From positions 1,370,001-1,434,000 of the forward strand of contig NZ_CP017478.1 in assembly GCF_001761325.1 (NCBI RefSeq): 64,000 nt of DNA. Direction: 5' to 3'. The translations under genes and the position numbers were made by a program. This document shows, piece by piece, positions 1-64,000 of this stretch; positions within the stretch are counted from its first letter, which is position 1; each line of letters starts with the position of its first letter. The DNA is from Urechidicola croceus (GTDB lineage Bacteria > Bacteroidota > Bacteroidia > Flavobacteriales > Flavobacteriaceae). The notes below the pieces were generated by a model. The model was not told the origin of the DNA and did no database searches. It saw only the letters and a program-made list of their open reading frames with translations.

Positions 1-845
1 AAAAACAACTTCTTCTTGAACCAAGTATGAGAAACACATCACCGTGTATTTTATATGCTGCTTTAAAAATATATGCTCAAAATCCTGACGCTGTAATGAT
101 TATTGCTCCTAGTGATCATTGGATTGATGATGTTCCAAATTTTATTGAAAATATTGAAACCGCATTTGAGTACTGTCAACAAAATGATGTACTAATGACT
201 TTAGGAATTGAACCCAATTCACCTAATACTGGTTATGGATACATTCAATTTGAAAATGCTCAAAATGAAATCAAAAAAGTGAAAAAATTTACTGAAAAAC
301 CAAATTTAGAAACTGCTAAAGAGTTTATTAATAGTGGCGACTATTTGTGGAATGCTGGAATTTTTATATGGAGTGTCAAAAGTATAATCAAATCGTTTCA
401 AAAAAGTCTACCTGAAATGTATGACCTTTTTAGTAAAGGAAATAATGTTTATAACTCTGAATTTGAAGATGATTTTATTGAAACAAATTATTCTAAATCA
501 CAAGATATATCTATAGATTTTGGCATTCTTGAAAAGGCTCAAAACGTATGTGTTCTACCTGTAGATTTTGGATGGAATGATTTAGGCACATGGGGATCAC
601 TATACGAAAAACTACCAAAAGATAATCAAAATAATGCCACTGTAGGTGGAGAAGTTATATTTAGAGATTCGACAAACAATATAATCAGAACTCAAAAAAA
701 TAAAAAAGTTGTAATTCAAGGTTTGGAAAATTTTATTGTAGTTGAAAATGAAGATGTTTTATTAATTTGCCCCAAAACTGAAGAACAAGAAATAAAAGAA
801 ATTACAAAACAAGTTAAAAAAGATTTTGGTGACACATTTGTATAA
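1..845 (+). CDS. manC: Mannose-1-phosphate guanylyltransferase (5'-truncated by window edge)
   Basis: The reading frame is open to the left edge of the window. The bases before the first ATG at 27 encode QLLLEPSMRNTSPC, which matches the family motif EPSxRNTAP, so that ATG is internal and the true start lies outside. The enzyme makes GDP-mannose from mannose-1-phosphate and GTP in the cytoplasm, for surface polysaccharide and glycan synthesis. Visible family marks are FTEKPNLETA (the EKP substrate loop), GDYLWNAGIFIW and DFGWNDLGTWGSL. The C-terminal part is the left-handed beta-helix region found in the short, monofunctional form; no phosphomannose isomerase domain follows. The next gene starts 14 bp downstream in the same direction. 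Confidence 0.93.
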   Translation, partial: KQLLLEPSMRNTSPCILYAALKIYAQNPDAVMIIAPSDHWIDDVPNFIENIETAFEYCQQNDVLMTLGIEPNSPNTGYGYIQFENAQNEIKKVKKFTEKPNLETAKEFINSGDYLWNAGIFIWSVKSIIKSFQKSLPEMYDLFSKGNNVYNSEFEDDFIETNYSKSQDISIDFGILEKAQNVCVLPVDFGWNDLGTWGSLYEKLPKDNQNNATVGGEVIFRDSTNNIIRTQKNKKVVIQGLENFIVVENEDVLLICPKTEEQEIKEITKQVKKDFGDTFV

Positions 846-859
846 AAACAATACTATCT

Positions 860-2272
860 ATGGAAACAAATTTCAGCAATCAAACGCCAGAGAGAAATAC
901 TAACCCTAGTGATTTAAAGAATATCTGGGAAAACTTCATTCAATTTTTAAAAGAGTTATTAGATATCAAGAAGGATACCGATAAAAGCGGGACAATTCAA
1001 GACATCAAAGATAACATCTCTATGAAAGGTGCAACGGCCTGGGTATTAATATTTTCAATACTCATTGCATCTATTGGTTTAAATGTTAGTTCAACAGCTG
1101 TTGTAATTGGAGCCATGTTAATTTCTCCATTGATGGGTCCAATATTAGGAATTGGATTGTCAATTGGTATAAATGATATTGATACCTTAAAAAGATCATT
1201 TGTCAATTTAGGAGTAATGATTGGTTTAAGCCTTATTACTTCTTTCGCTTTCTTTAGTTTACCAATATTCCAAGATTTAACTCCAGAAATTAAAGCAAGA
1301 ACTGCACCTGATGTTAGAGATGTTTTTATAGCTATTGCCGGTGGATTAGCATTGATAGTCGCCCTTACAAGAAGAAACAAACAAACTAATACTATTGCGG
1401 GTGTTGCAATTGCGACAGCATTAATGCCTCCATTATGTACTGCAGGTTATGGATTGGCAGTTTGGAACCTTAAATTCTTTTGGGGTGCTATGTTTTTATT
1501 TACAATCAATACTATTTTTATTGCTTTAGCAACTTTTCTGATTGTAAAGTTTTTACGTTTTCCAATGGTAAAATATATCAATTCTATTAACAGAAAGAGA
1601 GTTGCACAATTAGCTTCATTCGTAGCTTTAATTATTTTTGCTTTTAGCGTTTATCAATTCTACAATCTTTTCCAACAAGATAAATTCAAAAAGAATGCTC
1701 ATAATTTTATAAATGAAATGAAAGCTGATGGAATAAGTATTATTGATGAAGACGATGAAAATATAAGCTTTCAAGACAATAGTATAAAATTAGTTTTGTA
1801 TGGAAAAAAATTGAGTGAAGTTGAAATTAGTCAATGGACAACAAAATTAAAAAAATACGGATTAGATGGTACTAGTTTAAATATTCAACAAGGCGCAGAT
1901 GATTCAGATTTACGTGCTCAAGTTCAAAATTTGAGTGATTTATACGCTAGAAATCAACAAATCATTATTTCAAGAGATGACGCAATAAGATTGAGTGATG
2001 AAAAAATAAAAGTACTTGAAAAAGAGTTAAACAAATTATATAAAGTTCCTTTTTCTCAAATTAGTACAGAAGCTAAAATCAATTATGAAGGATTGAAATC
2101 ATTAAGTTATGCTAATTTGATAACTACCAATTTTCAATCTACTGATACTACTACTGTGTTTACGACTAGTTGGTATGATAGTATTCCTAATATTGATCAA
2201 AGAGAAACTAAATTAAAATTGTGGCTAAAATCAAGACTTAAACTAGACACAATAACTGTAATCAGAAATTAA
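860..2272 (+). CDS. DUF389 family integral membrane protein
   Basis: A 470-residue membrane protein of the DUF389 (TIGR00271/TIGR00341-like) family, whose function is unknown. Residues about 55-270 hold six or seven hydrophobic segments with the family signatures VVIGAMLISPLMGPILG and GVAIATALMPPLCTAGYG. A short polar N-terminus precedes them and a charged C-terminal region of about 190 residues follows, with a coiled-coil-like stretch near residues 355-400. It begins 14 bp after manC and ends 8 bp before a TonB-dependent receptor gene, so the three may be co-transcribed. No obvious Shine-Dalgarno is present, which is normal in this phylum. The family call is firm; no role can be read from the sequence. 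Confidence 0.88.
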   Translation: METNFSNQTPERNTNPSDLKNIWENFIQFLKELLDIKKDTDKSGTIQDIKDNISMKGATAWVLIFSILIASIGLNVSSTAVVIGAMLISPLMGPILGIGLSIGINDIDTLKRSFVNLGVMIGLSLITSFAFFSLPIFQDLTPEIKARTAPDVRDVFIAIAGGLALIVALTRRNKQTNTIAGVAIATALMPPLCTAGYGLAVWNLKFFWGAMFLFTINTIFIALATFLIVKFLRFPMVKYINSINRKRVAQLASFVALIIFAFSVYQFYNLFQQDKFKKNAHNFINEMKADGISIIDEDDENISFQDNSIKLVLYGKKLSEVEISQWTTKLKKYGLDGTSLNIQQGADDSDLRAQVQNLSDLYARNQQIIISRDDAIRLSDEKIKVLEKELNKLYKVPFSQISTEAKINYEGLKSLSYANLITTNFQSTDTTTVFTTSWYDSIPNIDQRETKLKLWLKSRLKLDTITVIRN

Positions 2273-2280
2273 AACCGTTC

Positions 2281-4563
2281 ATGAAACAACTATCAACCCT
2301 AATTATTCTATTATTTTTTTCTATTAATTCATTTGCCCAAGAAATTCAAGGTAAAGTCATAGAATCAGAAAATTCAATTGAACTAAGTAACGTGCAAATT
2401 TTCAATTCTGAAAACATAGAAATAACAACAACAAACAATAATGGGATTTTTATTTTGCCAACACCAGGTTCTTATACTTTTAAAAAAGAAGGTTTTCAAA
2501 ATAAAACTATTGATTTAAAAAGTTCAAAATTTGTCATTATAGAATTAAACGTTTTACCTGAAAACTTAAATGAAATACAAATTACAGCCAGTAATTTAAA
2601 TAGCCAAATAAAATCATTACCAACTGCAATTTCAGTAATTTCCACCAAAGAAATAGAGAATAGTGATAATGTCAACATGACTTCAATTCTCAATACAGTA
2701 CCAGGAGTTGTTGTTCATAATGGTACTCTAACTACTAACAAGATAAATATAAGAGGTATTGGCTCAAGAAATTTATATGGAACTAGTAAATTAAGAGCCT
2801 ATTACCAAGACATTCCATTAACCAATGGTTCAGGTGAATCAACAATAGAAGATATTGAAATAACTTCAATAGGTCGAATAGAAATATTAAAAGGACCTTC
2901 ATCAAGCATATATGGTGCAGGACTTGGAGGTACAATTCAATTAATTCCAAATAAAGGTTTATATAATGAAAATTCAATAAGAGGCGGTTATATTTTTGGC
3001 TCTTATGGGCTACAAAAATATCTTGCTCAAGTCAATTTAGGAAACGATTCAAATTCAGCAAATATTATTTATACAAATACTCAAAAAGATGGTTATCGTG
3101 ATAATAATCAACTTGACAAACAATCTTTTTCAGTGGCTACAAATCATTTTATTGGAGAATCTGACAAACTTACTTTTATTGGAAATTATATTGATTTAAA
3201 GGCTTTTATACCTAGTTCAATAAATGAAGAAACTTACTTAAATGAGCCTACTTCTGCAGATTTTAGATGGGGTCAAGCGAAAGGATACGAAGATTATACT
3301 AAAGGTTTATTTGGTATTTCATGGCAACATGATTATAATTCTAAAACCACTCAATATACAAGTGTTTTTACTTCATTTTTTGATTCGTACGAAGCTAAAA
3401 CATTTGAAATAGAAGGGATTAAAAATAACTCTATAGGATTGAGAACTAGATTCGTTTCTAACTCAACGCTTTTCAACAAGCCATTAGAATGGACAATTGG
3501 TGGAGAACTTTTTAATGACAATAACAAGACCAAAGTATATGAAAACCTATTTGATGATACTACTAACGGAAGTGTAGAAGGAAGTTTAACCGAAAGATAT
3601 GAAGAAAACAGACGTTATTTCAATGTGTTTATTGATTCAAAATTAGAACTTACAAGTAAAACTAATTTCACTTTTGGAGTAAACTTAAATAAAACTTCTT
3701 ATGATTTAGATGATCAGATTAATAGTGATAGTAGTGGTATTACTGGAGATTACAGTTTTGACGCGATTTTTTCTCCAAAATTTGGTTTAACTCATCAAAT
3801 CAATGACAATATTATGATTTACGAAACCGCAAGTCATGGTTTTTCACCTCCTACGCTAGAAGAAACTTTACAACCTGATGGTCAAATCAATCCTGATATT
3901 AAACCAGAAAGTGGTTGGAATTTTGAGATTGGAAGTAGAGGAAAACTATTTAATAAAAAGTTAAATTACGATATTGCCTTATACAAAATGGATGTGAAAA
4001 ATCTATTAGTTCCAAGAAGAACTGGAGATGAGGAATTTGTTGGTATTAATGCAGGAAAAACAGAATATACTGGTTTAGAATTTGGTGTTGGTTATAATGT
4101 TCTAAAAACAGAAAAGTTGACTATTTACCACTCAAATGCATTAAACTTTACCGATTTTAAATTTAAAGATTTTGTAGATGAAGATAGTGATGAAGACTAT
4201 TCTGGTAATAGATTAACTGGTGTTCCAAAATTTACATTTAATTCTCAATTAAACTTTGATTCAAAATGTGGTATATATGCATTTATCAATTACAATTACA
4301 CTGATAAAATTCCGATGCGAGACGATAACTCAATTTATTCAGACTCTTATAAGTTAGTTAATACAAGAATTGGTTACAAATCAAATTTTAGCAAAAAATA
4401 CGAACTTAATTTATTTCTTGGCATCAACAATGTTTTTGATGAACAATACGCTTCTATGCTTTTAATAAATGCACCAAGTTTTGGAGGAAGAGCACCTAGA
4501 TATTATTACCCTGGAGAACCTACAAACTATTACTCTGGTTTCAATTTAAAATATATATTCTAA
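2281..4563 (+). CDS. TonB-dependent outer-membrane receptor
   Basis: A 760-residue outer-membrane transporter. Residues 1-20 are a signal peptide ending SFAQ. Residues about 21-100 form a carboxypeptidase-like regulatory fold (EIQGKVIESENS onward). Residues about 105-220 are the plug domain, with ILNTVPGVVVHNG, KINIRGIGSRN and ILKGPSSSIYGAGLGG, and the rest is a 22-strand type barrel ending in the aromatic residue F. It lacks the SusC-type features and has no SusD partner nearby, so it more likely takes up a siderophore, cofactor or other small ligand than a glycan; the substrate cannot be told. It follows the DUF389 gene by 8 bp and is closed by a clear terminator at 4583-4617. Confidence 0.93.
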   Translation: MKQLSTLIILLFFSINSFAQEIQGKVIESENSIELSNVQIFNSENIEITTTNNNGIFILPTPGSYTFKKEGFQNKTIDLKSSKFVIIELNVLPENLNEIQITASNLNSQIKSLPTAISVISTKEIENSDNVNMTSILNTVPGVVVHNGTLTTNKINIRGIGSRNLYGTSKLRAYYQDIPLTNGSGESTIEDIEITSIGRIEILKGPSSSIYGAGLGGTIQLIPNKGLYNENSIRGGYIFGSYGLQKYLAQVNLGNDSNSANIIYTNTQKDGYRDNNQLDKQSFSVATNHFIGESDKLTFIGNYIDLKAFIPSSINEETYLNEPTSADFRWGQAKGYEDYTKGLFGISWQHDYNSKTTQYTSVFTSFFDSYEAKTFEIEGIKNNSIGLRTRFVSNSTLFNKPLEWTIGGELFNDNNKTKVYENLFDDTTNGSVEGSLTERYEENRRYFNVFIDSKLELTSKTNFTFGVNLNKTSYDLDDQINSDSSGITGDYSFDAIFSPKFGLTHQINDNIMIYETASHGFSPPTLEETLQPDGQINPDIKPESGWNFEIGSRGKLFNKKLNYDIALYKMDVKNLLVPRRTGDEEFVGINAGKTEYTGLEFGVGYNVLKTEKLTIYHSNALNFTDFKFKDFVDEDSDEDYSGNRLTGVPKFTFNSQLNFDSKCGIYAFINYNYTDKIPMRDDNSIYSDSYKLVNTRIGYKSNFSKKYELNLFLGINNVFDEQYASMLLINAPSFGGRAPRYYYPGEPTNYYSGFNLKYIF

Positions 4564-4582
4564 TTAATTTAGAAATCCATAT

Positions 4583-4617
4583 AAATAGCATCCTCAATTG
4601 GGTGCTATTTTTATTTT
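4583..4617 (+). terminator. Rho-independent terminator after the TonB receptor
   Basis: An 11-bp stem (4583-4593 with 4600-4610, one T-G wobble) around a 6-base loop is followed by TTATTTTA. It sits 20 bp after the receptor stop codon. Confidence 0.85.
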
Positions 4618-4681
4618 ACGAAATACCTTTGTTGATTTTTTTTGTAATTTTATAGTTCCTAATTTTAATTAAACCTATATA

Positions 4682-5806
4682 ATGAGAAAACTAACTTATG
4701 TTCTTTTTACAATAGTATTTGTACTAAGTTCATGCAAAAAAAACACTTCTGAAAAAGTTGTGACAAATATTGAATCGAACGATGATTTTAGTTTCAAAGT
4801 TGAAACTATTGTTGATGGTTTAGAAGTACCTTGGGGTATGGCATTCTTGCCAGATGGATCAATCTTAATAACAGAACAAAAAGGAGAATTAATTCATTTT
4901 AAAAATGGAATAAAAACTTTAGTTGAAAATGTTCCTGAAGTATATTTTGAAGGACAAGGTGGATTACTTGATATTGAATTGGATCCAAATTATACTGAAA
5001 ATGGTTGGATTTATATTTCATATTCTGGAAATATAAATGATGAAGGAGCCAATACTGTAATAATGAGAGGAAAATTAAAAGATAATAAACTTATCGATCA
5101 AGAAACACTCTACACTGCAACTCCAAATTACAAAAGAGGAGTTCATTTTGGATCTAGAATTCAATTTGATAATAATAAGTACTTATTCTTCTCAATTGGT
5201 GATCGTTTTAATAGAGATATCAATCCTCAAGATATTACGAGAGATTGTGGTAAAATCTATAGGATTAATTCTGATGGAACAATTCCAGAGAATAATCCAT
5301 TTTACAATACTGAAGGAGCAAAAAAAGCCATCTTTTCTTATGGGCATAGAAATCCACAAGGAATGACTTTACATCCTAAAACTGGAGAAATTTGGACACA
5401 TGAACACGGTCCAAGAGGTGGAGATGAAATTAATATTATTAAAAGTGGTAAAAACTATGGTTGGCCAAAAGTAACATACGGAATAAATTATAGTGGAACT
5501 GAAATTACTAAGGATACTATACTTCCAGGAATGGAACAACCTATTCATTATTGGGTGCCATCAATTGCTCCAAGCGGAATGACTTTCATTACGAGTGATA
5601 AGTATCCTGCTTGGAAAGGTAATCTTATGGTTGGTTCAATAAAATTTCAATATTTAAACAGATGTGTTATTGAAAATAACAAGGTTATTAAGGAAGAAAA
5701 ACTTTTAGAAGGACTTGGAAGATTAAGAACAGTAAAACAAGCCCCAGATGGCTATATTTATTGTGCAATAGAAGATTTAGGTATTGTACGCCTAATTCCA
5801 AATTAA
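4682..5806 (+). CDS. PQQ-dependent sugar dehydrogenase, lipoprotein
   Basis: A 374-residue six-bladed beta-propeller of the glucose/sorbosone dehydrogenase family (soluble aldose dehydrogenase, YliI/Asd type). The N-terminus is a lipoprotein signal with lipobox LSSC (Cys18), so the enzyme is anchored in the envelope. Propeller hallmarks include VPWGMAFLPDGSILITEQ, GGLLDIELDPNY, SYGHRNPQGMTLHPKTGE, WTHEHGPRGGDEIN and APSGMTFI; His and Arg in the last three lie where the family binds PQQ and substrate. The family oxidizes aldoses in the periplasm with PQQ as cofactor. No PQQ biosynthesis genes are in the window, so cofactor supply is unknown. It is a single gene between two terminators. Confidence 0.9.
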   Translation: MRKLTYVLFTIVFVLSSCKKNTSEKVVTNIESNDDFSFKVETIVDGLEVPWGMAFLPDGSILITEQKGELIHFKNGIKTLVENVPEVYFEGQGGLLDIELDPNYTENGWIYISYSGNINDEGANTVIMRGKLKDNKLIDQETLYTATPNYKRGVHFGSRIQFDNNKYLFFSIGDRFNRDINPQDITRDCGKIYRINSDGTIPENNPFYNTEGAKKAIFSYGHRNPQGMTLHPKTGEIWTHEHGPRGGDEINIIKSGKNYGWPKVTYGINYSGTEITKDTILPGMEQPIHYWVPSIAPSGMTFITSDKYPAWKGNLMVGSIKFQYLNRCVIENNKVIKEEKLLEGLGRLRTVKQAPDGYIYCAIEDLGIVRLIPN

Positions 5807-5831
5807 AAGTTAGTAATTTACTATTTAGCAT

Positions 5832-5870
5832 AAAAAAAAACCGAAAGTTAATTAACTTTCGGTTTTTTTT
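5832..5870. terminator. Bidirectional terminator between sugar dehydrogenase and tRNA-Lys
   Basis: A perfect 26-bp palindrome (5839-5864, AACCGAAAGTTAA and its complement) is flanked by an A-run on the left and a T-run on the right. It can end transcription of the plus-strand dehydrogenase and of the minus-strand tRNA. Confidence 0.9.
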
Positions 5871-5871
5871 G

Positions 5872-5944
5872 TGACTTGGCTGGGGCTCGAACCCAGGACC
5901 ACCTCCTTAAAAGGGAGGTGCTCTACCAACTGAGCTACCAAGTC
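5872..5944 (-). tRNA. tRNA-Lys (anticodon TTT)
   Basis: Read on the minus strand, this folds into a 73-base cloverleaf. The acceptor stem is GACTTGG/CCAAGTC, the D arm contains AGCTCAGTTGGTAGAGC, the anticodon stem is CCTCC/GGAGG around loop CTTTTAA (anticodon TTT), and the T arm is CTGGG-TTCGAGC-CCCAG. The discriminator base is A and CCA is not encoded. It has its own promoter at 5968-5998 and a terminator 2 bases beyond its 3' end. Confidence 0.97.
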
Positions 5945-5967
5945 CTCACTTTTTCTCTTAGCGGGTG

Positions 5968-5998
5968 CAAATATAGGTTACTTTTTCAAAAAAACAAA
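5968..5998 (-). promoter_or_regulatory. Bacteroidota-type promoter of tRNA-Lys
   Basis: On the minus strand TTTG (5998-5995) is followed after exactly 19 bases by TATATTTG (5975-5968), a full match to the phylum's housekeeping consensus TTTG-N19-TAnnTTTG. The bases after the -7 box, CACCCGCTAAG, are nearly the same as those at the tRNA-Val promoter (52630-52660). Confidence 0.85.
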
Positions 5999-6003
5999 CC
6001 CTT

Positions 6004-6774
6004 TTACAATTTACTTTCTTTTAAATATACTTCTCTTATTTTTTTAAATAAATTAGAAGAATAAACAAAATTTACAATCGCTTCATTGTCAGTAATAAAC
6101 ATATCTTCATTTGTTCCTTCCCAAGCTTTATGACCATTCTTTAAAAAAACTATTTTTTCACCAATTTCCATCACAGAATTCATATCATGTGAATTTATTA
6201 CCGTAATAATTTGATATTCTTCTGTAATTTCTTGAATCAAATTATCAATGACAGTAGCTGTTTGAGGATCTAAACCTGAATTTGGTTCATCACAAAACAA
6301 ATATTTTGGATTCATTACAATTGCTCTAGCAATTGCAACTCTTTTTTGCATTCCTCCAGAAAGTTCTGCTGGGAATTTTGGATTAGAACCAGGTAAATTT
6401 ACTCTATCAAGAACAAAATTTACTCTATCAAGCATTTCTGAATTTGTTTGATTTGTAAACATTTTTAAAGGAAACATTATATTTTCTTCAACAGTTAAAG
6501 AATCATATAAAGCACTTCCTTGAAAAACCATTCCTATTTCGGTTCTTAATTGTCTTTTTTGCTCAATATCTAAATCAGCATACACTCTGCCATCAAAAGA
6601 AATCATTCCAGATTCTGGAGTATGTAATCCTAATAAACATTTTAAGAAAACCGTTTTTCCTGAACCACTTTGACCAATAATTAAATTTGTTTTACCTTTT
6701 TCAAAAGAAGTTGTAATTCCTTTTAGAATATGTGCCTCTCCAAAACTTTTATGTAAATCTTTAACCTCTATCAT
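6004..6774 (-). CDS. ABC transporter ATP-binding protein, MlaF type
   Basis: A 256-residue ATPase that pairs with the MlaE-type permease just upstream, forming a lipid (Mce/Mla-type) ABC transporter at the inner membrane. It has Walker A GQSGSGKT, signature LSGGMQKRVAIARA, Walker B YLFCDEPNSGLDPQT and switch His in INSHDM. I place the start at the ATG at 6774, giving MIEVKDLHKSFG, rather than at the TTG codon 60 bases upstream. The ATG overlaps the permease stop codon as TAATG, a sign of translational coupling. No Mce-domain protein or other Mla subunit lies within the window. Confidence 0.92.
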   Translation of the reverse strand: MIEVKDLHKSFGEAHILKGITTSFEKGKTNLIIGQSGSGKTVFLKCLLGLHTPESGMISFDGRVYADLDIEQKRQLRTEIGMVFQGSALYDSLTVEENIMFPLKMFTNQTNSEMLDRVNFVLDRVNLPGSNPKFPAELSGGMQKRVAIARAIVMNPKYLFCDEPNSGLDPQTATVIDNLIQEITEEYQIITVINSHDMNSVMEIGEKIVFLKNGHKAWEGTNEDMFITDNEAIVNFVYSSNLFKKIREVYLKESKL

Positions 6775-7514
6775 TATCCTAAAAGCATTTGAGTTAAGAA
6801 ATAGTTTAATAAAATAATCACTACGCTTGTCCAAACAACAGCCTGTGTACTTGCTCGTCCAACTTCTAATGAACCTCCTTTTACATAATAACCATGATAA
6901 GCAGGAACTGTAGCTATAACAAATGCAAATACTGTTGCCTTAATCAAAGCATATTTAATAAAATAAGGATTAAAATCTAATTGTATACCATCAATATAAT
7001 CTACGGTATAAAACAAATCTGTTAAAATTCCTGCTGCCCAACCTCCAAAAATTCCTAAAAACATAGCAATTAATACTAAAAGCGGGTAGAAAAATAAGGT
7101 TGCAACAATTTTAGGTAATACAAGATAATTTAAAGAGTTAACACCCATTACTTCAAGTGCATCAATCTGCTCCGTTACTCTCATTGTACCAATACTTGAA
7201 GCAATATACGAACCAACTTTTCCAGCTAAAATCACAGAAGTAAAAGTTGGTCCAAACTCTAAAATCATTGATCGTTTAGTTGCAAAACCAATTAGGTATT
7301 TTGGAATAAATGGACTATCAACATTTAGTGCTGTTTGAATAGCCACAACACCTCCAATAAAAAAGGATATAAACATTATTATTCCTAGTGATTTCAGACC
7401 TAAATCTTCAATCTCTCTAAACAAAATTTCTCTAAAAACTTTCCATTTTTGAGGTCTCTTAAAAACCTGCCCTAGCATTATGAAGTATTTACCTATATGC
7501 TCAAAATAATTCAT
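6774..7514 (-). CDS. ABC transporter permease, MlaE/YrbE type
   Basis: A 246-residue permease with about five hydrophobic segments. Signatures are LGIIMFISFFIGGVVAIQTA near the N-terminus, GKVGSYIASSIGTMRVTEQI followed by DALEVMGVNSLNYLVLPKI (the family motif after the conserved EQIDAL), and a C-terminal TM segment. The family moves phospholipids between inner and outer membrane to keep outer-membrane asymmetry. It is the first gene of a two-gene minus-strand operon with the ATPase, sharing the bases TAATG. It is divergent from the alkaline phosphatase gene with 117 bp between them. Confidence 0.92.
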   Translation of the reverse strand: MNYFEHIGKYFIMLGQVFKRPQKWKVFREILFREIEDLGLKSLGIIMFISFFIGGVVAIQTALNVDSPFIPKYLIGFATKRSMILEFGPTFTSVILAGKVGSYIASSIGTMRVTEQIDALEVMGVNSLNYLVLPKIVATLFFYPLLVLIAMFLGIFGGWAAGILTDLFYTVDYIDGIQLDFNPYFIKYALIKATVFAFVIATVPAYHGYYVKGGSLEVGRASTQAVVWTSVVIILLNYFLTQMLLG

Positions 7515-7601
7515 TCAATTTCTTTTTGCTAAAATATTAAATTAATACAACCTTTTACACATTCTTAACAAGAAATAAAAGACTAACTATTTATTAAATT
7601 G

Positions 7602-7609
7602 TAACTTTG
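7602..7609 (+). promoter_or_regulatory. -7 box upstream of the alkaline phosphatase gene
   Basis: TAACTTTG is a full match to the phylum -7 consensus TAnnTTTG and lies 22 bases before the start codon. I see no TTTG at the usual 19-base spacing. Confidence 0.5.
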
Positions 7610-7631
7610 TTTCTCTAAAACTCCATTAAAA

Positions 7632-9308
7632 ATGAAGAAAACGTTTTTATTGATATTATCAATAGTACTAATAGTAAATTGTAAATCACAAAATACAAAT
7701 CAATCATTAATTAACAACACTGAAATTACTTCAGTAACAAAACCAAAACTTGTCGTTGGAATTGTTGTCGACCAAATGAGGTATGACTATCTTACAAGAT
7801 TTTATGACAAATATTCTGAAGGTGGATTTAAACGTTTAATGAATAATGGCTATAACTTAAAGAATACACATTACAACTACATCCCTACATTTACTGCTCC
7901 TGGGCACGCATCTATTTATACAGGTACTACTCCAGAAAATCATGGCATAATAGGAAATAATTGGTACGATAAATTTGCAAAAAAAAGTATCTATTGCGTT
8001 GATGACGAAAATTATATCACGATTGGATCTAATTCTAATGAAGGAAAAAAATCACCGAAAAGATTATTAACAACCACAGTTACAGATCAACTTCATATTG
8101 CTCAAAATATGAGTGGAAAAACAATTGGTATTGGAATTAAAGATCGTTCATCTGTTTTACCTGCAGGCCATACTGCCAATGGTGCATATTGGTTTGATGG
8201 TAAAAACGTTGGAAAATGGGTTAGTAGTTCTTATTACATGACAAGTTTACCTAAGTGGGTTAATGAATTTAATAATACAAATAAGGCCGATACATATTTA
8301 AATCAGCCTTGGATAACTTTATATAATATCTCAACATATACTGAAAGTATTGAAGATAAAAACAATTATGAAGGACCTTTAAAAGGTGAAAAATATGCAA
8401 CATTCCCACACGACTTACCAAGTTTAAGAGAAAAAAATGGAAATTATGATTTGATAAAATCCACTCCTTTCGGGAACACATTGACAACAGATTTTGCTAT
8501 TTCTGCAATCAAAGGAGAAAAATTAGGAAAAAGTCAATTTACAGATTTTCTTACAATAAGTTATTCAAGTACAGACTATGTTGGACATCGATATGGTGTT
8601 GAATCAAAAGAAATAGAAGATACCTATATTCGATTAGATAAAGATTTAGAAAGGTTGTTATTAACACTAGATAAAGAAATTGGTAATGAAAATTACACCT
8701 TATTTTTAACTGCCGATCATGCAGCAACTCAAGTACCAAAATACTTGACAGATTTAAAAATTCCATCAGGGTATCTAAATAATCAAAGTTTAAATGAATA
8801 CTTAAATAATGTTACATTAGATTATTTTGGTTCAAATGGTTTAATTGAAAATATTTCAAACTCAAATATATTTTTGAATACTGAAAAAATTAGATCTTTA
8901 AATTTAGATAAAAACAAAATTTCAGAAACAATTGTTGATGAACTAATTAACTTCAAAGATATTCATAAAACTGTAAGTGCTAAAACCCTTCAAACTTCTA
9001 ATTTTAAAGATGGATTACTAAGTTTATTACAAAAAGGTTATAACCAAAAATTTTCTGGTGATGTTCTCTTTACGAAATCTCCATCAGTAATTAGTGATTA
9101 TTATGAAGAGAAAGGCGGGACTACTCACGGTTCTGGATATAGCTATGACACGCATGTACCATTATTATTTTACGGAAATGGAATTAAAAAAGGGAACTCT
9201 AACAATTACTATCCAATTGTTGACATTGCACCAACTATTTCGGCTTTATTAAATATTGAATTCCCAAATGGTTCAACTGGAACTGTAATAGTAGAAGTAT
9301 TAAAATAA
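7632..9308 (+). CDS. PafA-type alkaline phosphatase
   Basis: A 558-residue phosphomonoesterase of the alkaline phosphatase superfamily, close to the calcium-activated PafA of Elizabethkingia. The N-terminus is a lipoprotein signal ending VNC, so the enzyme is exported. The known PafA active-site set can be traced: metal Asp in VVDQMRYDYL, nucleophile Thr88 in PTFTAPGHAS, Asn in IIGNNWYD, Lys and Arg in GIKDRSSVLPAGH, Asp and His in STDYVGHRYG, Asp-His in TADHAA, and the last His in TTHGSGYSYD. The phosphate-binding Asn/Lys/Arg set supports a monoesterase over a diesterase. It likely scavenges phosphate from organic esters in the envelope. The M90 peptidase gene follows after 12 bp. Confidence 0.93.
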   Translation: MKKTFLLILSIVLIVNCKSQNTNQSLINNTEITSVTKPKLVVGIVVDQMRYDYLTRFYDKYSEGGFKRLMNNGYNLKNTHYNYIPTFTAPGHASIYTGTTPENHGIIGNNWYDKFAKKSIYCVDDENYITIGSNSNEGKKSPKRLLTTTVTDQLHIAQNMSGKTIGIGIKDRSSVLPAGHTANGAYWFDGKNVGKWVSSSYYMTSLPKWVNEFNNTNKADTYLNQPWITLYNISTYTESIEDKNNYEGPLKGEKYATFPHDLPSLREKNGNYDLIKSTPFGNTLTTDFAISAIKGEKLGKSQFTDFLTISYSSTDYVGHRYGVESKEIEDTYIRLDKDLERLLLTLDKEIGNENYTLFLTADHAATQVPKYLTDLKIPSGYLNNQSLNEYLNNVTLDYFGSNGLIENISNSNIFLNTEKIRSLNLDKNKISETIVDELINFKDIHKTVSAKTLQTSNFKDGLLSLLQKGYNQKFSGDVLFTKSPSVISDYYEEKGGTTHGSGYSYDTHVPLLFYGNGIKKGNSNNYYPIVDIAPTISALLNIEFPNGSTGTVIVEVLK

Positions 9309-9320
9309 TCATTAAAATTC

Positions 9321-10196
9321 ATGATTATAATTGCTTTACTAATTATAGTATTTATTACTATTTACTTCTTCAATTTCTATAATAAAAAGGAGGCGTGGAC
9401 CGAACCAACGACACTTTTTCCAATGAAATGGAGAATTCTATTAGAGAAAAACGTGAATTTTTACAATTCGCTTTCTATTGATGAAAAAAAGTATTTTGAA
9501 TTTGAAATTCAAGAATTTTTAGCCAATCATAAAATCACTGGAATTGATGTTAATGTCGATATTACTGATAAATTATTAGTCGCTTCAAGTGCAGTAATTC
9601 CTATTTTTAAATTTCCTGATTGGAAATATACCAATCTAGATGAAGTATTGATATATAGTGATAGTTTCAACGAAAATTTTGAGACTAAAGGGGAGAATAG
9701 AAAAATTCTTGGAATGGTAGGAACAGGATTTATGAATGGTACAATGATACTTTCAAAACCTGCGCTACACCATGGTTTCTCAAATCAATCGGACAAGAAG
9801 AATACGGCTATTCATGAATTTATTCATTTGATTGACAAAATGGATGGTGTAATTGATGGAATTCCTAAGGTATTACTAGAAAATCAATATTCAATTCCTT
9901 GGTTTGACCTTATAGATAAAAAAATTGATGAAATTTATAAAAAACGATCTGACATCAACCCTTATGGAGGTACAAGTCGTGTAGAGTTTTTTGCTGTAAT
10001 TGGTGAGTATTTTTTTGAAAGACCAAAACTATTATCCAGAAAACATCCAGAATTGTATGAGATTCTTGAACAGATTTTTAATCAGTCAATGAAAAATAAA
10101 AATCTAGTTAAAAAAACTATATCTATTGGTAGAAATAGTCCTTGTCCATGCAGTAGTGGACTAAAGTATAAAAAATGTTGCGCAGTTATTAACTAA
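9321..10196 (+). CDS. M90-family (MtfA-like) zinc peptidase with C-terminal SEC-C motif
   Basis: A 291-residue protein with an N-terminal hydrophobic segment (residues 1-20), so it is probably anchored in the membrane. The middle is an MtfA/M90 peptidase: zinc motif HEFIHLIDKMDG plus downstream Glu in RVEFFAVIGEYFFERP. In Escherichia coli MtfA acts on peptides and interacts with the Mlc repressor; that partner role cannot be assumed here. The last 20 or so residues form a separate SEC-C zinc motif, GRNSPCPCSSGLKYKKCC, as found at the SecA C-terminus, where it binds zinc. It is co-oriented with the phosphatase and overlaps the convergent methyltransferase gene by 8 bp. Confidence 0.85.
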   Translation: MIIIALLIIVFITIYFFNFYNKKEAWTEPTTLFPMKWRILLEKNVNFYNSLSIDEKKYFEFEIQEFLANHKITGIDVNVDITDKLLVASSAVIPIFKFPDWKYTNLDEVLIYSDSFNENFETKGENRKILGMVGTGFMNGTMILSKPALHHGFSNQSDKKNTAIHEFIHLIDKMDGVIDGIPKVLLENQYSIPWFDLIDKKIDEIYKKRSDINPYGGTSRVEFFAVIGEYFFERPKLLSRKHPELYEILEQIFNQSMKNKNLVKKTISIGRNSPCPCSSGLKYKKCCAVIN

Positions 10197-10998
10197 TTTT
10201 TTTCACTATCCAAACATCTTGGTTAGGCTGCCAATTATCAACATCAGAAATCGTTTCAACATGTTCTAAGACTGTATCATTTTTAAAAAGCATATTCATA
10301 AACACCTTCGGATGGAAAGCAGAATACGTTCTATGCCCTTCTTTTACCATACCACGAACCACTAATTTTCCTGTTTCATAACTACCCAATTCTTTATTAG
10401 TTAATTTAGGTTTATAATTATCGCCTTGTGTTGTTAAAAACAATATTCCATTTGGTTTTAGTATTCTCCAAAGTTCTCTATACCAATCATAGTGCAGTTT
10501 TTCTGATAGATGAGTAAAAATTGAAATTCCATAAATCACATCAAAATAATCGTCAGGGTAAGGTAATTTTGCACTTAATGAATTCTTATTAAACTTAACT
10601 TCTGGAATATTCTGTGAACACCAATTTATTGTTTTTTCGTTATAATCTGTAGCAAAAAACTCACAATTATTTCCAACTAAGTTTGGTAAATGACGAATTA
10701 TTCTTCCTGGTCCGCATCCCCAATCTAATATTTTCTTACCTTCTAATTGTGTGTGCTTTTTTAAATATTTTTTTAACCATATAGCAGTCTCTTTTCCTCC
10801 ATTATAATATTTGTCATAATTCATTTGAAATGATTCATAAATCAAATAATCTGGAGGTAATATTATTGTTGGATTATTTGCTTCAAACTCTTTATTTATC
10901 TTAGAATTCTTACTCTTTTGATAAAAATACTGAAGTTTATCTACTAGATACAATAATTTTAATTGCCTTAGAGAATTTGAAACCTGCCCTACATTCAT
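10189..10998 (-). CDS. Class I SAM-dependent methyltransferase
   Basis: A 269-residue Rossmann-fold methyltransferase of the type 11/25 group. Motif I is KKILDWGCGPGR, the acidic motif II region is EFFATDYNEKTI, post-I and motif IV are PDDYFDVIYGISIFTHL, and LWRILKPNGILFLTTQG follows. About 80 residues precede motif I, and they contain PPDYLIYESFQMNY, found in methyltransferases that modify lipids, glycans or small molecules. The substrate is unknown. It is the last gene of the minus-strand run porU-porV-cdd-methyltransferase, 30 bp after cdd. Confidence 0.85.
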   Translation of the reverse strand: MNVGQVSNSLRQLKLLYLVDKLQYFYQKSKNSKINKEFEANNPTIILPPDYLIYESFQMNYDKYYNGGKETAIWLKKYLKKHTQLEGKKILDWGCGPGRIIRHLPNLVGNNCEFFATDYNEKTINWCSQNIPEVKFNKNSLSAKLPYPDDYFDVIYGISIFTHLSEKLHYDWYRELWRILKPNGILFLTTQGDNYKPKLTNKELGSYETGKLVVRGMVKEGHRTYSAFHPKVFMNMLFKNDTVLEHVETISDVDNWQPNQDVWIVKKIS

Positions 10999-11028
10999 GA
11001 AGTAAATTAATTATGAAGACCTAATTAG

Positions 11029-11511
11029 TTACAAAAAAGATTTATCAAATGCCAACGGAAGTAAATCTAGAAGGGAATCTGTCTTAATGATTTTTCCAGT
11101 TTCACCCATAAAATAAATTTCGATATTATATTTTTGATTTATTTCATATTCAGAAAGTGTTTGTCTACAAGCGCCACAAGGTGCAATAGGTTCACTAACT
11201 AAATTATTCAATGATTTTGCAGTGATTGCAATTTTTAAAATTGGTATTCCAGGATAATCAGATGAAGCCTTCCAAACAGCCACTCTTTCGGCACACATAC
11301 CGGAAGGATATGCTGCGTTTTCTTGATTATTACCAGTAATTACTTCACCATTTTCTAATAAAAATGCTGTGCCAACAAGAAATTTTGAATACGGTGCATA
11401 TGCAGTTTCTCTAATTTTAATAGCTTCATTCATCAACGATTGTACTTCTTCCGGAAGTTCACTTATAGAATTAAATAGTGTGATTGAAGTTGATAAATTA
11501 ATTTTTTTCAT
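11029..11511 (-). CDS. cdd: Cytidine deaminase
   Basis: A 160-residue tetrameric-type cytidine deaminase that converts cytidine and deoxycytidine to the uridine forms in pyrimidine salvage. The zinc and catalytic motifs are intact: CAERVAVWKA (zinc Cys and proton-shuttle Glu) and PCGACRQTLSEYE (the other two zinc Cys). The substrate loop AAYPSGM precedes the first motif. It starts 23 bp after porV. The porV-porU-cdd neighbourhood is, to my knowledge, common in flavobacteria. Confidence 0.95.
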   Translation of the reverse strand: MKKINLSTSITLFNSISELPEEVQSLMNEAIKIRETAYAPYSKFLVGTAFLLENGEVITGNNQENAAYPSGMCAERVAVWKASSDYPGIPILKIAITAKSLNNLVSEPIAPCGACRQTLSEYEINQKYNIEIYFMGETGKIIKTDSLLDLLPLAFDKSFL

Positions 11512-11534
11512 TAAAAATTGAGTCTTAATTATAA

Positions 11535-12680
11535 TTAATAATATTCGTATAATTCTCCTAAATCAAATCCTAGTGAAAATCTCAAGGTATTCTCTAATGG
11601 GTTATTTATATCTGAAGAATTAAATAAATAAGATATATCTAATCTACTACTTTTAAACTTGAATCCTGCTCCTAATGTAAAATATTTACGAGCACCTTTT
11701 AGGTCATTTTCATTGAAATAACCTGTTCTTAAAGCAAACGAATTGTCATACATATATTCAACTCCTAAAGCCCATGTAAACTCTTTCATTTCTTCACTAA
11801 AACCACCTGGAGCATCTCCAAATGATTGAAACATTCCTGCGAAGAACTCAACATCATCATCTTTTCCTTCAATGATTTCTCCTGTTTCAGGATCTCTTAA
11901 AGGTGGTGTTGGAACCAATAATTTGGTAAATTCTAAAGTTGTACTTATTGTATTATAATCATCTAAAATAAAATCAAATCCTCCTCCTAATTTTAAGTTA
12001 GTAGGTATAAAATTTTCACGTCCACCATCAGTATAAGAAACTTTTGGTCCAATGTTAGAAATATTAAATCCACCTCTCCATTTTCCATTAAAATCTCCAT
12101 AATTATTTTCTTCTGATTGGTAGTATCCTGAAATATCAACTGCAAATGTATTTACAGTGTTTAATTGCGAATTATCTACTTTTAATGCAAAATCAGAACG
12201 AATATATCGCATAGTAACACCCAAAGAAAATGTTTCATTAAGTTTTAATGCATATGTTCCATCTACAGATAATTCATTTGGCTTTTCTTTACCAATTTCA
12301 TTTCCAGAATTGTCGGTCAGTTGAATTTCTCCTAATGTAAAATATTTGAAACTCGCAGCCCATGCGCTTCGATCATTTATTCTATTTCCAAATGAAACCC
12401 CACCTAAAAATACATCATTTACCAACTCTCTCATCCATGGTGTATAATTAACAGCCAAAGCGTATTGCGAATTTAAAAAAGCATACTTAGCTGGATTGTG
12501 ATGTTGAGAATTAGCATCAGAAGATGTTGCAACACCAACATCACCCATACCTCCTGCTCTTGCATCTGGTGTAATCAATAAAAATGGTGCCGCTGTCGTT
12601 ATAGGGTTTGGCTCATCTTGAGCCCTAAGTGCAGGTATCGTAAATAAAATTACAAATAATACTATTATTAATTTTTTCAT
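11535..12680 (-). CDS. porV: Type IX secretion outer-membrane protein PorV
   Basis: A 381-residue beta-barrel of the PorV/LptO family. Residues 1-20 are a signal peptide. The mature N-terminus holds the family motif FLLITPDARAGGMGDVGVA followed by HHNPAKYAF, and the barrel ends LGFDLGELYEYY. In the type IX system PorV collects cargo carrying the C-terminal domain from the translocon and brings it to the PorU sortase. It follows porU by 37 bp on the same strand, which fits co-production with its partner. Confidence 0.95.
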   Translation of the reverse strand: MKKLIIVLFVILFTIPALRAQDEPNPITTAAPFLLITPDARAGGMGDVGVATSSDANSQHHNPAKYAFLNSQYALAVNYTPWMRELVNDVFLGGVSFGNRINDRSAWAASFKYFTLGEIQLTDNSGNEIGKEKPNELSVDGTYALKLNETFSLGVTMRYIRSDFALKVDNSQLNTVNTFAVDISGYYQSEENNYGDFNGKWRGGFNISNIGPKVSYTDGGRENFIPTNLKLGGGFDFILDDYNTISTTLEFTKLLVPTPPLRDPETGEIIEGKDDDVEFFAGMFQSFGDAPGGFSEEMKEFTWALGVEYMYDNSFALRTGYFNENDLKGARKYFTLGAGFKFKSSRLDISYLFNSSDINNPLENTLRFSLGFDLGELYEYY

Positions 12681-12717
12681 TTATTTATTAAGTTAAAGTG
12701 GTACAAATATCTTTATT

Positions 12718-15700
12718 TTATTGGAGTATTACTAATTTCTCGTATTTTTCTGCTTTCACATTGGACAACAAACTTTTAACATTTAGTTTATATACATATA
12801 CTCCTTTTCCTATTTTATCTCCAAAATCATCTAAACCATTCCAAGTGATTGAACGTGATAAATTTCCATCTGATTGTACAGTTTGATTAATGGTTTTGAC
12901 TAATTTTCCTGATACTGTGAAAATTTGAACTTGCACATCTAATGCTTCATTTGGTTTATTATGATTAAACCAAAATTCAGTGTAATTCACAAATGGATTT
13001 GGATAATTTAATACGTTATCAAGTACCATTTCTGAATCATTAACTACAACAAATGTTAACGTTGCACAAGATGAATTATTGTAAGTATCCCAAGCACATA
13101 ACTCAAGAGTATGAATTCCAGACTCTAAGTTTCTAAATAAATAATTCACTTTTCCTTTAGTAAAATCATTTAATTCTGTTTGGTAATAATCATTTAGCAC
13201 TACAGGATTTGCTTGATCACCATCTAATATAGCTACAATATCATGATCTACAGCCGTTATAGAAGTATTAATTCCGCTTTCATCTTCCAAAACAGCAACT
13301 AAATAAGGTGACGAATTTGTATTTCCTCCATCAATAAATGTTTCGTCATTCATATACAATTTTATTTCAGGTCCTTCATCATCAACTGCTGCATCTTCAT
13401 TTATACCTCCAATAACTACATCAAAATTATATCCTGCTTTGTCTATAACATCATCATCAGCATAAAAACTTATTTTACCATTTCCATAAGCAATTCTCAA
13501 ATCTTTTGGGGCAATAAAATCAAAGGTGAAATCACCATTTTCAACTGTAGCTCTACCTCTAAAAATCTTACTTTCTAAAGCGTCAAACTCCATAACTATA
13601 CCATGATTATCATTGTCAAGTGTAGTTTTATTTATAGATTTATCATATACAGTCGCCGACAATTCACCATTATAATCGTTAAGTTTATTGCCAACAGCAT
13701 CAGTAATAATTCCTCTAAACGAAACATGTGAAAGTGCTTTTATAGTATCTAAAGACTCTGTGATTTCAATATCATTCATATGAGTTAAACGAATATCTTC
13801 TTTTGGCACTGCCAATTTCATTGCCGGATCACCTAATGAATAAATAAACAATCTTTGATTTGTTGTAAATTGATTTTTTATAGTCATCAATGCTTCTGAA
13901 ATAGTTAAATCACTATTATCAAAATTCAATAATAATTCAGTGAGACGATCATTAAAAACTCTACCTACATTTATATATATTTCTCTTGTTGTCGTAATCA
14001 AAGTACTTGACCCTCCATTTTTACTCCATATTACATATTCACCTCCAGCCTGTCGTAGAGGATTATCAAATTGAGAAAACTGGCATGTAATTGTAATAAT
14101 TAATGGTTGTTTATTTACATTATTCCATGCTTGAAGTTCTGGTATTTCTAAAATTCGTTCAGCTGCCCATCCATCTTGACCACCATGACCAAAATAATTA
14201 ATCATTAAAGTTCCTGTTTCAACCCCATTTGAAATTGCGGTATTTACATCAGGATATCTTTCACCACCCGCAGAAGTTTCTTGAGAAAAGGCATCAGCAT
14301 ATATTTTTTTAACATTTAAAATCGGTTTTCTTAACTTTATAGAATCTGCAATTTGTTCCATTGTACTTTGAAGTACGGATTCACTTGCGATATCTAAATC
14401 ATCAGAAATAAGTGTTACCAAATTTCTCCAATCACCATAAGAGTTTGTACTATTATAATTAATAATTTTATCAACTACATTAGACGCTTGTACTATATCT
14501 GAAACTGGAATTCTTCCTGTTGCAACATCTTGTCTATTATTTGGAGTCAATAGTCCTTCATTTTCATCGAGCATTGCAAAATAATCATCGGTAAGATATG
14601 AAGTTGCTAAATTAAAACTTTCAAAAGCTAAAAACGCTGGCACAATATTGTTATTTCCAAAAATTCTATCTTTATAATCGAAGGATGCATCACCAAATAG
14701 ACACAAATATTTAATTCTATTTTCTGGTGTAGATGCACTATTATATAAATATTTAGTAAAATCTCGAATTGCAGTTAAATCAGGACTTCCAGAAGAAAAT
14801 TCATTATATATTTCAAATAAATCAACAACTTCAACTGTCAAGCCTTTTGCCCTATGAAAATCTGCCAATCTTTCAGCTTCTCCAGCCAAAAAATCTTGAG
14901 TCACTATAACATAATCTATATCTTCTAAAGCATGTAAATTTTGGTTATCAACTTTACTTTGAGATAAAGTTTCAGGTGTAAAATAATCGTCTTGATTTAA
15001 TGCAATATATTCTTGAAAAGTGTTTGAACTCTCATTAAAAGAAAATGTTGTATTGGTTGATTGGTTAACTACTCTAAAAGGATTCATAGGGTCTGTAACA
15101 TTCCAAACTTCTGCAATATTATTTCCGTTTTGGATTTCATATCTATAAATTCCATTATTATTGATGTCAAAATTTCTAAAACCAAATTGATTTCCATTTG
15201 CAACTAATTTCTTTTTACCTATAACTTCAATGTAATCTAAATAAGCTTTAGCAGATGGATTTCCATTATTATCAAATGTAACTTCAACATTAACTTCATT
15301 TCCAGAAATATTTACACTGCCTTCATTTTCTCTTGCAAACGCTAAAATTAAACTACCTAAAGAAACTGCAGGATAACTAATTGTGGTTAATTCTTGACCA
15401 TTAACTTTTATATGCATTTGCGACGATGAAGATGATTCAACAACCCCACGAACTCTCACTGTAATATCCTCAGAGTTATCTATATTATTAAAAGGAATTG
15501 TAAAGTTCTGGACATTTTCAACTGTTAAATTTTCACCAAACCATTGCTGACCAACAGAGAATAAATTAAATTCTTCCTTTTCATAAAAATTGTGGTCGTC
15601 AAATGTTGTTATAACTTGATTGGTTGAAGTAGTTATAGGAATTTCGTTTTCAATTCTTTTACCTTCAGCGCCATCAACAGTTATAAAATAGTAAGATTTA

Positions 15701-16524
15701 TCTGAAAAAATATTTTTCTTATGTCTTATTTCATTAGCAATTAAATTAACATCCCATGCGTCTGGACCTCTACCATAGAAGAGTATATAATCGTTACTAT
15801 CAAAACTATTATCTTCTTCTCCACTAACAAAAATTGCATTTTCCTGCAAATCATCATATCGAAACTCACTATTTAAAAATGGCAACATTGCACCACCATT
15901 TCCATAAACTTTAATGTTCTTAGGATTTATTTTAGAAGGATCAATTCCTAAACTTTGTAAAAAGGAACTATTTATTTTAAAAACACCAGTAGTATCAATA
16001 CTAAACTTATACCAATCGCCAGTTGATAAAACAGAATTATAACCTCTATTATTTAATCTACTCGTTCTATTTGCAATTGATTTTTTTAGTGAATATTCTA
16101 AATCAAACGATATTACTTTTTTTAAAACTCCATTTTGAATAACTAACGGTGTTAGTGTTAAAAGTACTTCAGAATTATTTCTTGATTTGGCAATTGACAA
16201 ATCACTTTTTAAATCTGATGAAATTTTATTAAGTTCTATATTTTTAGAGAACTGAGAAGTTAACGACTCATATTTTACGTTTTTTATTAGGTATGAATCT
16301 ATTTCATAACCATTAGAAACGTTCCAAGAATTGGTATAATTTGGAAGTAAATTATCATCTAAAAATTGATTTTTAACCGTAGGAATATCAATTTTATTCT
16401 TTTCACTTGTATAAATTGGCTCTTCAACCCAGTCCAAATTTATCGATTTTCGCTCACTCAATTGCGAATAACTAGCAGTAAATGAGATTATTGCAATAAA
16501 TAATATAATCTTTATCTTATTCAT
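12718..16524 (-). CDS. porU: Type IX secretion sortase PorU (C25 gingipain-like)
   Basis: A 1268-residue surface protease-like sortase that removes the C-terminal signal from T9SS cargo and attaches the cargo at the cell surface. Residues 1-20 are a signal peptide. The C25 catalytic domain covers roughly residues 550-900, with catalytic His780 in NYFGHGGQDGW and Cys814 in TITCQFSQFD. The C-terminus carries a T9SS-like domain with NYPNPFVNYTEF and GKGVYVYKLNVKS, as expected for the flavobacterial form. It leads the minus-strand run porU-porV-cdd and is divergent from gldJ, another motility and secretion gene. A short inverted repeat lies 14 bp upstream. Confidence 0.95.
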   Translation of the reverse strand: MNKIKIILFIAIISFTASYSQLSERKSINLDWVEEPIYTSEKNKIDIPTVKNQFLDDNLLPNYTNSWNVSNGYEIDSYLIKNVKYESLTSQFSKNIELNKISSDLKSDLSIAKSRNNSEVLLTLTPLVIQNGVLKKVISFDLEYSLKKSIANRTSRLNNRGYNSVLSTGDWYKFSIDTTGVFKINSSFLQSLGIDPSKINPKNIKVYGNGGAMLPFLNSEFRYDDLQENAIFVSGEEDNSFDSNDYILFYGRGPDAWDVNLIANEIRHKKNIFSDKSYYFITVDGAEGKRIENEIPITTSTNQVITTFDDHNFYEKEEFNLFSVGQQWFGENLTVENVQNFTIPFNNIDNSEDITVRVRGVVESSSSSQMHIKVNGQELTTISYPAVSLGSLILAFARENEGSVNISGNEVNVEVTFDNNGNPSAKAYLDYIEVIGKKKLVANGNQFGFRNFDINNNGIYRYEIQNGNNIAEVWNVTDPMNPFRVVNQSTNTTFSFNESSNTFQEYIALNQDDYFTPETLSQSKVDNQNLHALEDIDYVIVTQDFLAGEAERLADFHRAKGLTVEVVDLFEIYNEFSSGSPDLTAIRDFTKYLYNSASTPENRIKYLCLFGDASFDYKDRIFGNNNIVPAFLAFESFNLATSYLTDDYFAMLDENEGLLTPNNRQDVATGRIPVSDIVQASNVVDKIINYNSTNSYGDWRNLVTLISDDLDIASESVLQSTMEQIADSIKLRKPILNVKKIYADAFSQETSAGGERYPDVNTAISNGVETGTLMINYFGHGGQDGWAAERILEIPELQAWNNVNKQPLIITITCQFSQFDNPLRQAGGEYVIWSKNGGSSTLITTTREIYINVGRVFNDRLTELLLNFDNSDLTISEALMTIKNQFTTNQRLFIYSLGDPAMKLAVPKEDIRLTHMNDIEITESLDTIKALSHVSFRGIITDAVGNKLNDYNGELSATVYDKSINKTTLDNDNHGIVMEFDALESKIFRGRATVENGDFTFDFIAPKDLRIAYGNGKISFYADDDVIDKAGYNFDVVIGGINEDAAVDDEGPEIKLYMNDETFIDGGNTNSSPYLVAVLEDESGINTSITAVDHDIVAILDGDQANPVVLNDYYQTELNDFTKGKVNYLFRNLESGIHTLELCAWDTYNNSSCATLTFVVVNDSEMVLDNVLNYPNPFVNYTEFWFNHNKPNEALDVQVQIFTVSGKLVKTINQTVQSDGNLSRSITWNGLDDFGDKIGKGVYVYKLNVKSLLSNVKAEKYEKLVILQ

Positions 16525-16537
16525 ATCTACACTAATA

Positions 16538-16553
16538 AACGCATATTTGCGTT
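16538..16553. promoter_or_regulatory. Inverted repeat between porU and gldJ
   Basis: AACGCA, a TATT spacer and TGCGTT form a 16-bp dyad 14 bp upstream of the porU start codon. It could be an operator or part of the porU promoter. No binding protein can be named. Confidence 0.35.
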
Positions 16554-16683
16554 ATATATTTTAATACAATACAACATTACATATAATAAAGAAATAAAAC
16601 AATCGTTATAGAAAACAAATGTAAATACATTGCATTAAAAATAACTTGTAAAAAAATTTATTTAGTGTATCTTGCAGCATTAA

Positions 16684-18399
16684 ATGAACCCTAAAGTTGA
16701 AATGAATATGAGAATTGTTAAATCAAGAGTAAATTACTTGTTTATTGCATTATTCGCGATATCATTGGTAAGTTGCCACAACAGAAAACATGAAAATAGC
16801 ACATCCTTAACTGGATGGAGTTCTAAAGATAAAATTAGTCGCGGTTTTTCTGACGGAACAAACTATAAAGGTCAACAAACTCCTCCAGGAATGGTTTTAA
16901 TTGAAGGAGGTACATTTACTATGGGACATGTACAAGATGACGTACTTTTTGACTGGAATACCACTCCAGTTGATATGCAAGTTCGATCATTTTATATGGA
17001 TGAGACTGAAGTTACTAATTCTGAATATTTATTTTATTTAGAATGGTTGAGTCAAGTTTATCCATCTTCTGAAGAACAAAATAAGCATATTTATAAAAGT
17101 GCATTGCCTGACACATTGGTATGGAGACATACACTAGGAGCAAATGAATTATTGACCGAAAATTACTTAAGACATCCTTCTTATGCAGACTACCCTGTAG
17201 TTGGTGTTAGTTGGTTACAAGCAACTAATTATTGTAAATGGAGAAGTAATATTATTGCAGAAAAAGTTTTAATGGATAAAGGTATCTTAAATGATATTTA
17301 TAGTGATGATTCTTTAAAAGTAGACGGAAATAATCATTTTGACATAGCAACATACTTAGTAAACCCTTATGCATTATATGAAGGAGATTCATCTGCTTAT
17401 AAAAAAGGGTTACCTGTAGCAAGAAAAAAAGGACAAGAAAGAGCTTCAAGAGATGAATTTTCTGGAAGACACGTAAAAATTTCAGATGGAATTGTTCCTA
17501 CTAAATTTAGATTACCTTCAGAGGCTGAATGGGAATATGCAGCTAAAGCCTATGTAGAAAATAGAGAATACAATAATATTAGAGGTCGTAAGAAATATGC
17601 TTGGAGTGGTAAATATACTCGAAACAAATCAACTAAATTTAAAGGTGACCAAATGGCCAATTTTAAACAAGGTCGTGGTGATTATAGTGGAGTTGCAGGA
17701 TGGAGTAATGATGGTGGAGATATAACAATGCCGATTAGATCTTATGATCCAAATGCATATGGACTTTATGATATGTCTGGAAATGTTGCCGAATGGGTAT
17801 CTGATGTTTATAGACCTATTATAGATACTGATGCAAATGACTTTAACTATTATCGTGGAAATGTTTTCACAAAACCGATGATTGATGAAGAAGGTAAAGT
17901 TGTTATTGTTGATTATGAAACTTTAGAATATGATACGTTGACAAATGGTAAAATAATACCTAAAGATTTACCTGGAAGTGTAAAATACATTCCTATCACA
18001 AAGAGAGATGCGTATATGAGAAATAACTACGAAAAATCGTATAATATTGATACTCGTGATGGTGATTTAGCTTCAACTAAATTGTATGACAAAGATGAAG
18101 ATGAATTAGCTGTTAAACCAAGAATGTATAACTCACCTATAACACCTTCAAATATTGGAGAAAGTGGTTTACGTATTCAAGAATACGATGACCAAGTAAG
18201 AACTACATTGATTAGTAATGAATCTCGTGTTTATAAAGGTGGTTCATGGAAAGATAGAGAGTTTTGGTTAGACCCAGCACAAAGAAGACATTTACCAGAA
18301 TATATGGCAACTAGTTTTATTGGATTTAGATGTGCTACTGATAAATTAGGTCCTATGACTTATGACAAAAGAAAAAGAACAACAGAAAAAATTAGATAA
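16684..18399 (+). CDS. gldJ: Gliding motility lipoprotein GldJ
   Basis: A 571-residue lipoprotein of the GldJ family, needed for gliding and type IX secretion. The lipobox is SLVSC. The body is a formylglycine-generating-enzyme-like (SUMF1) fold: MVLIEGGTFTMGHV, MDETEVTNSEYLFYLEW, VGVSWLQATNYCKW, FRLPSEAEWEYAAKAY, YDMSGNVAEWVSD and VYKGGSWKDRE. GldJ is not thought to be an enzyme. The ATG at 16684 is followed by others at 16702 and 16708. The last gives a more typical 23-residue signal peptide, and the likely -7 box TATCTTGC at 16668 is so close that a downstream start is plausible. Confidence 0.94.
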   Translation: MNPKVEMNMRIVKSRVNYLFIALFAISLVSCHNRKHENSTSLTGWSSKDKISRGFSDGTNYKGQQTPPGMVLIEGGTFTMGHVQDDVLFDWNTTPVDMQVRSFYMDETEVTNSEYLFYLEWLSQVYPSSEEQNKHIYKSALPDTLVWRHTLGANELLTENYLRHPSYADYPVVGVSWLQATNYCKWRSNIIAEKVLMDKGILNDIYSDDSLKVDGNNHFDIATYLVNPYALYEGDSSAYKKGLPVARKKGQERASRDEFSGRHVKISDGIVPTKFRLPSEAEWEYAAKAYVENREYNNIRGRKKYAWSGKYTRNKSTKFKGDQMANFKQGRGDYSGVAGWSNDGGDITMPIRSYDPNAYGLYDMSGNVAEWVSDVYRPIIDTDANDFNYYRGNVFTKPMIDEEGKVVIVDYETLEYDTLTNGKIIPKDLPGSVKYIPITKRDAYMRNNYEKSYNIDTRDGDLASTKLYDKDEDELAVKPRMYNSPITPSNIGESGLRIQEYDDQVRTTLISNESRVYKGGSWKDREFWLDPAQRRHLPEYMATSFIGFRCATDKLGPMTYDKRKRTTEKIR

Positions 18400-18422
18400 T
18401 ATATTTTAACTATAATATTAAA

Positions 18423-18455
18423 AAAACCTCGTTTTATTAGCGAGGTTTTTTTTAT
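18423..18455 (+). terminator. Rho-independent terminator between gldJ and murF
   Basis: A 9-bp stem AAAACCTCG/CGAGGTTTT (18423-18431 with 18441-18449), a 9-base loop and an uninterrupted T-run. Only about 10 bases separate it from the murF start codon. Confidence 0.88.
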
Positions 18456-18464
18456 TTTTATAAT

Positions 18465-19721
18465 ATGACTATAGAAGACATTTACCAATTATACTCAACT
18501 CATTATAAAGTTGATACCGATACAAGAAGTATACGAAAAAACACTATTTTCTTTGCATTAAAGGGAGAAAACTTTAATGGAAATAAATTTGCAAAAGAGG
18601 CATTGAATAATGGAGCAATTTATGCAATAGTTGATGAAAAAGAATATCAAACTGAAGACAGAATAATTTTGGTTGATAATGTTTTAGAATGTTTACAACA
18701 GTTAGCAAATTACCATAGAAAAAAATTAAAAACTCCTATTTTATCCCTAACAGGTAGCAATGGTAAAACAACAACCAAAGAACTTATAAATGTCGTTCTT
18801 TCAAAAAAATTTAAAACAACTGCTACCAAAGGAAATTTAAACAATCATATTGGAGTTCCTCTTACCTTATTATCAATGAAACCAGATACTGAATTTGGAA
18901 TAGTTGAAATGGGAGCTAACCACTTAAAAGAAATTGATTTTTTGTGCCAGATAACTGAACCCAACTATGGTTATATCACTAATTTTGGAAAAGCTCATTT
19001 AGAGGGGTTCGGAGGTATTGAAGGTGTGATAAAAGGTAAATCTGAGTTATATGATTATCTCAAAAAATCTAATGGAAAAATTTTTTTAAATGACTCCGAT
19101 GAAACTCAAGTAAAACAATCAGAAAATATACATTCAATCCCATTTGATTCATCACTCGAATATATTGATGCAAATCCATTTGTAAAACTCAATTTCAACA
19201 ACATAGAATTAAAGACTAAACTAATTGGCTCATATAATTATAACAATATAGCAGCCGCAATAACTATTGGAACTTATTTTGGAATTGACAAACTCGCTAT
19301 AAAAGAGGCTATTGAGAATTATATCCCTACCAATAATCGATCACAAATTATAAAAAAAGAGACGACTCGTATTATTTTAGATGCATATAATGCTAATCCA
19401 AGTAGTATGACATTGGCACTTCAAAACTTTGACAACTTAGACACAAATGATAAAATTATTATCTTAGGTGATATGTTTGAATTAGGAGAAACTGCTGCAC
19501 AAGAACATCAAAATATTGTAAATATAGTTGAAGATATGAACGTCAAATCCGTTTTTCTTATTGGAGAATTATTTTCAAAAACAACAACAAAAAAAGCGTC
19601 CAAATTTGAACGCTTTGATGATTTTATAAGTAATTTTAATAAATCTTACTTTGAGAATTGTTCTATATTGATAAAAGGTTCTCGAGGAATGGCTTTAGAA
19701 AGAGTATTAAGTTACTTTTAA
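18465..19721 (+). CDS. murF: UDP-N-acetylmuramoyl-tripeptide--D-alanyl-D-alanine ligase
   Basis: A 418-residue Mur ligase that adds D-Ala-D-Ala to the UDP-MurNAc-tripeptide, the last cytoplasmic step of the peptidoglycan precursor. The N-terminal substrate domain has STHYKVDTDTRSIRKNTIFFALKG. The ATP-binding P-loop is SLTGSNGKTTTKEL (about residues 95-108), EMGANHLKEIDFL and NFGKAHLEGFGG follow, and the C-terminal domain has ILDAYNANPSSM and ILGDMFELGE. The start codon lies just beyond a terminator, so its promoter must overlap that hairpin unless read-through from gldJ supplies it. Its 3' end overlaps the convergent kinase gene by 15 bp. Confidence 0.95.
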   Translation: MTIEDIYQLYSTHYKVDTDTRSIRKNTIFFALKGENFNGNKFAKEALNNGAIYAIVDEKEYQTEDRIILVDNVLECLQQLANYHRKKLKTPILSLTGSNGKTTTKELINVVLSKKFKTTATKGNLNNHIGVPLTLLSMKPDTEFGIVEMGANHLKEIDFLCQITEPNYGYITNFGKAHLEGFGGIEGVIKGKSELYDYLKKSNGKIFLNDSDETQVKQSENIHSIPFDSSLEYIDANPFVKLNFNNIELKTKLIGSYNYNNIAAAITIGTYFGIDKLAIKEAIENYIPTNNRSQIIKKETTRIILDAYNANPSSMTLALQNFDNLDTNDKIIILGDMFELGETAAQEHQNIVNIVEDMNVKSVFLIGELFSKTTTKKASKFERFDDFISNFNKSYFENCSILIKGSRGMALERVLSYF

Positions 19722-20561
19722 TTTATTTTTATGATATTCAATTAGACCATCAATCGGGCGTCTAACGATATTCCCTATTTTAATATTGTTCTTTTTTGCC
19801 ACTTTATGAATAATGTCTGAAGAAAAATAGGCTATTGAACCAACAAAGTGTACAGGTACATCTTGATAATTGTCATATACTCTAATTCTATTTTTAAAGA
19901 AATCTTTAATTCCCTTTTTCAAAACGTAGTTAAAATATTCATTTCGCTCATTCCTAAAAATAAACTCAGCAAAAGTTGCTAAATATGCATTAGGATTTTC
20001 CTTCTTATATACATTTGCTTTAATATTATCGGCATCTAAGTCAAATTTAGAGGCAAATTCCTGACGTAAATTCTCAGGCATCTTTTTGTAAAAATAATCT
20101 CGAATCAACTTTTTTCCAAAGTAATTACCACTAGCTTCGTCCATTAAAACATAGCCAAGTGATGGTACAGTTGTATGAACATCTATACCATCAAAATAAC
20201 TACTATTAGATCCAGTACCTAAAATACAAATGATTCCTGGTTCTGTAGTTGCTGCAAAAGCAGCAGCATATGTATCTTCTTTAACATCAACGATAGCATT
20301 GACAAAATATGATTGAAATAACTGCTGTAAAGCCAATCTTGGTCTTTCAGTTCCACATCCTGCTCCGTAAAAGAAAACTTCTGTAACTTTATCTTTACAC
20401 TCTTTTAAATCGATATTTTCAGTAAGACGTTTTTCTAAAATTTCACTACTAAAAACAGCAGGATTTAATCCTGAAGTTCTTGTTTTAAGTGAAACTTCAC
20501 CATCAATACTCAATAATATCCAATCGCATTTTGTAGAACCTCCGTCAGCTATTAAAATCAT
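19707..20561 (-). CDS. N-acetylglucosamine kinase-like BadF/BadG family ATPase
   Basis: A 284-residue ASKHA-fold sugar kinase. The phosphate-1 loop is ADGGSTKCDWIL, the second phosphate region is ICILGTGSNSSYF, and the adenosine region contains VHFVGSIAYF. The family includes GlcNAc and MurNAc kinases used in amino-sugar salvage and cell-wall recycling. The exact sugar cannot be read from motifs. It is the third gene of the minus-strand run pfkA-gapA-kinase, 37 bp after gapA, and overlaps the 3' end of murF by 15 bp. Confidence 0.82.
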   Translation of the reverse strand: MILIADGGSTKCDWILLSIDGEVSLKTRTSGLNPAVFSSEILEKRLTENIDLKECKDKVTEVFFYGAGCGTERPRLALQQLFQSYFVNAIVDVKEDTYAAAFAATTEPGIICILGTGSNSSYFDGIDVHTTVPSLGYVLMDEASGNYFGKKLIRDYFYKKMPENLRQEFASKFDLDADNIKANVYKKENPNAYLATFAEFIFRNERNEYFNYVLKKGIKDFFKNRIRVYDNYQDVPVHFVGSIAYFSSDIIHKVAKKNNIKIGNIVRRPIDGLIEYHKNKLKVT

Positions 20562-20598
20562 TCTATATATTATTAAATTATACTAAGTATAATATGAA

Positions 20599-21606
<1,008 letters not shown>

Positions 21607-21622
21607 TTAATTTAATTTGTAT

Positions 21623-22612
21623 TTATATTGTCACTATATCAGACACTCTTAATAATTCTTGATCTATTTCTGATTTTCCTTTAACTGCATCTTCTAATGG
21701 AGTTAAAATCATTTTATCACATGCTACACCTACCATATATGTAGATTTCCCGTCAAGTAATGTTTCTACTGCTTTTACTCCCATTCTACTTGCGAGAACA
21801 CGATCATAACATGATGGTGAACCACCTCTTTGCATATGGCCTAAAACTGAAACTCTTACATCATAATCAGGCAGATTTTCGTTTACATATTCTTTTAATT
21901 CAAATACACTTTTTCCTGCTGTTTTATCTCCTTCTGCAACAACTACTATACTTGAAGTTTTACCTCTTTTCCTACTACTTTCCAAAGATTCTAATAATCG
22001 CTCAAGACCTAAATCTTCTTCAGGAATTAAAATTTCTTCAGCACCAGCTCCTATTCCAGCGTTTAATGCAATATCTCCAGCATCGCGTCCCATTACTTCA
22101 ACGAAAAACAAACGATTGTGTGAACTTGCTGTATCTCTAATTTTGTCAATTGCCTCAACAACTGTATTTAAAGCTGTATCATAACCTAGTGTAAAAGTTG
22201 TTCCATATATATCATTATCTATGGTTCCAGGAATTCCCATTACAGGAAAATCAAATTCTTCATTAAAAATCATCGCTCCAGTAAAACTTCCGTCACCACC
22301 TATAACTACAAATGCATCTACACCAGCATTCTTTAGGTGCTGATATGCTTTTTGGCGTCCTTCTTTCGTTCTAAATTCAGATGATCTTGCAGATTTTAAA
22401 ATAGTTCCTCCACGATTAATAATATTATTTACACTACGAGCATCCATAGTTTCAAAATCACCTTCAATCATACCTTGATATCCACGATAAATACCAATAC
22501 ATTCAATATTATGGTAGACACAAGTTCTTACTACTGCTCTAATTGCGGCATTCATACCTGGAGCATCTCCTCCAGAAGTTAAAAGACCTATTTTTTTCAC
22601 TGTTTTTGTCAT
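21623..22612 (-). CDS. pfkA: ATP-dependent 6-phosphofructokinase
   Basis: About 329 residues; phosphorylates fructose-6-phosphate, the committed step of glycolysis. Motifs are LLTSGGDAPGMNAAIR at the N-terminus, VIGGDGSFTGA (ATP site), MGIPGTIDNDIYGT (catalytic TIDND), VEVMGRDAGDIAL and LGHMQRGGSPSCYDR. I choose the ATG at 22612, since the frame's earlier initiator is only a TTG at 22618 that lies too close to the -7 box at 22629-22636. It is the first gene of the pfkA-gapA-kinase run. The GGDG motif indicates the ATP-using rather than pyrophosphate-using form. Confidence 0.96.
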   Translation of the reverse strand: MTKTVKKIGLLTSGGDAPGMNAAIRAVVRTCVYHNIECIGIYRGYQGMIEGDFETMDARSVNNIINRGGTILKSARSSEFRTKEGRQKAYQHLKNAGVDAFVVIGGDGSFTGAMIFNEEFDFPVMGIPGTIDNDIYGTTFTLGYDTALNTVVEAIDKIRDTASSHNRLFFVEVMGRDAGDIALNAGIGAGAEEILIPEEDLGLERLLESLESSRKRGKTSSIVVVAEGDKTAGKSVFELKEYVNENLPDYDVRVSVLGHMQRGGSPSCYDRVLASRMGVKAVETLLDGKSTYMVGVACDKMILTPLEDAVKGKSEIDQELLRVSDIVTI

Positions 22613-22628
22613 AATCAAATTCGAAATG

Positions 22629-22636
22629 CAAATTTA
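22629..22636 (-). promoter_or_regulatory. -7 box of pfkA
   Basis: On the minus strand this reads TAAATTTG, a full match to TAnnTTTG, 16 bases before the ATG. No good TTTG partner is visible about 19 bases further upstream. Between here and 22800 I see no gene and no hairpin terminator for the upstream GH13 gene. Confidence 0.5.
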
Positions 22637-22800
22637 AGTTTTACGCTAATAGTTTCCTATATTTTTTAATGATTTTCGCTAAATCGATTTCGAAATTGAC
22701 AACACTTTAAAAAACTACACGTAATAATATTAAGTCTATATATTATTTAACTATTTGTAAAATTTAATATAATTTGAAAAAAATAAAATTGTACCTAAAG

Positions 22801-24453
22801 TTATTTCAACTCTAGCAATACTATATCAAATTTAGAATCAATGGAGATTTTTCCATCTTTTACGTAAAGTTCGGTATTAGAATAAAAATCTTTTAATGTG
22901 GCTCCATCTTCAAAAACTGTTGAAACATTTATCACTTTTTGTCCTTTTGGTAAATCCAATCCTATAACAACTTTGTCGTTGAAATTACCCTTAGAAAATG
23001 TACGTTGAAAAACATAAGGCTCTGCAGAAATCATTTTATGAACTCCTGCCCCAATTGCTGGGTGCTGACTTCTAAATTGACCTAATTTTTGCCAATGCGC
23101 TAATACTGTCTTAGTGTTATCATCATTTTGAATTTCGTTCCAATTCATAAATGAACGTAATGTAGCATCTCCTTCAGTTCCTTCAATTACTAATGATCTT
23201 GCAGATTCATCTCCATAATACACTTGTGATGTTCCTGGTGACAATAATAATTTTGTTGCCGTTTCAAAAGGTTTTTCTCTTTTTGGGTCAAATGGTTGCC
23301 CATCATCATGTGAACTTAAATAATTTAACACTCCATATTCCTTTAAATTCGTATTTAACGTGTCAGAATACTTCTTAAACATTGTTTCATAATCTTGTTG
23401 AGCTGCATTCCATTTCAATTCAAAATTGATTAAACTATTAAAACTTTTGTCAAAATAATTAACTTTCTTATCACCAAAATCAAATGCTTTTCCTACACTA
23501 ATGTTGTAATTATAAACTTCTCCTACCATATAAAATCCATTATCATCTAATACTTTTTCAGGATTATTTTGTTTCCATTGTTCAAATGCAGCATCACAAA
23601 CTTTTCTGAATTCTTGCCAAACATATTCCTCTGTATGCTTAACGGTATCAACACGGTATCCATCAATTCCAAATTCAATAATATAGTCAGCCAACCATTT
23701 CATGATATAAAAACGAGGCGCTCTAGGGTATCCAGTTGTAGCAAAGAATTCGTCTAACTCCTTTATTTCCTCTTCATAACGTCCTTCTGCTTTCCATTTT
23801 TCAACCAACTGAATAGGTAATTCTACTTCTTCATTACTTTCTGTATGAATATCTGGAAGATTTTTTACTAAAGTACACTCAATAGTTGTTTCATATGATT
23901 GATACGTACACTGTGGCTCAGTTCTCACCCATTCATCCGCCCAAACGGTATCTTGATCTGTTACAGGACCTGTATGGTTGATTACAGCATCTAACACTAC
24001 TCTAATCCCTTTTTTATGTGCTGCTTCCACCAATTCTTTTAAATCTTCTTTTGTACCAAAATTTGGGTCTAAACTTGTCCAATCACTAGCCCAATACCCA
24101 TGAAAACCGTAAGTAACTCCTGTTCCTTCATCAGTTCCTCCATGAATTTGCTCCACCAATGGTGTCATCCAAATAGCATTGATACCTAAATCGGTAAAAT
24201 ATCCTTCGTTTATTTTTTGAGTAATGCCTTTTATATCTCCTCCTTCAAATCCTCTTAATTTCCCAGTTTCTTTTGTTCTATCAAAATTAATATCATTGGA
24301 TGTATCTCCATTATTGAATCTATCTGTCAATAAAAAATAGAGATTTGCTCCTTCCCATACGAAAGGTGTTTCTTGCATAACAGCAATTTCTTTGGTCTCT
24401 TTACAACTTGATAAAACTACAAGTGCAATAATTAGTAAGAAGATTTTTTTCAT
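22801..24453 (-). CDS. GH13 alpha-amylase family lipoprotein (last gene of maltose operon)
   Basis: A 550-residue alpha-glucan hydrolase with a lipoprotein signal (LSSC). The four GH13 conserved regions are present: I DAVINHTG, II GYRVDTVKH (nucleophile Asp), III GEVYNY (acid/base Glu), IV SSHDDG (transition-state Asp). A large B-domain insertion sits between regions I and II, and a beta-sandwich C domain closes the protein. It probably cuts malto-oligosaccharides in the periplasm or at the surface. It follows the next GH13 gene by only 6 bp and ends the six-gene minus-strand operon that begins at 32611. Confidence 0.92.
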   Translation of the reverse strand: MKKIFLLIIALVVLSSCKETKEIAVMQETPFVWEGANLYFLLTDRFNNGDTSNDINFDRTKETGKLRGFEGGDIKGITQKINEGYFTDLGINAIWMTPLVEQIHGGTDEGTGVTYGFHGYWASDWTSLDPNFGTKEDLKELVEAAHKKGIRVVLDAVINHTGPVTDQDTVWADEWVRTEPQCTYQSYETTIECTLVKNLPDIHTESNEEVELPIQLVEKWKAEGRYEEEIKELDEFFATTGYPRAPRFYIMKWLADYIIEFGIDGYRVDTVKHTEEYVWQEFRKVCDAAFEQWKQNNPEKVLDDNGFYMVGEVYNYNISVGKAFDFGDKKVNYFDKSFNSLINFELKWNAAQQDYETMFKKYSDTLNTNLKEYGVLNYLSSHDDGQPFDPKREKPFETATKLLLSPGTSQVYYGDESARSLVIEGTEGDATLRSFMNWNEIQNDDNTKTVLAHWQKLGQFRSQHPAIGAGVHKMISAEPYVFQRTFSKGNFNDKVVIGLDLPKGQKVINVSTVFEDGATLKDFYSNTELYVKDGKISIDSKFDIVLLELK

Positions 24454-24459
24454 GTTATA

Positions 24460-26331
24460 TTATTTTACTTTTAAAATGAATGATTCTAATGGATTCAATT
24501 TTACTTTTACAATACCTACTCCATTTTCAATATTAAAATCGGTTGAAAACTGATTGTATAATTGATCTAAAACTTTATGTGTTCCGTTTTCAAGATTCCA
24601 ATTATTGATGATCTCGGATGGAATTTTTAGTTCAAATTCTGAAACGGTTTCTGAATCGAAATTTGACACTACAATCAATTTTTCAGTAGCACTCCAACGA
24701 ACAAAAGACAATACTTTATGTGAATAATTACTTGTATTCTTTCTATTATAAAGGTGAATATCTTGGTATTCGCCCATCAAAGCAGTACTGCTTATCGTGA
24801 AGTTTAAAAGTCGTTTATAGAAATCTCTTAAAGTTTTTTCATTATCAGAAGATTGACCTCCATCAAACTGTTTATTATTTACCCAGCGCTGTACACTTGG
24901 CACACCAACATAATCAAAAATTGAGGTTCTTGTTGCAGCACCAAATCCAGGGTTTTCTGCTCCAGGTTCTCCAAACTCCTGACCGAAATAAATCATTGTT
25001 GGTGAAGTACTAATTGTTGCAGAAACAACCATCGCAGGCTTCCCTTTTTCAGCACTTCCCGCAAAATCTGGACTTGCGATACGCTGCTCATCATGATTTT
25101 CTAAAAAGTGTAACATGTGCTTTTCAATATCTTTCAAGTCTTCTTGAATTGGAGGAATATTATCCGTTAATCCGTGACCTTGCATCACATGTTTAATCGT
25201 GTCATACAACTGAACTTTATCATACAAATAGTCCATTTTACCTCTTTTAATATAATCACGATACATACTTGGATTATAAACCTCTGCCAATAAAAATGCG
25301 TCTGAATTTTTCATTTTTATATTTGAGTTTAGATAACTCCAAAATTCTACAGGAACCATTTCAGCCATATCAAATCTGAATCCGTCAACACCTAAATCAG
25401 TCCAATACAGAGCAATGTCTCTAAACTTTATCCAAGAACTTGGTACCGTTTTATCTTTCCAAAAAGCAAAGTGACTTTTATAATCTTCGTTTTCAAATCC
25501 ACTTGGCAATTCATCAAAATCTTTTTTACCCTCTGGACTTACTCCGTAATTTATTTTTACTGTTTCGTACCAATCATGAAAATTAGGTTGAGATAATCGT
25601 GAGCCATTTCCTGTCCATTTTGTTGGAACTTCTTCAAATTTTCTGTCTGACAAAGGATGCTTTTCACCTCCTAATGGTTGGTAATTATTTTCCCAAATTG
25701 GAACTTCAAAAACCTCATCAGGATTGTAATAAAAATTATTATTTACATCATATACAAGTGACGTATTGTCTTCTGCCCCAAAATCTGTTACTCCTTCAGG
25801 ATTTGTTTTCCCTTCATAATTACGTGCAATATGGTTTGGTACAATATCGATTAACACCTTTAAACCTGCGTTGTGAGAACGTTCAATCAAGGCCTTGAAT
25901 TCCTCTAAACGATTCGCTGGATCAATTGCTAAATCTGGATTTACATTGTAATAATCTTTCACTGCATAAGGTGAACCTGCTCGTCCTTTTACAACATCTG
26001 GATCATCATTTGAAATTCCATATTTCGTATAATCATTAATTACAGCATGATGAGGAACTCCTGTGTACCAAATATGTGTAACACCTAACTCTTTAATTTC
26101 ATTTAAAGCTTTGTCATTAAAATCTGCAAATTTTCCTACACCATTTTCTTCTATAGTTCCCCAAGGTTTATTGGTCGTATTTGTATTTCCAAATAAACGC
26201 GTAAAAACTTGATAAACTACCTCTTTGTGCTGTACTTCTGTGGCAACAGTTTTCTTTTCTTGGTTTTCAGTTTTTTTACATCCAATAACTAAAAACGACA
26301 GGATGAATAAAGCACTTATGTATTTTTTCAT
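24460..26331 (-). CDS. GH13 alpha-amylase family lipoprotein
   Basis: A 623-residue GH13 enzyme with lipobox VIGC. Conserved regions are I DIVPNH, II GFRFDMAE, III AEVYNP and IV LENHDEQR, so all three catalytic acids are intact. The active domain is preceded by VYQVFTRLFGNTNT, and the C-terminal beta domain includes VLSFVRWSATEKLIVVSNF. Its architecture differs from its two GH13 neighbours, suggesting a different preferred chain length or bond. It lies 4 bp after the 642-residue GH13 gene and 6 bp before the 550-residue one in the same operon. Confidence 0.92.
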   Translation of the reverse strand: MKKYISALFILSFLVIGCKKTENQEKKTVATEVQHKEVVYQVFTRLFGNTNTTNKPWGTIEENGVGKFADFNDKALNEIKELGVTHIWYTGVPHHAVINDYTKYGISNDDPDVVKGRAGSPYAVKDYYNVNPDLAIDPANRLEEFKALIERSHNAGLKVLIDIVPNHIARNYEGKTNPEGVTDFGAEDNTSLVYDVNNNFYYNPDEVFEVPIWENNYQPLGGEKHPLSDRKFEEVPTKWTGNGSRLSQPNFHDWYETVKINYGVSPEGKKDFDELPSGFENEDYKSHFAFWKDKTVPSSWIKFRDIALYWTDLGVDGFRFDMAEMVPVEFWSYLNSNIKMKNSDAFLLAEVYNPSMYRDYIKRGKMDYLYDKVQLYDTIKHVMQGHGLTDNIPPIQEDLKDIEKHMLHFLENHDEQRIASPDFAGSAEKGKPAMVVSATISTSPTMIYFGQEFGEPGAENPGFGAATRTSIFDYVGVPSVQRWVNNKQFDGGQSSDNEKTLRDFYKRLLNFTISSTALMGEYQDIHLYNRKNTSNYSHKVLSFVRWSATEKLIVVSNFDSETVSEFELKIPSEIINNWNLENGTHKVLDQLYNQFSTDFNIENGVGIVKVKLNPLESFILKVK

Positions 26332-26335
26332 AGAA

Positions 26336-28264
26336 CTAAAGTTTAGTAGTAAATAATAAACTTCCTTTTTGTTTTAAATCTATAGCATCTTGCCACACCA
26401 TAGTTTCTCCTGTTATAATGTTTTTTAACGTTTTTCCTTCCAAACCAATTTCAGCATAACGCTTTAAATCAATCGTTATAGGCTTGTCGTTTTTATTGAT
26501 AATATGAACTACTACTTCGTCATTCAAAATTCGGAAAGTAAAATATGTTCCCATAAAAGGTGAAAAATGAATTGTTTCTCCTTCATGAATTGCTTTACTA
26601 CTCTTACGGTAATTCAATATTTTTTTTAGGTAAGATTGCATCTCTTTTTGATCTGATGACAGTCCTTCTCCTGTAAAACCACTAACCTTATCACCTTTCC
26701 ATCCTCCTGGAAAGTCTGTACGAATTAATCCGTGGTCGTGTAGTTTTGCTGAATTTTCAATCAACACTTCTGTACCATAATAAATTTGTGTAATTCTCGG
26801 TAAAATAAGCATGTAACTCAATGCCATTTTAGTATTTACCACATCTTTATTTAGTTGTGTAAAAATTCTATCCATATCATGGTTGTCAGGAAGAATCAAA
26901 ATATCTTTTGGAGTAACATAGTTAAAATCATTTGCAAGTCCTTCATACATTTTTACCAATCCATTATCCCAACTTTCAGTTTCGTTTAAAGCATCAACAA
27001 TGTTTCGTTGCATCGGAAAATCCATCGTAGATGTTAAATTAGAAACATAACCATCTTTATTTTCTTTTCCTTGTTGCCAATAACCTACCAACAATGGGTT
27101 TAAACTCCACTCTTCACCAACTATACTAAAATTTGGATATTCATTCATTATTGCTCCAGCCCAATTTGACATAAAATCCTTATCAGGATATGGATATGTA
27201 TCTTGACGGATTCCACCTAAATTCAATGTTTCTACCCACCAAATACTATTCTGAATGATATATTGTGCCATAAATGGATTGCGCTGGTTCAAATCTGGCA
27301 TTGCAGAAACAAACCAACCTTCAGTCATTTCTTTTTTATCTCTTTTAGAGGCGTACAAATCTTGATTTGTTGTTCGGCGATGGTTTGAATTGTTTAAAGG
27401 CTCTTTATTTTCAAATGATTCTTGCTGATTAACCCAATCATTAAATGGTAAATCTTTCATCCACCAATGTTCAGAACCACAATGATTTGCTACTTGATCC
27501 ATGATTAATTTAAGACCTTTTGCTCGCATCTTTTCAGACAACTCAATATATTCTTCTATAGTTCCAAAACGAGGATCTACTTCATAAAAATCGGTTATTG
27601 CATAGCCATGATATGAAGATTCTGGCATATCATTGGTCAAAACTGGAGTTGGCCAAATTGCTGTAAAACCCATTTCTTCGATATAATCTAAATGATCAAT
27701 CATTCCACGAAGATCTCCTCCATGACGTCCATAATCATGGGAACGATTCAATTTCTTTTCGTTTAAATTTTCAAAAACATCATTAGAAGTATCTCCATTA
27801 GCAAAACGATCTGGAGTAATTAAATAAATAGCATCAGAACTATCGAAACCTTTAAAATCTTTACCCGATTTATTTCTTGCCTTTAACTCATATGTTTGTT
27901 TCTTTACACTACCGTCTTCAAACTTAAAAATGATATTAAATTTTCCAGGGTTTGTACTTTCTGATATATTTAAATCTAAAAATAAATAATTCGGACTATC
28001 TGCTTTATTTACTTTTTCTATGGAAACTCCAGCATAAGTAATTTCAGGTTTCGCATTTGAAATCCCTTCTTCATTAACTAATAGTTGTAATTCAGAATTT
28101 TTCATTCCAATCCACCAATTCAAAGGCTCTACTCTTTTTAATTCTGAATATTCCATTACAACAATATTTGAATCAACTTCTATAGTCTTATCTATACTAG
28201 TTTCTTTACAAGATGTTAATGATATCAATAAAAATAATACAATAATCTTAGTTAAATTCTTCAT
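26336..28264 (-). CDS. GH13 cyclomaltodextrinase/neopullulanase-like lipoprotein (SusA-like)
   Basis: A 642-residue GH13 enzyme with lipobox LTSC. Residues about 30-130 are a beta-sandwich like the cyclomaltodextrinase N-terminal domain, with VEPLNWWIGMKNSELQLLV at its start. The GH13 regions are I DQVANHCG, II GGIRQDTYPY, III GEEWSL and IV PDNHDMDR. The form GIRQDT is typical of the group that includes the Flavobacterium cyclomaltodextrinase and SusA. The last 80 residues form the C-terminal beta domain. It likely hydrolyses cyclic and short linear maltodextrins. It follows the GH65 gene by 16 bp. Confidence 0.92.
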   Translation of the reverse strand: MKNLTKIIVLFLLISLTSCKETSIDKTIEVDSNIVVMEYSELKRVEPLNWWIGMKNSELQLLVNEEGISNAKPEITYAGVSIEKVNKADSPNYLFLDLNISESTNPGKFNIIFKFEDGSVKKQTYELKARNKSGKDFKGFDSSDAIYLITPDRFANGDTSNDVFENLNEKKLNRSHDYGRHGGDLRGMIDHLDYIEEMGFTAIWPTPVLTNDMPESSYHGYAITDFYEVDPRFGTIEEYIELSEKMRAKGLKLIMDQVANHCGSEHWWMKDLPFNDWVNQQESFENKEPLNNSNHRRTTNQDLYASKRDKKEMTEGWFVSAMPDLNQRNPFMAQYIIQNSIWWVETLNLGGIRQDTYPYPDKDFMSNWAGAIMNEYPNFSIVGEEWSLNPLLVGYWQQGKENKDGYVSNLTSTMDFPMQRNIVDALNETESWDNGLVKMYEGLANDFNYVTPKDILILPDNHDMDRIFTQLNKDVVNTKMALSYMLILPRITQIYYGTEVLIENSAKLHDHGLIRTDFPGGWKGDKVSGFTGEGLSSDQKEMQSYLKKILNYRKSSKAIHEGETIHFSPFMGTYFTFRILNDEVVVHIINKNDKPITIDLKRYAEIGLEGKTLKNIITGETMVWQDAIDLKQKGSLLFTTKL

Positions 28265-28280
28265 TACTGCTTTTAAATAA

Positions 28281-30584
28281 TTAAACTTGAACTAATTTAT
28301 TTGAAGAAACTATTATTTTTTCATCTCCTAAATAAATTTCAACATCCTTATCAGATTCGTTAATAAACTTACATTCTGTTTGACTCTTATAAACTTTCAA
28401 AGTACTCCCTCTAAAATTGATCTTGAAAGAATAAGAAGTCCACTCTGCAGGAATTTGCGGATTGAAAGATAATTTTCCATCAAAATTACGCATACCACCA
28501 AACCCTTGTACAATAGACATCCATGTTCCAGCCATTGAAGTGATATGTAATCCTTCGTGAACTTCGTGGTTATAGTCATCTAAATCTAAACGAGACGTTC
28601 TTAAATATTGCTCATATGCCTTTGGCATTCTATCGATAGAAACTGCTAAAATTGAATGGATACAAGGTGACAATGATGATTCATGAACAGTAATTGGCTC
28701 ATAAAAATCAAAATGTTTTTCAATGGTTTTCTTATCAAATCTATCTTCAAACATATAGAATCCTTGTAAAACATCGGCTTGTTTGATATAACAAGAGCGT
28801 AAAATTCGATCCCAAGACCATTTTTGATTGATTGGTCTTTCTGATTTTGGTAATTGACTTACAGGAATAATTTCCTTATCTAAGAATCCGTCTTGTTGTA
28901 AATACACTTCGTGCTTTTCACTATATGGGAAATACATATTGTCTGCAACTTTCATCCAACTTTCCATCTCTGAATCTGACAACTTAGTTAATGACATAAT
29001 TCGTGCAAAATCATCAGCGTATTCATCTTTTAATTTTGATAAATTTTCAACAGCATATTCTATACACCATTTTGCTAAATAATTTGTGTAAAAATTGTTA
29101 TTAATGTTGTTCTCGTATTCATTTGGACCCGTAACTCCTAAGATTACATACTTATTTTTATCTTCAGACCATGTGGCTCTTTGATGCCAAAAACGTGCTA
29201 CGGCAATCATTACTTCCATTCCATATTCTGGAATATAACTGTAATCATCCGTATAGTTTACATAGTTATAAATTGCATAAATCATGGCTCCGTTACGGTG
29301 AATTTCTTCGAAAGTAATTTCCCATTCGTTATGACATTCTTCACCATTCATAGTTACCATTGGGTACAAAGCAGCACCATTTTTAAACCCTAATTTCTCA
29401 GCGTTTTCTATGGCTTTCCCTAATTGGTTATGACGATATTTTAATAAATTACGTGCAACATCTTTATCCTTAGTACTCATATAAAAAGGAATACAATAGG
29501 CTTCTGTGTCCCAATATGTACTTCCTCCGTATTTTTCTCCAGTAAATCCTTTTGGTCCAATATTTAACCTTGAATTTTCACCAGAATATGTTTGATTTAA
29601 CTGAAAAATATTGAATCGAATTGCTTGTTGTGCTTTTACATCTCCTTCAATAATAATATCAGCCGTTTCCCAAACTTTAGCCCAAGATTTTTTTTGCATT
29701 TCAAGCAACGTATCAAATCCCAAATCAAAGGCTTTTTGCAACGTTTTTTGTGAACATTCAATCAATTTTTCCTTTGGATGATTCATTGATTGGCAATAAC
29801 CACCAAATTTGATCATGGATATAGTGTCACCTTTATTTACTCGTGTTTTATATTGATAAGAAATACTTTTGTCTTCTTTAAGAATAGTTTTGTCAAATGA
29901 AACCTCATCATCATTTAGTTGGAAATCAACTTTCATTCCTGTAGCAACGCCAAATTCAGTCTTTAAAGTTTCAGATAAAATCACGGCATCATTATCTCCT
30001 TCTTGAATATCTTTAATTTTCCAGAAAAACTCATCGTAATTAGAATCTTCATTGACAATTCCTCCATCTAAATAAGGAGTAAATTCAACTTCGCCATCAA
30101 AGTTTAATGCTTTCACACTATATTTTATAGCACCAACTTCATTAATATCTAATGATAAAAAACGTATTGATGTTACTTGGATTTCTTCTCTATCTGACAT
30201 TGTAGCCTTAAACGTACGAGACAACCATCCTTCTTTCATGTTCAATTCACGACGAAAATCAGATACTTTACATGCGTTTAAATCTAACTCTTCACCATTA
30301 ACCTTAACACCTATCCCAATCCAATTTGGAGCATTTAATACTTTGGCAAAATATTCTGGATATCCGTTTTTCCACCAACCAACTCTTGTTTTATCTGGAT
30401 AATAAATACCTCCAATATAACTTCCTTGAAAAGTTTCTCCACTATATTTTTCTTCAAAATTGGCACGTTGACCCATGGCGCCATTACCGATACTAAATAA
30501 ACTTTCAGATGATGTAACATCCTCTTTATTAAAACCATCTTCAATGATTGACCAATCGTTTGGAACTATATAATCTATATTCAT
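28281..30584 (-). CDS. GH65 maltose phosphorylase (family may include kojibiose or trehalose forms)
   Basis: A 767-residue glycoside hydrolase family 65 enzyme without a signal peptide, so cytoplasmic. It has the N-terminal beta-sandwich (ESLFSIGNGAMGQRANFEE), the (alpha/alpha)6 barrel with YWDTEAYCIPFYM, and the general-acid Glu in GEECHNEWEITFEE. It ends in a short C-terminal beta domain. The reaction is maltose plus phosphate to glucose and beta-glucose-1-phosphate. Kojibiose and trehalose phosphorylases share the fold, so maltose is inferred from the setting: the next gene upstream is a beta-phosphoglucomutase and the surrounding enzymes act on alpha-glucan. Confidence 0.92.
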   Translation of the reverse strand: MNIDYIVPNDWSIIEDGFNKEDVTSSESLFSIGNGAMGQRANFEEKYSGETFQGSYIGGIYYPDKTRVGWWKNGYPEYFAKVLNAPNWIGIGVKVNGEELDLNACKVSDFRRELNMKEGWLSRTFKATMSDREEIQVTSIRFLSLDINEVGAIKYSVKALNFDGEVEFTPYLDGGIVNEDSNYDEFFWKIKDIQEGDNDAVILSETLKTEFGVATGMKVDFQLNDDEVSFDKTILKEDKSISYQYKTRVNKGDTISMIKFGGYCQSMNHPKEKLIECSQKTLQKAFDLGFDTLLEMQKKSWAKVWETADIIIEGDVKAQQAIRFNIFQLNQTYSGENSRLNIGPKGFTGEKYGGSTYWDTEAYCIPFYMSTKDKDVARNLLKYRHNQLGKAIENAEKLGFKNGAALYPMVTMNGEECHNEWEITFEEIHRNGAMIYAIYNYVNYTDDYSYIPEYGMEVMIAVARFWHQRATWSEDKNKYVILGVTGPNEYENNINNNFYTNYLAKWCIEYAVENLSKLKDEYADDFARIMSLTKLSDSEMESWMKVADNMYFPYSEKHEVYLQQDGFLDKEIIPVSQLPKSERPINQKWSWDRILRSCYIKQADVLQGFYMFEDRFDKKTIEKHFDFYEPITVHESSLSPCIHSILAVSIDRMPKAYEQYLRTSRLDLDDYNHEVHEGLHITSMAGTWMSIVQGFGGMRNFDGKLSFNPQIPAEWTSYSFKINFRGSTLKVYKSQTECKFINESDKDVEIYLGDEKIIVSSNKLVQV

Positions 30585-30588
30585 TTTT

Positions 30589-31245
30589 CTATTTTCTTAA
30601 TAATTTTTCTAACAATTCAATATTCAGTTCAGCAGTTGAACTCAAAACAATATCTGCTTCTCCTAGCGTTTCTTTGTCTCCAATTCCAATACTTGTCATT
30701 TGAGCAGAATTTGCTGCTTCGATTCCAGCGATTGCATCTTCAACAACAATACAGTTTTCAGGTGCAGTTTTTAATTTATCTGCGGCAATTAAAAACACTT
30801 CAGGATCTGGTTTAGCTTTAGAAACATCATTTCCATCAACAATTGCATCAAATAAATCAATAAGATTCAATTGCGTTAATATTAGCCTCGCATTTTTACT
30901 CGCTGACCCTAATGAAAAAGGAACTTTATTTTCTCTTAAATAATTCAAAACTTCAGGTATTCCTTCTAGAATTTCATCTTGTTCCATTTTGGTAATAAAA
31001 CCTAAATAGTGTTCATTTTTTTCATTCATCACTTTCAACTTTTCTTCGTCTGAAAGCGTAACGTTACCAATTTCTAAAAGTATCTCTAGAGATTTTACTC
31101 TACTTACTCCTTTTAGTAATTCGTTTTGTTCTTCTGTAAAATCAAAACCAAGGTTATTGGCTAATTTTTTCCAAGCTTTATAGTGATATTTTGCAGTATC
31201 TACTATTACTCCATCTAAATCGAATATCAATGCTTTTTTACTCAT
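30589..31245 (-). CDS. pgmB: Beta-phosphoglucomutase
   Basis: A 218-residue HAD-superfamily mutase that turns beta-glucose-1-phosphate into glucose-6-phosphate. Motif I is IFDLDGVIVDTAKYHYKAW with the nucleophile and acid/base Asp pair; the His and Trp after it are typical of beta-PGM. The cap domain has LLKGVSRVKSLEILLE, motif II is FSLGSASKNA, and motifs III and IV are KPDPEVFLIAADKL and VVEDAIAGIEAA. It sits between the transporter gene (8-bp overlap) and the GH65 gene (4-bp gap), so the import-phosphorolysis-isomerization steps are encoded side by side. Confidence 0.95.
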   Translation of the reverse strand: MSKKALIFDLDGVIVDTAKYHYKAWKKLANNLGFDFTEEQNELLKGVSRVKSLEILLEIGNVTLSDEEKLKVMNEKNEHYLGFITKMEQDEILEGIPEVLNYLRENKVPFSLGSASKNARLILTQLNLIDLFDAIVDGNDVSKAKPDPEVFLIAADKLKTAPENCIVVEDAIAGIEAANSAQMTSIGIGDKETLGEADIVLSSTAELNIELLEKLLRK

Positions 31246-32611
31246 TTAATTGATATGTTATTGCGTTTTTATTAGTAATTAATAAATTGCACAATCCTGC
31301 AATTATTAAACTTATTCCTGCTACAGTCATAGCGTTAATTGCTTGATCCCCTAATAATCCTGAAACAAAATTTATTCCTCCCAATGCAGCAATAATTTGT
31401 GGAATTACAATAAACATGTTAAATATTCCCATAATCACTCCCATTTTCTTCGGATCAACCGAACTTGACAACATTGCATAAGGCATTGAAAGGATACTTC
31501 CCCAAGCAATTCCAATTAGAATAAAACAATATTTTAAATTTTCAGGAGAAGCATAATACATGGCTAAAAAACCAATTCCTCCAAGAATTAATGATCCCAG
31601 ATGAACATATTTTCTATTGATTCTCTTCTTTGAAGTATAAAAAGCCAGTATCAAGGCAAATGCCATAGATGACAATCCATAAATTCCCATTGCAGAACCA
31701 ACTAAATTTGAAGACTTTTGAAATGCTGTATTTGCAGTATCAAAAAGTAACACATCATTTGCATCAGACATATTATATGATGACTCAATAGGAGCTGGCG
31801 TATTAAATACATGTTCAGTTAATGCTGGATTTGCCAAACTCCACATTGTAAAAAATGCAAACCAACTGAAGAATTGTATTACTCCAAGTTTTATCATGGT
31901 ATTAGGCATTGAACCAATATTTCCTAGAATATCAGAAATAAATGTGTTTTTAGACTCTCTTTTTTCTCGTTCAAACTCTTCCAAATCCTCAGGAGGATAT
32001 TCTGAAGTTGTAAAGACCGTATATAATATACTTACTAAAAAGACAAATGCTCCAATTGCAAATGCAACTTTTACAGACATAGGTATTACACCTTGAACTG
32101 CAGAATCGCTTACTCCTAATTTTGAAACCAACCAAGGTAAATTACTTGCTATCCATGTTCCAATACCTATTATTAATGTTTGAATCACAAAACCATATGA
32201 TCTTTGAGATTCCGGGAGTTTATCAGCAACTAATGCTCTAAATGGCTCCATTGAAACATTAATAGAAGCATCAAGTATCCATAGAAACCCTGCTGCTATC
32301 CATAATGCAGGTGAATGTGGAACAAGGAATAAAGCAATAGAACTTAATATTGCTCCAATTAAAAAATAAGGTCTTCTTCTCCCCCATTTTGGGCTCCATG
32401 TACGGTCACTTAAATAACCTATTATGGGTTGTACAAGTAAACCGGTTAATGGCGCAGCAATCCATAATAATGGTATTGCATCTTTTTCAGCACCTAAAGT
32501 TTGGAATATTCGTGACATAAAACCTCCCTGAAGCGCAAAACCAAATTGTATTCCGAGGAATCCAAAACTCATGTTCCAGATTTCCCAGAAACTAAGTTTC
32601 TGTTTTTTCAT
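31238..32611 (-). CDS. MFS sugar transporter, SLC45/maltose-permease-like
   Basis: A 457-residue inner-membrane transporter with about 12 membrane segments and no signal peptide. Its features are SFGFLGIQFGFALQGGFMSR at the start, QPIIGYLSDRTWSPKWGRRR (the family's cytosolic loop after TM2) and MPYAMLSSSVDPKKMGVIMG in the second half, which together indicate the GPH/SLC45-type MFS group used for disaccharides. It most likely carries maltose across the inner membrane for the GH65 enzyme. It is the first gene of the six-gene operon and overlaps pgmB by 8 bp. Confidence 0.88.
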   Translation of the reverse strand: MKKQKLSFWEIWNMSFGFLGIQFGFALQGGFMSRIFQTLGAEKDAIPLLWIAAPLTGLLVQPIIGYLSDRTWSPKWGRRRPYFLIGAILSSIALFLVPHSPALWIAAGFLWILDASINVSMEPFRALVADKLPESQRSYGFVIQTLIIGIGTWIASNLPWLVSKLGVSDSAVQGVIPMSVKVAFAIGAFVFLVSILYTVFTTSEYPPEDLEEFEREKRESKNTFISDILGNIGSMPNTMIKLGVIQFFSWFAFFTMWSLANPALTEHVFNTPAPIESSYNMSDANDVLLFDTANTAFQKSSNLVGSAMGIYGLSSMAFALILAFYTSKKRINRKYVHLGSLILGGIGFLAMYYASPENLKYCFILIGIAWGSILSMPYAMLSSSVDPKKMGVIMGIFNMFIVIPQIIAALGGINFVSGLLGDQAINAMTVAGISLIIAGLCNLLITNKNAITYQLNE

Positions 32612-32673
32612 AATGTAAAATTAAATTCTATATGATATAATTACCTGAATGGCAATAATTCATTTATGTGAAG

Positions 32674-32698
32674 TCAAAATTTAGTAAACTGTGAAATT
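32674..32698. promoter_or_regulatory. Two-part element shared with the susC upstream region
   Basis: On the plus strand TCAAAATTTAGTAA (32674-32687) is followed directly by ACTGTGAAATT (32688-32698). Both words recur, in swapped order, before susC at 34017-34040. It lies between the likely promoter of the maltose operon and the first start codon. Confidence 0.6.
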
Positions 32699-32712
32699 AC
32701 TTTTTGAAGTTG

Positions 32713-32740
32713 TAAAGATATAATTATTTTTTAAAATCAA
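32713..32740 (-). promoter_or_regulatory. Likely promoter of the maltose operon
   Basis: On the minus strand TTG (32740-32738), a 17-base spacer and TATCTTTA (32720-32713), which matches TAnnTTTG except for the last base. The transcript would have a leader of about 95 bases that holds the shared element. Confidence 0.45.
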
Positions 32741-32746
32741 TATATT

Positions 32747-33766
32747 TTATATGCTTTTTGTTGATTTACGAATTTTTAAATTGGTAGATATCACAATTTT
32801 CTGAGGTTCTAGTTCTTCCTTACTTTCAATTCTATTTAACAATAACTCAGCAACTTGTTTTCCCATAGTAAACCCATGTTGAACAACAGTTGTTAATGGA
32901 GGAAGGGATAATTGAGAAATTGGCCCATCAGTAAATCCAATAACACTAATATCATCTGGTATTCTAAATCCTTTTTCTCTTGCTCTATTCATTGCAGTTA
33001 CAGCATACAATTCATTTACGGCAAATATTCCATCAGGTGGATTACTAATAAAAAGTTTTGATATTTGCTCACCTAAATCTTCGGTTTCATTTATTTCTAT
33101 AATAGAATTTTCATTGATAGACATCCCTCTTTTTAAATGTGCTTTTTCATAACCTTCCCGTCTCAAACTACCTACTGTTACATGCCTTGGAGTTGTTATA
33201 AGCGCTATATTCTTACAGCCAATATCCAACAAATGATTAGTAGCATTAAAAGCACCACCCACATCATCAATAATTACTTTATCACATTTAAAATTATCAT
33301 TTACCCTATCAAACATAACTAAAGGAAAACCATCTTCTAATAAATCATTGAAATGTGAATAATCATTTTTTGCCTGAGTTTCTTTAGAAATAGACACAAT
33401 CAATCCATCAACACTTCCATTAGTAAACATTTCAATATTCATCATTTCCTTTTCATAAGATTCATTTGATAAACAAATCATTACACTATACCCTCTTTTA
33501 TTGGTTTCCTCCTCTATACCTCTAATTACAGTAGAAAAAAAGTGATGAACTATATCTGGAACAACAACTCCAATAACTTTAGTTTGCTGATTTTGAAGCC
33601 TAACAGCAATACTATTTGGTTTGTAATGGTATAATTTTGCAAAAGCTTGAATTTTCTCCTTTAATTCAACACTTATTTCATGACTTCCTTTTAAAGCCTT
33701 TGAAACAGTTGAAATCGAAACTTCAAACTCTTTTGCTATTTTTTTTAATGTGATTTTTGGCTTCAT
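32747..33766 (-). CDS. LacI-family transcriptional regulator of the alpha-glucan locus
   Basis: About 339 residues. The N-terminal helix-turn-helix is ITLKKIAKEFEVSISTVSKA followed by LKGSHEISVE and the hinge YKPNSIAVRLQN. A periplasmic-binding-type effector domain follows, with VIGVVVPDIVHHFFSTVIRG, GLIVSISKE, NEIYAVTAMN-like NELYAVTAMN, and DDISVIGFTDGPISQLSLPP. I choose the ATG at 33766; the only upstream initiator is a TTG that falls inside the -7 box at 33788-33795. It sits between the two arms of the locus and divergent from susC, so it most likely responds to maltose or a maltodextrin. Two palindromes at 33918 and 33950 are its probable operators. Confidence 0.93.
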   Translation of the reverse strand: MKPKITLKKIAKEFEVSISTVSKALKGSHEISVELKEKIQAFAKLYHYKPNSIAVRLQNQQTKVIGVVVPDIVHHFFSTVIRGIEEETNKRGYSVMICLSNESYEKEMMNIEMFTNGSVDGLIVSISKETQAKNDYSHFNDLLEDGFPLVMFDRVNDNFKCDKVIIDDVGGAFNATNHLLDIGCKNIALITTPRHVTVGSLRREGYEKAHLKRGMSINENSIIEINETEDLGEQISKLFISNPPDGIFAVNELYAVTAMNRAREKGFRIPDDISVIGFTDGPISQLSLPPLTTVVQHGFTMGKQVAELLLNRIESKEELEPQKIVISTNLKIRKSTKSI

Positions 33767-33787
33767 AAAAATGAAATTATTTTTTTT

Positions 33788-33795
33788 CAAAGATA
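33788..33795 (-). promoter_or_regulatory. -7 box of the lacI-type regulator gene
   Basis: On the minus strand TATCTTTG is a full match to TAnnTTTG, 21 bases before the chosen ATG. A TTG lies at 33813-33811, a rather short spacer of 15. Confidence 0.55.
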
Positions 33796-33917
33796 CTATA
33801 ATTAAATAGTCAATTTAAAATTTTAGAATAAATCAAAAAAACTAAACCTATAATTTCACAAGAATATAGTTTTGATGCTTTTTTATCACATTTTGATACT
33901 ATACTAACATCCCTTCT

Positions 33918-33927
33918 CAAACGTTTG
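33918..33927. promoter_or_regulatory. Putative LacI-family operator 1
   Basis: CAAACGTTTG is a perfect palindrome with the central CG typical of LacI-family sites. Its centre is 32 bp from that of the second site, about three helical turns. Confidence 0.6.
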
Positions 33928-33949
33928 CGTGAAAAAAGTTATTAAAACT

Positions 33950-33959
33950 AAAACGTTTT
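33950..33959. promoter_or_regulatory. Putative LacI-family operator 2
   Basis: AAAACGTTTT is a perfect palindrome sharing the core AAACGTTT with the site at 33918. Both lie upstream of the likely susC promoter and far from the regulator's own start, so they more likely act on susC. Confidence 0.6.
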
Positions 33960-33984
33960 CGTTAGTGTTTGCAATGTTAAATAA

Positions 33985-34015
33985 TTGTGTCAAACGCCTA
34001 AAGGTTGTAGCTTCA
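33985..34015 (+). promoter_or_regulatory. Possible susC promoter
   Basis: TTG (33985-33987), a 20-base spacer and TAGCTTCA (34008-34015), which matches the TAnnTT part of the -7 consensus. The match is partial, and other choices are possible in this AT-rich stretch. Confidence 0.35.
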
Positions 34016-34016
34016 C

Positions 34017-34040
34017 ACTGTGAAATTCAAAATTTAGTAA
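34017..34040. promoter_or_regulatory. Two-part element shared with the maltose-operon upstream region
   Basis: ACTGTGAAATT (34017-34027) overlaps by one base TCAAAATTTAGTAA (34027-34040). The same two words occur at 32674-32698 in the other order. The first word forms part of a dyad TTCACA-C-TGTGAA at 34012-34024. Confidence 0.6.
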
Positions 34041-34043
34041 CAA

Positions 34044-34080
34044 TTAATTAACTTAAAAAGTAAAACTTAATTAACTTAAA
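34044..34080 (+). repeat. 14-bp direct repeat in the susC leader
   Basis: TTAATTAACTTAAA occurs at 34044-34057 and again at 34067-34080, a 23-bp period. The second copy ends at the first base of the upstream ATG of susC. Confidence 0.7.
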
Positions 34081-34085
34081 TGTAC

Positions 34086-37040
34086 ATGAAAAATATAAGA
34101 ATATTTTTAATTCTTGTGCTTTTACCTTTTAGTATTTTTGCTCAGCAAAATATAACAGGTAAAGTTACAGAAAAATCGACAGGTGACGATCTACCTGGCG
34201 TTGGTGTAGTAATCAAAGGTTCCAATAAAGGAACTTCTACTGATTTTAATGGAAACTACGCCCTAAGTAATGTAAATCCTGGAGATATTTTAACCTTCTC
34301 GTTTTTAGGATATGAAACAATCGAAGTAACAGTAGGCTCTAGTAATGTTATTAATGTTGCACTAACTGAAGGTAGTGAGGCGTTAGACGAAGTAGTTGTA
34401 ATTGGTTATGGAACGACTACAATTAAGGATGCAACTGGTTCTGTTGCTTCAATTAAAGCAGATGATGTTAATAAAGGTGCTACTGCATCAGCTGAGCAAT
34501 TGTTGGTAGGTAAAGTTGCCGGAGTACAAGTAACAACTGGCGGTGGTGCTCCTGGTACAGGTAGTACTATTAGAATTAGAGGTGGTTCTTCACTATCTGC
34601 AAGTAATAATCCTTTAATTGTTATTGATGGTGTTCCGATTGACAATAATAGTGTTGCTGGAGCAAGAAATCCTCTTAACTTAATTAACCCTAATGATATC
34701 GAATCGTACAGTATTCTAAAAGATGCTTCGGCAACTGCTATTTATGGTTCAAGAGCTTCAAATGGGGTAATTATTATTACTACTAAAAAAGGTAAAAGCG
34801 GAGAAATTGAAATCAACTACTCTGCCAATGTATCACTTCATGAAAACATCGAGAGTGTTGATGCATTATCTGCAGATCAATTTAGAGACTATGTCAATAC
34901 CAATGGTACTGCTACTGATATAGCGTTATTAGGAAGTGAAAATACTGATTGGCAAGATCAAATATTCCAAAAGGCAATGGGAACAGATCACAACATTAGT
35001 GTTTCTGGTGGAAATGGAAGAACTAATTTTAGAGGTTCTGTAGGATATACAAATCTTGATGGAACATTAAAAACTTCAAAATTAGAAAGAGCTACTTATA
35101 CATTAAGTATTGGCACAAACTTCTTTGATGAACACTTAAAAGTTGATTTAAATGCCAAAGCATCTTCAATAGGAAATAGATTTGCAGATTATGGTGCTAT
35201 TGGTAATGCTATTGGATTTGATCCGACTCAACCAGTATATGATAACTCTTCACCTTATGGAGGGTATTTTGAATGGATTGACCCTTCTACTGGAAATGCT
35301 CAAGCAGTTGGCGCACCAAGAAACCCCTTAGCATTGTTAAAACAAAGAAACAATCGAGCAGGTGTAAGCAGAATTATTAGCAATATCCAATTTGACTATA
35401 AAATGCATTTTTTACCTGAGTTAAAAGCAAATTTAAATTTAGGTATAGATAAATCAAGTAGTGATGGTACAAATGATATTTATAACTCATCTACTACTGT
35501 TTTAGCAGATGGAACAAACCCAGGAAATTCTTCTATTTATGACCAAAGTAAAGAGAATAAATTAATGGATTTCTATTTAAATTATGTGAAAGATATTGAA
35601 TCTATTAATAGTACTGTTGATGTAATGGCTGGTTATTCATACCAAAATTTTGTAGATAAAGGTTCAAACACATCAAATTTACAAAATCCAACAATTTCTG
35701 AATATAGTGATTATTTCAACGAATTGAATCTTCAATCATTTTTTGGAAGGTTAAATTATACGTTGGCTGATAAATACTTATTTACAGTAACTTACAGAAG
35801 AGATGGATCTTCAAGATTTAGTAAAGAGAATAGATGGGGTAATTTCCCTTCGGCAGCATTCGCTTGGAAAATGACAGAAGAACCATTCTTACAAAATGCT
35901 AAAAATATTTCAAATTTAAAACTTCGTTTAGGTTGGGGACTTACAGGACAGCAAGAAGTTGGTGGTTATTATCCAGCAATTGAAACATATTTAGCTAGTA
36001 CAAATACAGCTCAATATCAATTTGCAAATAATTACATTAATACTTTTAGAGCACAACCTTTCAACACTACCTTAAAATGGGAAGAAACTTCTACGTATAA
36101 TGTTGGATTAGATTTTGGTTTTTATGATGATAGATTAAGTGGTAGTATAGATGGTTACTTTAGAGAAACGGTAGATTTATTAAACTTCATACCTTTTCCT
36201 GGTGGATCTTCGTTATCAAATGCTGGTGATGCTAACATTGGTAAAATGGAGAACAAAGGAATTGAATTTGCCTTAAATGGTAAAGCGATTCAAACTGAAG
36301 ATATGAATTTAAACCTTGGAGTTAATGTTACCTGGAACGATACTGAAATTACTCAGTTAACTACCAATGATGGTCCTGATTATGATGGTGTACCAACTGG
36401 AGGTTTCACAGGTGGTGTTGGTAACAATATTCAAATTCACTCAGTTGGTTATGCTCCAAATTCATTTTTCGTTTACCAACAAGTATATGATTCAAATGGA
36501 AAACCATTGGAAGATGTATATGTAGATAGAAATAACGATGGTGAAATCACTTTAGCAGATAGATATAGATACGAAAACCCAACTGCTGATATAACAGTAG
36601 GCTTCAATACTCAATTCAACTATAAAAACTGGGACTTTTCAATGTCTTGGAGAGGAAGTTTCGGAAACTATGTATACAATAATGTTGATTCTAACTTAGG
36701 TTTTGATTTACAATTGTTAAACCCTGCTTTTCCTACTGTAATTTCTAACGGAGTTGAAAACGTATTGGAAACTGGATTTATTAATGGTGGTACTGAAAGG
36801 TACTTATCCGATTACTATATTCAAGATGCATCATTTGTGAAATTAGACAATGTCGGTGTAGGTTACAACTTTGACAATGCACTTGGAGATGACACAAATC
36901 TAAAATTGAACTTAACAGTTCAAAACGCATTGATTATTACTGATTATGAAGGTTTAGATCCTGAAGTTTTCGGAGGAATTGATTATAACATTTATCCAAG
37001 ACCAAGAATTTATACACTTGGTGTTAATTTAAACTTTTAA
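34086..37040 (+). CDS. SusC/RagA-family TonB-linked outer-membrane transporter
   Basis: About 984 residues; the outer-membrane glycan importer of the locus, working with SusD as a lidded pair driven by TonB. From the ATG at 34086 the signal peptide is MKNIRIFLILVLLPFSIFAQ; an in-frame ATG two codons earlier is also possible. A carboxypeptidase-like regulatory domain follows (ITGKVTEKSTGDDLPGVGVV), then the family's TonB-box-like EALDEVVVIGYGT, and the plug with VQVTTGGGAPGTGSTIRIRG, LIVIDGVPIDN and ILKDASATAIYGSRASNG. The barrel ends YTLGVNLNF. The likely substrate is alpha-glucan, inferred from its neighbours. Confidence 0.97.
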   Translation: MKNIRIFLILVLLPFSIFAQQNITGKVTEKSTGDDLPGVGVVIKGSNKGTSTDFNGNYALSNVNPGDILTFSFLGYETIEVTVGSSNVINVALTEGSEALDEVVVIGYGTTTIKDATGSVASIKADDVNKGATASAEQLLVGKVAGVQVTTGGGAPGTGSTIRIRGGSSLSASNNPLIVIDGVPIDNNSVAGARNPLNLINPNDIESYSILKDASATAIYGSRASNGVIIITTKKGKSGEIEINYSANVSLHENIESVDALSADQFRDYVNTNGTATDIALLGSENTDWQDQIFQKAMGTDHNISVSGGNGRTNFRGSVGYTNLDGTLKTSKLERATYTLSIGTNFFDEHLKVDLNAKASSIGNRFADYGAIGNAIGFDPTQPVYDNSSPYGGYFEWIDPSTGNAQAVGAPRNPLALLKQRNNRAGVSRIISNIQFDYKMHFLPELKANLNLGIDKSSSDGTNDIYNSSTTVLADGTNPGNSSIYDQSKENKLMDFYLNYVKDIESINSTVDVMAGYSYQNFVDKGSNTSNLQNPTISEYSDYFNELNLQSFFGRLNYTLADKYLFTVTYRRDGSSRFSKENRWGNFPSAAFAWKMTEEPFLQNAKNISNLKLRLGWGLTGQQEVGGYYPAIETYLASTNTAQYQFANNYINTFRAQPFNTTLKWEETSTYNVGLDFGFYDDRLSGSIDGYFRETVDLLNFIPFPGGSSLSNAGDANIGKMENKGIEFALNGKAIQTEDMNLNLGVNVTWNDTEITQLTTNDGPDYDGVPTGGFTGGVGNNIQIHSVGYAPNSFFVYQQVYDSNGKPLEDVYVDRNNDGEITLADRYRYENPTADITVGFNTQFNYKNWDFSMSWRGSFGNYVYNNVDSNLGFDLQLLNPAFPTVISNGVENVLETGFINGGTERYLSDYYIQDASFVKLDNVGVGYNFDNALGDDTNLKLNLTVQNALIITDYEGLDPEVFGGIDYNIYPRPRIYTLGVNLNF

Positions 37041-37050
37041 TTAGCTAAAG

Positions 37051-38937
37051 ATGAAAAAACATTCTTTTAAAATATTATTCGTAAGTATAATAACATTATT
37101 TACGTTCACTTCATGTCTAGATGATTTAGACACATTGCCAGAAGATAAAGATATTGTCTTGGCAGAAGATTTATTTGATGATCCAGCTGCGTACAAACAA
37201 GTATTAGCAAAAATATATGCTGGTTTAGCAATAAGCGGACAACAAGGTCCAGCAGGTTTACCAGATATTTCTGGAATTGATGAAGGTTTTAGCCAATATT
37301 TAAGACAATATTGGTTAGCGCAAGAAGTTACAACTGATGAGGCTGTTATTGGATGGGCTGATGGTAGTTTACCTGATTACCACGAACAAGATTGGACTTC
37401 AGGAAATGAATTCATCACTGCATTGTACAACAGAATTATTTATCAAATTACTTCTGCTAATGCATTTCTAAGACAAACAACTCCTGAATTATTAGATTCA
37501 CGTGGTGTAACTGGTCAATTATTAGAAGATGTTCTTGTATACAGAGATGAAGCACGATTCTTAAGAGCTTTAAGTTACTATCACGCTTTAGATTTATTTG
37601 GAAATGTTCCTTTTGTAACTGAAGCAGATGAAGTAGGATTTTTCTTCCCTGAGCAAATTTTAAGAACCGATTTGTTTTCATTTATAGAAAGTGAATTATT
37701 AGCTATTGAAAACACACTTATTGAGCCACTTGCCAATGAATATGGTAGAGCAGACAAAGGTGCTGCTTGGACATTACTAGCTAAATTATATTTAAATGCT
37801 GAAGTATATTCAGGTCAAAATAAATATACTGAATGCTTGACTTATACTAACAAAATTATTAATGCTGGATATTCGTTAGAATCAGATTACCAAAATTTAT
37901 TCTTAGCAGATAATTACTTATCAGATGGCATCATCTTTCCAATAGTTTTTGATGGTTTACATACACAATCATATGGTGGAACTACCTTTTTAATACACGC
38001 TGCTATTGGTGGAACAATGTCTCCAGCCGACTTTGGTGTCAACGGAGGTTGGGGTGGAAATAGAACTACAAGTGCACTTGTAGATTTATTTGATATTGAT
38101 GTGTCTTCATTACAAGCTAGTTTAGGTGCAGCTTCAACTTGGGGACTTGTAGGAAGTGCAACAACCAATGGTTGGGATGGTCCAGATATGACATTATATG
38201 AGTCAGGTACTGCAAATGTTTTTGTTGGATATTTAACACTAGCAGATGGTGAAATAAAATTCAGAGAAAACAATGATTGGGGAAATAATTATGGTGATGA
38301 CGGTGCTGATGGTACTGCCGAATCGGGTGGCCAAAATATTGCCGTTACAGCTGGTACATATAAAATAACATTTGATTTAGGAGCATTGACATATTCTATT
38401 GAACCAATTACAGACAATAGAGCAATGTTCCATACTGATGGTCAAACTAAAGAGATTGCTGATATACCAACCTTTACAGAAGGATATGCGATTACTAAAT
38501 TTAAAAATATAGATAGAGCTGGTAATCCAGGTTCTGATACAACTGGAGAATTTACTGATACTGATTTCCCACTTTTTAGACTTGCAGATGTATATTTAAT
38601 GTACGCTGAAGCTGTACTTAGAGGTGGTGCAGGTGGTGATGAAGGAACAGCTGTAGGTTATATCAATCAACTTAGAGCAAGATCAAATAACCCAGCATCG
38701 CTAAATTCAATTGATTTAGATGTTATCCTTGACGAAAGAGCAAGAGAATTGTATTGGGAAGGGCACCGTAGAACTGATTTAGTAAGATACGGTAGATTCT
38801 CTTCTGGAGATTATGTTTGGCCTTGGAAAGGTGGAATAGCTGAAGGCGTTAGTACTTCAAGTCATTTAGACATTTTCCCAATTCCTGCTACAGATTTGAA
38901 TGCAAATCCAAATTTGACTCAAAACCAAGGATATTAA
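37051..38937 (+). CDS. SusD-family glycan-binding lipoprotein with an inserted SusE-type starch-binding module
   Basis: A 628-residue surface lipoprotein; the lipobox TSC is followed by LDDLD, acidic residues that fit surface export. The N-terminal SusD TPR fold includes DEARFLRALSYYHALDLFG, FPEQILRTDLFSFIESEL and DKGAAWTLLAKLYLNAEVY. The C-terminal part has FPLFRLADVYLMYAEAVLRG, INQLRARSN, LDERARELYWEGHRRTDL and FPIPATDLNANPNLTQNQGY. Between them residues 363-452 interrupt the SusD fold, exactly between LVDLFDI and DNRAMFHTDGQ. They are about 69% identical by hand count to the first module of the adjacent SusE protein. The gene follows susC by 10 bp and precedes susE by 18 bp. Confidence 0.95.
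   Translation: MKKHSFKILFVSIITLFTFTSCLDDLDTLPEDKDIVLAEDLFDDPAAYKQVLAKIYAGLAISGQQGPAGLPDISGIDEGFSQYLRQYWLAQEVTTDEAVIGWADGSLPDYHEQDWTSGNEFITALYNRIIYQITSANAFLRQTTPELLDSRGVTGQLLEDVLVYRDEARFLRALSYYHALDLFGNVPFVTEADEVGFFFPEQILRTDLFSFIESELLAIENTLIEPLANEYGRADKGAAWTLLAKLYLNAEVYSGQNKYTECLTYTNKIINAGYSLESDYQNLFLADNYLSDGIIFPIVFDGLHTQSYGGTTFLIHAAIGGTMSPADFGVNGGWGGNRTTSALVDLFDIDVSSLQASLGAASTWGLVGSATTNGWDGPDMTLYESGTANVFVGYLTLADGEIKFRENNDWGNNYGDDGADGTAESGGQNIAVTAGTYKITFDLGALTYSIEPITDNRAMFHTDGQTKEIADIPTFTEGYAITKFKNIDRAGNPGSDTTGEFTDTDFPLFRLADVYLMYAEAVLRGGAGGDEGTAVGYINQLRARSNNPASLNSIDLDVILDERARELYWEGHRRTDLVRYGRFSSGDYVWPWKGGIAEGVSTSSHLDIFPIPATDLNANPNLTQNQGY
38137..38406 (+). repeat. SusE-type carbohydrate-binding module inserted in SusD
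   Basis: Encodes residues 363-452 of the SusD protein, from TWGLVGSATTNGWDGPD to LTYSIEP. It shares WGxVGSAxxNGWDGPD, ADGEIKFRENNDW, YGDxGxDG and YSIEP with the three modules of the next gene. Confidence 0.85.
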
Positions 38938-38955
38938 TTTTTAAACTTATTAAAC

Positions 38956-40260
38956 ATGAAAAAAATATTAAATAAAATATTGATCTTACTTATTGCACCG
39001 ATCTTTTTCGTTGCTTGTGAAGATGATCCAATTTTGACAGAATTGAATCCTAATGCTACAGTTTCTATAAGTTTATCAACAACAACTGTTGTTTTAGAAT
39101 CTGAAAATGCTGAAACCGAAGCATTAACTGTATCTTGGGAACAACCAGATTTTGGTTTTAGTGCTGCTCCAACTTATAAAATCCTTATAGATAAAGCAGA
39201 CGGTGACTTTAGTAACCCTCAAACAGTTAATGCAGGTACAGAATTACAAAAAATTCTGACAGTAAGTCAATTAAATAGTATCCTTTTAAATCTTGAATTT
39301 GAACAAGATGTTCCTGCAGATATTCAAATAAAAGTTGAAGCTGCAATTGGAAATTACAATACTATTGAATCTGATATAGCAATTTTAAACGCAACTTCAT
39401 ACCAAGACTTATTGGATCTTTCTACAACTTGGGGAATAGTTGGAAGTGCTACACCAAACGGATGGGATGGACCTGATCTTCCTTTCTTTAAATCTACAAG
39501 TTCAACTGATTATATTGCATATGTTACACTTGCAGATGGAGAAATTAAGTTTAGAGAAAATAATGATTGGACTAATAATTTTGGCGATACTGGTGCTGAT
39601 GGTACATTAGAAGCAGGTGGAGATAATATGGCTGTAAGTGCTGGAACATATAAAATTGTTTTCAATTTAGATGCACTAACTTATTCTATCGAGGAATATG
39701 CTTGGGGGCTTGTTGGATCTGCAACTGTAAATGGTTGGGATGGACCTGACATGCCTTTAACTTATGATTCTTTTTCAGATCAATGGAAGGCAGTAGTAAC
39801 TTTAATGGATGGTGAATTGAAAGTTCGTAAAAATAATGATTGGGCAGAAAATTATGGTGATACGGGTGTCGATGGAATCTTAGATTCTGGTGGAGACAAT
39901 ATTACTATTTCTGCAGGAAATTATTTAGTAACTGTAAACTTTAATGACTTATCATATTCAATTGAACCAACTGATATTTGGGGAGTAGTAGGAAGTGCTG
40001 CACCAAACGGCTGGGATGGTCCAGATGCTAAATTTACACCAGATTTTGGACAAGAAGGTGTATTTTACTTAAACGGAATTCAATTAGCAGATGGTGAAAT
40101 TAAATTCAGATTAAATGATGATTGGGCAGTGAACTATGGTGACACTGGTTTAGACGGAATACTTGAAGATGGAGGAGATAATATTCCTGTTACTTCTGGC
40201 ACATATAATATCATGTTAGATTTTTCAAATCCTGATAGTCCAACATATACTTTAGAATAA
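38956..40260 (+). CDS. SusE/SusF-type starch-binding lipoprotein with three tandem modules
   Basis: A 434-residue lipoprotein; lipobox VAC followed by EDDP fits surface display. Residues about 25-155 form the SusE N-terminal immunoglobulin-like domain (ATVSISLSTTTVVLESENAE onward). Then come three similar modules of about 90 residues: 158-248, 249-340 and 341-434. Each begins WG(I/L/V)VGSA, contains NGWDGPD, an ADGE- or MDGE-type turn, a NDW and GDTGxDG, and ends near Y(S/T)(I/L)E. SusE and SusF in Bacteroides bind starch without cutting it and help hold the polymer near SusC/D. A terminator-like hairpin follows at 40273. Confidence 0.93.
   Translation: MKKILNKILILLIAPIFFVACEDDPILTELNPNATVSISLSTTTVVLESENAETEALTVSWEQPDFGFSAAPTYKILIDKADGDFSNPQTVNAGTELQKILTVSQLNSILLNLEFEQDVPADIQIKVEAAIGNYNTIESDIAILNATSYQDLLDLSTTWGIVGSATPNGWDGPDLPFFKSTSSTDYIAYVTLADGEIKFRENNDWTNNFGDTGADGTLEAGGDNMAVSAGTYKIVFNLDALTYSIEEYAWGLVGSATVNGWDGPDMPLTYDSFSDQWKAVVTLMDGELKVRKNNDWAENYGDTGVDGILDSGGDNITISAGNYLVTVNFNDLSYSIEPTDIWGVVGSAAPNGWDGPDAKFTPDFGQEGVFYLNGIQLADGEIKFRLNDDWAVNYGDTGLDGILEDGGDNIPVTSGTYNIMLDFSNPDSPTYTLE
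39427..40257 (+). repeat. Three tandem starch-binding modules in SusE
   Basis: Module boundaries are 39427-39699, 39700-39975 and 39976-40257. The protein repeats are clear. The third module is slightly longer and its last strand is more divergent (SPTYTLE), as expected for a chain terminus. Confidence 0.85.
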
Positions 40261-40272
40261 ATTATAACTTAT

Positions 40273-40307
40273 AAAGGCTGTTTATAATTAAACAGCCTTT
40301 CTTTTTT
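40273..40307 (+). terminator. Terminator hairpin between susE and the secreted amylase gene
   Basis: A perfect 12-bp stem (40273-40284 with 40289-40300), a 4-base loop and CTTTTTT. The next start codon is 15 bases on, so the hairpin probably lowers, rather than abolishes, expression of the amylase relative to susCDE. Confidence 0.88.
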
Positions 40308-40321
40308 AAACTTCTAAAAAA

Positions 40322-43075
40322 ATGAAAAAACTATTACCTATAATTACCTTTTTACTCTCTATAATTACTTATGGACAAGTAACTACAATACCAACAATAC
40401 CTACTGCTGGTGATGCAATTACAATTGTTTTTGATGCAACAGGTACTGCTTTAGAAAATACCACCGGAACATTTTATGCACATACTGGAGTTACTGTAAA
40501 TGGTGCTCAATGGCAAAATGTTATCGGTTCTTGGGGAGACAATGCTGTACAACCATCATTTACTCATACAACAGGAAATATTTATGAATTGAATATTACT
40601 CCTGATGTCTTTAGCTTTTATGGTGTAAATAACTCTGATACAATTACTGAAATAAGCATGGTAATACGTTCATTTAATGGAAGTGCACAAACCTCACCAG
40701 ATATCTTCATTCCGATTTATGCTGATGGTTTAAACGTTTCAATTACTAACCCTACAAATGGTGATAATTTTAACATAAATGATATGATTACAATTGAGGC
40801 TGAATCTTCTATTAATGCAAGTTTAGAATTATTTGTGAATGATATCTCACAACAAACTGCCTCAAACACAACAACAATTGTATCTTCTTATACTTTTACT
40901 GCTACAGGAAATCAAACAATAAAAGTAGTAGCAAATCAAGGTGTAGAAACTGTTGAAGAAGAAATTTCTGTATATGTTTCTTCCCCGACAATTAATGAAA
41001 GTTTACCAACTGGAGTTACCAATGGCTTCAATGATAATGGAGATGGAACAGTAACATTTGTATTACTTGCCCCAAATAAGACGGATGTTTTTTTGGTTGG
41101 TGGATTTAATAATTGGTCTCTCAATAGTGACTATCAACTAAAAAAAGATGGCGATTACTTTTGGACAACTGTTAGTGGGTTAGATCCAAATACAGAATAC
41201 GCATACCAATATGTGATTGATTATAATATTAAAATTGCCGATCCCTATGCTGCTAAAGTTTTAGATCCAAATAATGATCAATATATTCCAAATAGTACGT
41301 ATCCAGATTTAATGGCGTATCCTACAGGAGAAACAACTGGAATAGTATCTACTTTTAAAATTAACGAAACAGAATACTCTTGGCAGTCAACATCATTTAC
41401 ACGACCAGATAAAGAAAATTTAGTCATCTATGAAATGTTATTGAGAGATTTTACAGAATCTGACTCATATCAAGATGCATTAACTCATCTAGATTATTTA
41501 GAAGAACTGGGTGTAAATGCTATTGAATTAATGCCAATTAATGAATTTGAAGGAAATGATAGTTGGGGCTATAACCCATCATTTTATATGGCATTAGATA
41601 AAACTTACGGAACAAAAAATGATTTAAAAGAATTTGTAGACGAATGTCATTTACGTGGAATTGCAGTATTGACTGATGTAGTTTTCAATCATTCATTTGG
41701 TCAATCTCCATTATTACATATGTATTGGGATAGTACTAATAATCGTCCTGCTGCAGATAGCCCATTTTACAATCAAAATCATAATTTAGTGGACAACACA
41801 AGTGCACATTGGGGATATGATTTTAACCATGAATCAAGTTATACTGTTGATTTTTTTAATGATGTACTAAGTTATTGGATGACTGAATTTAATATTGACG
41901 GATTTAGATTTGATTTTACTAAAGGACTATCGAATACAATTTATTCTGGAGCAAACAACTGGGCAAGTGCTTATGATGGCGATAGAATTGCAAACTTAAA
42001 AGCATATGCAGATCATGTATGGTCTATAGATCCAGGAAATGAAGCATATGTAATTTTTGAACATTTATCAGATAATAGCGAAGAAACTGAATTAGCCAAT
42101 TACGGTATTATGCTTTGGGGAAACATGAATCATAGTTTCAATCAAAATACAATGGGTTATTCTTCTGATGCAGATGTATCATGGTTATCATATCAAAATA
42201 GAGGCTGGGATAGCCCTCATATCATTGGATATATGGAAAGTCATGATGAAGAACGATTAATGGTTAAAAACTTGGAATATGGAAACTCCAATGGAAGTTA
42301 TGATGTAAAAAATTTAGGAACAGCTCTTGATCGTCAAGAAGCAGCAACCGCAATTTTTTATGGTATTCCAGGGCCAAAAATGATATGGCAATTTGGGGAG
42401 TTAGGCTATGATAAAAGTATCAATTGCGAAAGTGATATTACTGATGGTTCTTGCCGCTTAGATAGAAAACCTGTGGCTTGGACACTTGGTTATGATAGTG
42501 ATTCAGATAGACTAGAATTATTTGATGTTACGTCAAAAATGATTTCGTTAAAGAAACAATTTCCATCAACTTTTAATACTGATAATTTCGATTTAAATGT
42601 TAGTGGATTAGTTAAAAGAATAAATTTATACGATAATGTAGGCGATTTAGATATTGTTATAGTTGCAAATTTTGATGTTACAACTCAATCAGTAAACCCT
42701 AATTTTCCAACAACTGGAACTTGGTATGAATTCTTTTCTGAAACAATGCTGACTGTTTCAAATCCAACGGCAACATTAAGTTTACAGCCAGGTGAATATA
42801 GATTGTATTCTCAAACAGAGAGTTTAAGTATAGTAAAAGTAGATATTTCTCAAGATTTAAATATCTATCCAAATCCTGTGAATACTAGTTTTACAATTAA
42901 TAAGATTACCGAAAAGATTGAACTTTATGACTTATCAGGGAGGATGGTAAAAAAATTCAATCAAGTAAATAATTATCAAACAGTATTTGACATTTCAACA
43001 TTATCAAATGGTATTTACTTTATTAAATTCTATACTTCCGAAGGAACAGGAGTCAAAAAAATAATAAAACAATAA
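40322..43075 (+). CDS. Multidomain GH13 alpha-amylase with T9SS C-terminal sorting domain
   Basis: A 917-residue secreted enzyme. Residues 1-19 are a signal peptide, about 20-140 a beta-sandwich of starch-binding or Ig type (FYAHTGVTVNGAQWQNVIGS), and about 145-220 an Ig-like segment. About 230-335 is a CBM48/isoamylase-N-like domain (FVLLAPNKTDVFLVGGFNNW). The GH13 barrel has I DVVFNHSFG, II GFRFDFTKG, III IFEHLSD and IV MESHDEERL. The last 75 residues are a type A T9SS sorting domain: LNIYPNPVNTSFTI, LYDLSGRMVK, LSNGIYFIKFYT and VKKIIKQ. It likely acts outside the cell on long alpha-glucan, the SusG role, but uses T9SS instead of a lipid anchor. Confidence 0.95.
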   Translation: MKKLLPIITFLLSIITYGQVTTIPTIPTAGDAITIVFDATGTALENTTGTFYAHTGVTVNGAQWQNVIGSWGDNAVQPSFTHTTGNIYELNITPDVFSFYGVNNSDTITEISMVIRSFNGSAQTSPDIFIPIYADGLNVSITNPTNGDNFNINDMITIEAESSINASLELFVNDISQQTASNTTTIVSSYTFTATGNQTIKVVANQGVETVEEEISVYVSSPTINESLPTGVTNGFNDNGDGTVTFVLLAPNKTDVFLVGGFNNWSLNSDYQLKKDGDYFWTTVSGLDPNTEYAYQYVIDYNIKIADPYAAKVLDPNNDQYIPNSTYPDLMAYPTGETTGIVSTFKINETEYSWQSTSFTRPDKENLVIYEMLLRDFTESDSYQDALTHLDYLEELGVNAIELMPINEFEGNDSWGYNPSFYMALDKTYGTKNDLKEFVDECHLRGIAVLTDVVFNHSFGQSPLLHMYWDSTNNRPAADSPFYNQNHNLVDNTSAHWGYDFNHESSYTVDFFNDVLSYWMTEFNIDGFRFDFTKGLSNTIYSGANNWASAYDGDRIANLKAYADHVWSIDPGNEAYVIFEHLSDNSEETELANYGIMLWGNMNHSFNQNTMGYSSDADVSWLSYQNRGWDSPHIIGYMESHDEERLMVKNLEYGNSNGSYDVKNLGTALDRQEAATAIFYGIPGPKMIWQFGELGYDKSINCESDITDGSCRLDRKPVAWTLGYDSDSDRLELFDVTSKMISLKKQFPSTFNTDNFDLNVSGLVKRINLYDNVGDLDIVIVANFDVTTQSVNPNFPTTGTWYEFFSETMLTVSNPTATLSLQPGEYRLYSQTESLSIVKVDISQDLNIYPNPVNTSFTINKITEKIELYDLSGRMVKKFNQVNNYQTVFDISTLSNGIYFIKFYTSEGTGVKKIIKQ

Positions 43076-43100
43076 TCTTAGTTCAAGTAGTTAGTGAAGA

Positions 43101-43136
43101 AAGGTCTCAAAATTAATTTTTTGGGGCTTTTTTTAT
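43101..43136 (+). terminator. Terminator of the plus arm of the glucan locus
   Basis: A 12-bp stem with three G-T wobbles (43101-43112 with 43119-43130) and a T-run that reaches the stop codon of the convergent hydrolase gene. Confidence 0.75.
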
Positions 43137-43927
43137 TTATAGTCATTTAAAAAAGATTGAAACACCTTCCAATATTGGTCGTTTCCATCAGTAGATTCCC
43201 AAAGTGCACGAGAACCATGAATACCCTTAAAACTTGGCTTAAAATGCGTTAAATTATCAGTATTTACTTCTTTTAATAAATCAACAACTTTTATAACTTC
43301 ATTTTTTGAAGATGTTACAAAAAGAGGTTTATCATAATTTTTTATAGTTTTTGTTACATTCACTCCTTTTAAATATTCTCCAGGACTAAATGCAGCAACC
43401 ATTTTAACTTTTGGATTATTCTTACCTATAATTAATACCAAAGATGCCGAATAAGAACTTCCAACAAGAACTATTGGCTGATTCCCATTTTCACTATATA
43501 GATAATCTATTGCAGCTTCTATATCTTGCTTAGCATCTAAATAATCGGTGGGTAAACCTTTATCTTTTGCTCTTATCGCTGTTTCATTCTTTATATCGTT
43601 AATTTCATTTCCAGAACGCTGATCGATTGCTAAACAAGAATATCCTAAATAGTTTAATTTAATAGCAGTGTCTTTATATTCTCCTCTACTATATCCCGCT
43701 TGGTGGCACAATAATATTGTTGGTTTCAATCCATTAACCTCATACAAATCGGCAGAAATAGGTAGTTTGTCTTTTGAAAATAATAAGGTTTTTACAACAA
43801 AAATATTTGGATTATTAACCGATTTTTCATTCAATTCTTTCATCATATTTGATGATTTACTCTTATCATGGTTACATGAATATAGAGAACTAAAGATTAC
43901 AAAAACAATAATAAAACACTTTTTCAT
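43133..43927 (-). CDS. Alpha/beta-hydrolase lipoprotein
   Basis: About 264 residues from the ATG at 43927, which gives a standard lipoprotein signal with lipobox LYSC; an ATG 17 codons upstream would place a charged stretch before it. The fold is a dienelactone-hydrolase-like alpha/beta hydrolase: oxyanion region ILLCHQAGYSRGEY, nucleophile Ser in VLVGSSYSASL, and the likely His in GIHGSRALWE. The Asp lies in KPLFVTSSKNEV or nearby, where it is less clear. The substrate is unknown. It is convergent with the amylase gene and not obviously part of the glucan operon. Confidence 0.8.
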   Translation of the reverse strand: MKKCFIIVFVIFSSLYSCNHDKSKSSNMMKELNEKSVNNPNIFVVKTLLFSKDKLPISADLYEVNGLKPTILLCHQAGYSRGEYKDTAIKLNYLGYSCLAIDQRSGNEINDIKNETAIRAKDKGLPTDYLDAKQDIEAAIDYLYSENGNQPIVLVGSSYSASLVLIIGKNNPKVKMVAAFSPGEYLKGVNVTKTIKNYDKPLFVTSSKNEVIKVVDLLKEVNTDNLTHFKPSFKGIHGSRALWESTDGNDQYWKVFQSFLNDYK

Positions 43928-44022
43928 TATAAAATTTTCTTTTGTTAAATCGTAAATATACTTTATTGCAGAATACATAAACTTTAAAATTCTTATTTTA
44001 GATAAATATTTAGCCTAAATCT

Positions 44023-45195
44023 ATGAAAAAAAACACCAAATTACTATTAAAAGATTCGTTATTATGTACTATTTTTTCATTCATCACCATCTTTTTATTG
44101 TCGCTTTTGTTTCTCAATATTTCCTTTTTTAATCCATTAAAAAAAGCAGTAAAAGATTTTAGTTTTCTTGATGTATACTATTCAGAAAGTCTTGGCGAGA
44201 CAACTAAAATCAGCCCAAAAATCATTATAATAAATATAGAGCAAAAAGATAGGTTTCAGATAGCACAATTACTACAAAATCTCATAAAATCAAATCCAAA
44301 AGTTATTGGATTGGATATTATATTCAAGGAAAAAAAAGAGGTGTTTTCAGATTCAATACTTGCCTCAGCACTAAACAGCGACAAAGTTGTTCAATCATAT
44401 TTAATAGAGAACAAAAAAATAATTAATAATGATCCCATTTTTCATAACAATAAATCCAAAGGGTATATAAATCTTAATTTTGATTCTAAAACCAATGTAA
44501 TACGAGAGTTTATTGGAATCAAGAAAATTGACAATAAAATCTACAATTCATTTTCTACTGAAATCACCAAAAAATTTCTTGAAGATAAATGGGAGGAATT
44601 TAAATATGATAAACGGTTAACAAAAAATAAATCAATAAAATATCAAGGACAATTGAATTCATTTTTAACATTTGGCTTTGATGAATTTGAACTATTAGAT
44701 AATAAATCTATAGTCAAAGATAAAATTGTTCTATTAGGTTATTTAGGTACTCCTACTGGAAATATATATGACATAGAGGATAAACATTTTACTCCATTAA
44801 ATAAGGAAGTCGCTGGTAAAAGTATTCCAGATATGAATGGTATTATTGTTCATGCCAATATTATAAATATGCTAATTAATAATGATTTTATGTTTCAAGT
44901 CTCAGATTTTTGGATTGGAATATTTTCATTTTTATTCTCATTTATATGTATCATGTATTTTATATGGCTAGACAAAAAAAATATGGTGAGTTTTATGTCT
45001 ATAAAAAAATTAGTGTTATTTATTTTTACTGTTGTGCTAATGTGGTTTTCTTTATGGCTTTTTAAAAAAGGAATCGTTTTAAAAACGACTATTATTATAG
45101 CTACAACATTATTAAGTTGTGCATTCATTCCTTATTATAAATATTTAATCAAAAAAATTCAAACAAAAATAAAATGGAAAAGTTTTTTTCAATAA
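44023..45195 (+). CDS. CHASE2-domain membrane protein without an output domain
   Basis: A 390-residue protein. An N-terminal membrane segment (about residues 12-34) is followed by an extracytoplasmic CHASE2 sensor domain (about 35-285) with ISPKIIIINIEQKDR, VIGLDIIFKEKKE, TFGFDEFELLDNKSIVKDKI and IHANIINMLINND-like VHANIINMLINND. Three C-terminal membrane segments lie near residues 296-316, 330-347 and 355-372, and the protein ends 18 basic-rich residues later. CHASE2 usually feeds a cyclase, kinase or phosphatase in the same chain; none is present here. The next gene overlaps it by 22 bp, so the two are almost certainly made together. Confidence 0.85.
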   Translation: MKKNTKLLLKDSLLCTIFSFITIFLLSLLFLNISFFNPLKKAVKDFSFLDVYYSESLGETTKISPKIIIINIEQKDRFQIAQLLQNLIKSNPKVIGLDIIFKEKKEVFSDSILASALNSDKVVQSYLIENKKIINNDPIFHNNKSKGYINLNFDSKTNVIREFIGIKKIDNKIYNSFSTEITKKFLEDKWEEFKYDKRLTKNKSIKYQGQLNSFLTFGFDEFELLDNKSIVKDKIVLLGYLGTPTGNIYDIEDKHFTPLNKEVAGKSIPDMNGIIVHANIINMLINNDFMFQVSDFWIGIFSFLFSFICIMYFIWLDKKNMVSFMSIKKLVLFIFTVVLMWFSLWLFKKGIVLKTTIIIATTLLSCAFIPYYKYLIKKIQTKIKWKSFFQ

Positions 45196-45974
45196 AATTA
45201 ATTTTTACGGTTGTTGTAATATTATCTTCAATGTACTCATACAGTCAAAAAAGTTTTTTTGTTTATAATGTAGAAGGAAGTCCTATTTTTAAGGTTAACG
45301 ATTCTATTAAGCCTATAAATAAAGGTACTAAAATTGATACTAAATCATCATTAACTATTTCAAAAACAGACACGATTTTGATAATAAATGGATTAGGAGA
45401 ATTATTCAAAATTTCTAAAGAAGGTAATTATTTGTTTAAAGATCTAGAAAAATTAAAATCTGAAAAAAATAATTCATCTTTTACAAAAAAGTATTTCAAC
45501 TATATATGGAATCAGTTTACTAATAATACTAAAAATAATACGCAAACTGGGGTTGTGTATAGAACTGATAATCTTACCTTAATGCTTAAACCTTTAGACA
45601 GTATCAAAATACATTTTCCTGAAATAAAATTTGTGTGGAATATGAACCCTTTAGAAAATAAAGAACTTTATTTTATACTTCTTGAAAATGAGACAAATCA
45701 TGTCACTAAAATTGGGACCACTAATAATACGATTACATTATTTATTGACAACCATATTTTACACAGAGGCAAAACATATAAATGGACTGTTTCCGAGACA
45801 AAATATCCTGATTTAGAGTCTATAGAATTTTATAATTTTGAACTATTAGATAATGATACATTTAAATCAATGCAATTAGAAATTGGCGAAATCACAAGTG
45901 ATTTAGAAAAATTAGGATTTCAAACTGAAATGATAAAAAGAATGATATGCGAAGATTACAAGGTATGTTTTTAA
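45174..45974 (+). CDS. Exported protein with FecR-like N-terminal domain, CHASE2 partner
   Basis: A 266-residue protein starting inside the 3' end of the CHASE2 gene. Residues 1-24 are a signal peptide ending SYSQ. Residues about 26-90 resemble a FecR-type beta domain: FFVYNVEGSPIFKVND, INKGTKIDTKSSLTISK and GELFKISKEGNYLF follow its G, KG, S and GxF spacing. Residues about 140-240 look like a beta-sandwich (KIHFPEIKFVWNMNPLENKE onward). FecR-like and CHASE2 domains are often found together in other bacteria, so the assignment gains from context. The molecular role is unknown. Its stop codon abuts the stop codon of the convergent M48 gene with no base between. Confidence 0.65.
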   Translation: MEKFFSIKLIFTVVVILSSMYSYSQKSFFVYNVEGSPIFKVNDSIKPINKGTKIDTKSSLTISKTDTILIINGLGELFKISKEGNYLFKDLEKLKSEKNNSSFTKKYFNYIWNQFTNNTKNNTQTGVVYRTDNLTLMLKPLDSIKIHFPEIKFVWNMNPLENKELYFILLENETNHVTKIGTTNNTITLFIDNHILHRGKTYKWTVSETKYPDLESIEFYNFELLDNDTFKSMQLEIGEITSDLEKLGFQTEMIKRMICEDYKVCF

Positions 45975-47393
45975 TTATTTTTTACTTTTATTAATGACCT
46001 TATTAACATTATTCAAAGTATTTCTAATTTCAACATTATTTGGTGCTTCTACCAAAATATACTCTAAATATGGCTTTACTCTTTTATACAATTCAATTCT
46101 CTCTAAAGCTAATTTATCATATTCCTTATTTTCTTCGGGAGAAATGCCTAATCCATTCATTCTTTCAATTAAATAATCTTCTCCACTTAAAATAGTAACC
46201 ACTAAATTGGTATAAGCATCTGTATTATCATTAGGTTTTAATTCAATAGATTTCTTAAAATATTGTTCGGCACGTTCATAATTATCAACTTCTAAATGTA
46301 ATACACCTAAGTTATAATGTAATTTAGGATCATATGGTTTCAACTTTAATGCTTGTTCCAGTTTCTCCCTAAATTTCACATTATTACCTAACTTAAAATA
46401 TAAATTCGCCTCATAAATAATTAAATCATAATCATCAGTATTGTATTCATTAGCTTTACTAAATGCTTTTAAAGCCTTATAATTATCTTCCATATTCAAA
46501 TGGTTTAAAGCTATGAATTTATATACATCCTTTAAATTTTCATTATAACCGTTATCCAATAATACTTCATAGCGCTTTAACGATTCTATATAGTTTCCAG
46601 CAAAGAATGAAATATAGGCCGAAAAATACAATGACCCTAATTCTTTTTTACCTCCATACTGATAAGATTTCAAAAAGTATTCAGCCGATGCGCTGTAATT
46701 TTTTCTTTCATATTCTTCATTTCCTTTTTTGAAATAATCTGATGATAACTTTTCATCTACATCATATAAATCTATTTTTTTTATAATTTTCACTTTTGGT
46801 TCTTCAATAATTTTCTTTTTATTCCCACTTGCTTTTAACCAACCTTTTTCGATTTCCCTAAGCCTATCTACTTTCGCAGGATGGGTATGTGTCGCTTTTT
46901 CATAACGCAATGTTTGAATTGCACTTTGTGCCTCCTCTAATGTTGCTCCCATTTTTGCCAAATAAAACCCTGAAGAAAAATCGGCTTCTAATTCAAATCT
47001 GTGATTACTGCCTTTGTTATTTAGTGCGTGTCCATTGAGATGATGTGCAATTTCATGAGCCAAAATACTTATCGCTGCCCAATCATTTGACGCTTTATTA
47101 TTTATATTTTCGAAAAACTCATTATCATATAGTATATACCTTATTTTCTCACCACTAGAACTCTCTATATTCTTTGCGATAGCATTGTTTATATTTGGAC
47201 ATTCTTGTAATACAAAATTTCTAAAAACTCCTATCTCATCTAAAATCCTATCTACTGTAATTTCTGCCTCTTCATTGGTTGCAAATCCAAGTTGAGCACA
47301 CTCATAATTAACCTCTTCAACTGTTTGAAAGTTTTGAGTATATGAAATATAACTTATTAAAAATATGAATATCTGAATTAACTTTATTTTCAT
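45975..47393 (-). CDS. Exported M48-type zinc metalloprotease with C-terminal TPR repeats
   Basis: A 472-residue protein. Residues 1-20 are a signal peptide. Residues about 21-185 are a compact M48-like head with zinc motif HEIAH at 113-117 and third ligand Glu in FELEADFSSGFYLAKMG. A linker follows, then residues about 215-460 form TPR repeats (EYERKNYSASAEYFLKSYQY, LHYNLGVLHLEVDNYERAEQ and PNDNTDAYTNLVV). The head is about 80% identical by hand count to that of the gene at 48943 and clearly related to the one at 47405. M48 proteins such as BepA also combine a zincin head with TPRs in outer-membrane quality control, which is a plausible analogy only. Confidence 0.88.
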   Translation of the reverse strand: MKIKLIQIFIFLISYISYTQNFQTVEEVNYECAQLGFATNEEAEITVDRILDEIGVFRNFVLQECPNINNAIAKNIESSSGEKIRYILYDNEFFENINNKASNDWAAISILAHEIAHHLNGHALNNKGSNHRFELEADFSSGFYLAKMGATLEEAQSAIQTLRYEKATHTHPAKVDRLREIEKGWLKASGNKKKIIEEPKVKIIKKIDLYDVDEKLSSDYFKKGNEEYERKNYSASAEYFLKSYQYGGKKELGSLYFSAYISFFAGNYIESLKRYEVLLDNGYNENLKDVYKFIALNHLNMEDNYKALKAFSKANEYNTDDYDLIIYEANLYFKLGNNVKFREKLEQALKLKPYDPKLHYNLGVLHLEVDNYERAEQYFKKSIELKPNDNTDAYTNLVVTILSGEDYLIERMNGLGISPEENKEYDKLALERIELYKRVKPYLEYILVEAPNNVEIRNTLNNVNKVINKSKK

Positions 47394-47404
47394 TTGTTTC
47401 TGTT

Positions 47405-48859
47405 TTAATCGACAACTTTAAAATCTTCTTTATCTACGGTTAGATTCGCAATTATTTCTTCATATTTCAAAATAGAAGTAGAATTATATGAATCCGAATG
47501 CATTTCCATTTCTATGTAAAATGGAAGAAGAACACCATTTACAGGTCTATAATCTGAGTAAATATTAAATATATTACTACTAGTTTTAGAATCTTTTAAA
47601 TATTCTGTATTGTTAATAAAATCTATTTCTGAAATAGTAGCCGTTTTATTAAATTTCAATAGTCCTGATTTAACATTATAATAATGTATCGACGAACTTG
47701 TTATAAGTATTTTAGCATCTTTTGTATTATTGGCTATATTTTTTACAGGCATTTGAACAGCAAAGCATCGTTCTCCATTTATGACTTTCACTCCTAGAAG
47801 TTTAACCTCCGGATTACTAACTAAAAGAGAATATTCTGGTATAAAATTCCCTTGCTTTTCAACAGATTTATTAAAACTTTGAAATTTCCACTTTTTATTA
47901 GGTTTCTCTTTTATGTAAGATTTACCATCTAGCATGAGGGTGTAGGTATTTGTGCCATTTAGTTCTATTTCTGAAATATATTTATTTGGAGTAAGAAAGG
48001 TCAACTCCATTTTCATATCAGATTCAATTTCATTTTCATCAACTGTGGTTTTAGAAGTAAAATTTAATTTTTGTTTCATAGTCTTTAACCCTACAACCTT
48101 TTCTTGTCCTCCTATTGCCTCAATATAATTGGCAAATACTTGTTGAGGAGTTACACCGCCAATCTCAGTAATATCATCATCTACTATTAATTCTTCTACT
48201 ACCTCTTCTTCATTATTTTCGTCTTCCACCACTATATCTTCAGTAATTTCATTAATTACCTCTTCTTCAATTTTTTTAACTTCAATTGTTTTCCCATTCC
48301 CTCTGTTCCAACCTTTCTCAATTGCATTTAATCTATCCAATTTAGCAGGGTGTGTATGAGTTGCTTTCTCATACCTCAATGTATTGATAGCACTTTGTGA
48401 ATCGGATAAACTTGCTCCCATTCTAGCCAAAACAAAACCTGAAAATTCATCGGCTTCTAATTCAAATTTATGATTGCTTCCCTCATCATTCAAAGAATGT
48501 CCGTTTAAATGGTGTCCTATTTCATGTGCCAAAACGCTAGTTGCTGCCCAATCATTTCCGGCTTTGGTATCAATCTTTTCAAAAAAATTTGAGTCGTATA
48601 AAATATAGCGTTCTTTATATCCGGATCCTACATCAATGTTTTTTGCAACGGCATTGTTAATATTTGGACATTCTTGAATAATAAAATTTCGAAACAGTCC
48701 TATTTTATCCAATATATTATCAACCGTAATCTCTGCATCTTCATTTCCTGCAAAACCAAGTTGGGCACAAGCATCATTGACTTCTTCTACTGTTTGATAA
48801 TTTTGAGACGAAATACTGACTGTAATTAATAAGTTGATAAATAATACTATCTTTTTCAT
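47405..48859 (-). CDS. Exported M48-type zinc metalloprotease with LolA-like C-terminal domain
   Basis: A 484-residue protein with signal peptide (1-19) and an M48 head: HEIGH at 112-116 and third ligand in FELEADEFSGFVLARMG. An acidic linker rich in Glu, Asp and Val (about residues 200-235) leads to a C-terminal beta domain of about 240 residues. It begins TPQQVFANYIEAIGGQEKV and contains MELTFLTPNKYISEIELNG, NGERCFAVQMPVKN and RPVNGVLLPFYIEMEM, the layout of LolA/outer-membrane-lipoprotein-sorting-like domains. Such domains bind lipids or lipidated proteins. It lies 11 bp upstream of the TPR-tailed paralogue and 83 bp after the third. Confidence 0.85.
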   Translation of the reverse strand: MKKIVLFINLLITVSISSQNYQTVEEVNDACAQLGFAGNEDAEITVDNILDKIGLFRNFIIQECPNINNAVAKNIDVGSGYKERYILYDSNFFEKIDTKAGNDWAATSVLAHEIGHHLNGHSLNDEGSNHKFELEADEFSGFVLARMGASLSDSQSAINTLRYEKATHTHPAKLDRLNAIEKGWNRGNGKTIEVKKIEEEVINEITEDIVVEDENNEEEVVEELIVDDDITEIGGVTPQQVFANYIEAIGGQEKVVGLKTMKQKLNFTSKTTVDENEIESDMKMELTFLTPNKYISEIELNGTNTYTLMLDGKSYIKEKPNKKWKFQSFNKSVEKQGNFIPEYSLLVSNPEVKLLGVKVINGERCFAVQMPVKNIANNTKDAKILITSSSIHYYNVKSGLLKFNKTATISEIDFINNTEYLKDSKTSSNIFNIYSDYRPVNGVLLPFYIEMEMHSDSYNSTSILKYEEIIANLTVDKEDFKVVD

Positions 48860-48942
48860 AATTTAATATTAAATATATTTTGTTGAATCAAAACCTTCTT
48901 TTTTTATAAATAAATTTACTTAGGGTATAATTAAATTTCACA

Positions 48943-49986
48943 TCAATCTGTAACTATAAATGAAATCGGTAAAGCGTATGGAACATTCACTGCCTTACCT
49001 CGTTGATATCCTGGTTCCATTTTTGGTAATAAATTCAATACTCGTTTAGTTTCTTCTTGTAGTCCTGGATGTGGTGCTCTAATACCTATATCTATTACTT
49101 CACCATTTTTGCTAATCTTAAATTGTGCTAAAATTTTAATTGGTTGAAATTTAACACATTTGGAAATATAACTACCTCCTTTTGCATCATATACTTCTTT
49201 TGTTTCTAGGCATGTAGATTGCAATCCTAAATCATTTGCTATATCAGCATTAAAATTTCTACCTATATGTGTTCTAAAAGATTTATTCAAACACTTCTTC
49301 TTTTCTTGATTAGTACCTTTACAACCAGGAAAAGTAGGCACCTCTTCTATTACAGAAAATGGAACTTCTTCTTCAATTTCGCCACTTTCCTTCTTTTCTT
49401 TATTTATTTTCACTTCTTTACTTCCAAATTCCCAACCTTTCTTTATAGAGTTTAACCTATCTAATTTTGCTGGGTGCGTATGAGTCGCTTTTTCATATCG
49501 CAATGTATTTATGGCACTTTGAGCCTCTTGAAGTGTCGCTCCCATTTTTGCCAAATAAAAGCCAGATGAATAGTCTGCTTCTAATTCAAATTTATGATTA
49601 CTCCCTTTATTATTTAATGCATGGCCATTGAGGTGATGGGCAATTTCATGAGCCAAAATACTGATAGAAGCCCAATTATTTGATGCTTTATTATCAATAT
49701 TATTAAAGAACTCATTATCGTATAGAATATAACGAAGTGTTTCTCCTGTTTTACTTTTTACATTTTTTGCAACCGCATTATTAATGTCAGGGCATTCTTG
49801 AACAATGAAATTTCTAAATAAACCTATTTTACTCAGAATTCGGTCTACGGTTATTTCTGCTTCTTGATTGCTTGAAAATCCTAATTGTACACATGCGCTA
49901 TTTACTTCTTCAACACTTTGAAAATTTTGTGAAATAGTTACTTGAGTTAATAAAATTGTAACAAATATGACTATACTTTTTTTCAT
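48943..49986 (-). CDS. Exported M48-type zinc metalloprotease with TonB C-terminal domain
   Basis: A 347-residue protein: signal peptide (1-20), M48 head with HEIAH at 113-117 and FELEADYSSGFYLAKMG, a short charged linker, then a TonB-type C-terminal domain from about residue 210. That domain opens with PFSVIEEVPTFPGC and ends RVLNLLPKMEPGYQRG and VPYALPISFIV, the familiar flavobacterial TonB_C pattern. Unlike a true TonB it has no inner-membrane anchor and no proline-rich spacer, so it cannot transmit energy in the usual way; a binding role is more likely. The start lies 1 base after the end of the next gene upstream. Confidence 0.87.
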   Translation of the reverse strand: MKKSIVIFVTILLTQVTISQNFQSVEEVNSACVQLGFSSNQEAEITVDRILSKIGLFRNFIVQECPDINNAVAKNVKSKTGETLRYILYDNEFFNNIDNKASNNWASISILAHEIAHHLNGHALNNKGSNHKFELEADYSSGFYLAKMGATLQEAQSAINTLRYEKATHTHPAKLDRLNSIKKGWEFGSKEVKINKEKKESGEIEEEVPFSVIEEVPTFPGCKGTNQEKKKCLNKSFRTHIGRNFNADIANDLGLQSTCLETKEVYDAKGGSYISKCVKFQPIKILAQFKISKNGEVIDIGIRAPHPGLQEETKRVLNLLPKMEPGYQRGKAVNVPYALPISFIVTD

Positions 49987-49987
49987 G

Positions 49988-50461
49988 TTATATCTTTTGA
50001 AAATATTTATTTAATTCAGGTCCTATTTTTAACACTTTTTGTCCTTGTAGGTCAATAAACCCGATTTGTTGTGTATCTTCTGAATATAAAATCATAAATT
50101 GACTTTCAGTATCTTTTATAATTATTTGTTTTGTAGGATTAAAATTTAATTTTTCATAAGAGTCCCAATAATAATTATCATCATTTATAATTAAACTTAA
50201 TAACTCTACTTTTTCACTTTCATTCAAAGTTCGTACAAATATATTTTTATTTGAATATTCATCTTTTGTTCCTTGAATCAACTGTTTTTTAATTGCATAT
50301 AATTGAATAGATGAAATATTGTCAATAATTACAATTTGATTTTCAGTTAAGAGTTCAATAGTTTTTGGATTCATTTCAAATAATTCTGTTACGGATTGTG
50401 TCTTTACTTGTGCGCATCCAATCAAAGTAAAAGCAAACGCTATAAACTTAAAAATTCTCAT
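49988..50461 (-). CDS. Small lipoprotein of unknown function
   Basis: A 157-residue protein with a lipoprotein signal (lipobox LIGC, then AQVK). The rest is a predicted mixed alpha/beta domain with many Ile and Gln residues; marks include NQIVIIDNISSIQLYAIKKQ, SEKVELLSLIINDDNYYWDS and DTQQIGFIDLQGQKVLKIGP. I recognise no family. It sits between the papain-like protease gene (1-bp gap upstream) and the first M48 gene (1-bp gap downstream), so it is certainly part of this operon. It may be an inhibitor or substrate-recognition partner of one of the proteases, which is only inference. Confidence 0.75.
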   Translation of the reverse strand: MRIFKFIAFAFTLIGCAQVKTQSVTELFEMNPKTIELLTENQIVIIDNISSIQLYAIKKQLIQGTKDEYSNKNIFVRTLNESEKVELLSLIINDDNYYWDSYEKLNFNPTKQIIIKDTESQFMILYSEDTQQIGFIDLQGQKVLKIGPELNKYFQKI

Positions 50462-50462
50462 T

Positions 50463-51902
50463 TTATTTTCTTTTTATATCGAGTACCATCAATGCCATAG
50501 TTCCCTTTGTATATTTGGCTTCAAACGCCATTTTACTTTCATCAAGGTTTACTTTGTTTTTATCTATTAGCTTATCCTTAAAAATAACATATAGTTTATC
50601 TATTAAACCTCCTTCTAAATCATCTAATTCTGTTTTGACCTCATTAATATCAATTTTATCTTCAGAAAAAATCACAACAGTATAATCAGAAGCAACGTCA
50701 GAATTCAAACGAAACCAATACTTTTCACCGGGTACAATCACCTCAGTATCTTCATAACTTATGTAAGGGCTAATTCCTTCTTTATGTGGAAATAAAACAC
50801 CATTTCTTTGATCACTATCAGCTCCTACTACATATATATATGCCGGTTTATTTACTTTTGCATATATTTTATAACGTGTATTTTCTGGGTGAATTTCGGT
50901 AGTTATATAATCCCCAATACTTTGAGATGATTCATCTACAACTACATCCTGCCATCCTAAAATCGATTTTTTATATTCTCCTGTTCCTTTCTTTATTTGC
51001 ATTATAGAACCATCATATAATTTCATAGTCAATTCACCTGCCAATATATTCTCAGGAATTTTAATACTTTTTGCAGGAATCATTTCAAAAGCATACTTTG
51101 TATACTCAATGAACTCTTCATATCTCACCCATATAAAACCATCATTTCCCCAGTTTTTTCCCCAACTGTTTACTATTTCAAAAGCTCCTCCATACTTATC
51201 ATCATCATAACCGACCACACACATTGCATGCCCTCCAGTAATCCCTCCATAATCAGGTTCGTAAACATTTTTAGCGGTATAAAATGAATTTTCTACTTGA
51301 AAACCAATAATTACAGGGTTTCCGTTTATTAATGATCTTTTTACAGACTCTATTTTGACTTCTTCACTTTCGTCTCCGTCAAACAGTCTGTTAAAATCTT
51401 TAATCTTATTATCCTCAGCCATTAGCCATAACTCTGAAGGAATGTAACTATCACACATTACATTATAATCTTTAAAATAAGGAACTCCCTTATCCACCAT
51501 TGCTTCTAAGGCTTTATTTATATATGCTCCTCCTTGACAATTATAGTCATCATCAACATTAGAATTTAAATAGGTAAAAACAGGTGAAAAGGCATTCATA
51601 GAAATATCATCCTGAGAAGTTAAATTATTTATTCTTGCATTTAATATGGTTCTACCATAATAGGCACTTGACCAACCAACACAAGTTCCATAACTACCTT
51701 GGGTTAAAATTTCTGGAACAAACTCTTTTAACGAAGCACTTGATTGTTCAGCCACTACACTTTGAAAAGAAACGTTTCGTGCTTTTAAAGGTGTAGCTGA
51801 ATATGCATCATCATCAAATAAAAGTCCAGTTCTGGGAGTAGTTTGAGAATATAATAATGAAGAAAAAGTTAATAAGTAGATGAGTAAAATTGTTTTTTTC
51901 AT
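50463..51902 (-). CDS. Exported papain-like (C1) cysteine protease with DUF4384-like C-terminal domain
   Basis: About 479 residues from the ATG at 51902, which gives the signal MKKTILLIYLLTFSSLLYSQ; an ATG six codons earlier is less likely. The C1 catalytic set is complete: Gln and Cys in TQGSYGTCVGWSSAYYG, His in GGHAMCVVGYDDD and Asn in NSWGKNWGNDGFIWV. After about residue 280 comes a beta domain. Its segment KPAYIYVVGADSD, VLFPHKEGISPYI and PGEKYWFRLN resembles DUF4384, a domain seen beside peptidase, caspase-like and kinase domains in other bacteria. It is the first gene of the minus-strand protease operon ending at 45975. Confidence 0.88.
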   Translation of the reverse strand: MKKTILLIYLLTFSSLLYSQTTPRTGLLFDDDAYSATPLKARNVSFQSVVAEQSSASLKEFVPEILTQGSYGTCVGWSSAYYGRTILNARINNLTSQDDISMNAFSPVFTYLNSNVDDDYNCQGGAYINKALEAMVDKGVPYFKDYNVMCDSYIPSELWLMAEDNKIKDFNRLFDGDESEEVKIESVKRSLINGNPVIIGFQVENSFYTAKNVYEPDYGGITGGHAMCVVGYDDDKYGGAFEIVNSWGKNWGNDGFIWVRYEEFIEYTKYAFEMIPAKSIKIPENILAGELTMKLYDGSIMQIKKGTGEYKKSILGWQDVVVDESSQSIGDYITTEIHPENTRYKIYAKVNKPAYIYVVGADSDQRNGVLFPHKEGISPYISYEDTEVIVPGEKYWFRLNSDVASDYTVVIFSEDKIDINEVKTELDDLEGGLIDKLYVIFKDKLIDKNKVNLDESKMAFEAKYTKGTMALMVLDIKRK

Positions 51903-51942
51903 AATATTTATTTTAGGCATTTAATTCTTAGATAAATCTAAC

Positions 51943-51987
51943 AAAAAAAAAGCAGTTATAAAATGCTGGAAATATGTATTTTACAAC
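51943..51987 (-). terminator. Terminator after the DUF6526 gene
   Basis: On the minus strand GTTGTAAAAT pairs with ATTTTATAAC around a 13-base loop (51978-51987 with 51955-51964), then TGC and nine T. The stem is AT-rich, so strength is uncertain. Confidence 0.55.
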
Positions 51988-52021
51988 TACCTCTTAATAG
52001 ACTTCTTAAACTATGAAAATT

Positions 52022-52450
52022 CTAAACTCTATAAGTATCTGCTTTCCAATTCTTAATTGCCTTTTTTATATCTTTCTCTGATAATTTTTCTGCAACCGCT
52101 TTTTTAGCTAAATCTGGAAACTCTTCATCTGATGCAAACCGTAAACCAATAATTTGGCGAATACTCAATTCGTTACTCAATGGCTTTCCAGTAAGAATAA
52201 AATGTCTAATACTTTCTTCTGCATTTATTGCTCTATCTTGTGCTTTTAATGCAAATGCTCTTGCATAATAAGTAACTAAAATGAGTATAATTGTTACTAA
52301 TACTAATAATGAAGCCGAATATATATTCGAAGTAGATGATTTTACTAAATTAATAATCGAACCTATTAATAAAGCAAGAATTAAAACGCTTCCAACAAAA
52401 TGATATCCTACTAAAAGTCGTCCATGATTCTTTAAGTTTTGGTGTTCCAT
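52022..52450 (-). CDS. DUF6526 family membrane protein
   Basis: A 142-residue protein with two membrane segments (about residues 14-36 and 45-65) and a conserved cytoplasmic C-terminal half: YYARAFALKAQDRAINAEES, RHFILTGKPL, IRQIIGLRFASDEEFPDLAK and IKNWKADTYRV. These match the DUF6526 family as I recall it; the family's function is unknown. It is a single gene with TATCTTTA (52485-52478, minus strand) as a likely -7 box and a terminator-like hairpin downstream. Confidence 0.8.
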   Translation of the reverse strand: MEHQNLKNHGRLLVGYHFVGSVLILALLIGSIINLVKSSTSNIYSASLLVLVTIILILVTYYARAFALKAQDRAINAEESIRHFILTGKPLSNELSIRQIIGLRFASDEEFPDLAKKAVAEKLSEKDIKKAIKNWKADTYRV

Positions 52451-52503
52451 AGTTTAAATTAAATTAATGTTTAACTGTAAAGATACCAATTCAAGAATTT
52501 ACT

Positions 52504-52537
52504 GCATAAAAAAATCCTGCAATTTCTTGCAGGATTT
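52504..52537 (-). terminator. Terminator of tRNA-Val
   Basis: A perfect 11-bp stem AAATCCTGCAA/TTGCAGGATTT (52512-52522 with 52527-52537), 4-base loop, then on the minus strand a T-run. It begins 5 bases after the tRNA CCA end. Confidence 0.88.
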
Positions 52538-52541
52538 ACTT

Positions 52542-52619
52542 TGGTGGGCAATGAGGGATTCGAACCCCCGACCCCCTCGGTGTAAACGAGGTGCTCTGAA
52601 CCAACTGAGCTAATTGCCC
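52542..52619 (-). tRNA. tRNA-Val (anticodon TAC)
   Basis: On the minus strand a 75-base cloverleaf plus encoded CCA: acceptor GGGCAAT/ATTGCCC, D arm with AGCTCAGTTGGTTCAGAGC, anticodon stem CCTCG/CGAGG around TTTACAC (anticodon TAC), and T arm GGGGG-TTCGAAT-CCCTC with one G-T pair. Unlike the tRNA-Lys of this window, CCA is encoded. It has its own promoter and terminator. Confidence 0.97.
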
Positions 52620-52629
52620 TAAGCGGATG

Positions 52630-52660
52630 CAAATATAAGCGAGTTTTTAATACTTACAAA
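52630..52660 (-). promoter_or_regulatory. Bacteroidota-type promoter of tRNA-Val
   Basis: On the minus strand TTTG (52660-52657), exactly 19 bases, then TATATTTG (52637-52630). The following CATCCGCTTAG is nearly identical to the same position at the tRNA-Lys promoter. Confidence 0.85.
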
Positions 52661-52695
52661 CTTTTTTAGGAAAAATATACATCTTTTTTTGTGTA

Positions 52696-52737
52696 AAATT
52701 GGCGACCTTAAATCAACAGACTAAAAGTCACCAATTT
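52696..52737 (-). other. Hairpin 8 bases after the duplicated-domain secreted protein gene
   Basis: An 11-bp stem (52696-52706 with 52727-52737, G-T pair on the minus strand) around a 20-base loop. No T-run follows, so it may stabilize the 3' end rather than terminate. Confidence 0.45.
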
Positions 52738-52744
52738 AATTAAA

Positions 52745-53566
52745 TTATCGTTTTGATAATTCTGGTACATTTTCATATAAAGCATCACTATGACCATCAA
52801 AATTCTTTCTCATTTCTTTAATAAATTCCTTTCTTTCATCCTCATTTGGCATATATTCTTCTAACAATTTTTGATTTTCTAAATATGACTTATCAAAATC
52901 TTCAAAATTTTCAAATACTTGTACCATCAACAACTCTCTTCCATTTGACCCCCAACGGTGTCTATAACCATAAACCCCTTTTACATAATCATTTTTTGCC
53001 GTAACATTATCAAAATACTCTTGAACTTTATCTCGATTTGCATCTTGATTACTAGAAATAGTATGTCTCATTGCATAATAGATTAAAGGTTCTGTAGAGT
53101 TGGTGTTTAAGGGCTTATTCAATTTAGTAGACACATAAATTTCATCACTATGGTCTGAACCGTAATAACTGCTTTGCTTTTCAAAAAATGCTTTACGACT
53201 ATCCTCATTTGGCCATGCCTCTTCAATTAACTTATTTGTAATATCTTGAGAAGTTTCAATATCTTCCCAGTTTTTATAAACATAGGCAAATAAAACCTCT
53301 GAACTATCATCAGAAAGCATGTGAGTATATACCCCAGCGGCAAGTATTTTATCATTTTTGGAAGTTACTTTGTTGAAATATTCCTGCTCTAATGCTTTCC
53401 AAGTATCAAAATCTGACATTGGATCACCACTCCAATGGGTGATTGTAAGAGTCATATAAACTGGTGAAGATTCATCATCTGCATCAGTATTCTGAGCAAA
53501 AGTTGTTGTGCTAAACATAAATGTAAGCACAAGTAGTCCATTTAATAAATTTTTAATTGGTTTCAT
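52745..53566 (-). CDS. Secreted protein with two tandem dimeric alpha/beta-barrel-like domains
   Basis: A 273-residue protein with a signal peptide ending TFAQ (residues 1-25). The rest is an internal duplication: residues about 36-150 and 160-265 share YFNKVTSKND / YFDNVTAKND, F(A/M)YVYKNWEDI / VQVFENFEDF, WPNEDSRKAF / MPNEDERKEF and a closing HSDEIY / HSDALY. The pattern resembles the dimeric alpha/beta-barrel (ABM-like) fold, here with two copies in one chain. Function is unknown. Its promoter appears to lie just after folC (53734-53763), leaving a leader of roughly 160 bases. Confidence 0.75.
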   Translation of the reverse strand: MKPIKNLLNGLLVLTFMFSTTTFAQNTDADDESSPVYMTLTITHWSGDPMSDFDTWKALEQEYFNKVTSKNDKILAAGVYTHMLSDDSSEVLFAYVYKNWEDIETSQDITNKLIEEAWPNEDSRKAFFEKQSSYYGSDHSDEIYVSTKLNKPLNTNSTEPLIYYAMRHTISSNQDANRDKVQEYFDNVTAKNDYVKGVYGYRHRWGSNGRELLMVQVFENFEDFDKSYLENQKLLEEYMPNEDERKEFIKEMRKNFDGHSDALYENVPELSKR

Positions 53567-53733
53567 AGAATGATAATTTTAGGTTAATAAATTGATTTTT
53601 AGTTGTTTTAAAAACAACAGAATAAATACAGTATAATTTGTCAGTTGGAGTTACATAATAAAATGATGTCTAAAACTTAGTAATGCGGAGAGTTGGATAT
53701 TACTATAAAGTTCAGTACGTTGAAAATTGTTAA

Positions 53734-53763
53734 CGAATGTACAATAATTATTCGAAACGACAA
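53734..53763 (-). promoter_or_regulatory. Likely promoter of the duplicated-domain secreted protein gene
   Basis: On the minus strand TTG (53763-53761), exactly 19 bases, then TACATTCG (53741-53734), one mismatch from TAnnTTTG. Between it and the start codon at 53566 I see no gene, only a short dyad GTTGTTTT-A-AAAACAAC at 53602-53618. Confidence 0.5.
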
Positions 53764-53787
53764 TACAAATAATTAATAATCAATAAA

Positions 53788-55002
53788 TTAGACTATTTCA
53801 GCAACAACAAATGTACTTCCCCCAATAAAAATAAAATCATTTTCTTGAGCAGAATTTTTGGCCGCCGACAATGCTGTATTTACAGACGAATAACTTTTTC
53901 CTTTTAAGTTAAAATTAAGTGCGGTTTCTTGTAAAATATCAGCATTTAAACCACGCGGAAGATTTGGTTTACAAAAATAATATGTTGCTGTAACAGGTAA
54001 TAATGGTAAAACAGCATTTAAGTCTTTATCATTTACAACACCAAATACTATATGTAAATGGTTATATTCTTCAGATTGAATTTGCTCAACTACATACTTT
54101 AACCCTTCTTTATTATGAGCAGTATCACAAACTATCAAAGGCTTTTGATTCAACTCTTGCCACCTACCTAAAAGCCCAGTGTTCTTTAAAGTGTTTTGTA
54201 ATCCGTCAATAATACTCCCCTCTTTAATTATATATGAACTTTGTAAAACTCTAATTGCTTGAATAGCTGTTTTTTTATTCTTTTTTTGATAAATACCCTT
54301 TAAATCTGATTCATAATCGGCTGTAATATTCTTTTCCGCTAAAAACAAGTTAGAATGGGTTTCAATTGCTTTTTGATAAAAAACATGATGAATTTCCTCT
54401 TGAAATTCTCCTATTACTACTGGAATTTCTTTTTTAATTATTCCTGCCTTTTCTGCCGCTATTTCTGGTAAGGTATTCCCTAACATTTGGACATGATCGA
54501 AACCTATATTAGTAATTACAGAAACTTCAGGAGTAATTATATTCGTAGAATCTAATCGGCCTCCCAAACCAACCTCAACAACAGCAATATCAACTTGATG
54601 TTTTGCAAAAATATCAAAAGCCAAACCTACTGTCATTTCAAAAAATGATAACTGATTTCGGTCAAAAAATGACTTGTTATCAGAAATAAAATCTATAACT
54701 TCATCCTGAGAAATTGGTTGTCCATTAATTTTAATTCGTTCTCTAAAATCTTTTAAATGTGGTGAAGTATATAAACCAACTTTATAACCTGCTTCTTGTA
54801 ATATTGAAGCAATCATATGGCTAGTAGATCCTTTTCCATTGGTTCCTGCAACATGAACAGATTTAAATCTTTTTTCTGGATTATTTAAATGTTTTGATAA
54901 TAATAAGGTGTTAGATAAATCTTTTTTAAATGCAGTTTTGCCTTGTTTTTGATACATTGGAAGTTGAGAAAACATCCAATCTAAAGTTTCTTGATACTTC
55001 AT
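53788..55002 (-). CDS. folC: Bifunctional folylpolyglutamate synthase/dihydrofolate synthase
   Basis: A 404-residue Mur-ligase-fold enzyme that makes dihydrofolate and adds glutamates to folates in the cytoplasm. It has the P-loop SVHVAGTNGKGSTSHMIASI, YKVGLYTSPHLKDFRERI, AVVEVGLGGRLDSTNII, ITNIGFDHVQMLGNTLPEIA and the C-terminal VCDTAHNKEGLK. The start codon overlaps the stop codon of the tonB-like gene as TAATG, so it is translated from the exbB-exbD-tonB-folC transcript. Confidence 0.95.
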   Translation of the reverse strand: MKYQETLDWMFSQLPMYQKQGKTAFKKDLSNTLLLSKHLNNPEKRFKSVHVAGTNGKGSTSHMIASILQEAGYKVGLYTSPHLKDFRERIKINGQPISQDEVIDFISDNKSFFDRNQLSFFEMTVGLAFDIFAKHQVDIAVVEVGLGGRLDSTNIITPEVSVITNIGFDHVQMLGNTLPEIAAEKAGIIKKEIPVVIGEFQEEIHHVFYQKAIETHSNLFLAEKNITADYESDLKGIYQKKNKKTAIQAIRVLQSSYIIKEGSIIDGLQNTLKNTGLLGRWQELNQKPLIVCDTAHNKEGLKYVVEQIQSEEYNHLHIVFGVVNDKDLNAVLPLLPVTATYYFCKPNLPRGLNADILQETALNFNLKGKSYSSVNTALSAAKNSAQENDFIFIGGSTFVVAEIV

Positions 55003-55874
55003 TAATTTGAAAGTGAAAAACGATATTTAATAATCCCTATTTGCTTTGAGCCTGCATTTGAATCTGCTTGCCATGTAGTTTTTAATGCAGCTTCTTTAGC
55101 ACGTGTCAATAAACAGGCAGCATTATTTGTTGAACCCTTAGTTCCTGGTGTAGCCTTTATTACTTTTCCTGCCCTATCTACTTCAATTGTTACAATTACC
55201 AAGCCTTCTTCATTACAATCGTATTCTGGTTTTGGCTTACTAATTGGCCTTCTACTTCCAAGTTGATAATCTCCTCCTCCTCCACTTCCTCCATTTCCAT
55301 AGTATCCGTCAGCATTTGGATCTCCGTTTTCACTTCCCTTATCTCCTCCAACATTATCATCACCTTCGCCTCCAGATGTTGATCCTTCAGAATTTTTAAT
55401 TCCTCCCATCAACTCATCCAATTTGCGTTTCTTATCTTGTTGCTCTTTTTTAATTCGTTCGGCTTCTGCCTTTGCTTGTCTTTCGGCTTCCGCTTCTGCT
55501 TTTGCCTTTTTATCAGCTTCAGCTTTTGCTTTTAATCGCTCTGCTTCAGCTTTTTTTATTCTAATTGACTCTTCAGTTTCTGCAGTTATTACATCTTCAG
55601 CAGGACTATCTTCTGGTGCTGAATCTTCAACTTCTTCTTCAACAACCTCTTCTTGTTCTGTTACTTGAGGAACAGGTTGTGTTTTAACTGGCTCAGTTGG
55701 TTGAATATTTCCACTACCCACATTGGATGTCCCAAAATTTACTGCGATACCAGATTCGATAGGCGGGTCTAGATATTTTAATCCAAAAAAGAAAATCATC
55801 AATAATAATAGTAGGATAATTATTGCTGTTATTGTGGCTGATTTACGTTTATGTATGGTATTTAATAATTGCAT
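55002..55874 (-). CDS. TonB/TolA-like energy transducer
   Basis: A 290-residue envelope protein. Residues about 15-33 are the inner-membrane anchor. A proline- and acid-rich stretch follows (EPVKTQPVPQVTEQEEVVEE), then a Lys/Ala/Glu coiled spacer like that of TolA (residues about 105-150) and a Gly-rich linker. The C-terminal TonB domain contains YDCNEEGLVIVTIEVDRAGK and IIKYRFSLSN. It couples the ExbB/ExbD proton motor, encoded just upstream, to outer-membrane partners. Candidates in the window are SusC and the receptor at 2281, though TolA-like cell-envelope duty is equally possible given the spacer. Confidence 0.88.
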   Translation of the reverse strand: MQLLNTIHKRKSATITAIIILLLLLMIFFFGLKYLDPPIESGIAVNFGTSNVGSGNIQPTEPVKTQPVPQVTEQEEVVEEEVEDSAPEDSPAEDVITAETEESIRIKKAEAERLKAKAEADKKAKAEAEAERQAKAEAERIKKEQQDKKRKLDELMGGIKNSEGSTSGGEGDDNVGGDKGSENGDPNADGYYGNGGSGGGGDYQLGSRRPISKPKPEYDCNEEGLVIVTIEVDRAGKVIKATPGTKGSTNNAACLLTRAKEAALKTTWQADSNAGSKQIGIIKYRFSLSN

Positions 55875-55955
55875 ATTTTTTAGTCTAAAGTTGTTAGTTG
55901 AATGATTTTTTTCTTAATGTTTTATCATCTAATTACTAACGACATTGGCTATTCA

Positions 55956-56342
55956 CTATTTGGGCCTTACAGCAAGAATTACTTTGAATCTATTTCTATT
56001 GGCAATATCCATAACTGATACAGCATCTTCAATTGGTACACCTTCTTCTGCTCTTAATAATATTGTTGGATTTTCTTGCCCTACTAATAAAATTCTAAGT
56101 TCTTCTTCTATATTTTGTTCATTAATACTTTTACCGTTAATAAAGTATTGAGAGTTTTTCTTAATACTTACAGATATATTTTGAGTATTTGTTGACTTCC
56201 CTTTTGCTTTTGGCAGAATCATATCTAATGCATTTGGTGCATTAGAAGTCAGCATAAAAAAGACCAATAACAAAAATACAATATCAGTCATTGAACTCAT
56301 ACTGAATTCTGGGCTTACTTTATTTCTTCCTTTAAACTTCAT
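55956..56342 (-). CDS. exbD: ExbD/TolR-family biopolymer transport protein
   Basis: A 128-residue protein with one N-terminal membrane segment that contains the essential Asp in SMTDIVFLLLVFFMLTSN (about residues 17-34) and a periplasmic domain ending FKVILAVRPK. It is the proton-path partner of ExbB. It begins 1 bp after the exbB-type gene and 81 bp separate it from the tonB-like gene. TolR rather than ExbD cannot be excluded. Confidence 0.92.
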   Translation of the reverse strand: MKFKGRNKVSPEFSMSSMTDIVFLLLVFFMLTSNAPNALDMILPKAKGKSTNTQNISVSIKKNSQYFINGKSINEQNIEEELRILLVGQENPTILLRAEEGVPIEDAVSVMDIANRNRFKVILAVRPK

Positions 56343-56343
56343 A

Positions 56344-57024
56344 CTAAACAGGTTCGTTTAATAAATCTAAAAATTCAACTGCCTTAGCCTCCATTTGATG
56401 TACAACTTTATTTGTTTTTACAACAATATGATTATAAGCAATGTAAGCAATAATACCAACTATTAATCCTGCAACTGTAGTTGTCATAGCGGTATAAATA
56501 CCTGCGGCTAAAGATCCCATTTCTGCTTGACCTCCACTTGTTGCCATTTCATGAAATGCCAAAATCATACCAATTACTGTACCTAAGAAACCTATCATTG
56601 GGGCTGCACCAGCAACAGTAGCGAGAATACTAACATTCTTTTCAAGTTTATAAACTTCAAGAGTTCCCGCGCTTTCAATCGCTGTATTGATATCTTCTAA
56701 AGGTTTACCTATTCGAGAAATCCCTTTTTCAATCAATCGAGCTTCTGGAGAATTAGTTTGTGCACATAAGACTTTAGCTGCATCTAATTTGCCATTTACA
56801 ACTTGATCTTTTATTTGATTCATAAAGTTGTCATCAGTCTTTGAAACTGCATTGATGGCAAATACTCGTTCAAAATAAATATAAAGTGCGGCAATTAACA
56901 ATATGATTAAAATTAATATAATTACTTGACCTCCAATACCACCATCCATAATTAGATTATAAATAGATAATGTTTTTTCTTCTGATAAAGCCTCGTCTAA
57001 AACTTCTTGTGCTTCTTGTTGCAT
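56344..57024 (-). CDS. exbB: MotA/TolQ/ExbB proton channel protein
   Basis: A 226-residue inner-membrane protein with three membrane segments, near residues 27-50, 130-155 and 170-195. Family motifs are GAAPMIGFLGTVIGMILAFH and AAGIYTAMTTTVAGLIVGII, where the Thr residues form part of the proton path. It is the first gene of the minus-strand exbB-exbD-tonB-folC run. A -7-like TAAATTCG lies at 57066-57059 on the minus strand. Confidence 0.93.
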   Translation of the reverse strand: MQQEAQEVLDEALSEEKTLSIYNLIMDGGIGGQVIILILIILLIAALYIYFERVFAINAVSKTDDNFMNQIKDQVVNGKLDAAKVLCAQTNSPEARLIEKGISRIGKPLEDINTAIESAGTLEVYKLEKNVSILATVAGAAPMIGFLGTVIGMILAFHEMATSGGQAEMGSLAAGIYTAMTTTVAGLIVGIIAYIAYNHIVVKTNKVVHQMEAKAVEFLDLLNEPV

Positions 57025-57093
57025 TCCTTATAATTGATTTAATTAACTTTTTATGTAACGAATTTACAATTTTTAAATTGTTTTATTAGGTAT

Positions 57094-57124
57094 AAAAAAA
57101 GTCATCTGAAACTACAGACGACTT
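57094..57124 (-). terminator. Terminator of nhaB
   Basis: On the minus strand AAGTCGTCTG pairs with CAGATGACTT (57124-57115 with 57108-57099, one G-T pair), 6-base loop, then seven T. It lies 27 bases after the nhaB stop codon. Confidence 0.85.
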
Positions 57125-57150
57125 AATTTTATATATTTTATAATATTATA

Positions 57151-58617
57151 TTAAAGTACTAATTTTACCATTATATAGCCTATCCCTCCTAAAATTATTG
57201 TGTATGGCAATGCCATTTTCACCATTTTACCATAAGATAAATTGATTAATGGTGCTAACGATGAGGTTAACAAGAATAAAAATGCAGCTTGCCCATTTGG
57301 AGTTGCAACACTTGGTAAGTTTGTTCCTGTATTAATTGCTATTGCTAAGTGCTCAAAATGCTCCCTATCAATTAAACCAGCATCAAATGCTGCTTTCACT
57401 TCATTTATGTAAACTGTTGCTACAAATACATTATCACTAATTGCAGATAACACTCCATTTGCAATATAAAACATTCCTGGCTGATCTTTAGGGTCTAGCG
57501 AAAGTGCCCATTCAATAACAGGCTTGAATAAATGCTGATCGTGGATCATGGCAACTATAACGAAAAAGACAACAATTAATCCGGTGAAGGGAAGAGCCTC
57601 TTCAAAAGCATGACCTAATGAGTGTTCGTCTGTAATTCCCATAAATGCCGTTTGAACTATAATTAATGCTAATCCAATAAAGCCAACTGGAGCCACATGT
57701 AATGCCAACCCTGCAATTAATAAAATTGCAGCAATACCTTGAACCCATAGCGCATATTTTTCTTTATCAGACCTATTTTTATCTTCTTCAATAGTATAAT
57801 TTTCAATAATTCCACGTGCTACTTCCGGCAACTTAGCTCCAAATCCAAACCAACCTGTAATTTCCAATACTACAGTTGTTAGTAACCCTGCAATGAAAAC
57901 AGGTATCGTTATATCCTTCATTTTTAAGAAAAATTCAACAAAATCCCATCCCATCTTTTCACCAATTAAAAGATTTTGAGGCTCTCCAACAAGTGTACAA
58001 ACACCACCTAATGCTGTACCAACAACACCGTGCATTATCAAACTTCTCAAAAAACTTCTGAATTGCTCTAAAGTTTCACCACTTAATTGTTTTCTATCTA
58101 AAGTACCACTATGGTCATAATCTTGATCACTTGAATGTATTTTGTGATATACACCATAAAAACCTACTGCAACACTTATCAATACTGCTGTCACCGTAAG
58201 CGCATCTAAAAAAGCAGACAATATTGCTGCCATAAAAACAAACAACAATGAAAGAACAACTTTAGATTTAACTCTGGTAAACACTTTACTAAATAAAAAC
58301 ATTAACAATGGTTTCATAAAATAAATACCAGCAACCATAAATACTAACAATAATATCACTTCGAGATTCTGATCTACTTCATGATAAGCATTATGTGGTG
58401 TTGTGAGTCCTAAGGCAATAATTTGAATTGCGAGTAAACCTCCAGATTGTAGTGGATAACACTTTAATGCCATTGCCAAAGTAAAAATAAATTCAGCAAT
58501 AAATAACCATGCACTAACGGTTGGATTGATAAAATAGATTGGAATATTAATGATTAAAAAGAAAATCATTGTGTACTTAAACCACTTTGGGCTGTTTCCT
58601 AAAAAATACTTAAACAT
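57151..58617 (-). CDS. nhaB: Na+/H+ antiporter NhaB
   Basis: A 488-residue inner-membrane antiporter with about 12 membrane segments. It follows the NhaB pattern closely: [113 protein letters not shown] and [20 protein letters not shown]. It exports Na+ in exchange for protons, useful in salt water. A single gene with its own terminator; its promoter overlaps the 3' end of anmK. Confidence 0.94.
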
Positions 58618-58672
58618 ATATTGAAAAGATAAAGTTTTTGAATCTGAATTAAATTTATAAATTCACTGACCA

Positions 58673-58699
58673 CAAATATATCAAATTAACCATTACAAA
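58673..58699 (-). promoter_or_regulatory. Likely nhaB promoter
   Basis: On the minus strand TTTG (58699-58696), a short 15-base spacer and TATATTTG (58680-58673), a full -7 match. The -33 part lies within the last codons of anmK. Confidence 0.5.
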
Positions 58700-59744
58700 T
58701 AATACCTGAACTATGGTCTTTTTTTGCACCAGTTACACTTTGCAAACAATTCACTTTATTTTCGAGCCTTAGCAATCCCAAAAAGGCAAAAATTAACGAT
58801 TCTTTAAAGTTGATAATAGTTTTATTAGGTATTATGATAAGATTTTTAATATACTTTTGAAGTCTTTCTATTAAAAAATTATTAAAGGCTCCACCTCCTG
58901 TAATCAACAAACTTCCTTCATTTTTTATTTGAAGTGAAATTTGAATAGCAATGTGCTCAATAAAAGTTCGCAATATATCTTGCTCTGAACAATTATATTT
59001 TTCAATTATTGGAAATATTTTTGAAACAACAAATTCAAAACCTAGAGATTTTGGAATTTGATTCGTATAAAATGATAAACTATTCAATTCTTCAAGCATC
59101 AAAGTATTGATATTTCCTTGAGAAGCAATTTTACCTTTATTATCATATTCTAGGCCTAATTTATTTGCATAATGATTCAACACAATATTTACAGGACAAA
59201 TGTCAAATGCTATTCTCCTTTCATTTTTATCAAATGAAATATTAGCAAACCCACCCAAATTTAAACAATATTCATATTCTGAAAACAACAACTTATCACC
59301 TATCGGGACTAATGGTGCTCCTTGACCTCCCAATTCTACATCTTGCGTACGAAAGTCACAAACAACTTTATAACCTGTAAGTTTAGATATACTATCTCCA
59401 TCACCTATTTGCAAAGTATAACCTTGTTCTGGCTTATGAAATATTGTATGACCGTGAGAAGCAATAAAATCTACTTTCCCTATATTATAATTTGAAATGA
59501 AAGAATTAATTAGTGTACCTATATATATACCGTATTCTACATTCAACTTTTCAATTAGAATTTTGGATTGATTGAAAGCATTTTTTAGTTTCAATTTCCA
59601 TTCGTCAGAATATGAAAAAGTCTTAGAACATATTATTTCAAATGAATATTCTCCATTTTTACTAAATGAAACATACACTAAATCAACTCCATCTAATGAA
59701 GTACCACTCATCATTCCTATCACATACGACTTATTACTATTCAT
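58686..59744 (-). CDS. anmK: Anhydro-N-acetylmuramic acid kinase
   Basis: About 352 residues from the ATG at 59744 (YVIGMMSGTSLDGVDLVY follows); an ATG eight codons earlier adds only MPKLYIYI and is less likely. The enzyme opens and phosphorylates anhydro-MurNAc during cell-wall recycling. Motifs are GMMSGTSLDGVD (ATP/substrate), ASHGHTIFH, GDGDSIS, VVCDFRTQDVELGGQGAPLV and LLITGGGAFN. The downstream MurNAc-6-phosphate etherase is not in the window. A -7-like TATATTTA lies at 59756-59749, very near the start. Confidence 0.95.
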   Translation of the reverse strand: MNSNKSYVIGMMSGTSLDGVDLVYVSFSKNGEYSFEIICSKTFSYSDEWKLKLKNAFNQSKILIEKLNVEYGIYIGTLINSFISNYNIGKVDFIASHGHTIFHKPEQGYTLQIGDGDSISKLTGYKVVCDFRTQDVELGGQGAPLVPIGDKLLFSEYEYCLNLGGFANISFDKNERRIAFDICPVNIVLNHYANKLGLEYDNKGKIASQGNINTLMLEELNSLSFYTNQIPKSLGFEFVVSKIFPIIEKYNCSEQDILRTFIEHIAIQISLQIKNEGSLLITGGGAFNNFLIERLQKYIKNLIIIPNKTIINFKESLIFAFLGLLRLENKVNCLQSVTGAKKDHSSGIICNG

Positions 59745-59819
59745 AATGTAAATATACAATTTAGGCACACATGCATAGCAAATTATGATTTTAATAATAT
59801 AATTGATTTAAAAAATCAA

Positions 59820-59827
59820 TAATTTTG
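59820..59827 (+). promoter_or_regulatory. -7 box of the acyl-CoA dehydrogenase gene
   Basis: TAATTTTG, a full match to TAnnTTTG, 35 bases before the start codon. TTG at 59803-59805 would give a short 14-base spacer. Confidence 0.45.
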
Positions 59828-59862
59828 AAAAAACAAAAAATTACAATTAAAATATACTAATT

Positions 59863-61005
59863 ATGGATTTTAGCCTGAGTGAAGAACAATTAATGATCAG
59901 AGATGCAGCAAGAGATTTTGCTCAAAATGAATTATTACCTGGAGTTATTGAAAGAGATGAACAACAAAAATTTCCACACGAACAAATTAAGAAAATGGGA
60001 GAACTTGGTTTTCTTGGTATGATGGTAGATCCAAAATATGGTGGTGGCGGAATGGATGCTGTTTCATATGTTCTTGCTATGGAGGAAATTTCTAAAATTG
60101 ACGCATCTGCTTCTGTAGTGATGTCAGTAAATAATTCTTTGGTTTGCTGGGGACTTGAAACTTTCGGATCTGAAGAGCAAAAACAAAAATATCTTACAAA
60201 ATTGGCGACTGGTGAAATCATAGGTGCTTTTTGCTTAAGTGAGCCAGAAGCAGGAAGTGATGCTACTTCACAAAGAACTACCGCAATTGATAAAGGAGAT
60301 CATTATTTACTAAATGGTACAAAGAACTGGATTACCAATGGAGGAAATGCTAGTGTATATTTAGTAATTGCACAAACTGATCCTGAAAAAGGCCACAAAG
60401 GAATAAATGCCTTAATTGTAGAAAAAGGAACTGAAGGATTTATAGTTGGAACAAAAGAAAATAAATTGGGAATCCGTGGGTCAGATACACATTCACTAAT
60501 GTTTACTGATGTAAAAGTACCTAAAGAAAATCGAATTGGAGAAGATGGATTCGGATTCAAATTTGCCATGAAAACATTATCTGGCGGAAGAATAGGTATA
60601 GCAGCTCAAGCATTAGGAATTGCCTCTGGAGCCTATGAATTGGCATTAAAATATTCTAAAGAACGTAAAGCGTTTGGCAAAGAAATAAGTAAGCATCAAG
60701 CAATTGCATTTAAACTTGCTGATATGGCTACAGAAATTGAAGCGGCTCGTTTCTTATGCTTAAAAGCTGCATGGGATAAAGATAACGATCTTAACTATGA
60801 CCAATCTAGTGCAATGGCAAAACTTTACGCTGCAGAAATGGCAATGCGACAAACAGTTGAAGCCATACAAATTCATGGCGGATATGGATTTGTAAAAGAA
60901 TATCATGTAGAACGACTAATGCGTGATGCAAAAATCACTCAGATATACGAAGGGACATCAGAAATTCAAAAAATAGTTATCTCAAGAAACATCTTAAAAG
61001 ATTAA
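59863..61005 (+). CDS. Acyl-CoA dehydrogenase
   Basis: A 380-residue flavoenzyme that oxidizes acyl-CoA to the 2-enoyl form. The N-terminal helical domain starts MDFSLSEEQLMIRDAARDFA. The middle beta domain has CLSEPEAGSDATSQRTTA and NGTKNWITNGGNASVYLV, and the C-terminal domain has GRIGIAAQALGIASGAYELA, FGKEISKHQAIAFKLADMA and IHGGYGFVKEYHVERLMRDA. The catalytic Glu lies in QIYEGTSEIQ. The pattern is that of short-chain (butyryl-CoA type) enzymes, but chain length cannot be set. A single gene with its own terminator. Confidence 0.95.
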   Translation: MDFSLSEEQLMIRDAARDFAQNELLPGVIERDEQQKFPHEQIKKMGELGFLGMMVDPKYGGGGMDAVSYVLAMEEISKIDASASVVMSVNNSLVCWGLETFGSEEQKQKYLTKLATGEIIGAFCLSEPEAGSDATSQRTTAIDKGDHYLLNGTKNWITNGGNASVYLVIAQTDPEKGHKGINALIVEKGTEGFIVGTKENKLGIRGSDTHSLMFTDVKVPKENRIGEDGFGFKFAMKTLSGGRIGIAAQALGIASGAYELALKYSKERKAFGKEISKHQAIAFKLADMATEIEAARFLCLKAAWDKDNDLNYDQSSAMAKLYAAEMAMRQTVEAIQIHGGYGFVKEYHVERLMRDAKITQIYEGTSEIQKIVISRNILKD

Positions 61006-61037
61006 ATATTTTTCACCGTTTTGCTTAAAACCTTTAA

Positions 61038-61067
61038 AAATCCGATAACTATATCGGATTTTTTTAT
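61038..61067 (+). terminator. Terminator of the acyl-CoA dehydrogenase gene
   Basis: A perfect 10-bp stem AAATCCGATA/TATCGGATTT (61038-61047 with 61052-61061), 4-base loop, then a T-run. Confidence 0.9.
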
Positions 61068-61132
61068 GCTTTTTTCTCAAAATTGTGATTTTTATCATAT
61101 CCTCAAAAATAAATGTGAAATTTTAACAACAC

Positions 61133-61259
61133 ACCCCTACTTTATGACAGTAAAAAGTATGAATTTAAAAATATATGATTTTTACCCCCTATTTTTTGAT
61201 ACACCTAACAACCAAATAGTACTATCATAACATTTTGACCCCTCAAAAATTAGGGGGTT
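61133..61259. promoter_or_regulatory. Repeated ACCCC(C)TA motif upstream of the nitrogen operon
   Basis: This gene-free region between the terminator at 61038 and the porin gene holds ACCCCTACTTT (61133), ACCCCCTATTTTTTGA (61184), ACCCCT (61238) and, on the minus strand, AACCCCCTAATTTTTGA (61259-61243). The third and fourth form a dyad CCCCT/AGGGG. The plus-strand copies are 51 and 54 bp apart. The last dyad lies just upstream of the -7 box at 61275, where an activator would sit. Confidence 0.6.
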
Positions 61260-61274
61260 AAATATTTTTTAACA

Positions 61275-61282
61275 TATATTTG
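61275..61282 (+). promoter_or_regulatory. -7 box of the porin-glnK-amt operon
   Basis: TATATTTG, a full match to TAnnTTTG, 22 bases before the start codon. No TTTG or TTG lies at the normal distance, which would suit an activator-dependent promoter. Confidence 0.6.
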
Positions 61283-61304
61283 TTTCATTATTAACCATTA
61301 ATTT

Positions 61305-62300
61305 ATGATTATGATTAAATCTAGACTTTCATTATTAGCACTATTAATTATGTGCACAAGTGTATTTGCTCAAGAAGAAGAAAAAGAAGAAAAAAAAGTA
61401 TCAATAAGCGGTACAGTTGATGCTTATTACCAAACAAATTTAACTTCATCTGATGCAAGTGCTCAATCATTTGGAACATCATTTGCTGATGAAACAGGTT
61501 TTGCTTTAGGTATGGCAAACATTATTGCATCTTACGAAGGTGAAAAAACTGGTGTTGTAGCCGATGTTGTTTTTGGACCAAGAGGTGATGCTGCTGTAGG
61601 TGGTTATAATCTTAACCAATTATATGCATATTGGAATGTATCTGAATCTACAACACTAACCATGGGTCGTTTCAATACATATTTAGGATATGAAGTAATT
61701 TCCCCAACAGGCAACTTCAACTATAGTACTTCATATTTATTTTCAAGTGGACCATTTTCACATGTTGGATTAAAAGCAGATTTTGCTTTATCTGATGACT
61801 TTAGTTTAATGCTTGCTGTTATGAATGCTACTGATGTAAACAATAACTTAACAGGTGATTATGCCTTAGGAGCACAATTAGGGTACGCAGGACAATATTT
61901 AAATTTTTACTATGATTCTGGAGTAGTACTTGGATTTGAAGTAGATTATACTGGTGGATTTGATGTTACAGATTCTTTCTTTTTAGGTATTAATGCTGCA
62001 TATCAAAACAGTGATGATGCTGGATTCTACGGTGTAGCCTTATACCCACAATTAGCCACTTCTGATGATTTCAGTTTAGGTTTAAGAGGTGAATTATTTG
62101 GCAACCATGCAAAAGATGTAGATGACTTACCTAGCGTTTTAGCACTAACATTAACTGGAAGTTACACTTTAGAAGACTTAACAATCAAACCAGAAATAAG
62201 ATTAGATTCATGGAGTAATGATGAACCTTACGTTGATAGTGATTTAGATCCAACTAAAAGTTTAGCTGCATTTACAGTGGCTGCTATATACTCATTCTAA
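61305..62300 (+). CDS. Outer-membrane beta-barrel porin (OmpL-like, nitrogen-associated)
   Basis: A 331-residue barrel with a signal peptide ending SVFAQ; a second ATG two codons on is also possible. The mature N-terminus is a Glu/Lys run (EEEKEEKKVSISGTVDAYYQ). The barrel then follows the beta-barrel porin-2 (OmpL-like) pattern: YAYWNVSESTTLTMGRFNTY, LGYEVISPTGNFNYSTSYLF, SSGPFSHVGLKADF and a closing SLAAFTVAAIYSF. It is the first gene of a run with a P-II protein and an ammonium transporter, spaced 29 and 35 bp. It therefore probably admits ammonium or small nitrogen compounds across the outer membrane, an inference from context. Confidence 0.85.
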   Translation: MIMIKSRLSLLALLIMCTSVFAQEEEKEEKKVSISGTVDAYYQTNLTSSDASAQSFGTSFADETGFALGMANIIASYEGEKTGVVADVVFGPRGDAAVGGYNLNQLYAYWNVSESTTLTMGRFNTYLGYEVISPTGNFNYSTSYLFSSGPFSHVGLKADFALSDDFSLMLAVMNATDVNNNLTGDYALGAQLGYAGQYLNFYYDSGVVLGFEVDYTGGFDVTDSFFLGINAAYQNSDDAGFYGVALYPQLATSDDFSLGLRGELFGNHAKDVDDLPSVLALTLTGSYTLEDLTIKPEIRLDSWSNDEPYVDSDLDPTKSLAAFTVAAIYSF

Positions 62301-62329
62301 TAAACTTAATTTACTAAATAGATATACTT

Positions 62330-62668
62330 ATGAAAAAAGTAGAAGCAATTATCAGAAAATCAAAATTTACAGCCGTAAAAGAAGCCCTACACAAAGTTGG
62401 TGTTAATTTCTTTTCTTATTGGGATGTAACTGGATTAGGAAATGAAAAAGAAGGTCATGTATATAGAGGTGTTTCATATAGCACAAGTGATATTCAACGT
62501 AGATATCTATCAATTGTAGTAAATGACGATTTTGAAGATATTACAATTGATGCCATATTAAAATCTGCCGCTACGGGAGATGTTGGTGATGGAAAAATAT
62601 TCGTTTCTGAAATTAAAGAGTGCTACAGAATTAGAACAGGAGAAAAAGGTGGCGATACTTTAAAATAA
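62330..62668 (+). CDS. P-II family nitrogen regulator
   Basis: A 112-residue trimeric signal protein that senses ATP, ADP and 2-oxoglutarate and controls the ammonium channel encoded next. The core is clear: MKKVEAIIRKSKFTAVKEAL, the T loop with VYRGVSYSTSDIQRRYL, the B loop ATGDVGDGKIFV, and the C loop RIRTGEKG. Compared with Escherichia coli GlnB the T loop is one residue shorter. Tyr51 is kept (Tyr50 here), but Gln39 is Glu and Lys58 is Arg (residue 57). Those residues take part in 2-oxoglutarate and Mg-ATP binding in studied P-II proteins, so sensing may differ. Confidence 0.92.
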   Translation: MKKVEAIIRKSKFTAVKEALHKVGVNFFSYWDVTGLGNEKEGHVYRGVSYSTSDIQRRYLSIVVNDDFEDITIDAILKSAATGDVGDGKIFVSEIKECYRIRTGEKGGDTLK

Positions 62669-62703
62669 AAAACTAATCAACAAAACACAAACAACAATAT
62701 ATT

Positions 62704-63939
62704 ATGGAATTACTTACTACAAATAATGTATGGATGATGATCTGTACGGCTCTTGTTTTCTTTATGCACTTAGGATTTGCATTATTAGAAATAGGGTTAA
62801 CAAGACAAAAAAATACAATTAACATTTTATTTAAAAATATTTTTATCATTACAGTTGGACTATTACTTTATTGTCTTTTAGGATTCAACTTAATGTACCC
62901 AGGTTTTGAAGAAGGTTCATCTGGATTCTTTGGATTTGCTGGATTTGGAATTACTGCTCCTGAAGGAGGAATGACTGTTGATTATGCCGATGGTGGGTAC
63001 ACTTGGTGGACAGACTTCTTATTTCAAGGTATGTTTGCTGCAACTGCTGCAACTATAGTTTCTGGTGCCGTTGCTGAACGTATCAAAATTGTGCCATTTA
63101 TGATTTTTACAGTTATATATGTAGGAATTGTTTACCCACTTGCAGGTTCTTGGAAATGGGGAGGCGGGTTCTTAGATATGAGAGAAACTCCTTTTTATGA
63201 TTTTGCTGGGTCTACATTAGTTCACTCTGTTGGAGGTTGGGCAGCTCTAGTAGCTGTATGGTTATTAGGTGCTCGTATTGGAAAATTCAAAGATGGTAAA
63301 CCACAAGCAATTCCTGGACACAATATTCCATTAGCAACTGCTGGTGTGCTAATCCTTTGGTTAGGTTGGTTTGGATTTAATGGTGGTTCAGTCCTTTCTG
63401 CCGATCCTGAATTAACTTCATTAACTCTTGTTACTACTTGTTTAGCCGCAGCTGCTGGAGGTGTTGTTGCCTTTATAGTATCAACTGCTCTTTACAAAAA
63501 CCTTGATTTAACAATGTATTTGAACGGTATCTTAGGAGGGTTAGTTGGTATTACTGCTGGAGCAGATCAAATGAGTCCAACAGATGCAATACTAATTGGT
63601 GGAATCGCAGGTGCAATTATCGTTGGTGGTGTTGCATTAATCGACAAGTTAAAACTTGATGATCCAGTTGGAGCCATTACTGTACATTTAATTTGTGGTA
63701 TCTGGGGAACTTTAGCTGTAGGTATTTTTGGTGCACTAGCTGGAGTTGATCAATTAATCAGTCAATTAGTTGGAATTGTTTCATATGCAGCAATATGTAT
63801 CTCAACTTCATTCATTATATTCTTTATTCTTAAGAAAACTATCGGCATTAGAGTTTCTGAAAAAGAAGAACTTGAAGGGCTTGACGGGCATGAGCATGGA
63901 ATGGATGCTTATCCTGATTTCAGATTGAACGAACATTAA
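62704..63939 (+). CDS. amtB: Ammonium transporter (Amt family)
   Basis: A 411-residue inner-membrane channel with 11 expected membrane segments. Amt marks include WMMICTALVFFMHLGFALLE, YPLAGSWKWGGGFLDM, FAGSTLVHSVGGWAALVA (first pore His), ILWLGWFGFNGGSVLS, ILGGLVGITAGAD and VHLICGIWGTLAVG (second pore His). It conducts ammonium into the cell and is gated by the P-II protein encoded 35 bp upstream. There is no cleavable signal peptide. The C-terminal tail (GHEHGMDAYPDFRLNEH) is the part that P-II normally contacts. Confidence 0.95.
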   Translation: MELLTTNNVWMMICTALVFFMHLGFALLEIGLTRQKNTINILFKNIFIITVGLLLYCLLGFNLMYPGFEEGSSGFFGFAGFGITAPEGGMTVDYADGGYTWWTDFLFQGMFAATAATIVSGAVAERIKIVPFMIFTVIYVGIVYPLAGSWKWGGGFLDMRETPFYDFAGSTLVHSVGGWAALVAVWLLGARIGKFKDGKPQAIPGHNIPLATAGVLILWLGWFGFNGGSVLSADPELTSLTLVTTCLAAAAGGVVAFIVSTALYKNLDLTMYLNGILGGLVGITAGADQMSPTDAILIGGIAGAIIVGGVALIDKLKLDDPVGAITVHLICGIWGTLAVGIFGALAGVDQLISQLVGIVSYAAICISTSFIIFFILKKTIGIRVSEKEELEGLDGHEHGMDAYPDFRLNEH

Positions 63940-63968
63940 AAATAAATATATAGTTAGTATTTAACAAA

Positions 63969-63990
63969 ATATTACTTTAAAAAGTAATAT
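63969..63990 (+). terminator. Possible terminator hairpin after amtB
   Basis: A perfect 10-bp inverted repeat ATATTACTTT/AAAGTAATAT (63969-63978 with 63981-63990) 30 bases after the stop codon. No clear T-run follows before the window ends, so function is uncertain. Confidence 0.4.
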
Positions 63991-64000
63991 GTTTATAAGG

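Follow-up and report, generated by a model that had tools for sequence, protein, structure and literature searches.

Introduction

In bacterial caspases (C14/metacaspase proteins) the C-terminus is variable and can be a CHASE2 domain (PMC8195603). The caspase of these caspase-CHASE2 proteins is located on the same chain, and in the Trichodesmium case it is predicted to be cytoplasmic. The BiofilmReg operon of Burkholderia (response regulator, LysM-FecR protein, CHASE2 histidine kinase and DUF4136; PMC5192318) combines an exported FecR-domain protein with a CHASE2 sensor in one operon, a pairing that resembles the one described here, and a cluster in Nostoc (two WD40 proteins, a hypothetical protein, CHASE2 and DUF928; PMC5587647) has CHASE2 beside another small protein family. 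For the proteases, the nearest parallels are BepA and the other M48 enzymes of Escherichia coli, which share with our locus the HExxH and Glu zinc ligands, an HP plug of the active site (Arg at +6) and a TPR tail, the last of these with one of our copies (PMC7950410). Polymorphic toxin systems acquire C-terminal diversity by recombination, as seen here (PMC3482391).

We have analysed a 64,000-nt stretch of the Urechidicola croceus chromosome (the window) that encodes a CHASE2 protein, an exported partner, three M48 metalloproteases, a small lipoprotein and a papain-family protease with a DUF4384 tail. The seven genes are a co-inherited unit. The initial annotation could not name a system with this combination, and no description of it was found in the open-licence literature.

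Results and discussion

Gene organization and co-inheritance

Open reading frames and Pfam matches confirmed the seven genes and the junction between the two halves of the locus (Table 1), where the stop codons abut at 45974/45975 with zero bases between them. The intergenic gaps on the minus strand are 11, 83, 1 and 1 nt, and the reading frames of CHASE2 and its partner overlap by 22 nt. The C1 gene starts at 51920; position 51902 is a second ATG, which is used as start by relatives in the C1 alignment. A flavobacterial promoter pattern had 18 matches across the whole window and none just upstream of C1 or CHASE2, and sigma-70-type promoters and terminators showed no excess over the chance level. 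The divergent alpha/beta hydrolase gene is found next to the operon only within the same genus (L009/L016, where it is 59% identical) and is probably outside the system.

Table 1. Features of the locus, with positions in the window and the evidence for each.
Feature	Position	Strand	Evidence
Alpha/beta hydrolase, divergent neighbour	43133..43978	-	Pfam Hydrolase_4 6.6e-07
CHASE2 membrane protein, 390 aa	44023..45195	+	Pfam CHASE2 3.7e-23, hydrophobic segments, family alignment
"FecR-like" exported CHASE2 partner, 266 aa	45174..45974	+	Overlap, conserved Cys, model, Foldseek
M48 metalloprotease, head and TPR tail	45975..47393	-	Peptidase_M48 3.4e-06, TPR_2 1.9e-10; HExxH, ExxxD, HPx4R
M48 metalloprotease, head and tail without family assignment	47405..48859	-	Peptidase_M48 5.1e-07
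M48 metalloprotease, head and TonB_C tail	48943..49986	-	Peptidase_M48 4.3e-06, TonB_C 2.8e-06
Small lipoprotein directly 3' of C1	49988..50461	-	Family alignment (n=16), AlphaFold model
Papain-family C1 cysteine protease, C-terminal DUF4384	50463..51920	-	Peptidase_C1 2.2e-13, DUF4384 2.5e-07

Co-occurrence was assessed in 17 Flavobacteriales genomes with an operon-type C1 (the window, L010 and L015-L029). The lipoprotein, CHASE2, the FecR-like protein and an M48 head were each present in 17/17, with the lipoprotein directly 3' of C1 in every one. CHASE2 and its partner adjoin the C1 operon in 16 of the 17; the Altibacter locus (L020, L154) does not lack CHASE2, since both genes of the pair stand at the start of a different contig. 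The operon proper holds no M48 gene in four genomes (L021, L023, L024 and L026). The window, L010, L016 and L029 were first found via CHASE2 and supplied the C1 profile, and we therefore regard as the clean test the 13 genomes retrieved with C1 as sole query: all 13 hold every part. Strains of Maribacter, Lacinutrix and Zeaxanthinibacter are among the hosts of the system. These 13 genomes are given most weight, over Fisher tests on 299 genomes of the family (four with an operon-type C1), which are partly circular since the C1 profile came from four positives and the thresholds were set later. Mirror-tree correlations (r 0.53-0.82; 91 pairs, 14 loci) carry little weight, as species history alone could yield such values.

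Another explanation would be chance, with the sensor genes and the protease genes merely lying side by side, and in the window the two halves are convergent, hence not co-transcribed. Against this, all parts are present in 17/17 genomes, the operon is co-directional in 13 of them, and the flanking genes differ between genera. The co-occurrence data thus refute chance neighbourhood, to which we assign a negligible probability. Of the 16 layouts that could be read, only those of the window and of the two genomes nearest to it are convergent, and with 13 of the 17 co-directional the initial annotation of two convergent operons is not supported as the basic design. Co-inheritance itself was borne out, with neither scattering of the genes nor independent contexts for the two sets seen among the 17 genomes.

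The M48 array

The three M48 proteins of the window score 27-30 bits against the Pfam Peptidase_M48 cut-off of 20.3. HExxH, the downstream Glu (ExxxD) and the HP plug with its Arg at +6 are found in 41/41 heads examined, which places them among the HP-plug M48 enzymes (one incomplete head, L027_20841, was replaced by the full version from L148). A profile of the heads retrieved no solved M48 enzyme from the PDB at E<=1, and judged from sequence these proteins may work like BepA rather than be BepA.

The conserved catalytic head is combined with exchangeable tails, including TPR, Sel1 and TonB_C, in zero to six copies per operon. A further tail type is what we take, by eye, to be a LolA-like domain, as in the tail of 47405..48859, a profile of which matched no PDB sequence at E<=1. 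The data do not support gene conversion alone as the cause of the similar heads in every pair, with paralogue head dS of 0.45-1.15, but they do support it for the pair 19b-19c (head dS 0.18, tail dS 0.95); in L027 the head dS is about one third of the tail dS. The constant head, the exchangeable tails and a cassette moved between genera make this array new, and to our knowledge a mobile M48 array with a conserved head and differing adaptor-like tails is unusual.

Such an array could belong to housekeeping quality control of the envelope, with BepA-like M48 enzymes and the papain-like protease clearing misassembled outer membrane proteins and lipoproteins, and with CHASE2 and its partner as a stress regulator that has no role in any cascade or in cell death. 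The motif layout of all 41 heads is that described for BepA (PMC7950410), one tail is a TPR as in BepA, and purifying selection on the heads is strong. We nevertheless consider this reading possible but rather improbable, since the patchy distribution (operon-type C1 in 4/299 genomes of the family) and the recent transfer of a 4.8-kb M48 cassette between two genera are unlike housekeeping, and the tails vary even inside one genome.

Processing of surface proteins, in which the proteases would mature or shed giant proteins exported by T9SS, is very unlikely. It is suggested by a diverged M48 gene that lies beside a giant-protein gene and a gene of about 470 aa, about 8-9 kb from the operon by coordinates, in L149-L151 and L153; of the two neighbours in L149, one has 1745 aa and carries Por_Secre_tail and the other is a DUF5723 protein. 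However, the heads concerned belong to the diverged group (E 1e-47 to 1e-59), the cluster of L152 is on a different contig from the operon, and the regions inspected around the operons of the window, L010 and L015-L019 show no such cluster.

CHASE2 protein and its partner

The CHASE2 protein has hydrophobic segments at residues 13-31, 298-316, 329-347 and 351-369 (19-residue hydropathy scan), and the Pfam domain together with this layout of one plus three membrane segments around a periplasmic domain places it among CHASE2 sensors. CHASE2 is its sole Pfam match, with no kinase or cyclase among its domains, and as only about 20 residues follow the last hydrophobic segment no cytosolic output is visible. 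The overlap with the partner frame is 22-28 nt in 16/17 genomes, the exception being L024.

The partner had been annotated as FecR-like, which does not stand as a family assignment: it has no Pfam match, the FecR family (PF04773) is matched by 0/18 family members at E<=1, and the whole genome holds no PF04773 match at E<=0.01. Its model (pLDDT 78.9, pTM 0.58) begins with a beta domain, which is followed by an fn3-like sandwich and, at the C-terminus, by helices, and the Foldseek matches are fn3 domains. Two C-terminal cysteines, C259 and C265, are conserved in at least 90% of the family. PDB profile searches with CHASE2 and with its partner gave nothing convincing.

Cysteine protease and lipoprotein

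The Gln-Cys-His-Asn residues of papain-family (C1) enzymes are intact in all 16 orthologues examined, and the C1 profile finds cysteine protease and cathepsin structures. A tblastn search of 72,556 plasmid records returned five matches, two of them covering at least 80% of the query; all are below 60% identity, and there is thus no near plasmid relative among these records. The lipoprotein model has a pLDDT of 86.3 and a pTM of 0.75, and the PDB profile search with this protein gave no convincing match (best E 0.16). It may serve C1 as an inhibitor, anchor or chaperone. By eye we read signal peptides on C1, on the M48 proteins and on the FecR-like protein, as well as a lipobox in the lipoprotein, which suggests that the enzymes act outside the cytoplasm; in the 19-residue scan the N-terminus of the FecR-like protein alone was flagged among the exported proteins.

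Caspase and CHAT genes in related loci

In a broader sample of Bacteroidota, the CHASE2/FecR-like pair was found near caspase, CHAT or C1 genes in 8/19 loci. The other 11 had no C1, C14 or CHAT within four ORFs, which suggests that the pair serves other purposes too. A C14 gene (Pfam) stands directly before a relative of C1 in L031, L033 and L036, four genes before it in L034 and directly after it in L055. All of C1, C14, CHASE2 and the FecR-like protein occur together in L092, L093 and L094 according to our own HMMs, and L059 has C14-DUF4384 with CHASE2 and the FecR-like protein. The 16 operon loci annotated with our own models (the window and L015-L029) hold no C14 or CHAT, and C14 is absent genome-wide in 10 of the 15 operon genomes tested, the window genome having one elsewhere (L134). 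Given these neighbourhoods of the C1 relatives and of the pair, the operon appears to be one branch, without a caspase, of a more general theme.

The caspase and CHAT genes of the sister loci could also point to a conflict system, in which the pair detects a phage or rival attacking the envelope, and the proteases then set free kill the cell or break down those proteins of the invader that act on the envelope, the M48 tails being the diversifying recognition part. The constant heads and variable tails with their recent exchange would agree with this, as would an ion-channel gene in the operon of L010 (Pfam Ion_trans), L028 and L029 (both by BLAST), and an orphan M48 gene with this type of head that adjoins a homologue of PADLOC Upx (E 3.2e-34, L125), albeit in one case only. 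On the other hand, positive selection on the M48 tails was not detected (dN/dS <1), no mobile element came to notice at the locus, and the proteins of the window have only weak matches in PADLOC 2.0.0, namely MTase_II (0.0035, the hydrolase neighbour) and Lit (0.013, one M48), none of which convincingly points to a known anti-phage system. We therefore hold a conflict system to be unlikely.

Proposed mechanism and comparison with known systems

The reading that we put forward, at about an even chance, is a membrane-gated periplasmic protease system in which the M48 tails choose the clients. CHASE2 and its translationally coupled partner would sense some state of the envelope and keep C1 back or set it free; C1 may fill the place of the caspases of the sister systems and could be tethered or restrained by the lipoprotein encoded right behind it. 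C1 would then activate, or act alongside, the M48 proteases, whose tails would recruit selected proteins of the envelope for cleavage by the catalytic head. The array would constitute a recombining repertoire, and clients may thus differ between strains. Only tentatively do we extend this to a caspase-free periplasmic counterpart of bacterial caspase systems, with C1 as initiator under the gate of CHASE2 and its partner, an ion channel in one branch, and the M48 array with its recombining recognition tails as a strain-specific executioner or immune repertoire spread as cassettes between genera.

In contrast to the caspase-CHASE2 proteins, the enzyme here is a separate papain-family protein that carries DUF4384 and, as read by eye, a signal peptide, accompanied by a lipoprotein and the M48 array. 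The CHASE2 protein of BiofilmReg carries a histidine kinase as its output and comes with a response regulator but no proteases, and its partner matches FecR, whereas ours does not. BepA is encoded by a single gene, whereas here the heads number up to six and their tails differ. DUF928 of the Nostoc cluster is only weakly matched by one FecR-like relative (L094, E 0.065), and with 0/6 genomes above the profile cut-off membership is unsupported. Relative to polymorphic toxins the arrangement is reversed, since here the enzyme is the constant part and the variable part looks adaptor-like. Three subjects that have been studied only loosely, namely kinase-free CHASE2/FecR-type pairs, the DUF4384 tail and those bacterial caspases that bear signal peptides, are united by the locus in a single modular theme, which suggests that an enzyme of the papain family is able to substitute for a caspase. 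Through the M48 array, the choice of clients and the selection behind it become directly testable in culturable flavobacteria.

Genes of the locus

ORF calling recovered the seven genes where the initial annotation had placed them, and Pfam matches bore out its CHASE2 protein, its three Peptidase_M48 heads and its Peptidase_C1 protease with a DUF4384 tail (C1). Of the three window M48 proteins, one carries a TPR tail and another a TonB_C tail (Pfam). The assignment of the CHASE2 partner to the FecR family was not sustained by a convincing family match, and "FecR-like" is kept as a name only; Pfam and a further family search of the window proteins gave no convincing match for the small lipoprotein. 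Export signals on the system proteins were read by eye, and the catalytic residues are intact.

The lipoprotein family model (16 rows) has a confident fold (pLDDT 86.3, pTM 0.75). The FecR-like model (pLDDT 78.9, pTM 0.58) predicts a beta domain at the N-terminus, then an fn3-like domain, and helices at the C-terminus. Foldseek matched it best to fn3 domains, chiefly those of eukaryotic receptors; query TM-scores were 0.16-0.25, and target TM-scores for single fn3 domains reached 0.62.

Co-inheritance and gene order

A profile search of genome contigs with the C1 alignment, reaching genomes that keep either of two short peptide patterns, returned 25 loci. Fifteen of these (L015-L029, 52-80% identity) are labelled Flavobacteriaceae, Flavobacteriales or genera thereof, the closest relatives of the window genome (3.43 Mb, one contig) being Flavobacteriaceae, and together with the window and L010 (genome G274) they form a set of 17 genomes. 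The window, L010, L016 and L029 were first found via CHASE2 and were the source of the C1 profile. The other 13 were found by C1 alone, and CHASE2, FecR-like and M48 genes are present in every one of them, so that the grouping proposed from the window recurs as a conserved co-occurrence in relatives. The gene set is co-inherited.

According to the locus annotation, the lipoprotein gene directly follows C1 in 17/17 genomes. CHASE2 and FecR-like lie inside the fetched stretch in 15, the remaining two being cut by ends: in L015 the pair sits on the same contig shortly after the fetched stretch stops and, as in the window, converges on the M48 array, and in L020 (Altibacter) it starts another contig. 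An M48 head occurs in all 17 (weakest best match 2.9e-52), within the operon in 12 and outside it in L021, L023, L024 and L026, with L020 counted in neither group. In L021, L023 and L026 a diverged M48 lies ~8-9 kb off, its neighbours being a gene of ~470 aa and one for a giant protein; in the L024 genome it is on another contig. The diverged M48 gene of loci L149-L153 has the same two kinds of neighbour (in L149 the giant protein carries Por_Secre_tail and the ~470-aa one DUF5723), and a two-component-like gene pair lies nearby in L149-L151 and L153, its kinase Pfam-confirmed only in L149.

The usual order in the set is C1, lipoprotein, M48(n), CHASE2, FecR-like. An ion-channel gene separates M48(n) from CHASE2 in three loci (see table), a second CHASE2 follows FecR-like in L021, L022, L025 and L026, FecR-like precedes CHASE2 in L024, and three extra M48 genes follow FecR-like in L027. 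The operon is co-directional in 13/17 genomes; an opposite-strand gene intrudes in L017 (JmjC_2) and L018, and the sensor pair is inverted in the window, L016 and L015. The two convergent halves of the initial annotation are thus a feature of these last three loci and not of the system in general. Their stop codons touch in the window, as annotated, and overlap by 4 nt in L016 and L015 (L015 from coordinates). Flanking genes vary between genera.

Features outside the core gene set, with coordinates in the respective locus or in the window
Feature	Locus	Coordinates	Context
Ion-channel gene	L010	10832-11536	inside operon, directly before CHASE2; Pfam Ion_trans
Ion-channel gene	L028	13776-14480	inside operon, directly before CHASE2
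Ion-channel gene	L029	13825-14538	inside operon, directly before CHASE2
Alpha/beta hydrolase	window	43133-43978	divergent neighbour of operon; adjoins operon only in same genus
128-aa ORF	L147 (Oceanihabitans)	6013-6399	start of C1-DUF4384 gene and end of lipoprotein gene
CHASE2-FecR-like fusion	L097	8633-10885	single 750-aa protein
Region with orphan M48 of same head type	L125 (G274)	8668-15586	M48 beside 1209-aa Upx homologue, E 3.2e-34 (PADLOC)
Caspase of window genome	L134	1483-2961	match at 2547162-2547857 of the genome

Of the 299 genomes in a family sample, 35 match C1 at all and four have an operon-type C1 (E<1e-280; next best 6.2e-90). The same four are those whose M48 heads match strongly (E<1e-60; next best 3.2e-45); weaker head matches occur in 19 further genomes, where those read sit in other contexts. 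Full-length CHASE2 is found in these four, G048 and G062, and eight genomes pass the CHASE2 profile at E 1e-3. The G015 match is a contig-end fragment adjoining a FecR-like gene; the G002 match was rejected as spurious. Fisher tests of operon-type C1 gave p = 3e-9 with M48 and 5e-8 with CHASE2 (5e-7 and 5e-6 by genus), and are partly circular because the C1 profile was built from the same four genomes and thresholds were chosen after the gaps were seen. The data as a whole fit stress proteolysis as well as a death or conflict role; the patchy distribution leans towards conflict.

Constant heads and variable tails of the M48 proteins

HExxH, ExxxD and HPx4R are present in 41/41 M48 heads examined. 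The window heads are 73-80% identical, and the tails barely align (19-24% over 27-113 columns). Among 15 pairs from L019 and L027, head dN was 0.009-0.048; tail dN was 0.28-0.81 in 14 of the pairs, whereas the sole orthologous pair has 0.049, so the tails are not simply fast-evolving. In pair 19b-19c a head dS of 0.18 against a tail dS of 0.95 is a sign of head homogenisation; head dS in the remaining within-genome pairs was 0.45-1.15. Purifying selection and the BepA-like head lean towards proteostasis.

Lacinutrix (L146) and Oceanihabitans (L147) have a second M48 array, with tails that, judged by eye and from their resemblance to the window tails, are LolA-like, TonB_C-like, TPR-like and Sel1-like, LolA-like being a provisional label. 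Three of its M48 genes differ by dS 0.033-0.039 between the genera, and the cassette is 97-100% identical across ~4.8 kb (~8.6-13.4 kb of L146). Identity outside is mostly lower (right flank 79-97%), and the compared genes there have dS 0.16-1.06: 0.61 for the array's first M48, 0.34-0.87 for other-flank genes, 0.79 for C1, 0.90 for CHASE2, and 0.72, 0.44 and 0.16 for thrS, infC and rplT (names by eye). The cassette has recently been exchanged between the two genera. The 128-aa ORF directly upstream of the four-gene array in L147 is a deletion remnant of a second operon, so a C1 and a lipoprotein gene probably belonged to this array in the past. M48 tails are variable, with cassette exchange, and this array turnover also leans towards conflict.

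An orphan M48 in L125, beside a Upx homologue, points the same way, and the region is possibly a defence island. Also beside the M48 is a 395-aa protein without a Pfam match; a short DEAD-box-like ORF (by eye) precedes the M48, whose tail has a weak PtuA match (3.2e-06).

Related loci with caspase, CHAT or C1 genes

Sister loci contain caspase (C14) and CHAT genes. CHASE2/FecR-like lies beside a caspase protein in L012; in L014 a beta-propeller caspase and a CHAT gene come after the FecR-like gene, which lies at the contig end; and a caspase-DUF4384 gene precedes CHASE2 and FecR-like in L059. Five more family loci with distant C1 genes were read (L055-L058, L060), and in all except L060 the next gene resembles caspase proteins by BLAST, with the domain Pfam-confirmed in L055 only, where an ion-channel-like gene follows the C1-caspase pair. 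Pfam confirmed C14 in four of ten further C1 loci (L030-L039): the gene immediately precedes C1 in L031, L033 and L036, and in L034 it lies four genes ahead. In L032 caspase similarity is limited to a weak BLAST match. DUF4384 is found on caspase as well as papain versions. These caspase relatives, too, lean towards conflict. A single caspase is encoded elsewhere in the window genome; by eye no signal peptide was seen on it, and the short flanking stretches read contain no CHASE2.

The CHASE2 profile matched 84/395 genomes of a phylum sample, many in longer proteins. Around 19 of the better stand-alone matches, annotated with our own HMMs (few sequences each), FecR-like adjoins or is fused with CHASE2 in 13 loci, or 14 with L105, where the ORF filter lost the CHASE2 frame and the profile match adjoins a FecR-like gene. 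Four ORFs were viewed on each side: C14, CHAT or C1 lies nearby in eight loci (C1 and C14 in L092-L094, with the L092 DUF4384 under cut-off; CHAT in L095; C14 in L096, L098, L099 and L109) and none within that range in 11. The CHASE2/FecR-like pair is therefore a general envelope module that in many loci, though not in all, is linked with a cysteine peptidase.

Proposed mechanism and comparison with known systems

CHASE2 and its FecR-like partner would sense, C1 would be gated, the lipoprotein may restrain it, and the M48 tails would choose clients. Neither a combination of C1-DUF4384 with CHASE2 nor one with M48 was found in the open-licence literature searched, including the consulted parts of PMC7475262, PMC5587647, PMC3501461, PMC7159879, PMC10380794 and PMC7950410. 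CHASE2 is in print with caspases (PMC8195603) and with FecR (PMC5192318), in the parts consulted. The M48 heads have the same Zn ligands and plug as those described for E. coli BepA in the part of PMC7950410 consulted.
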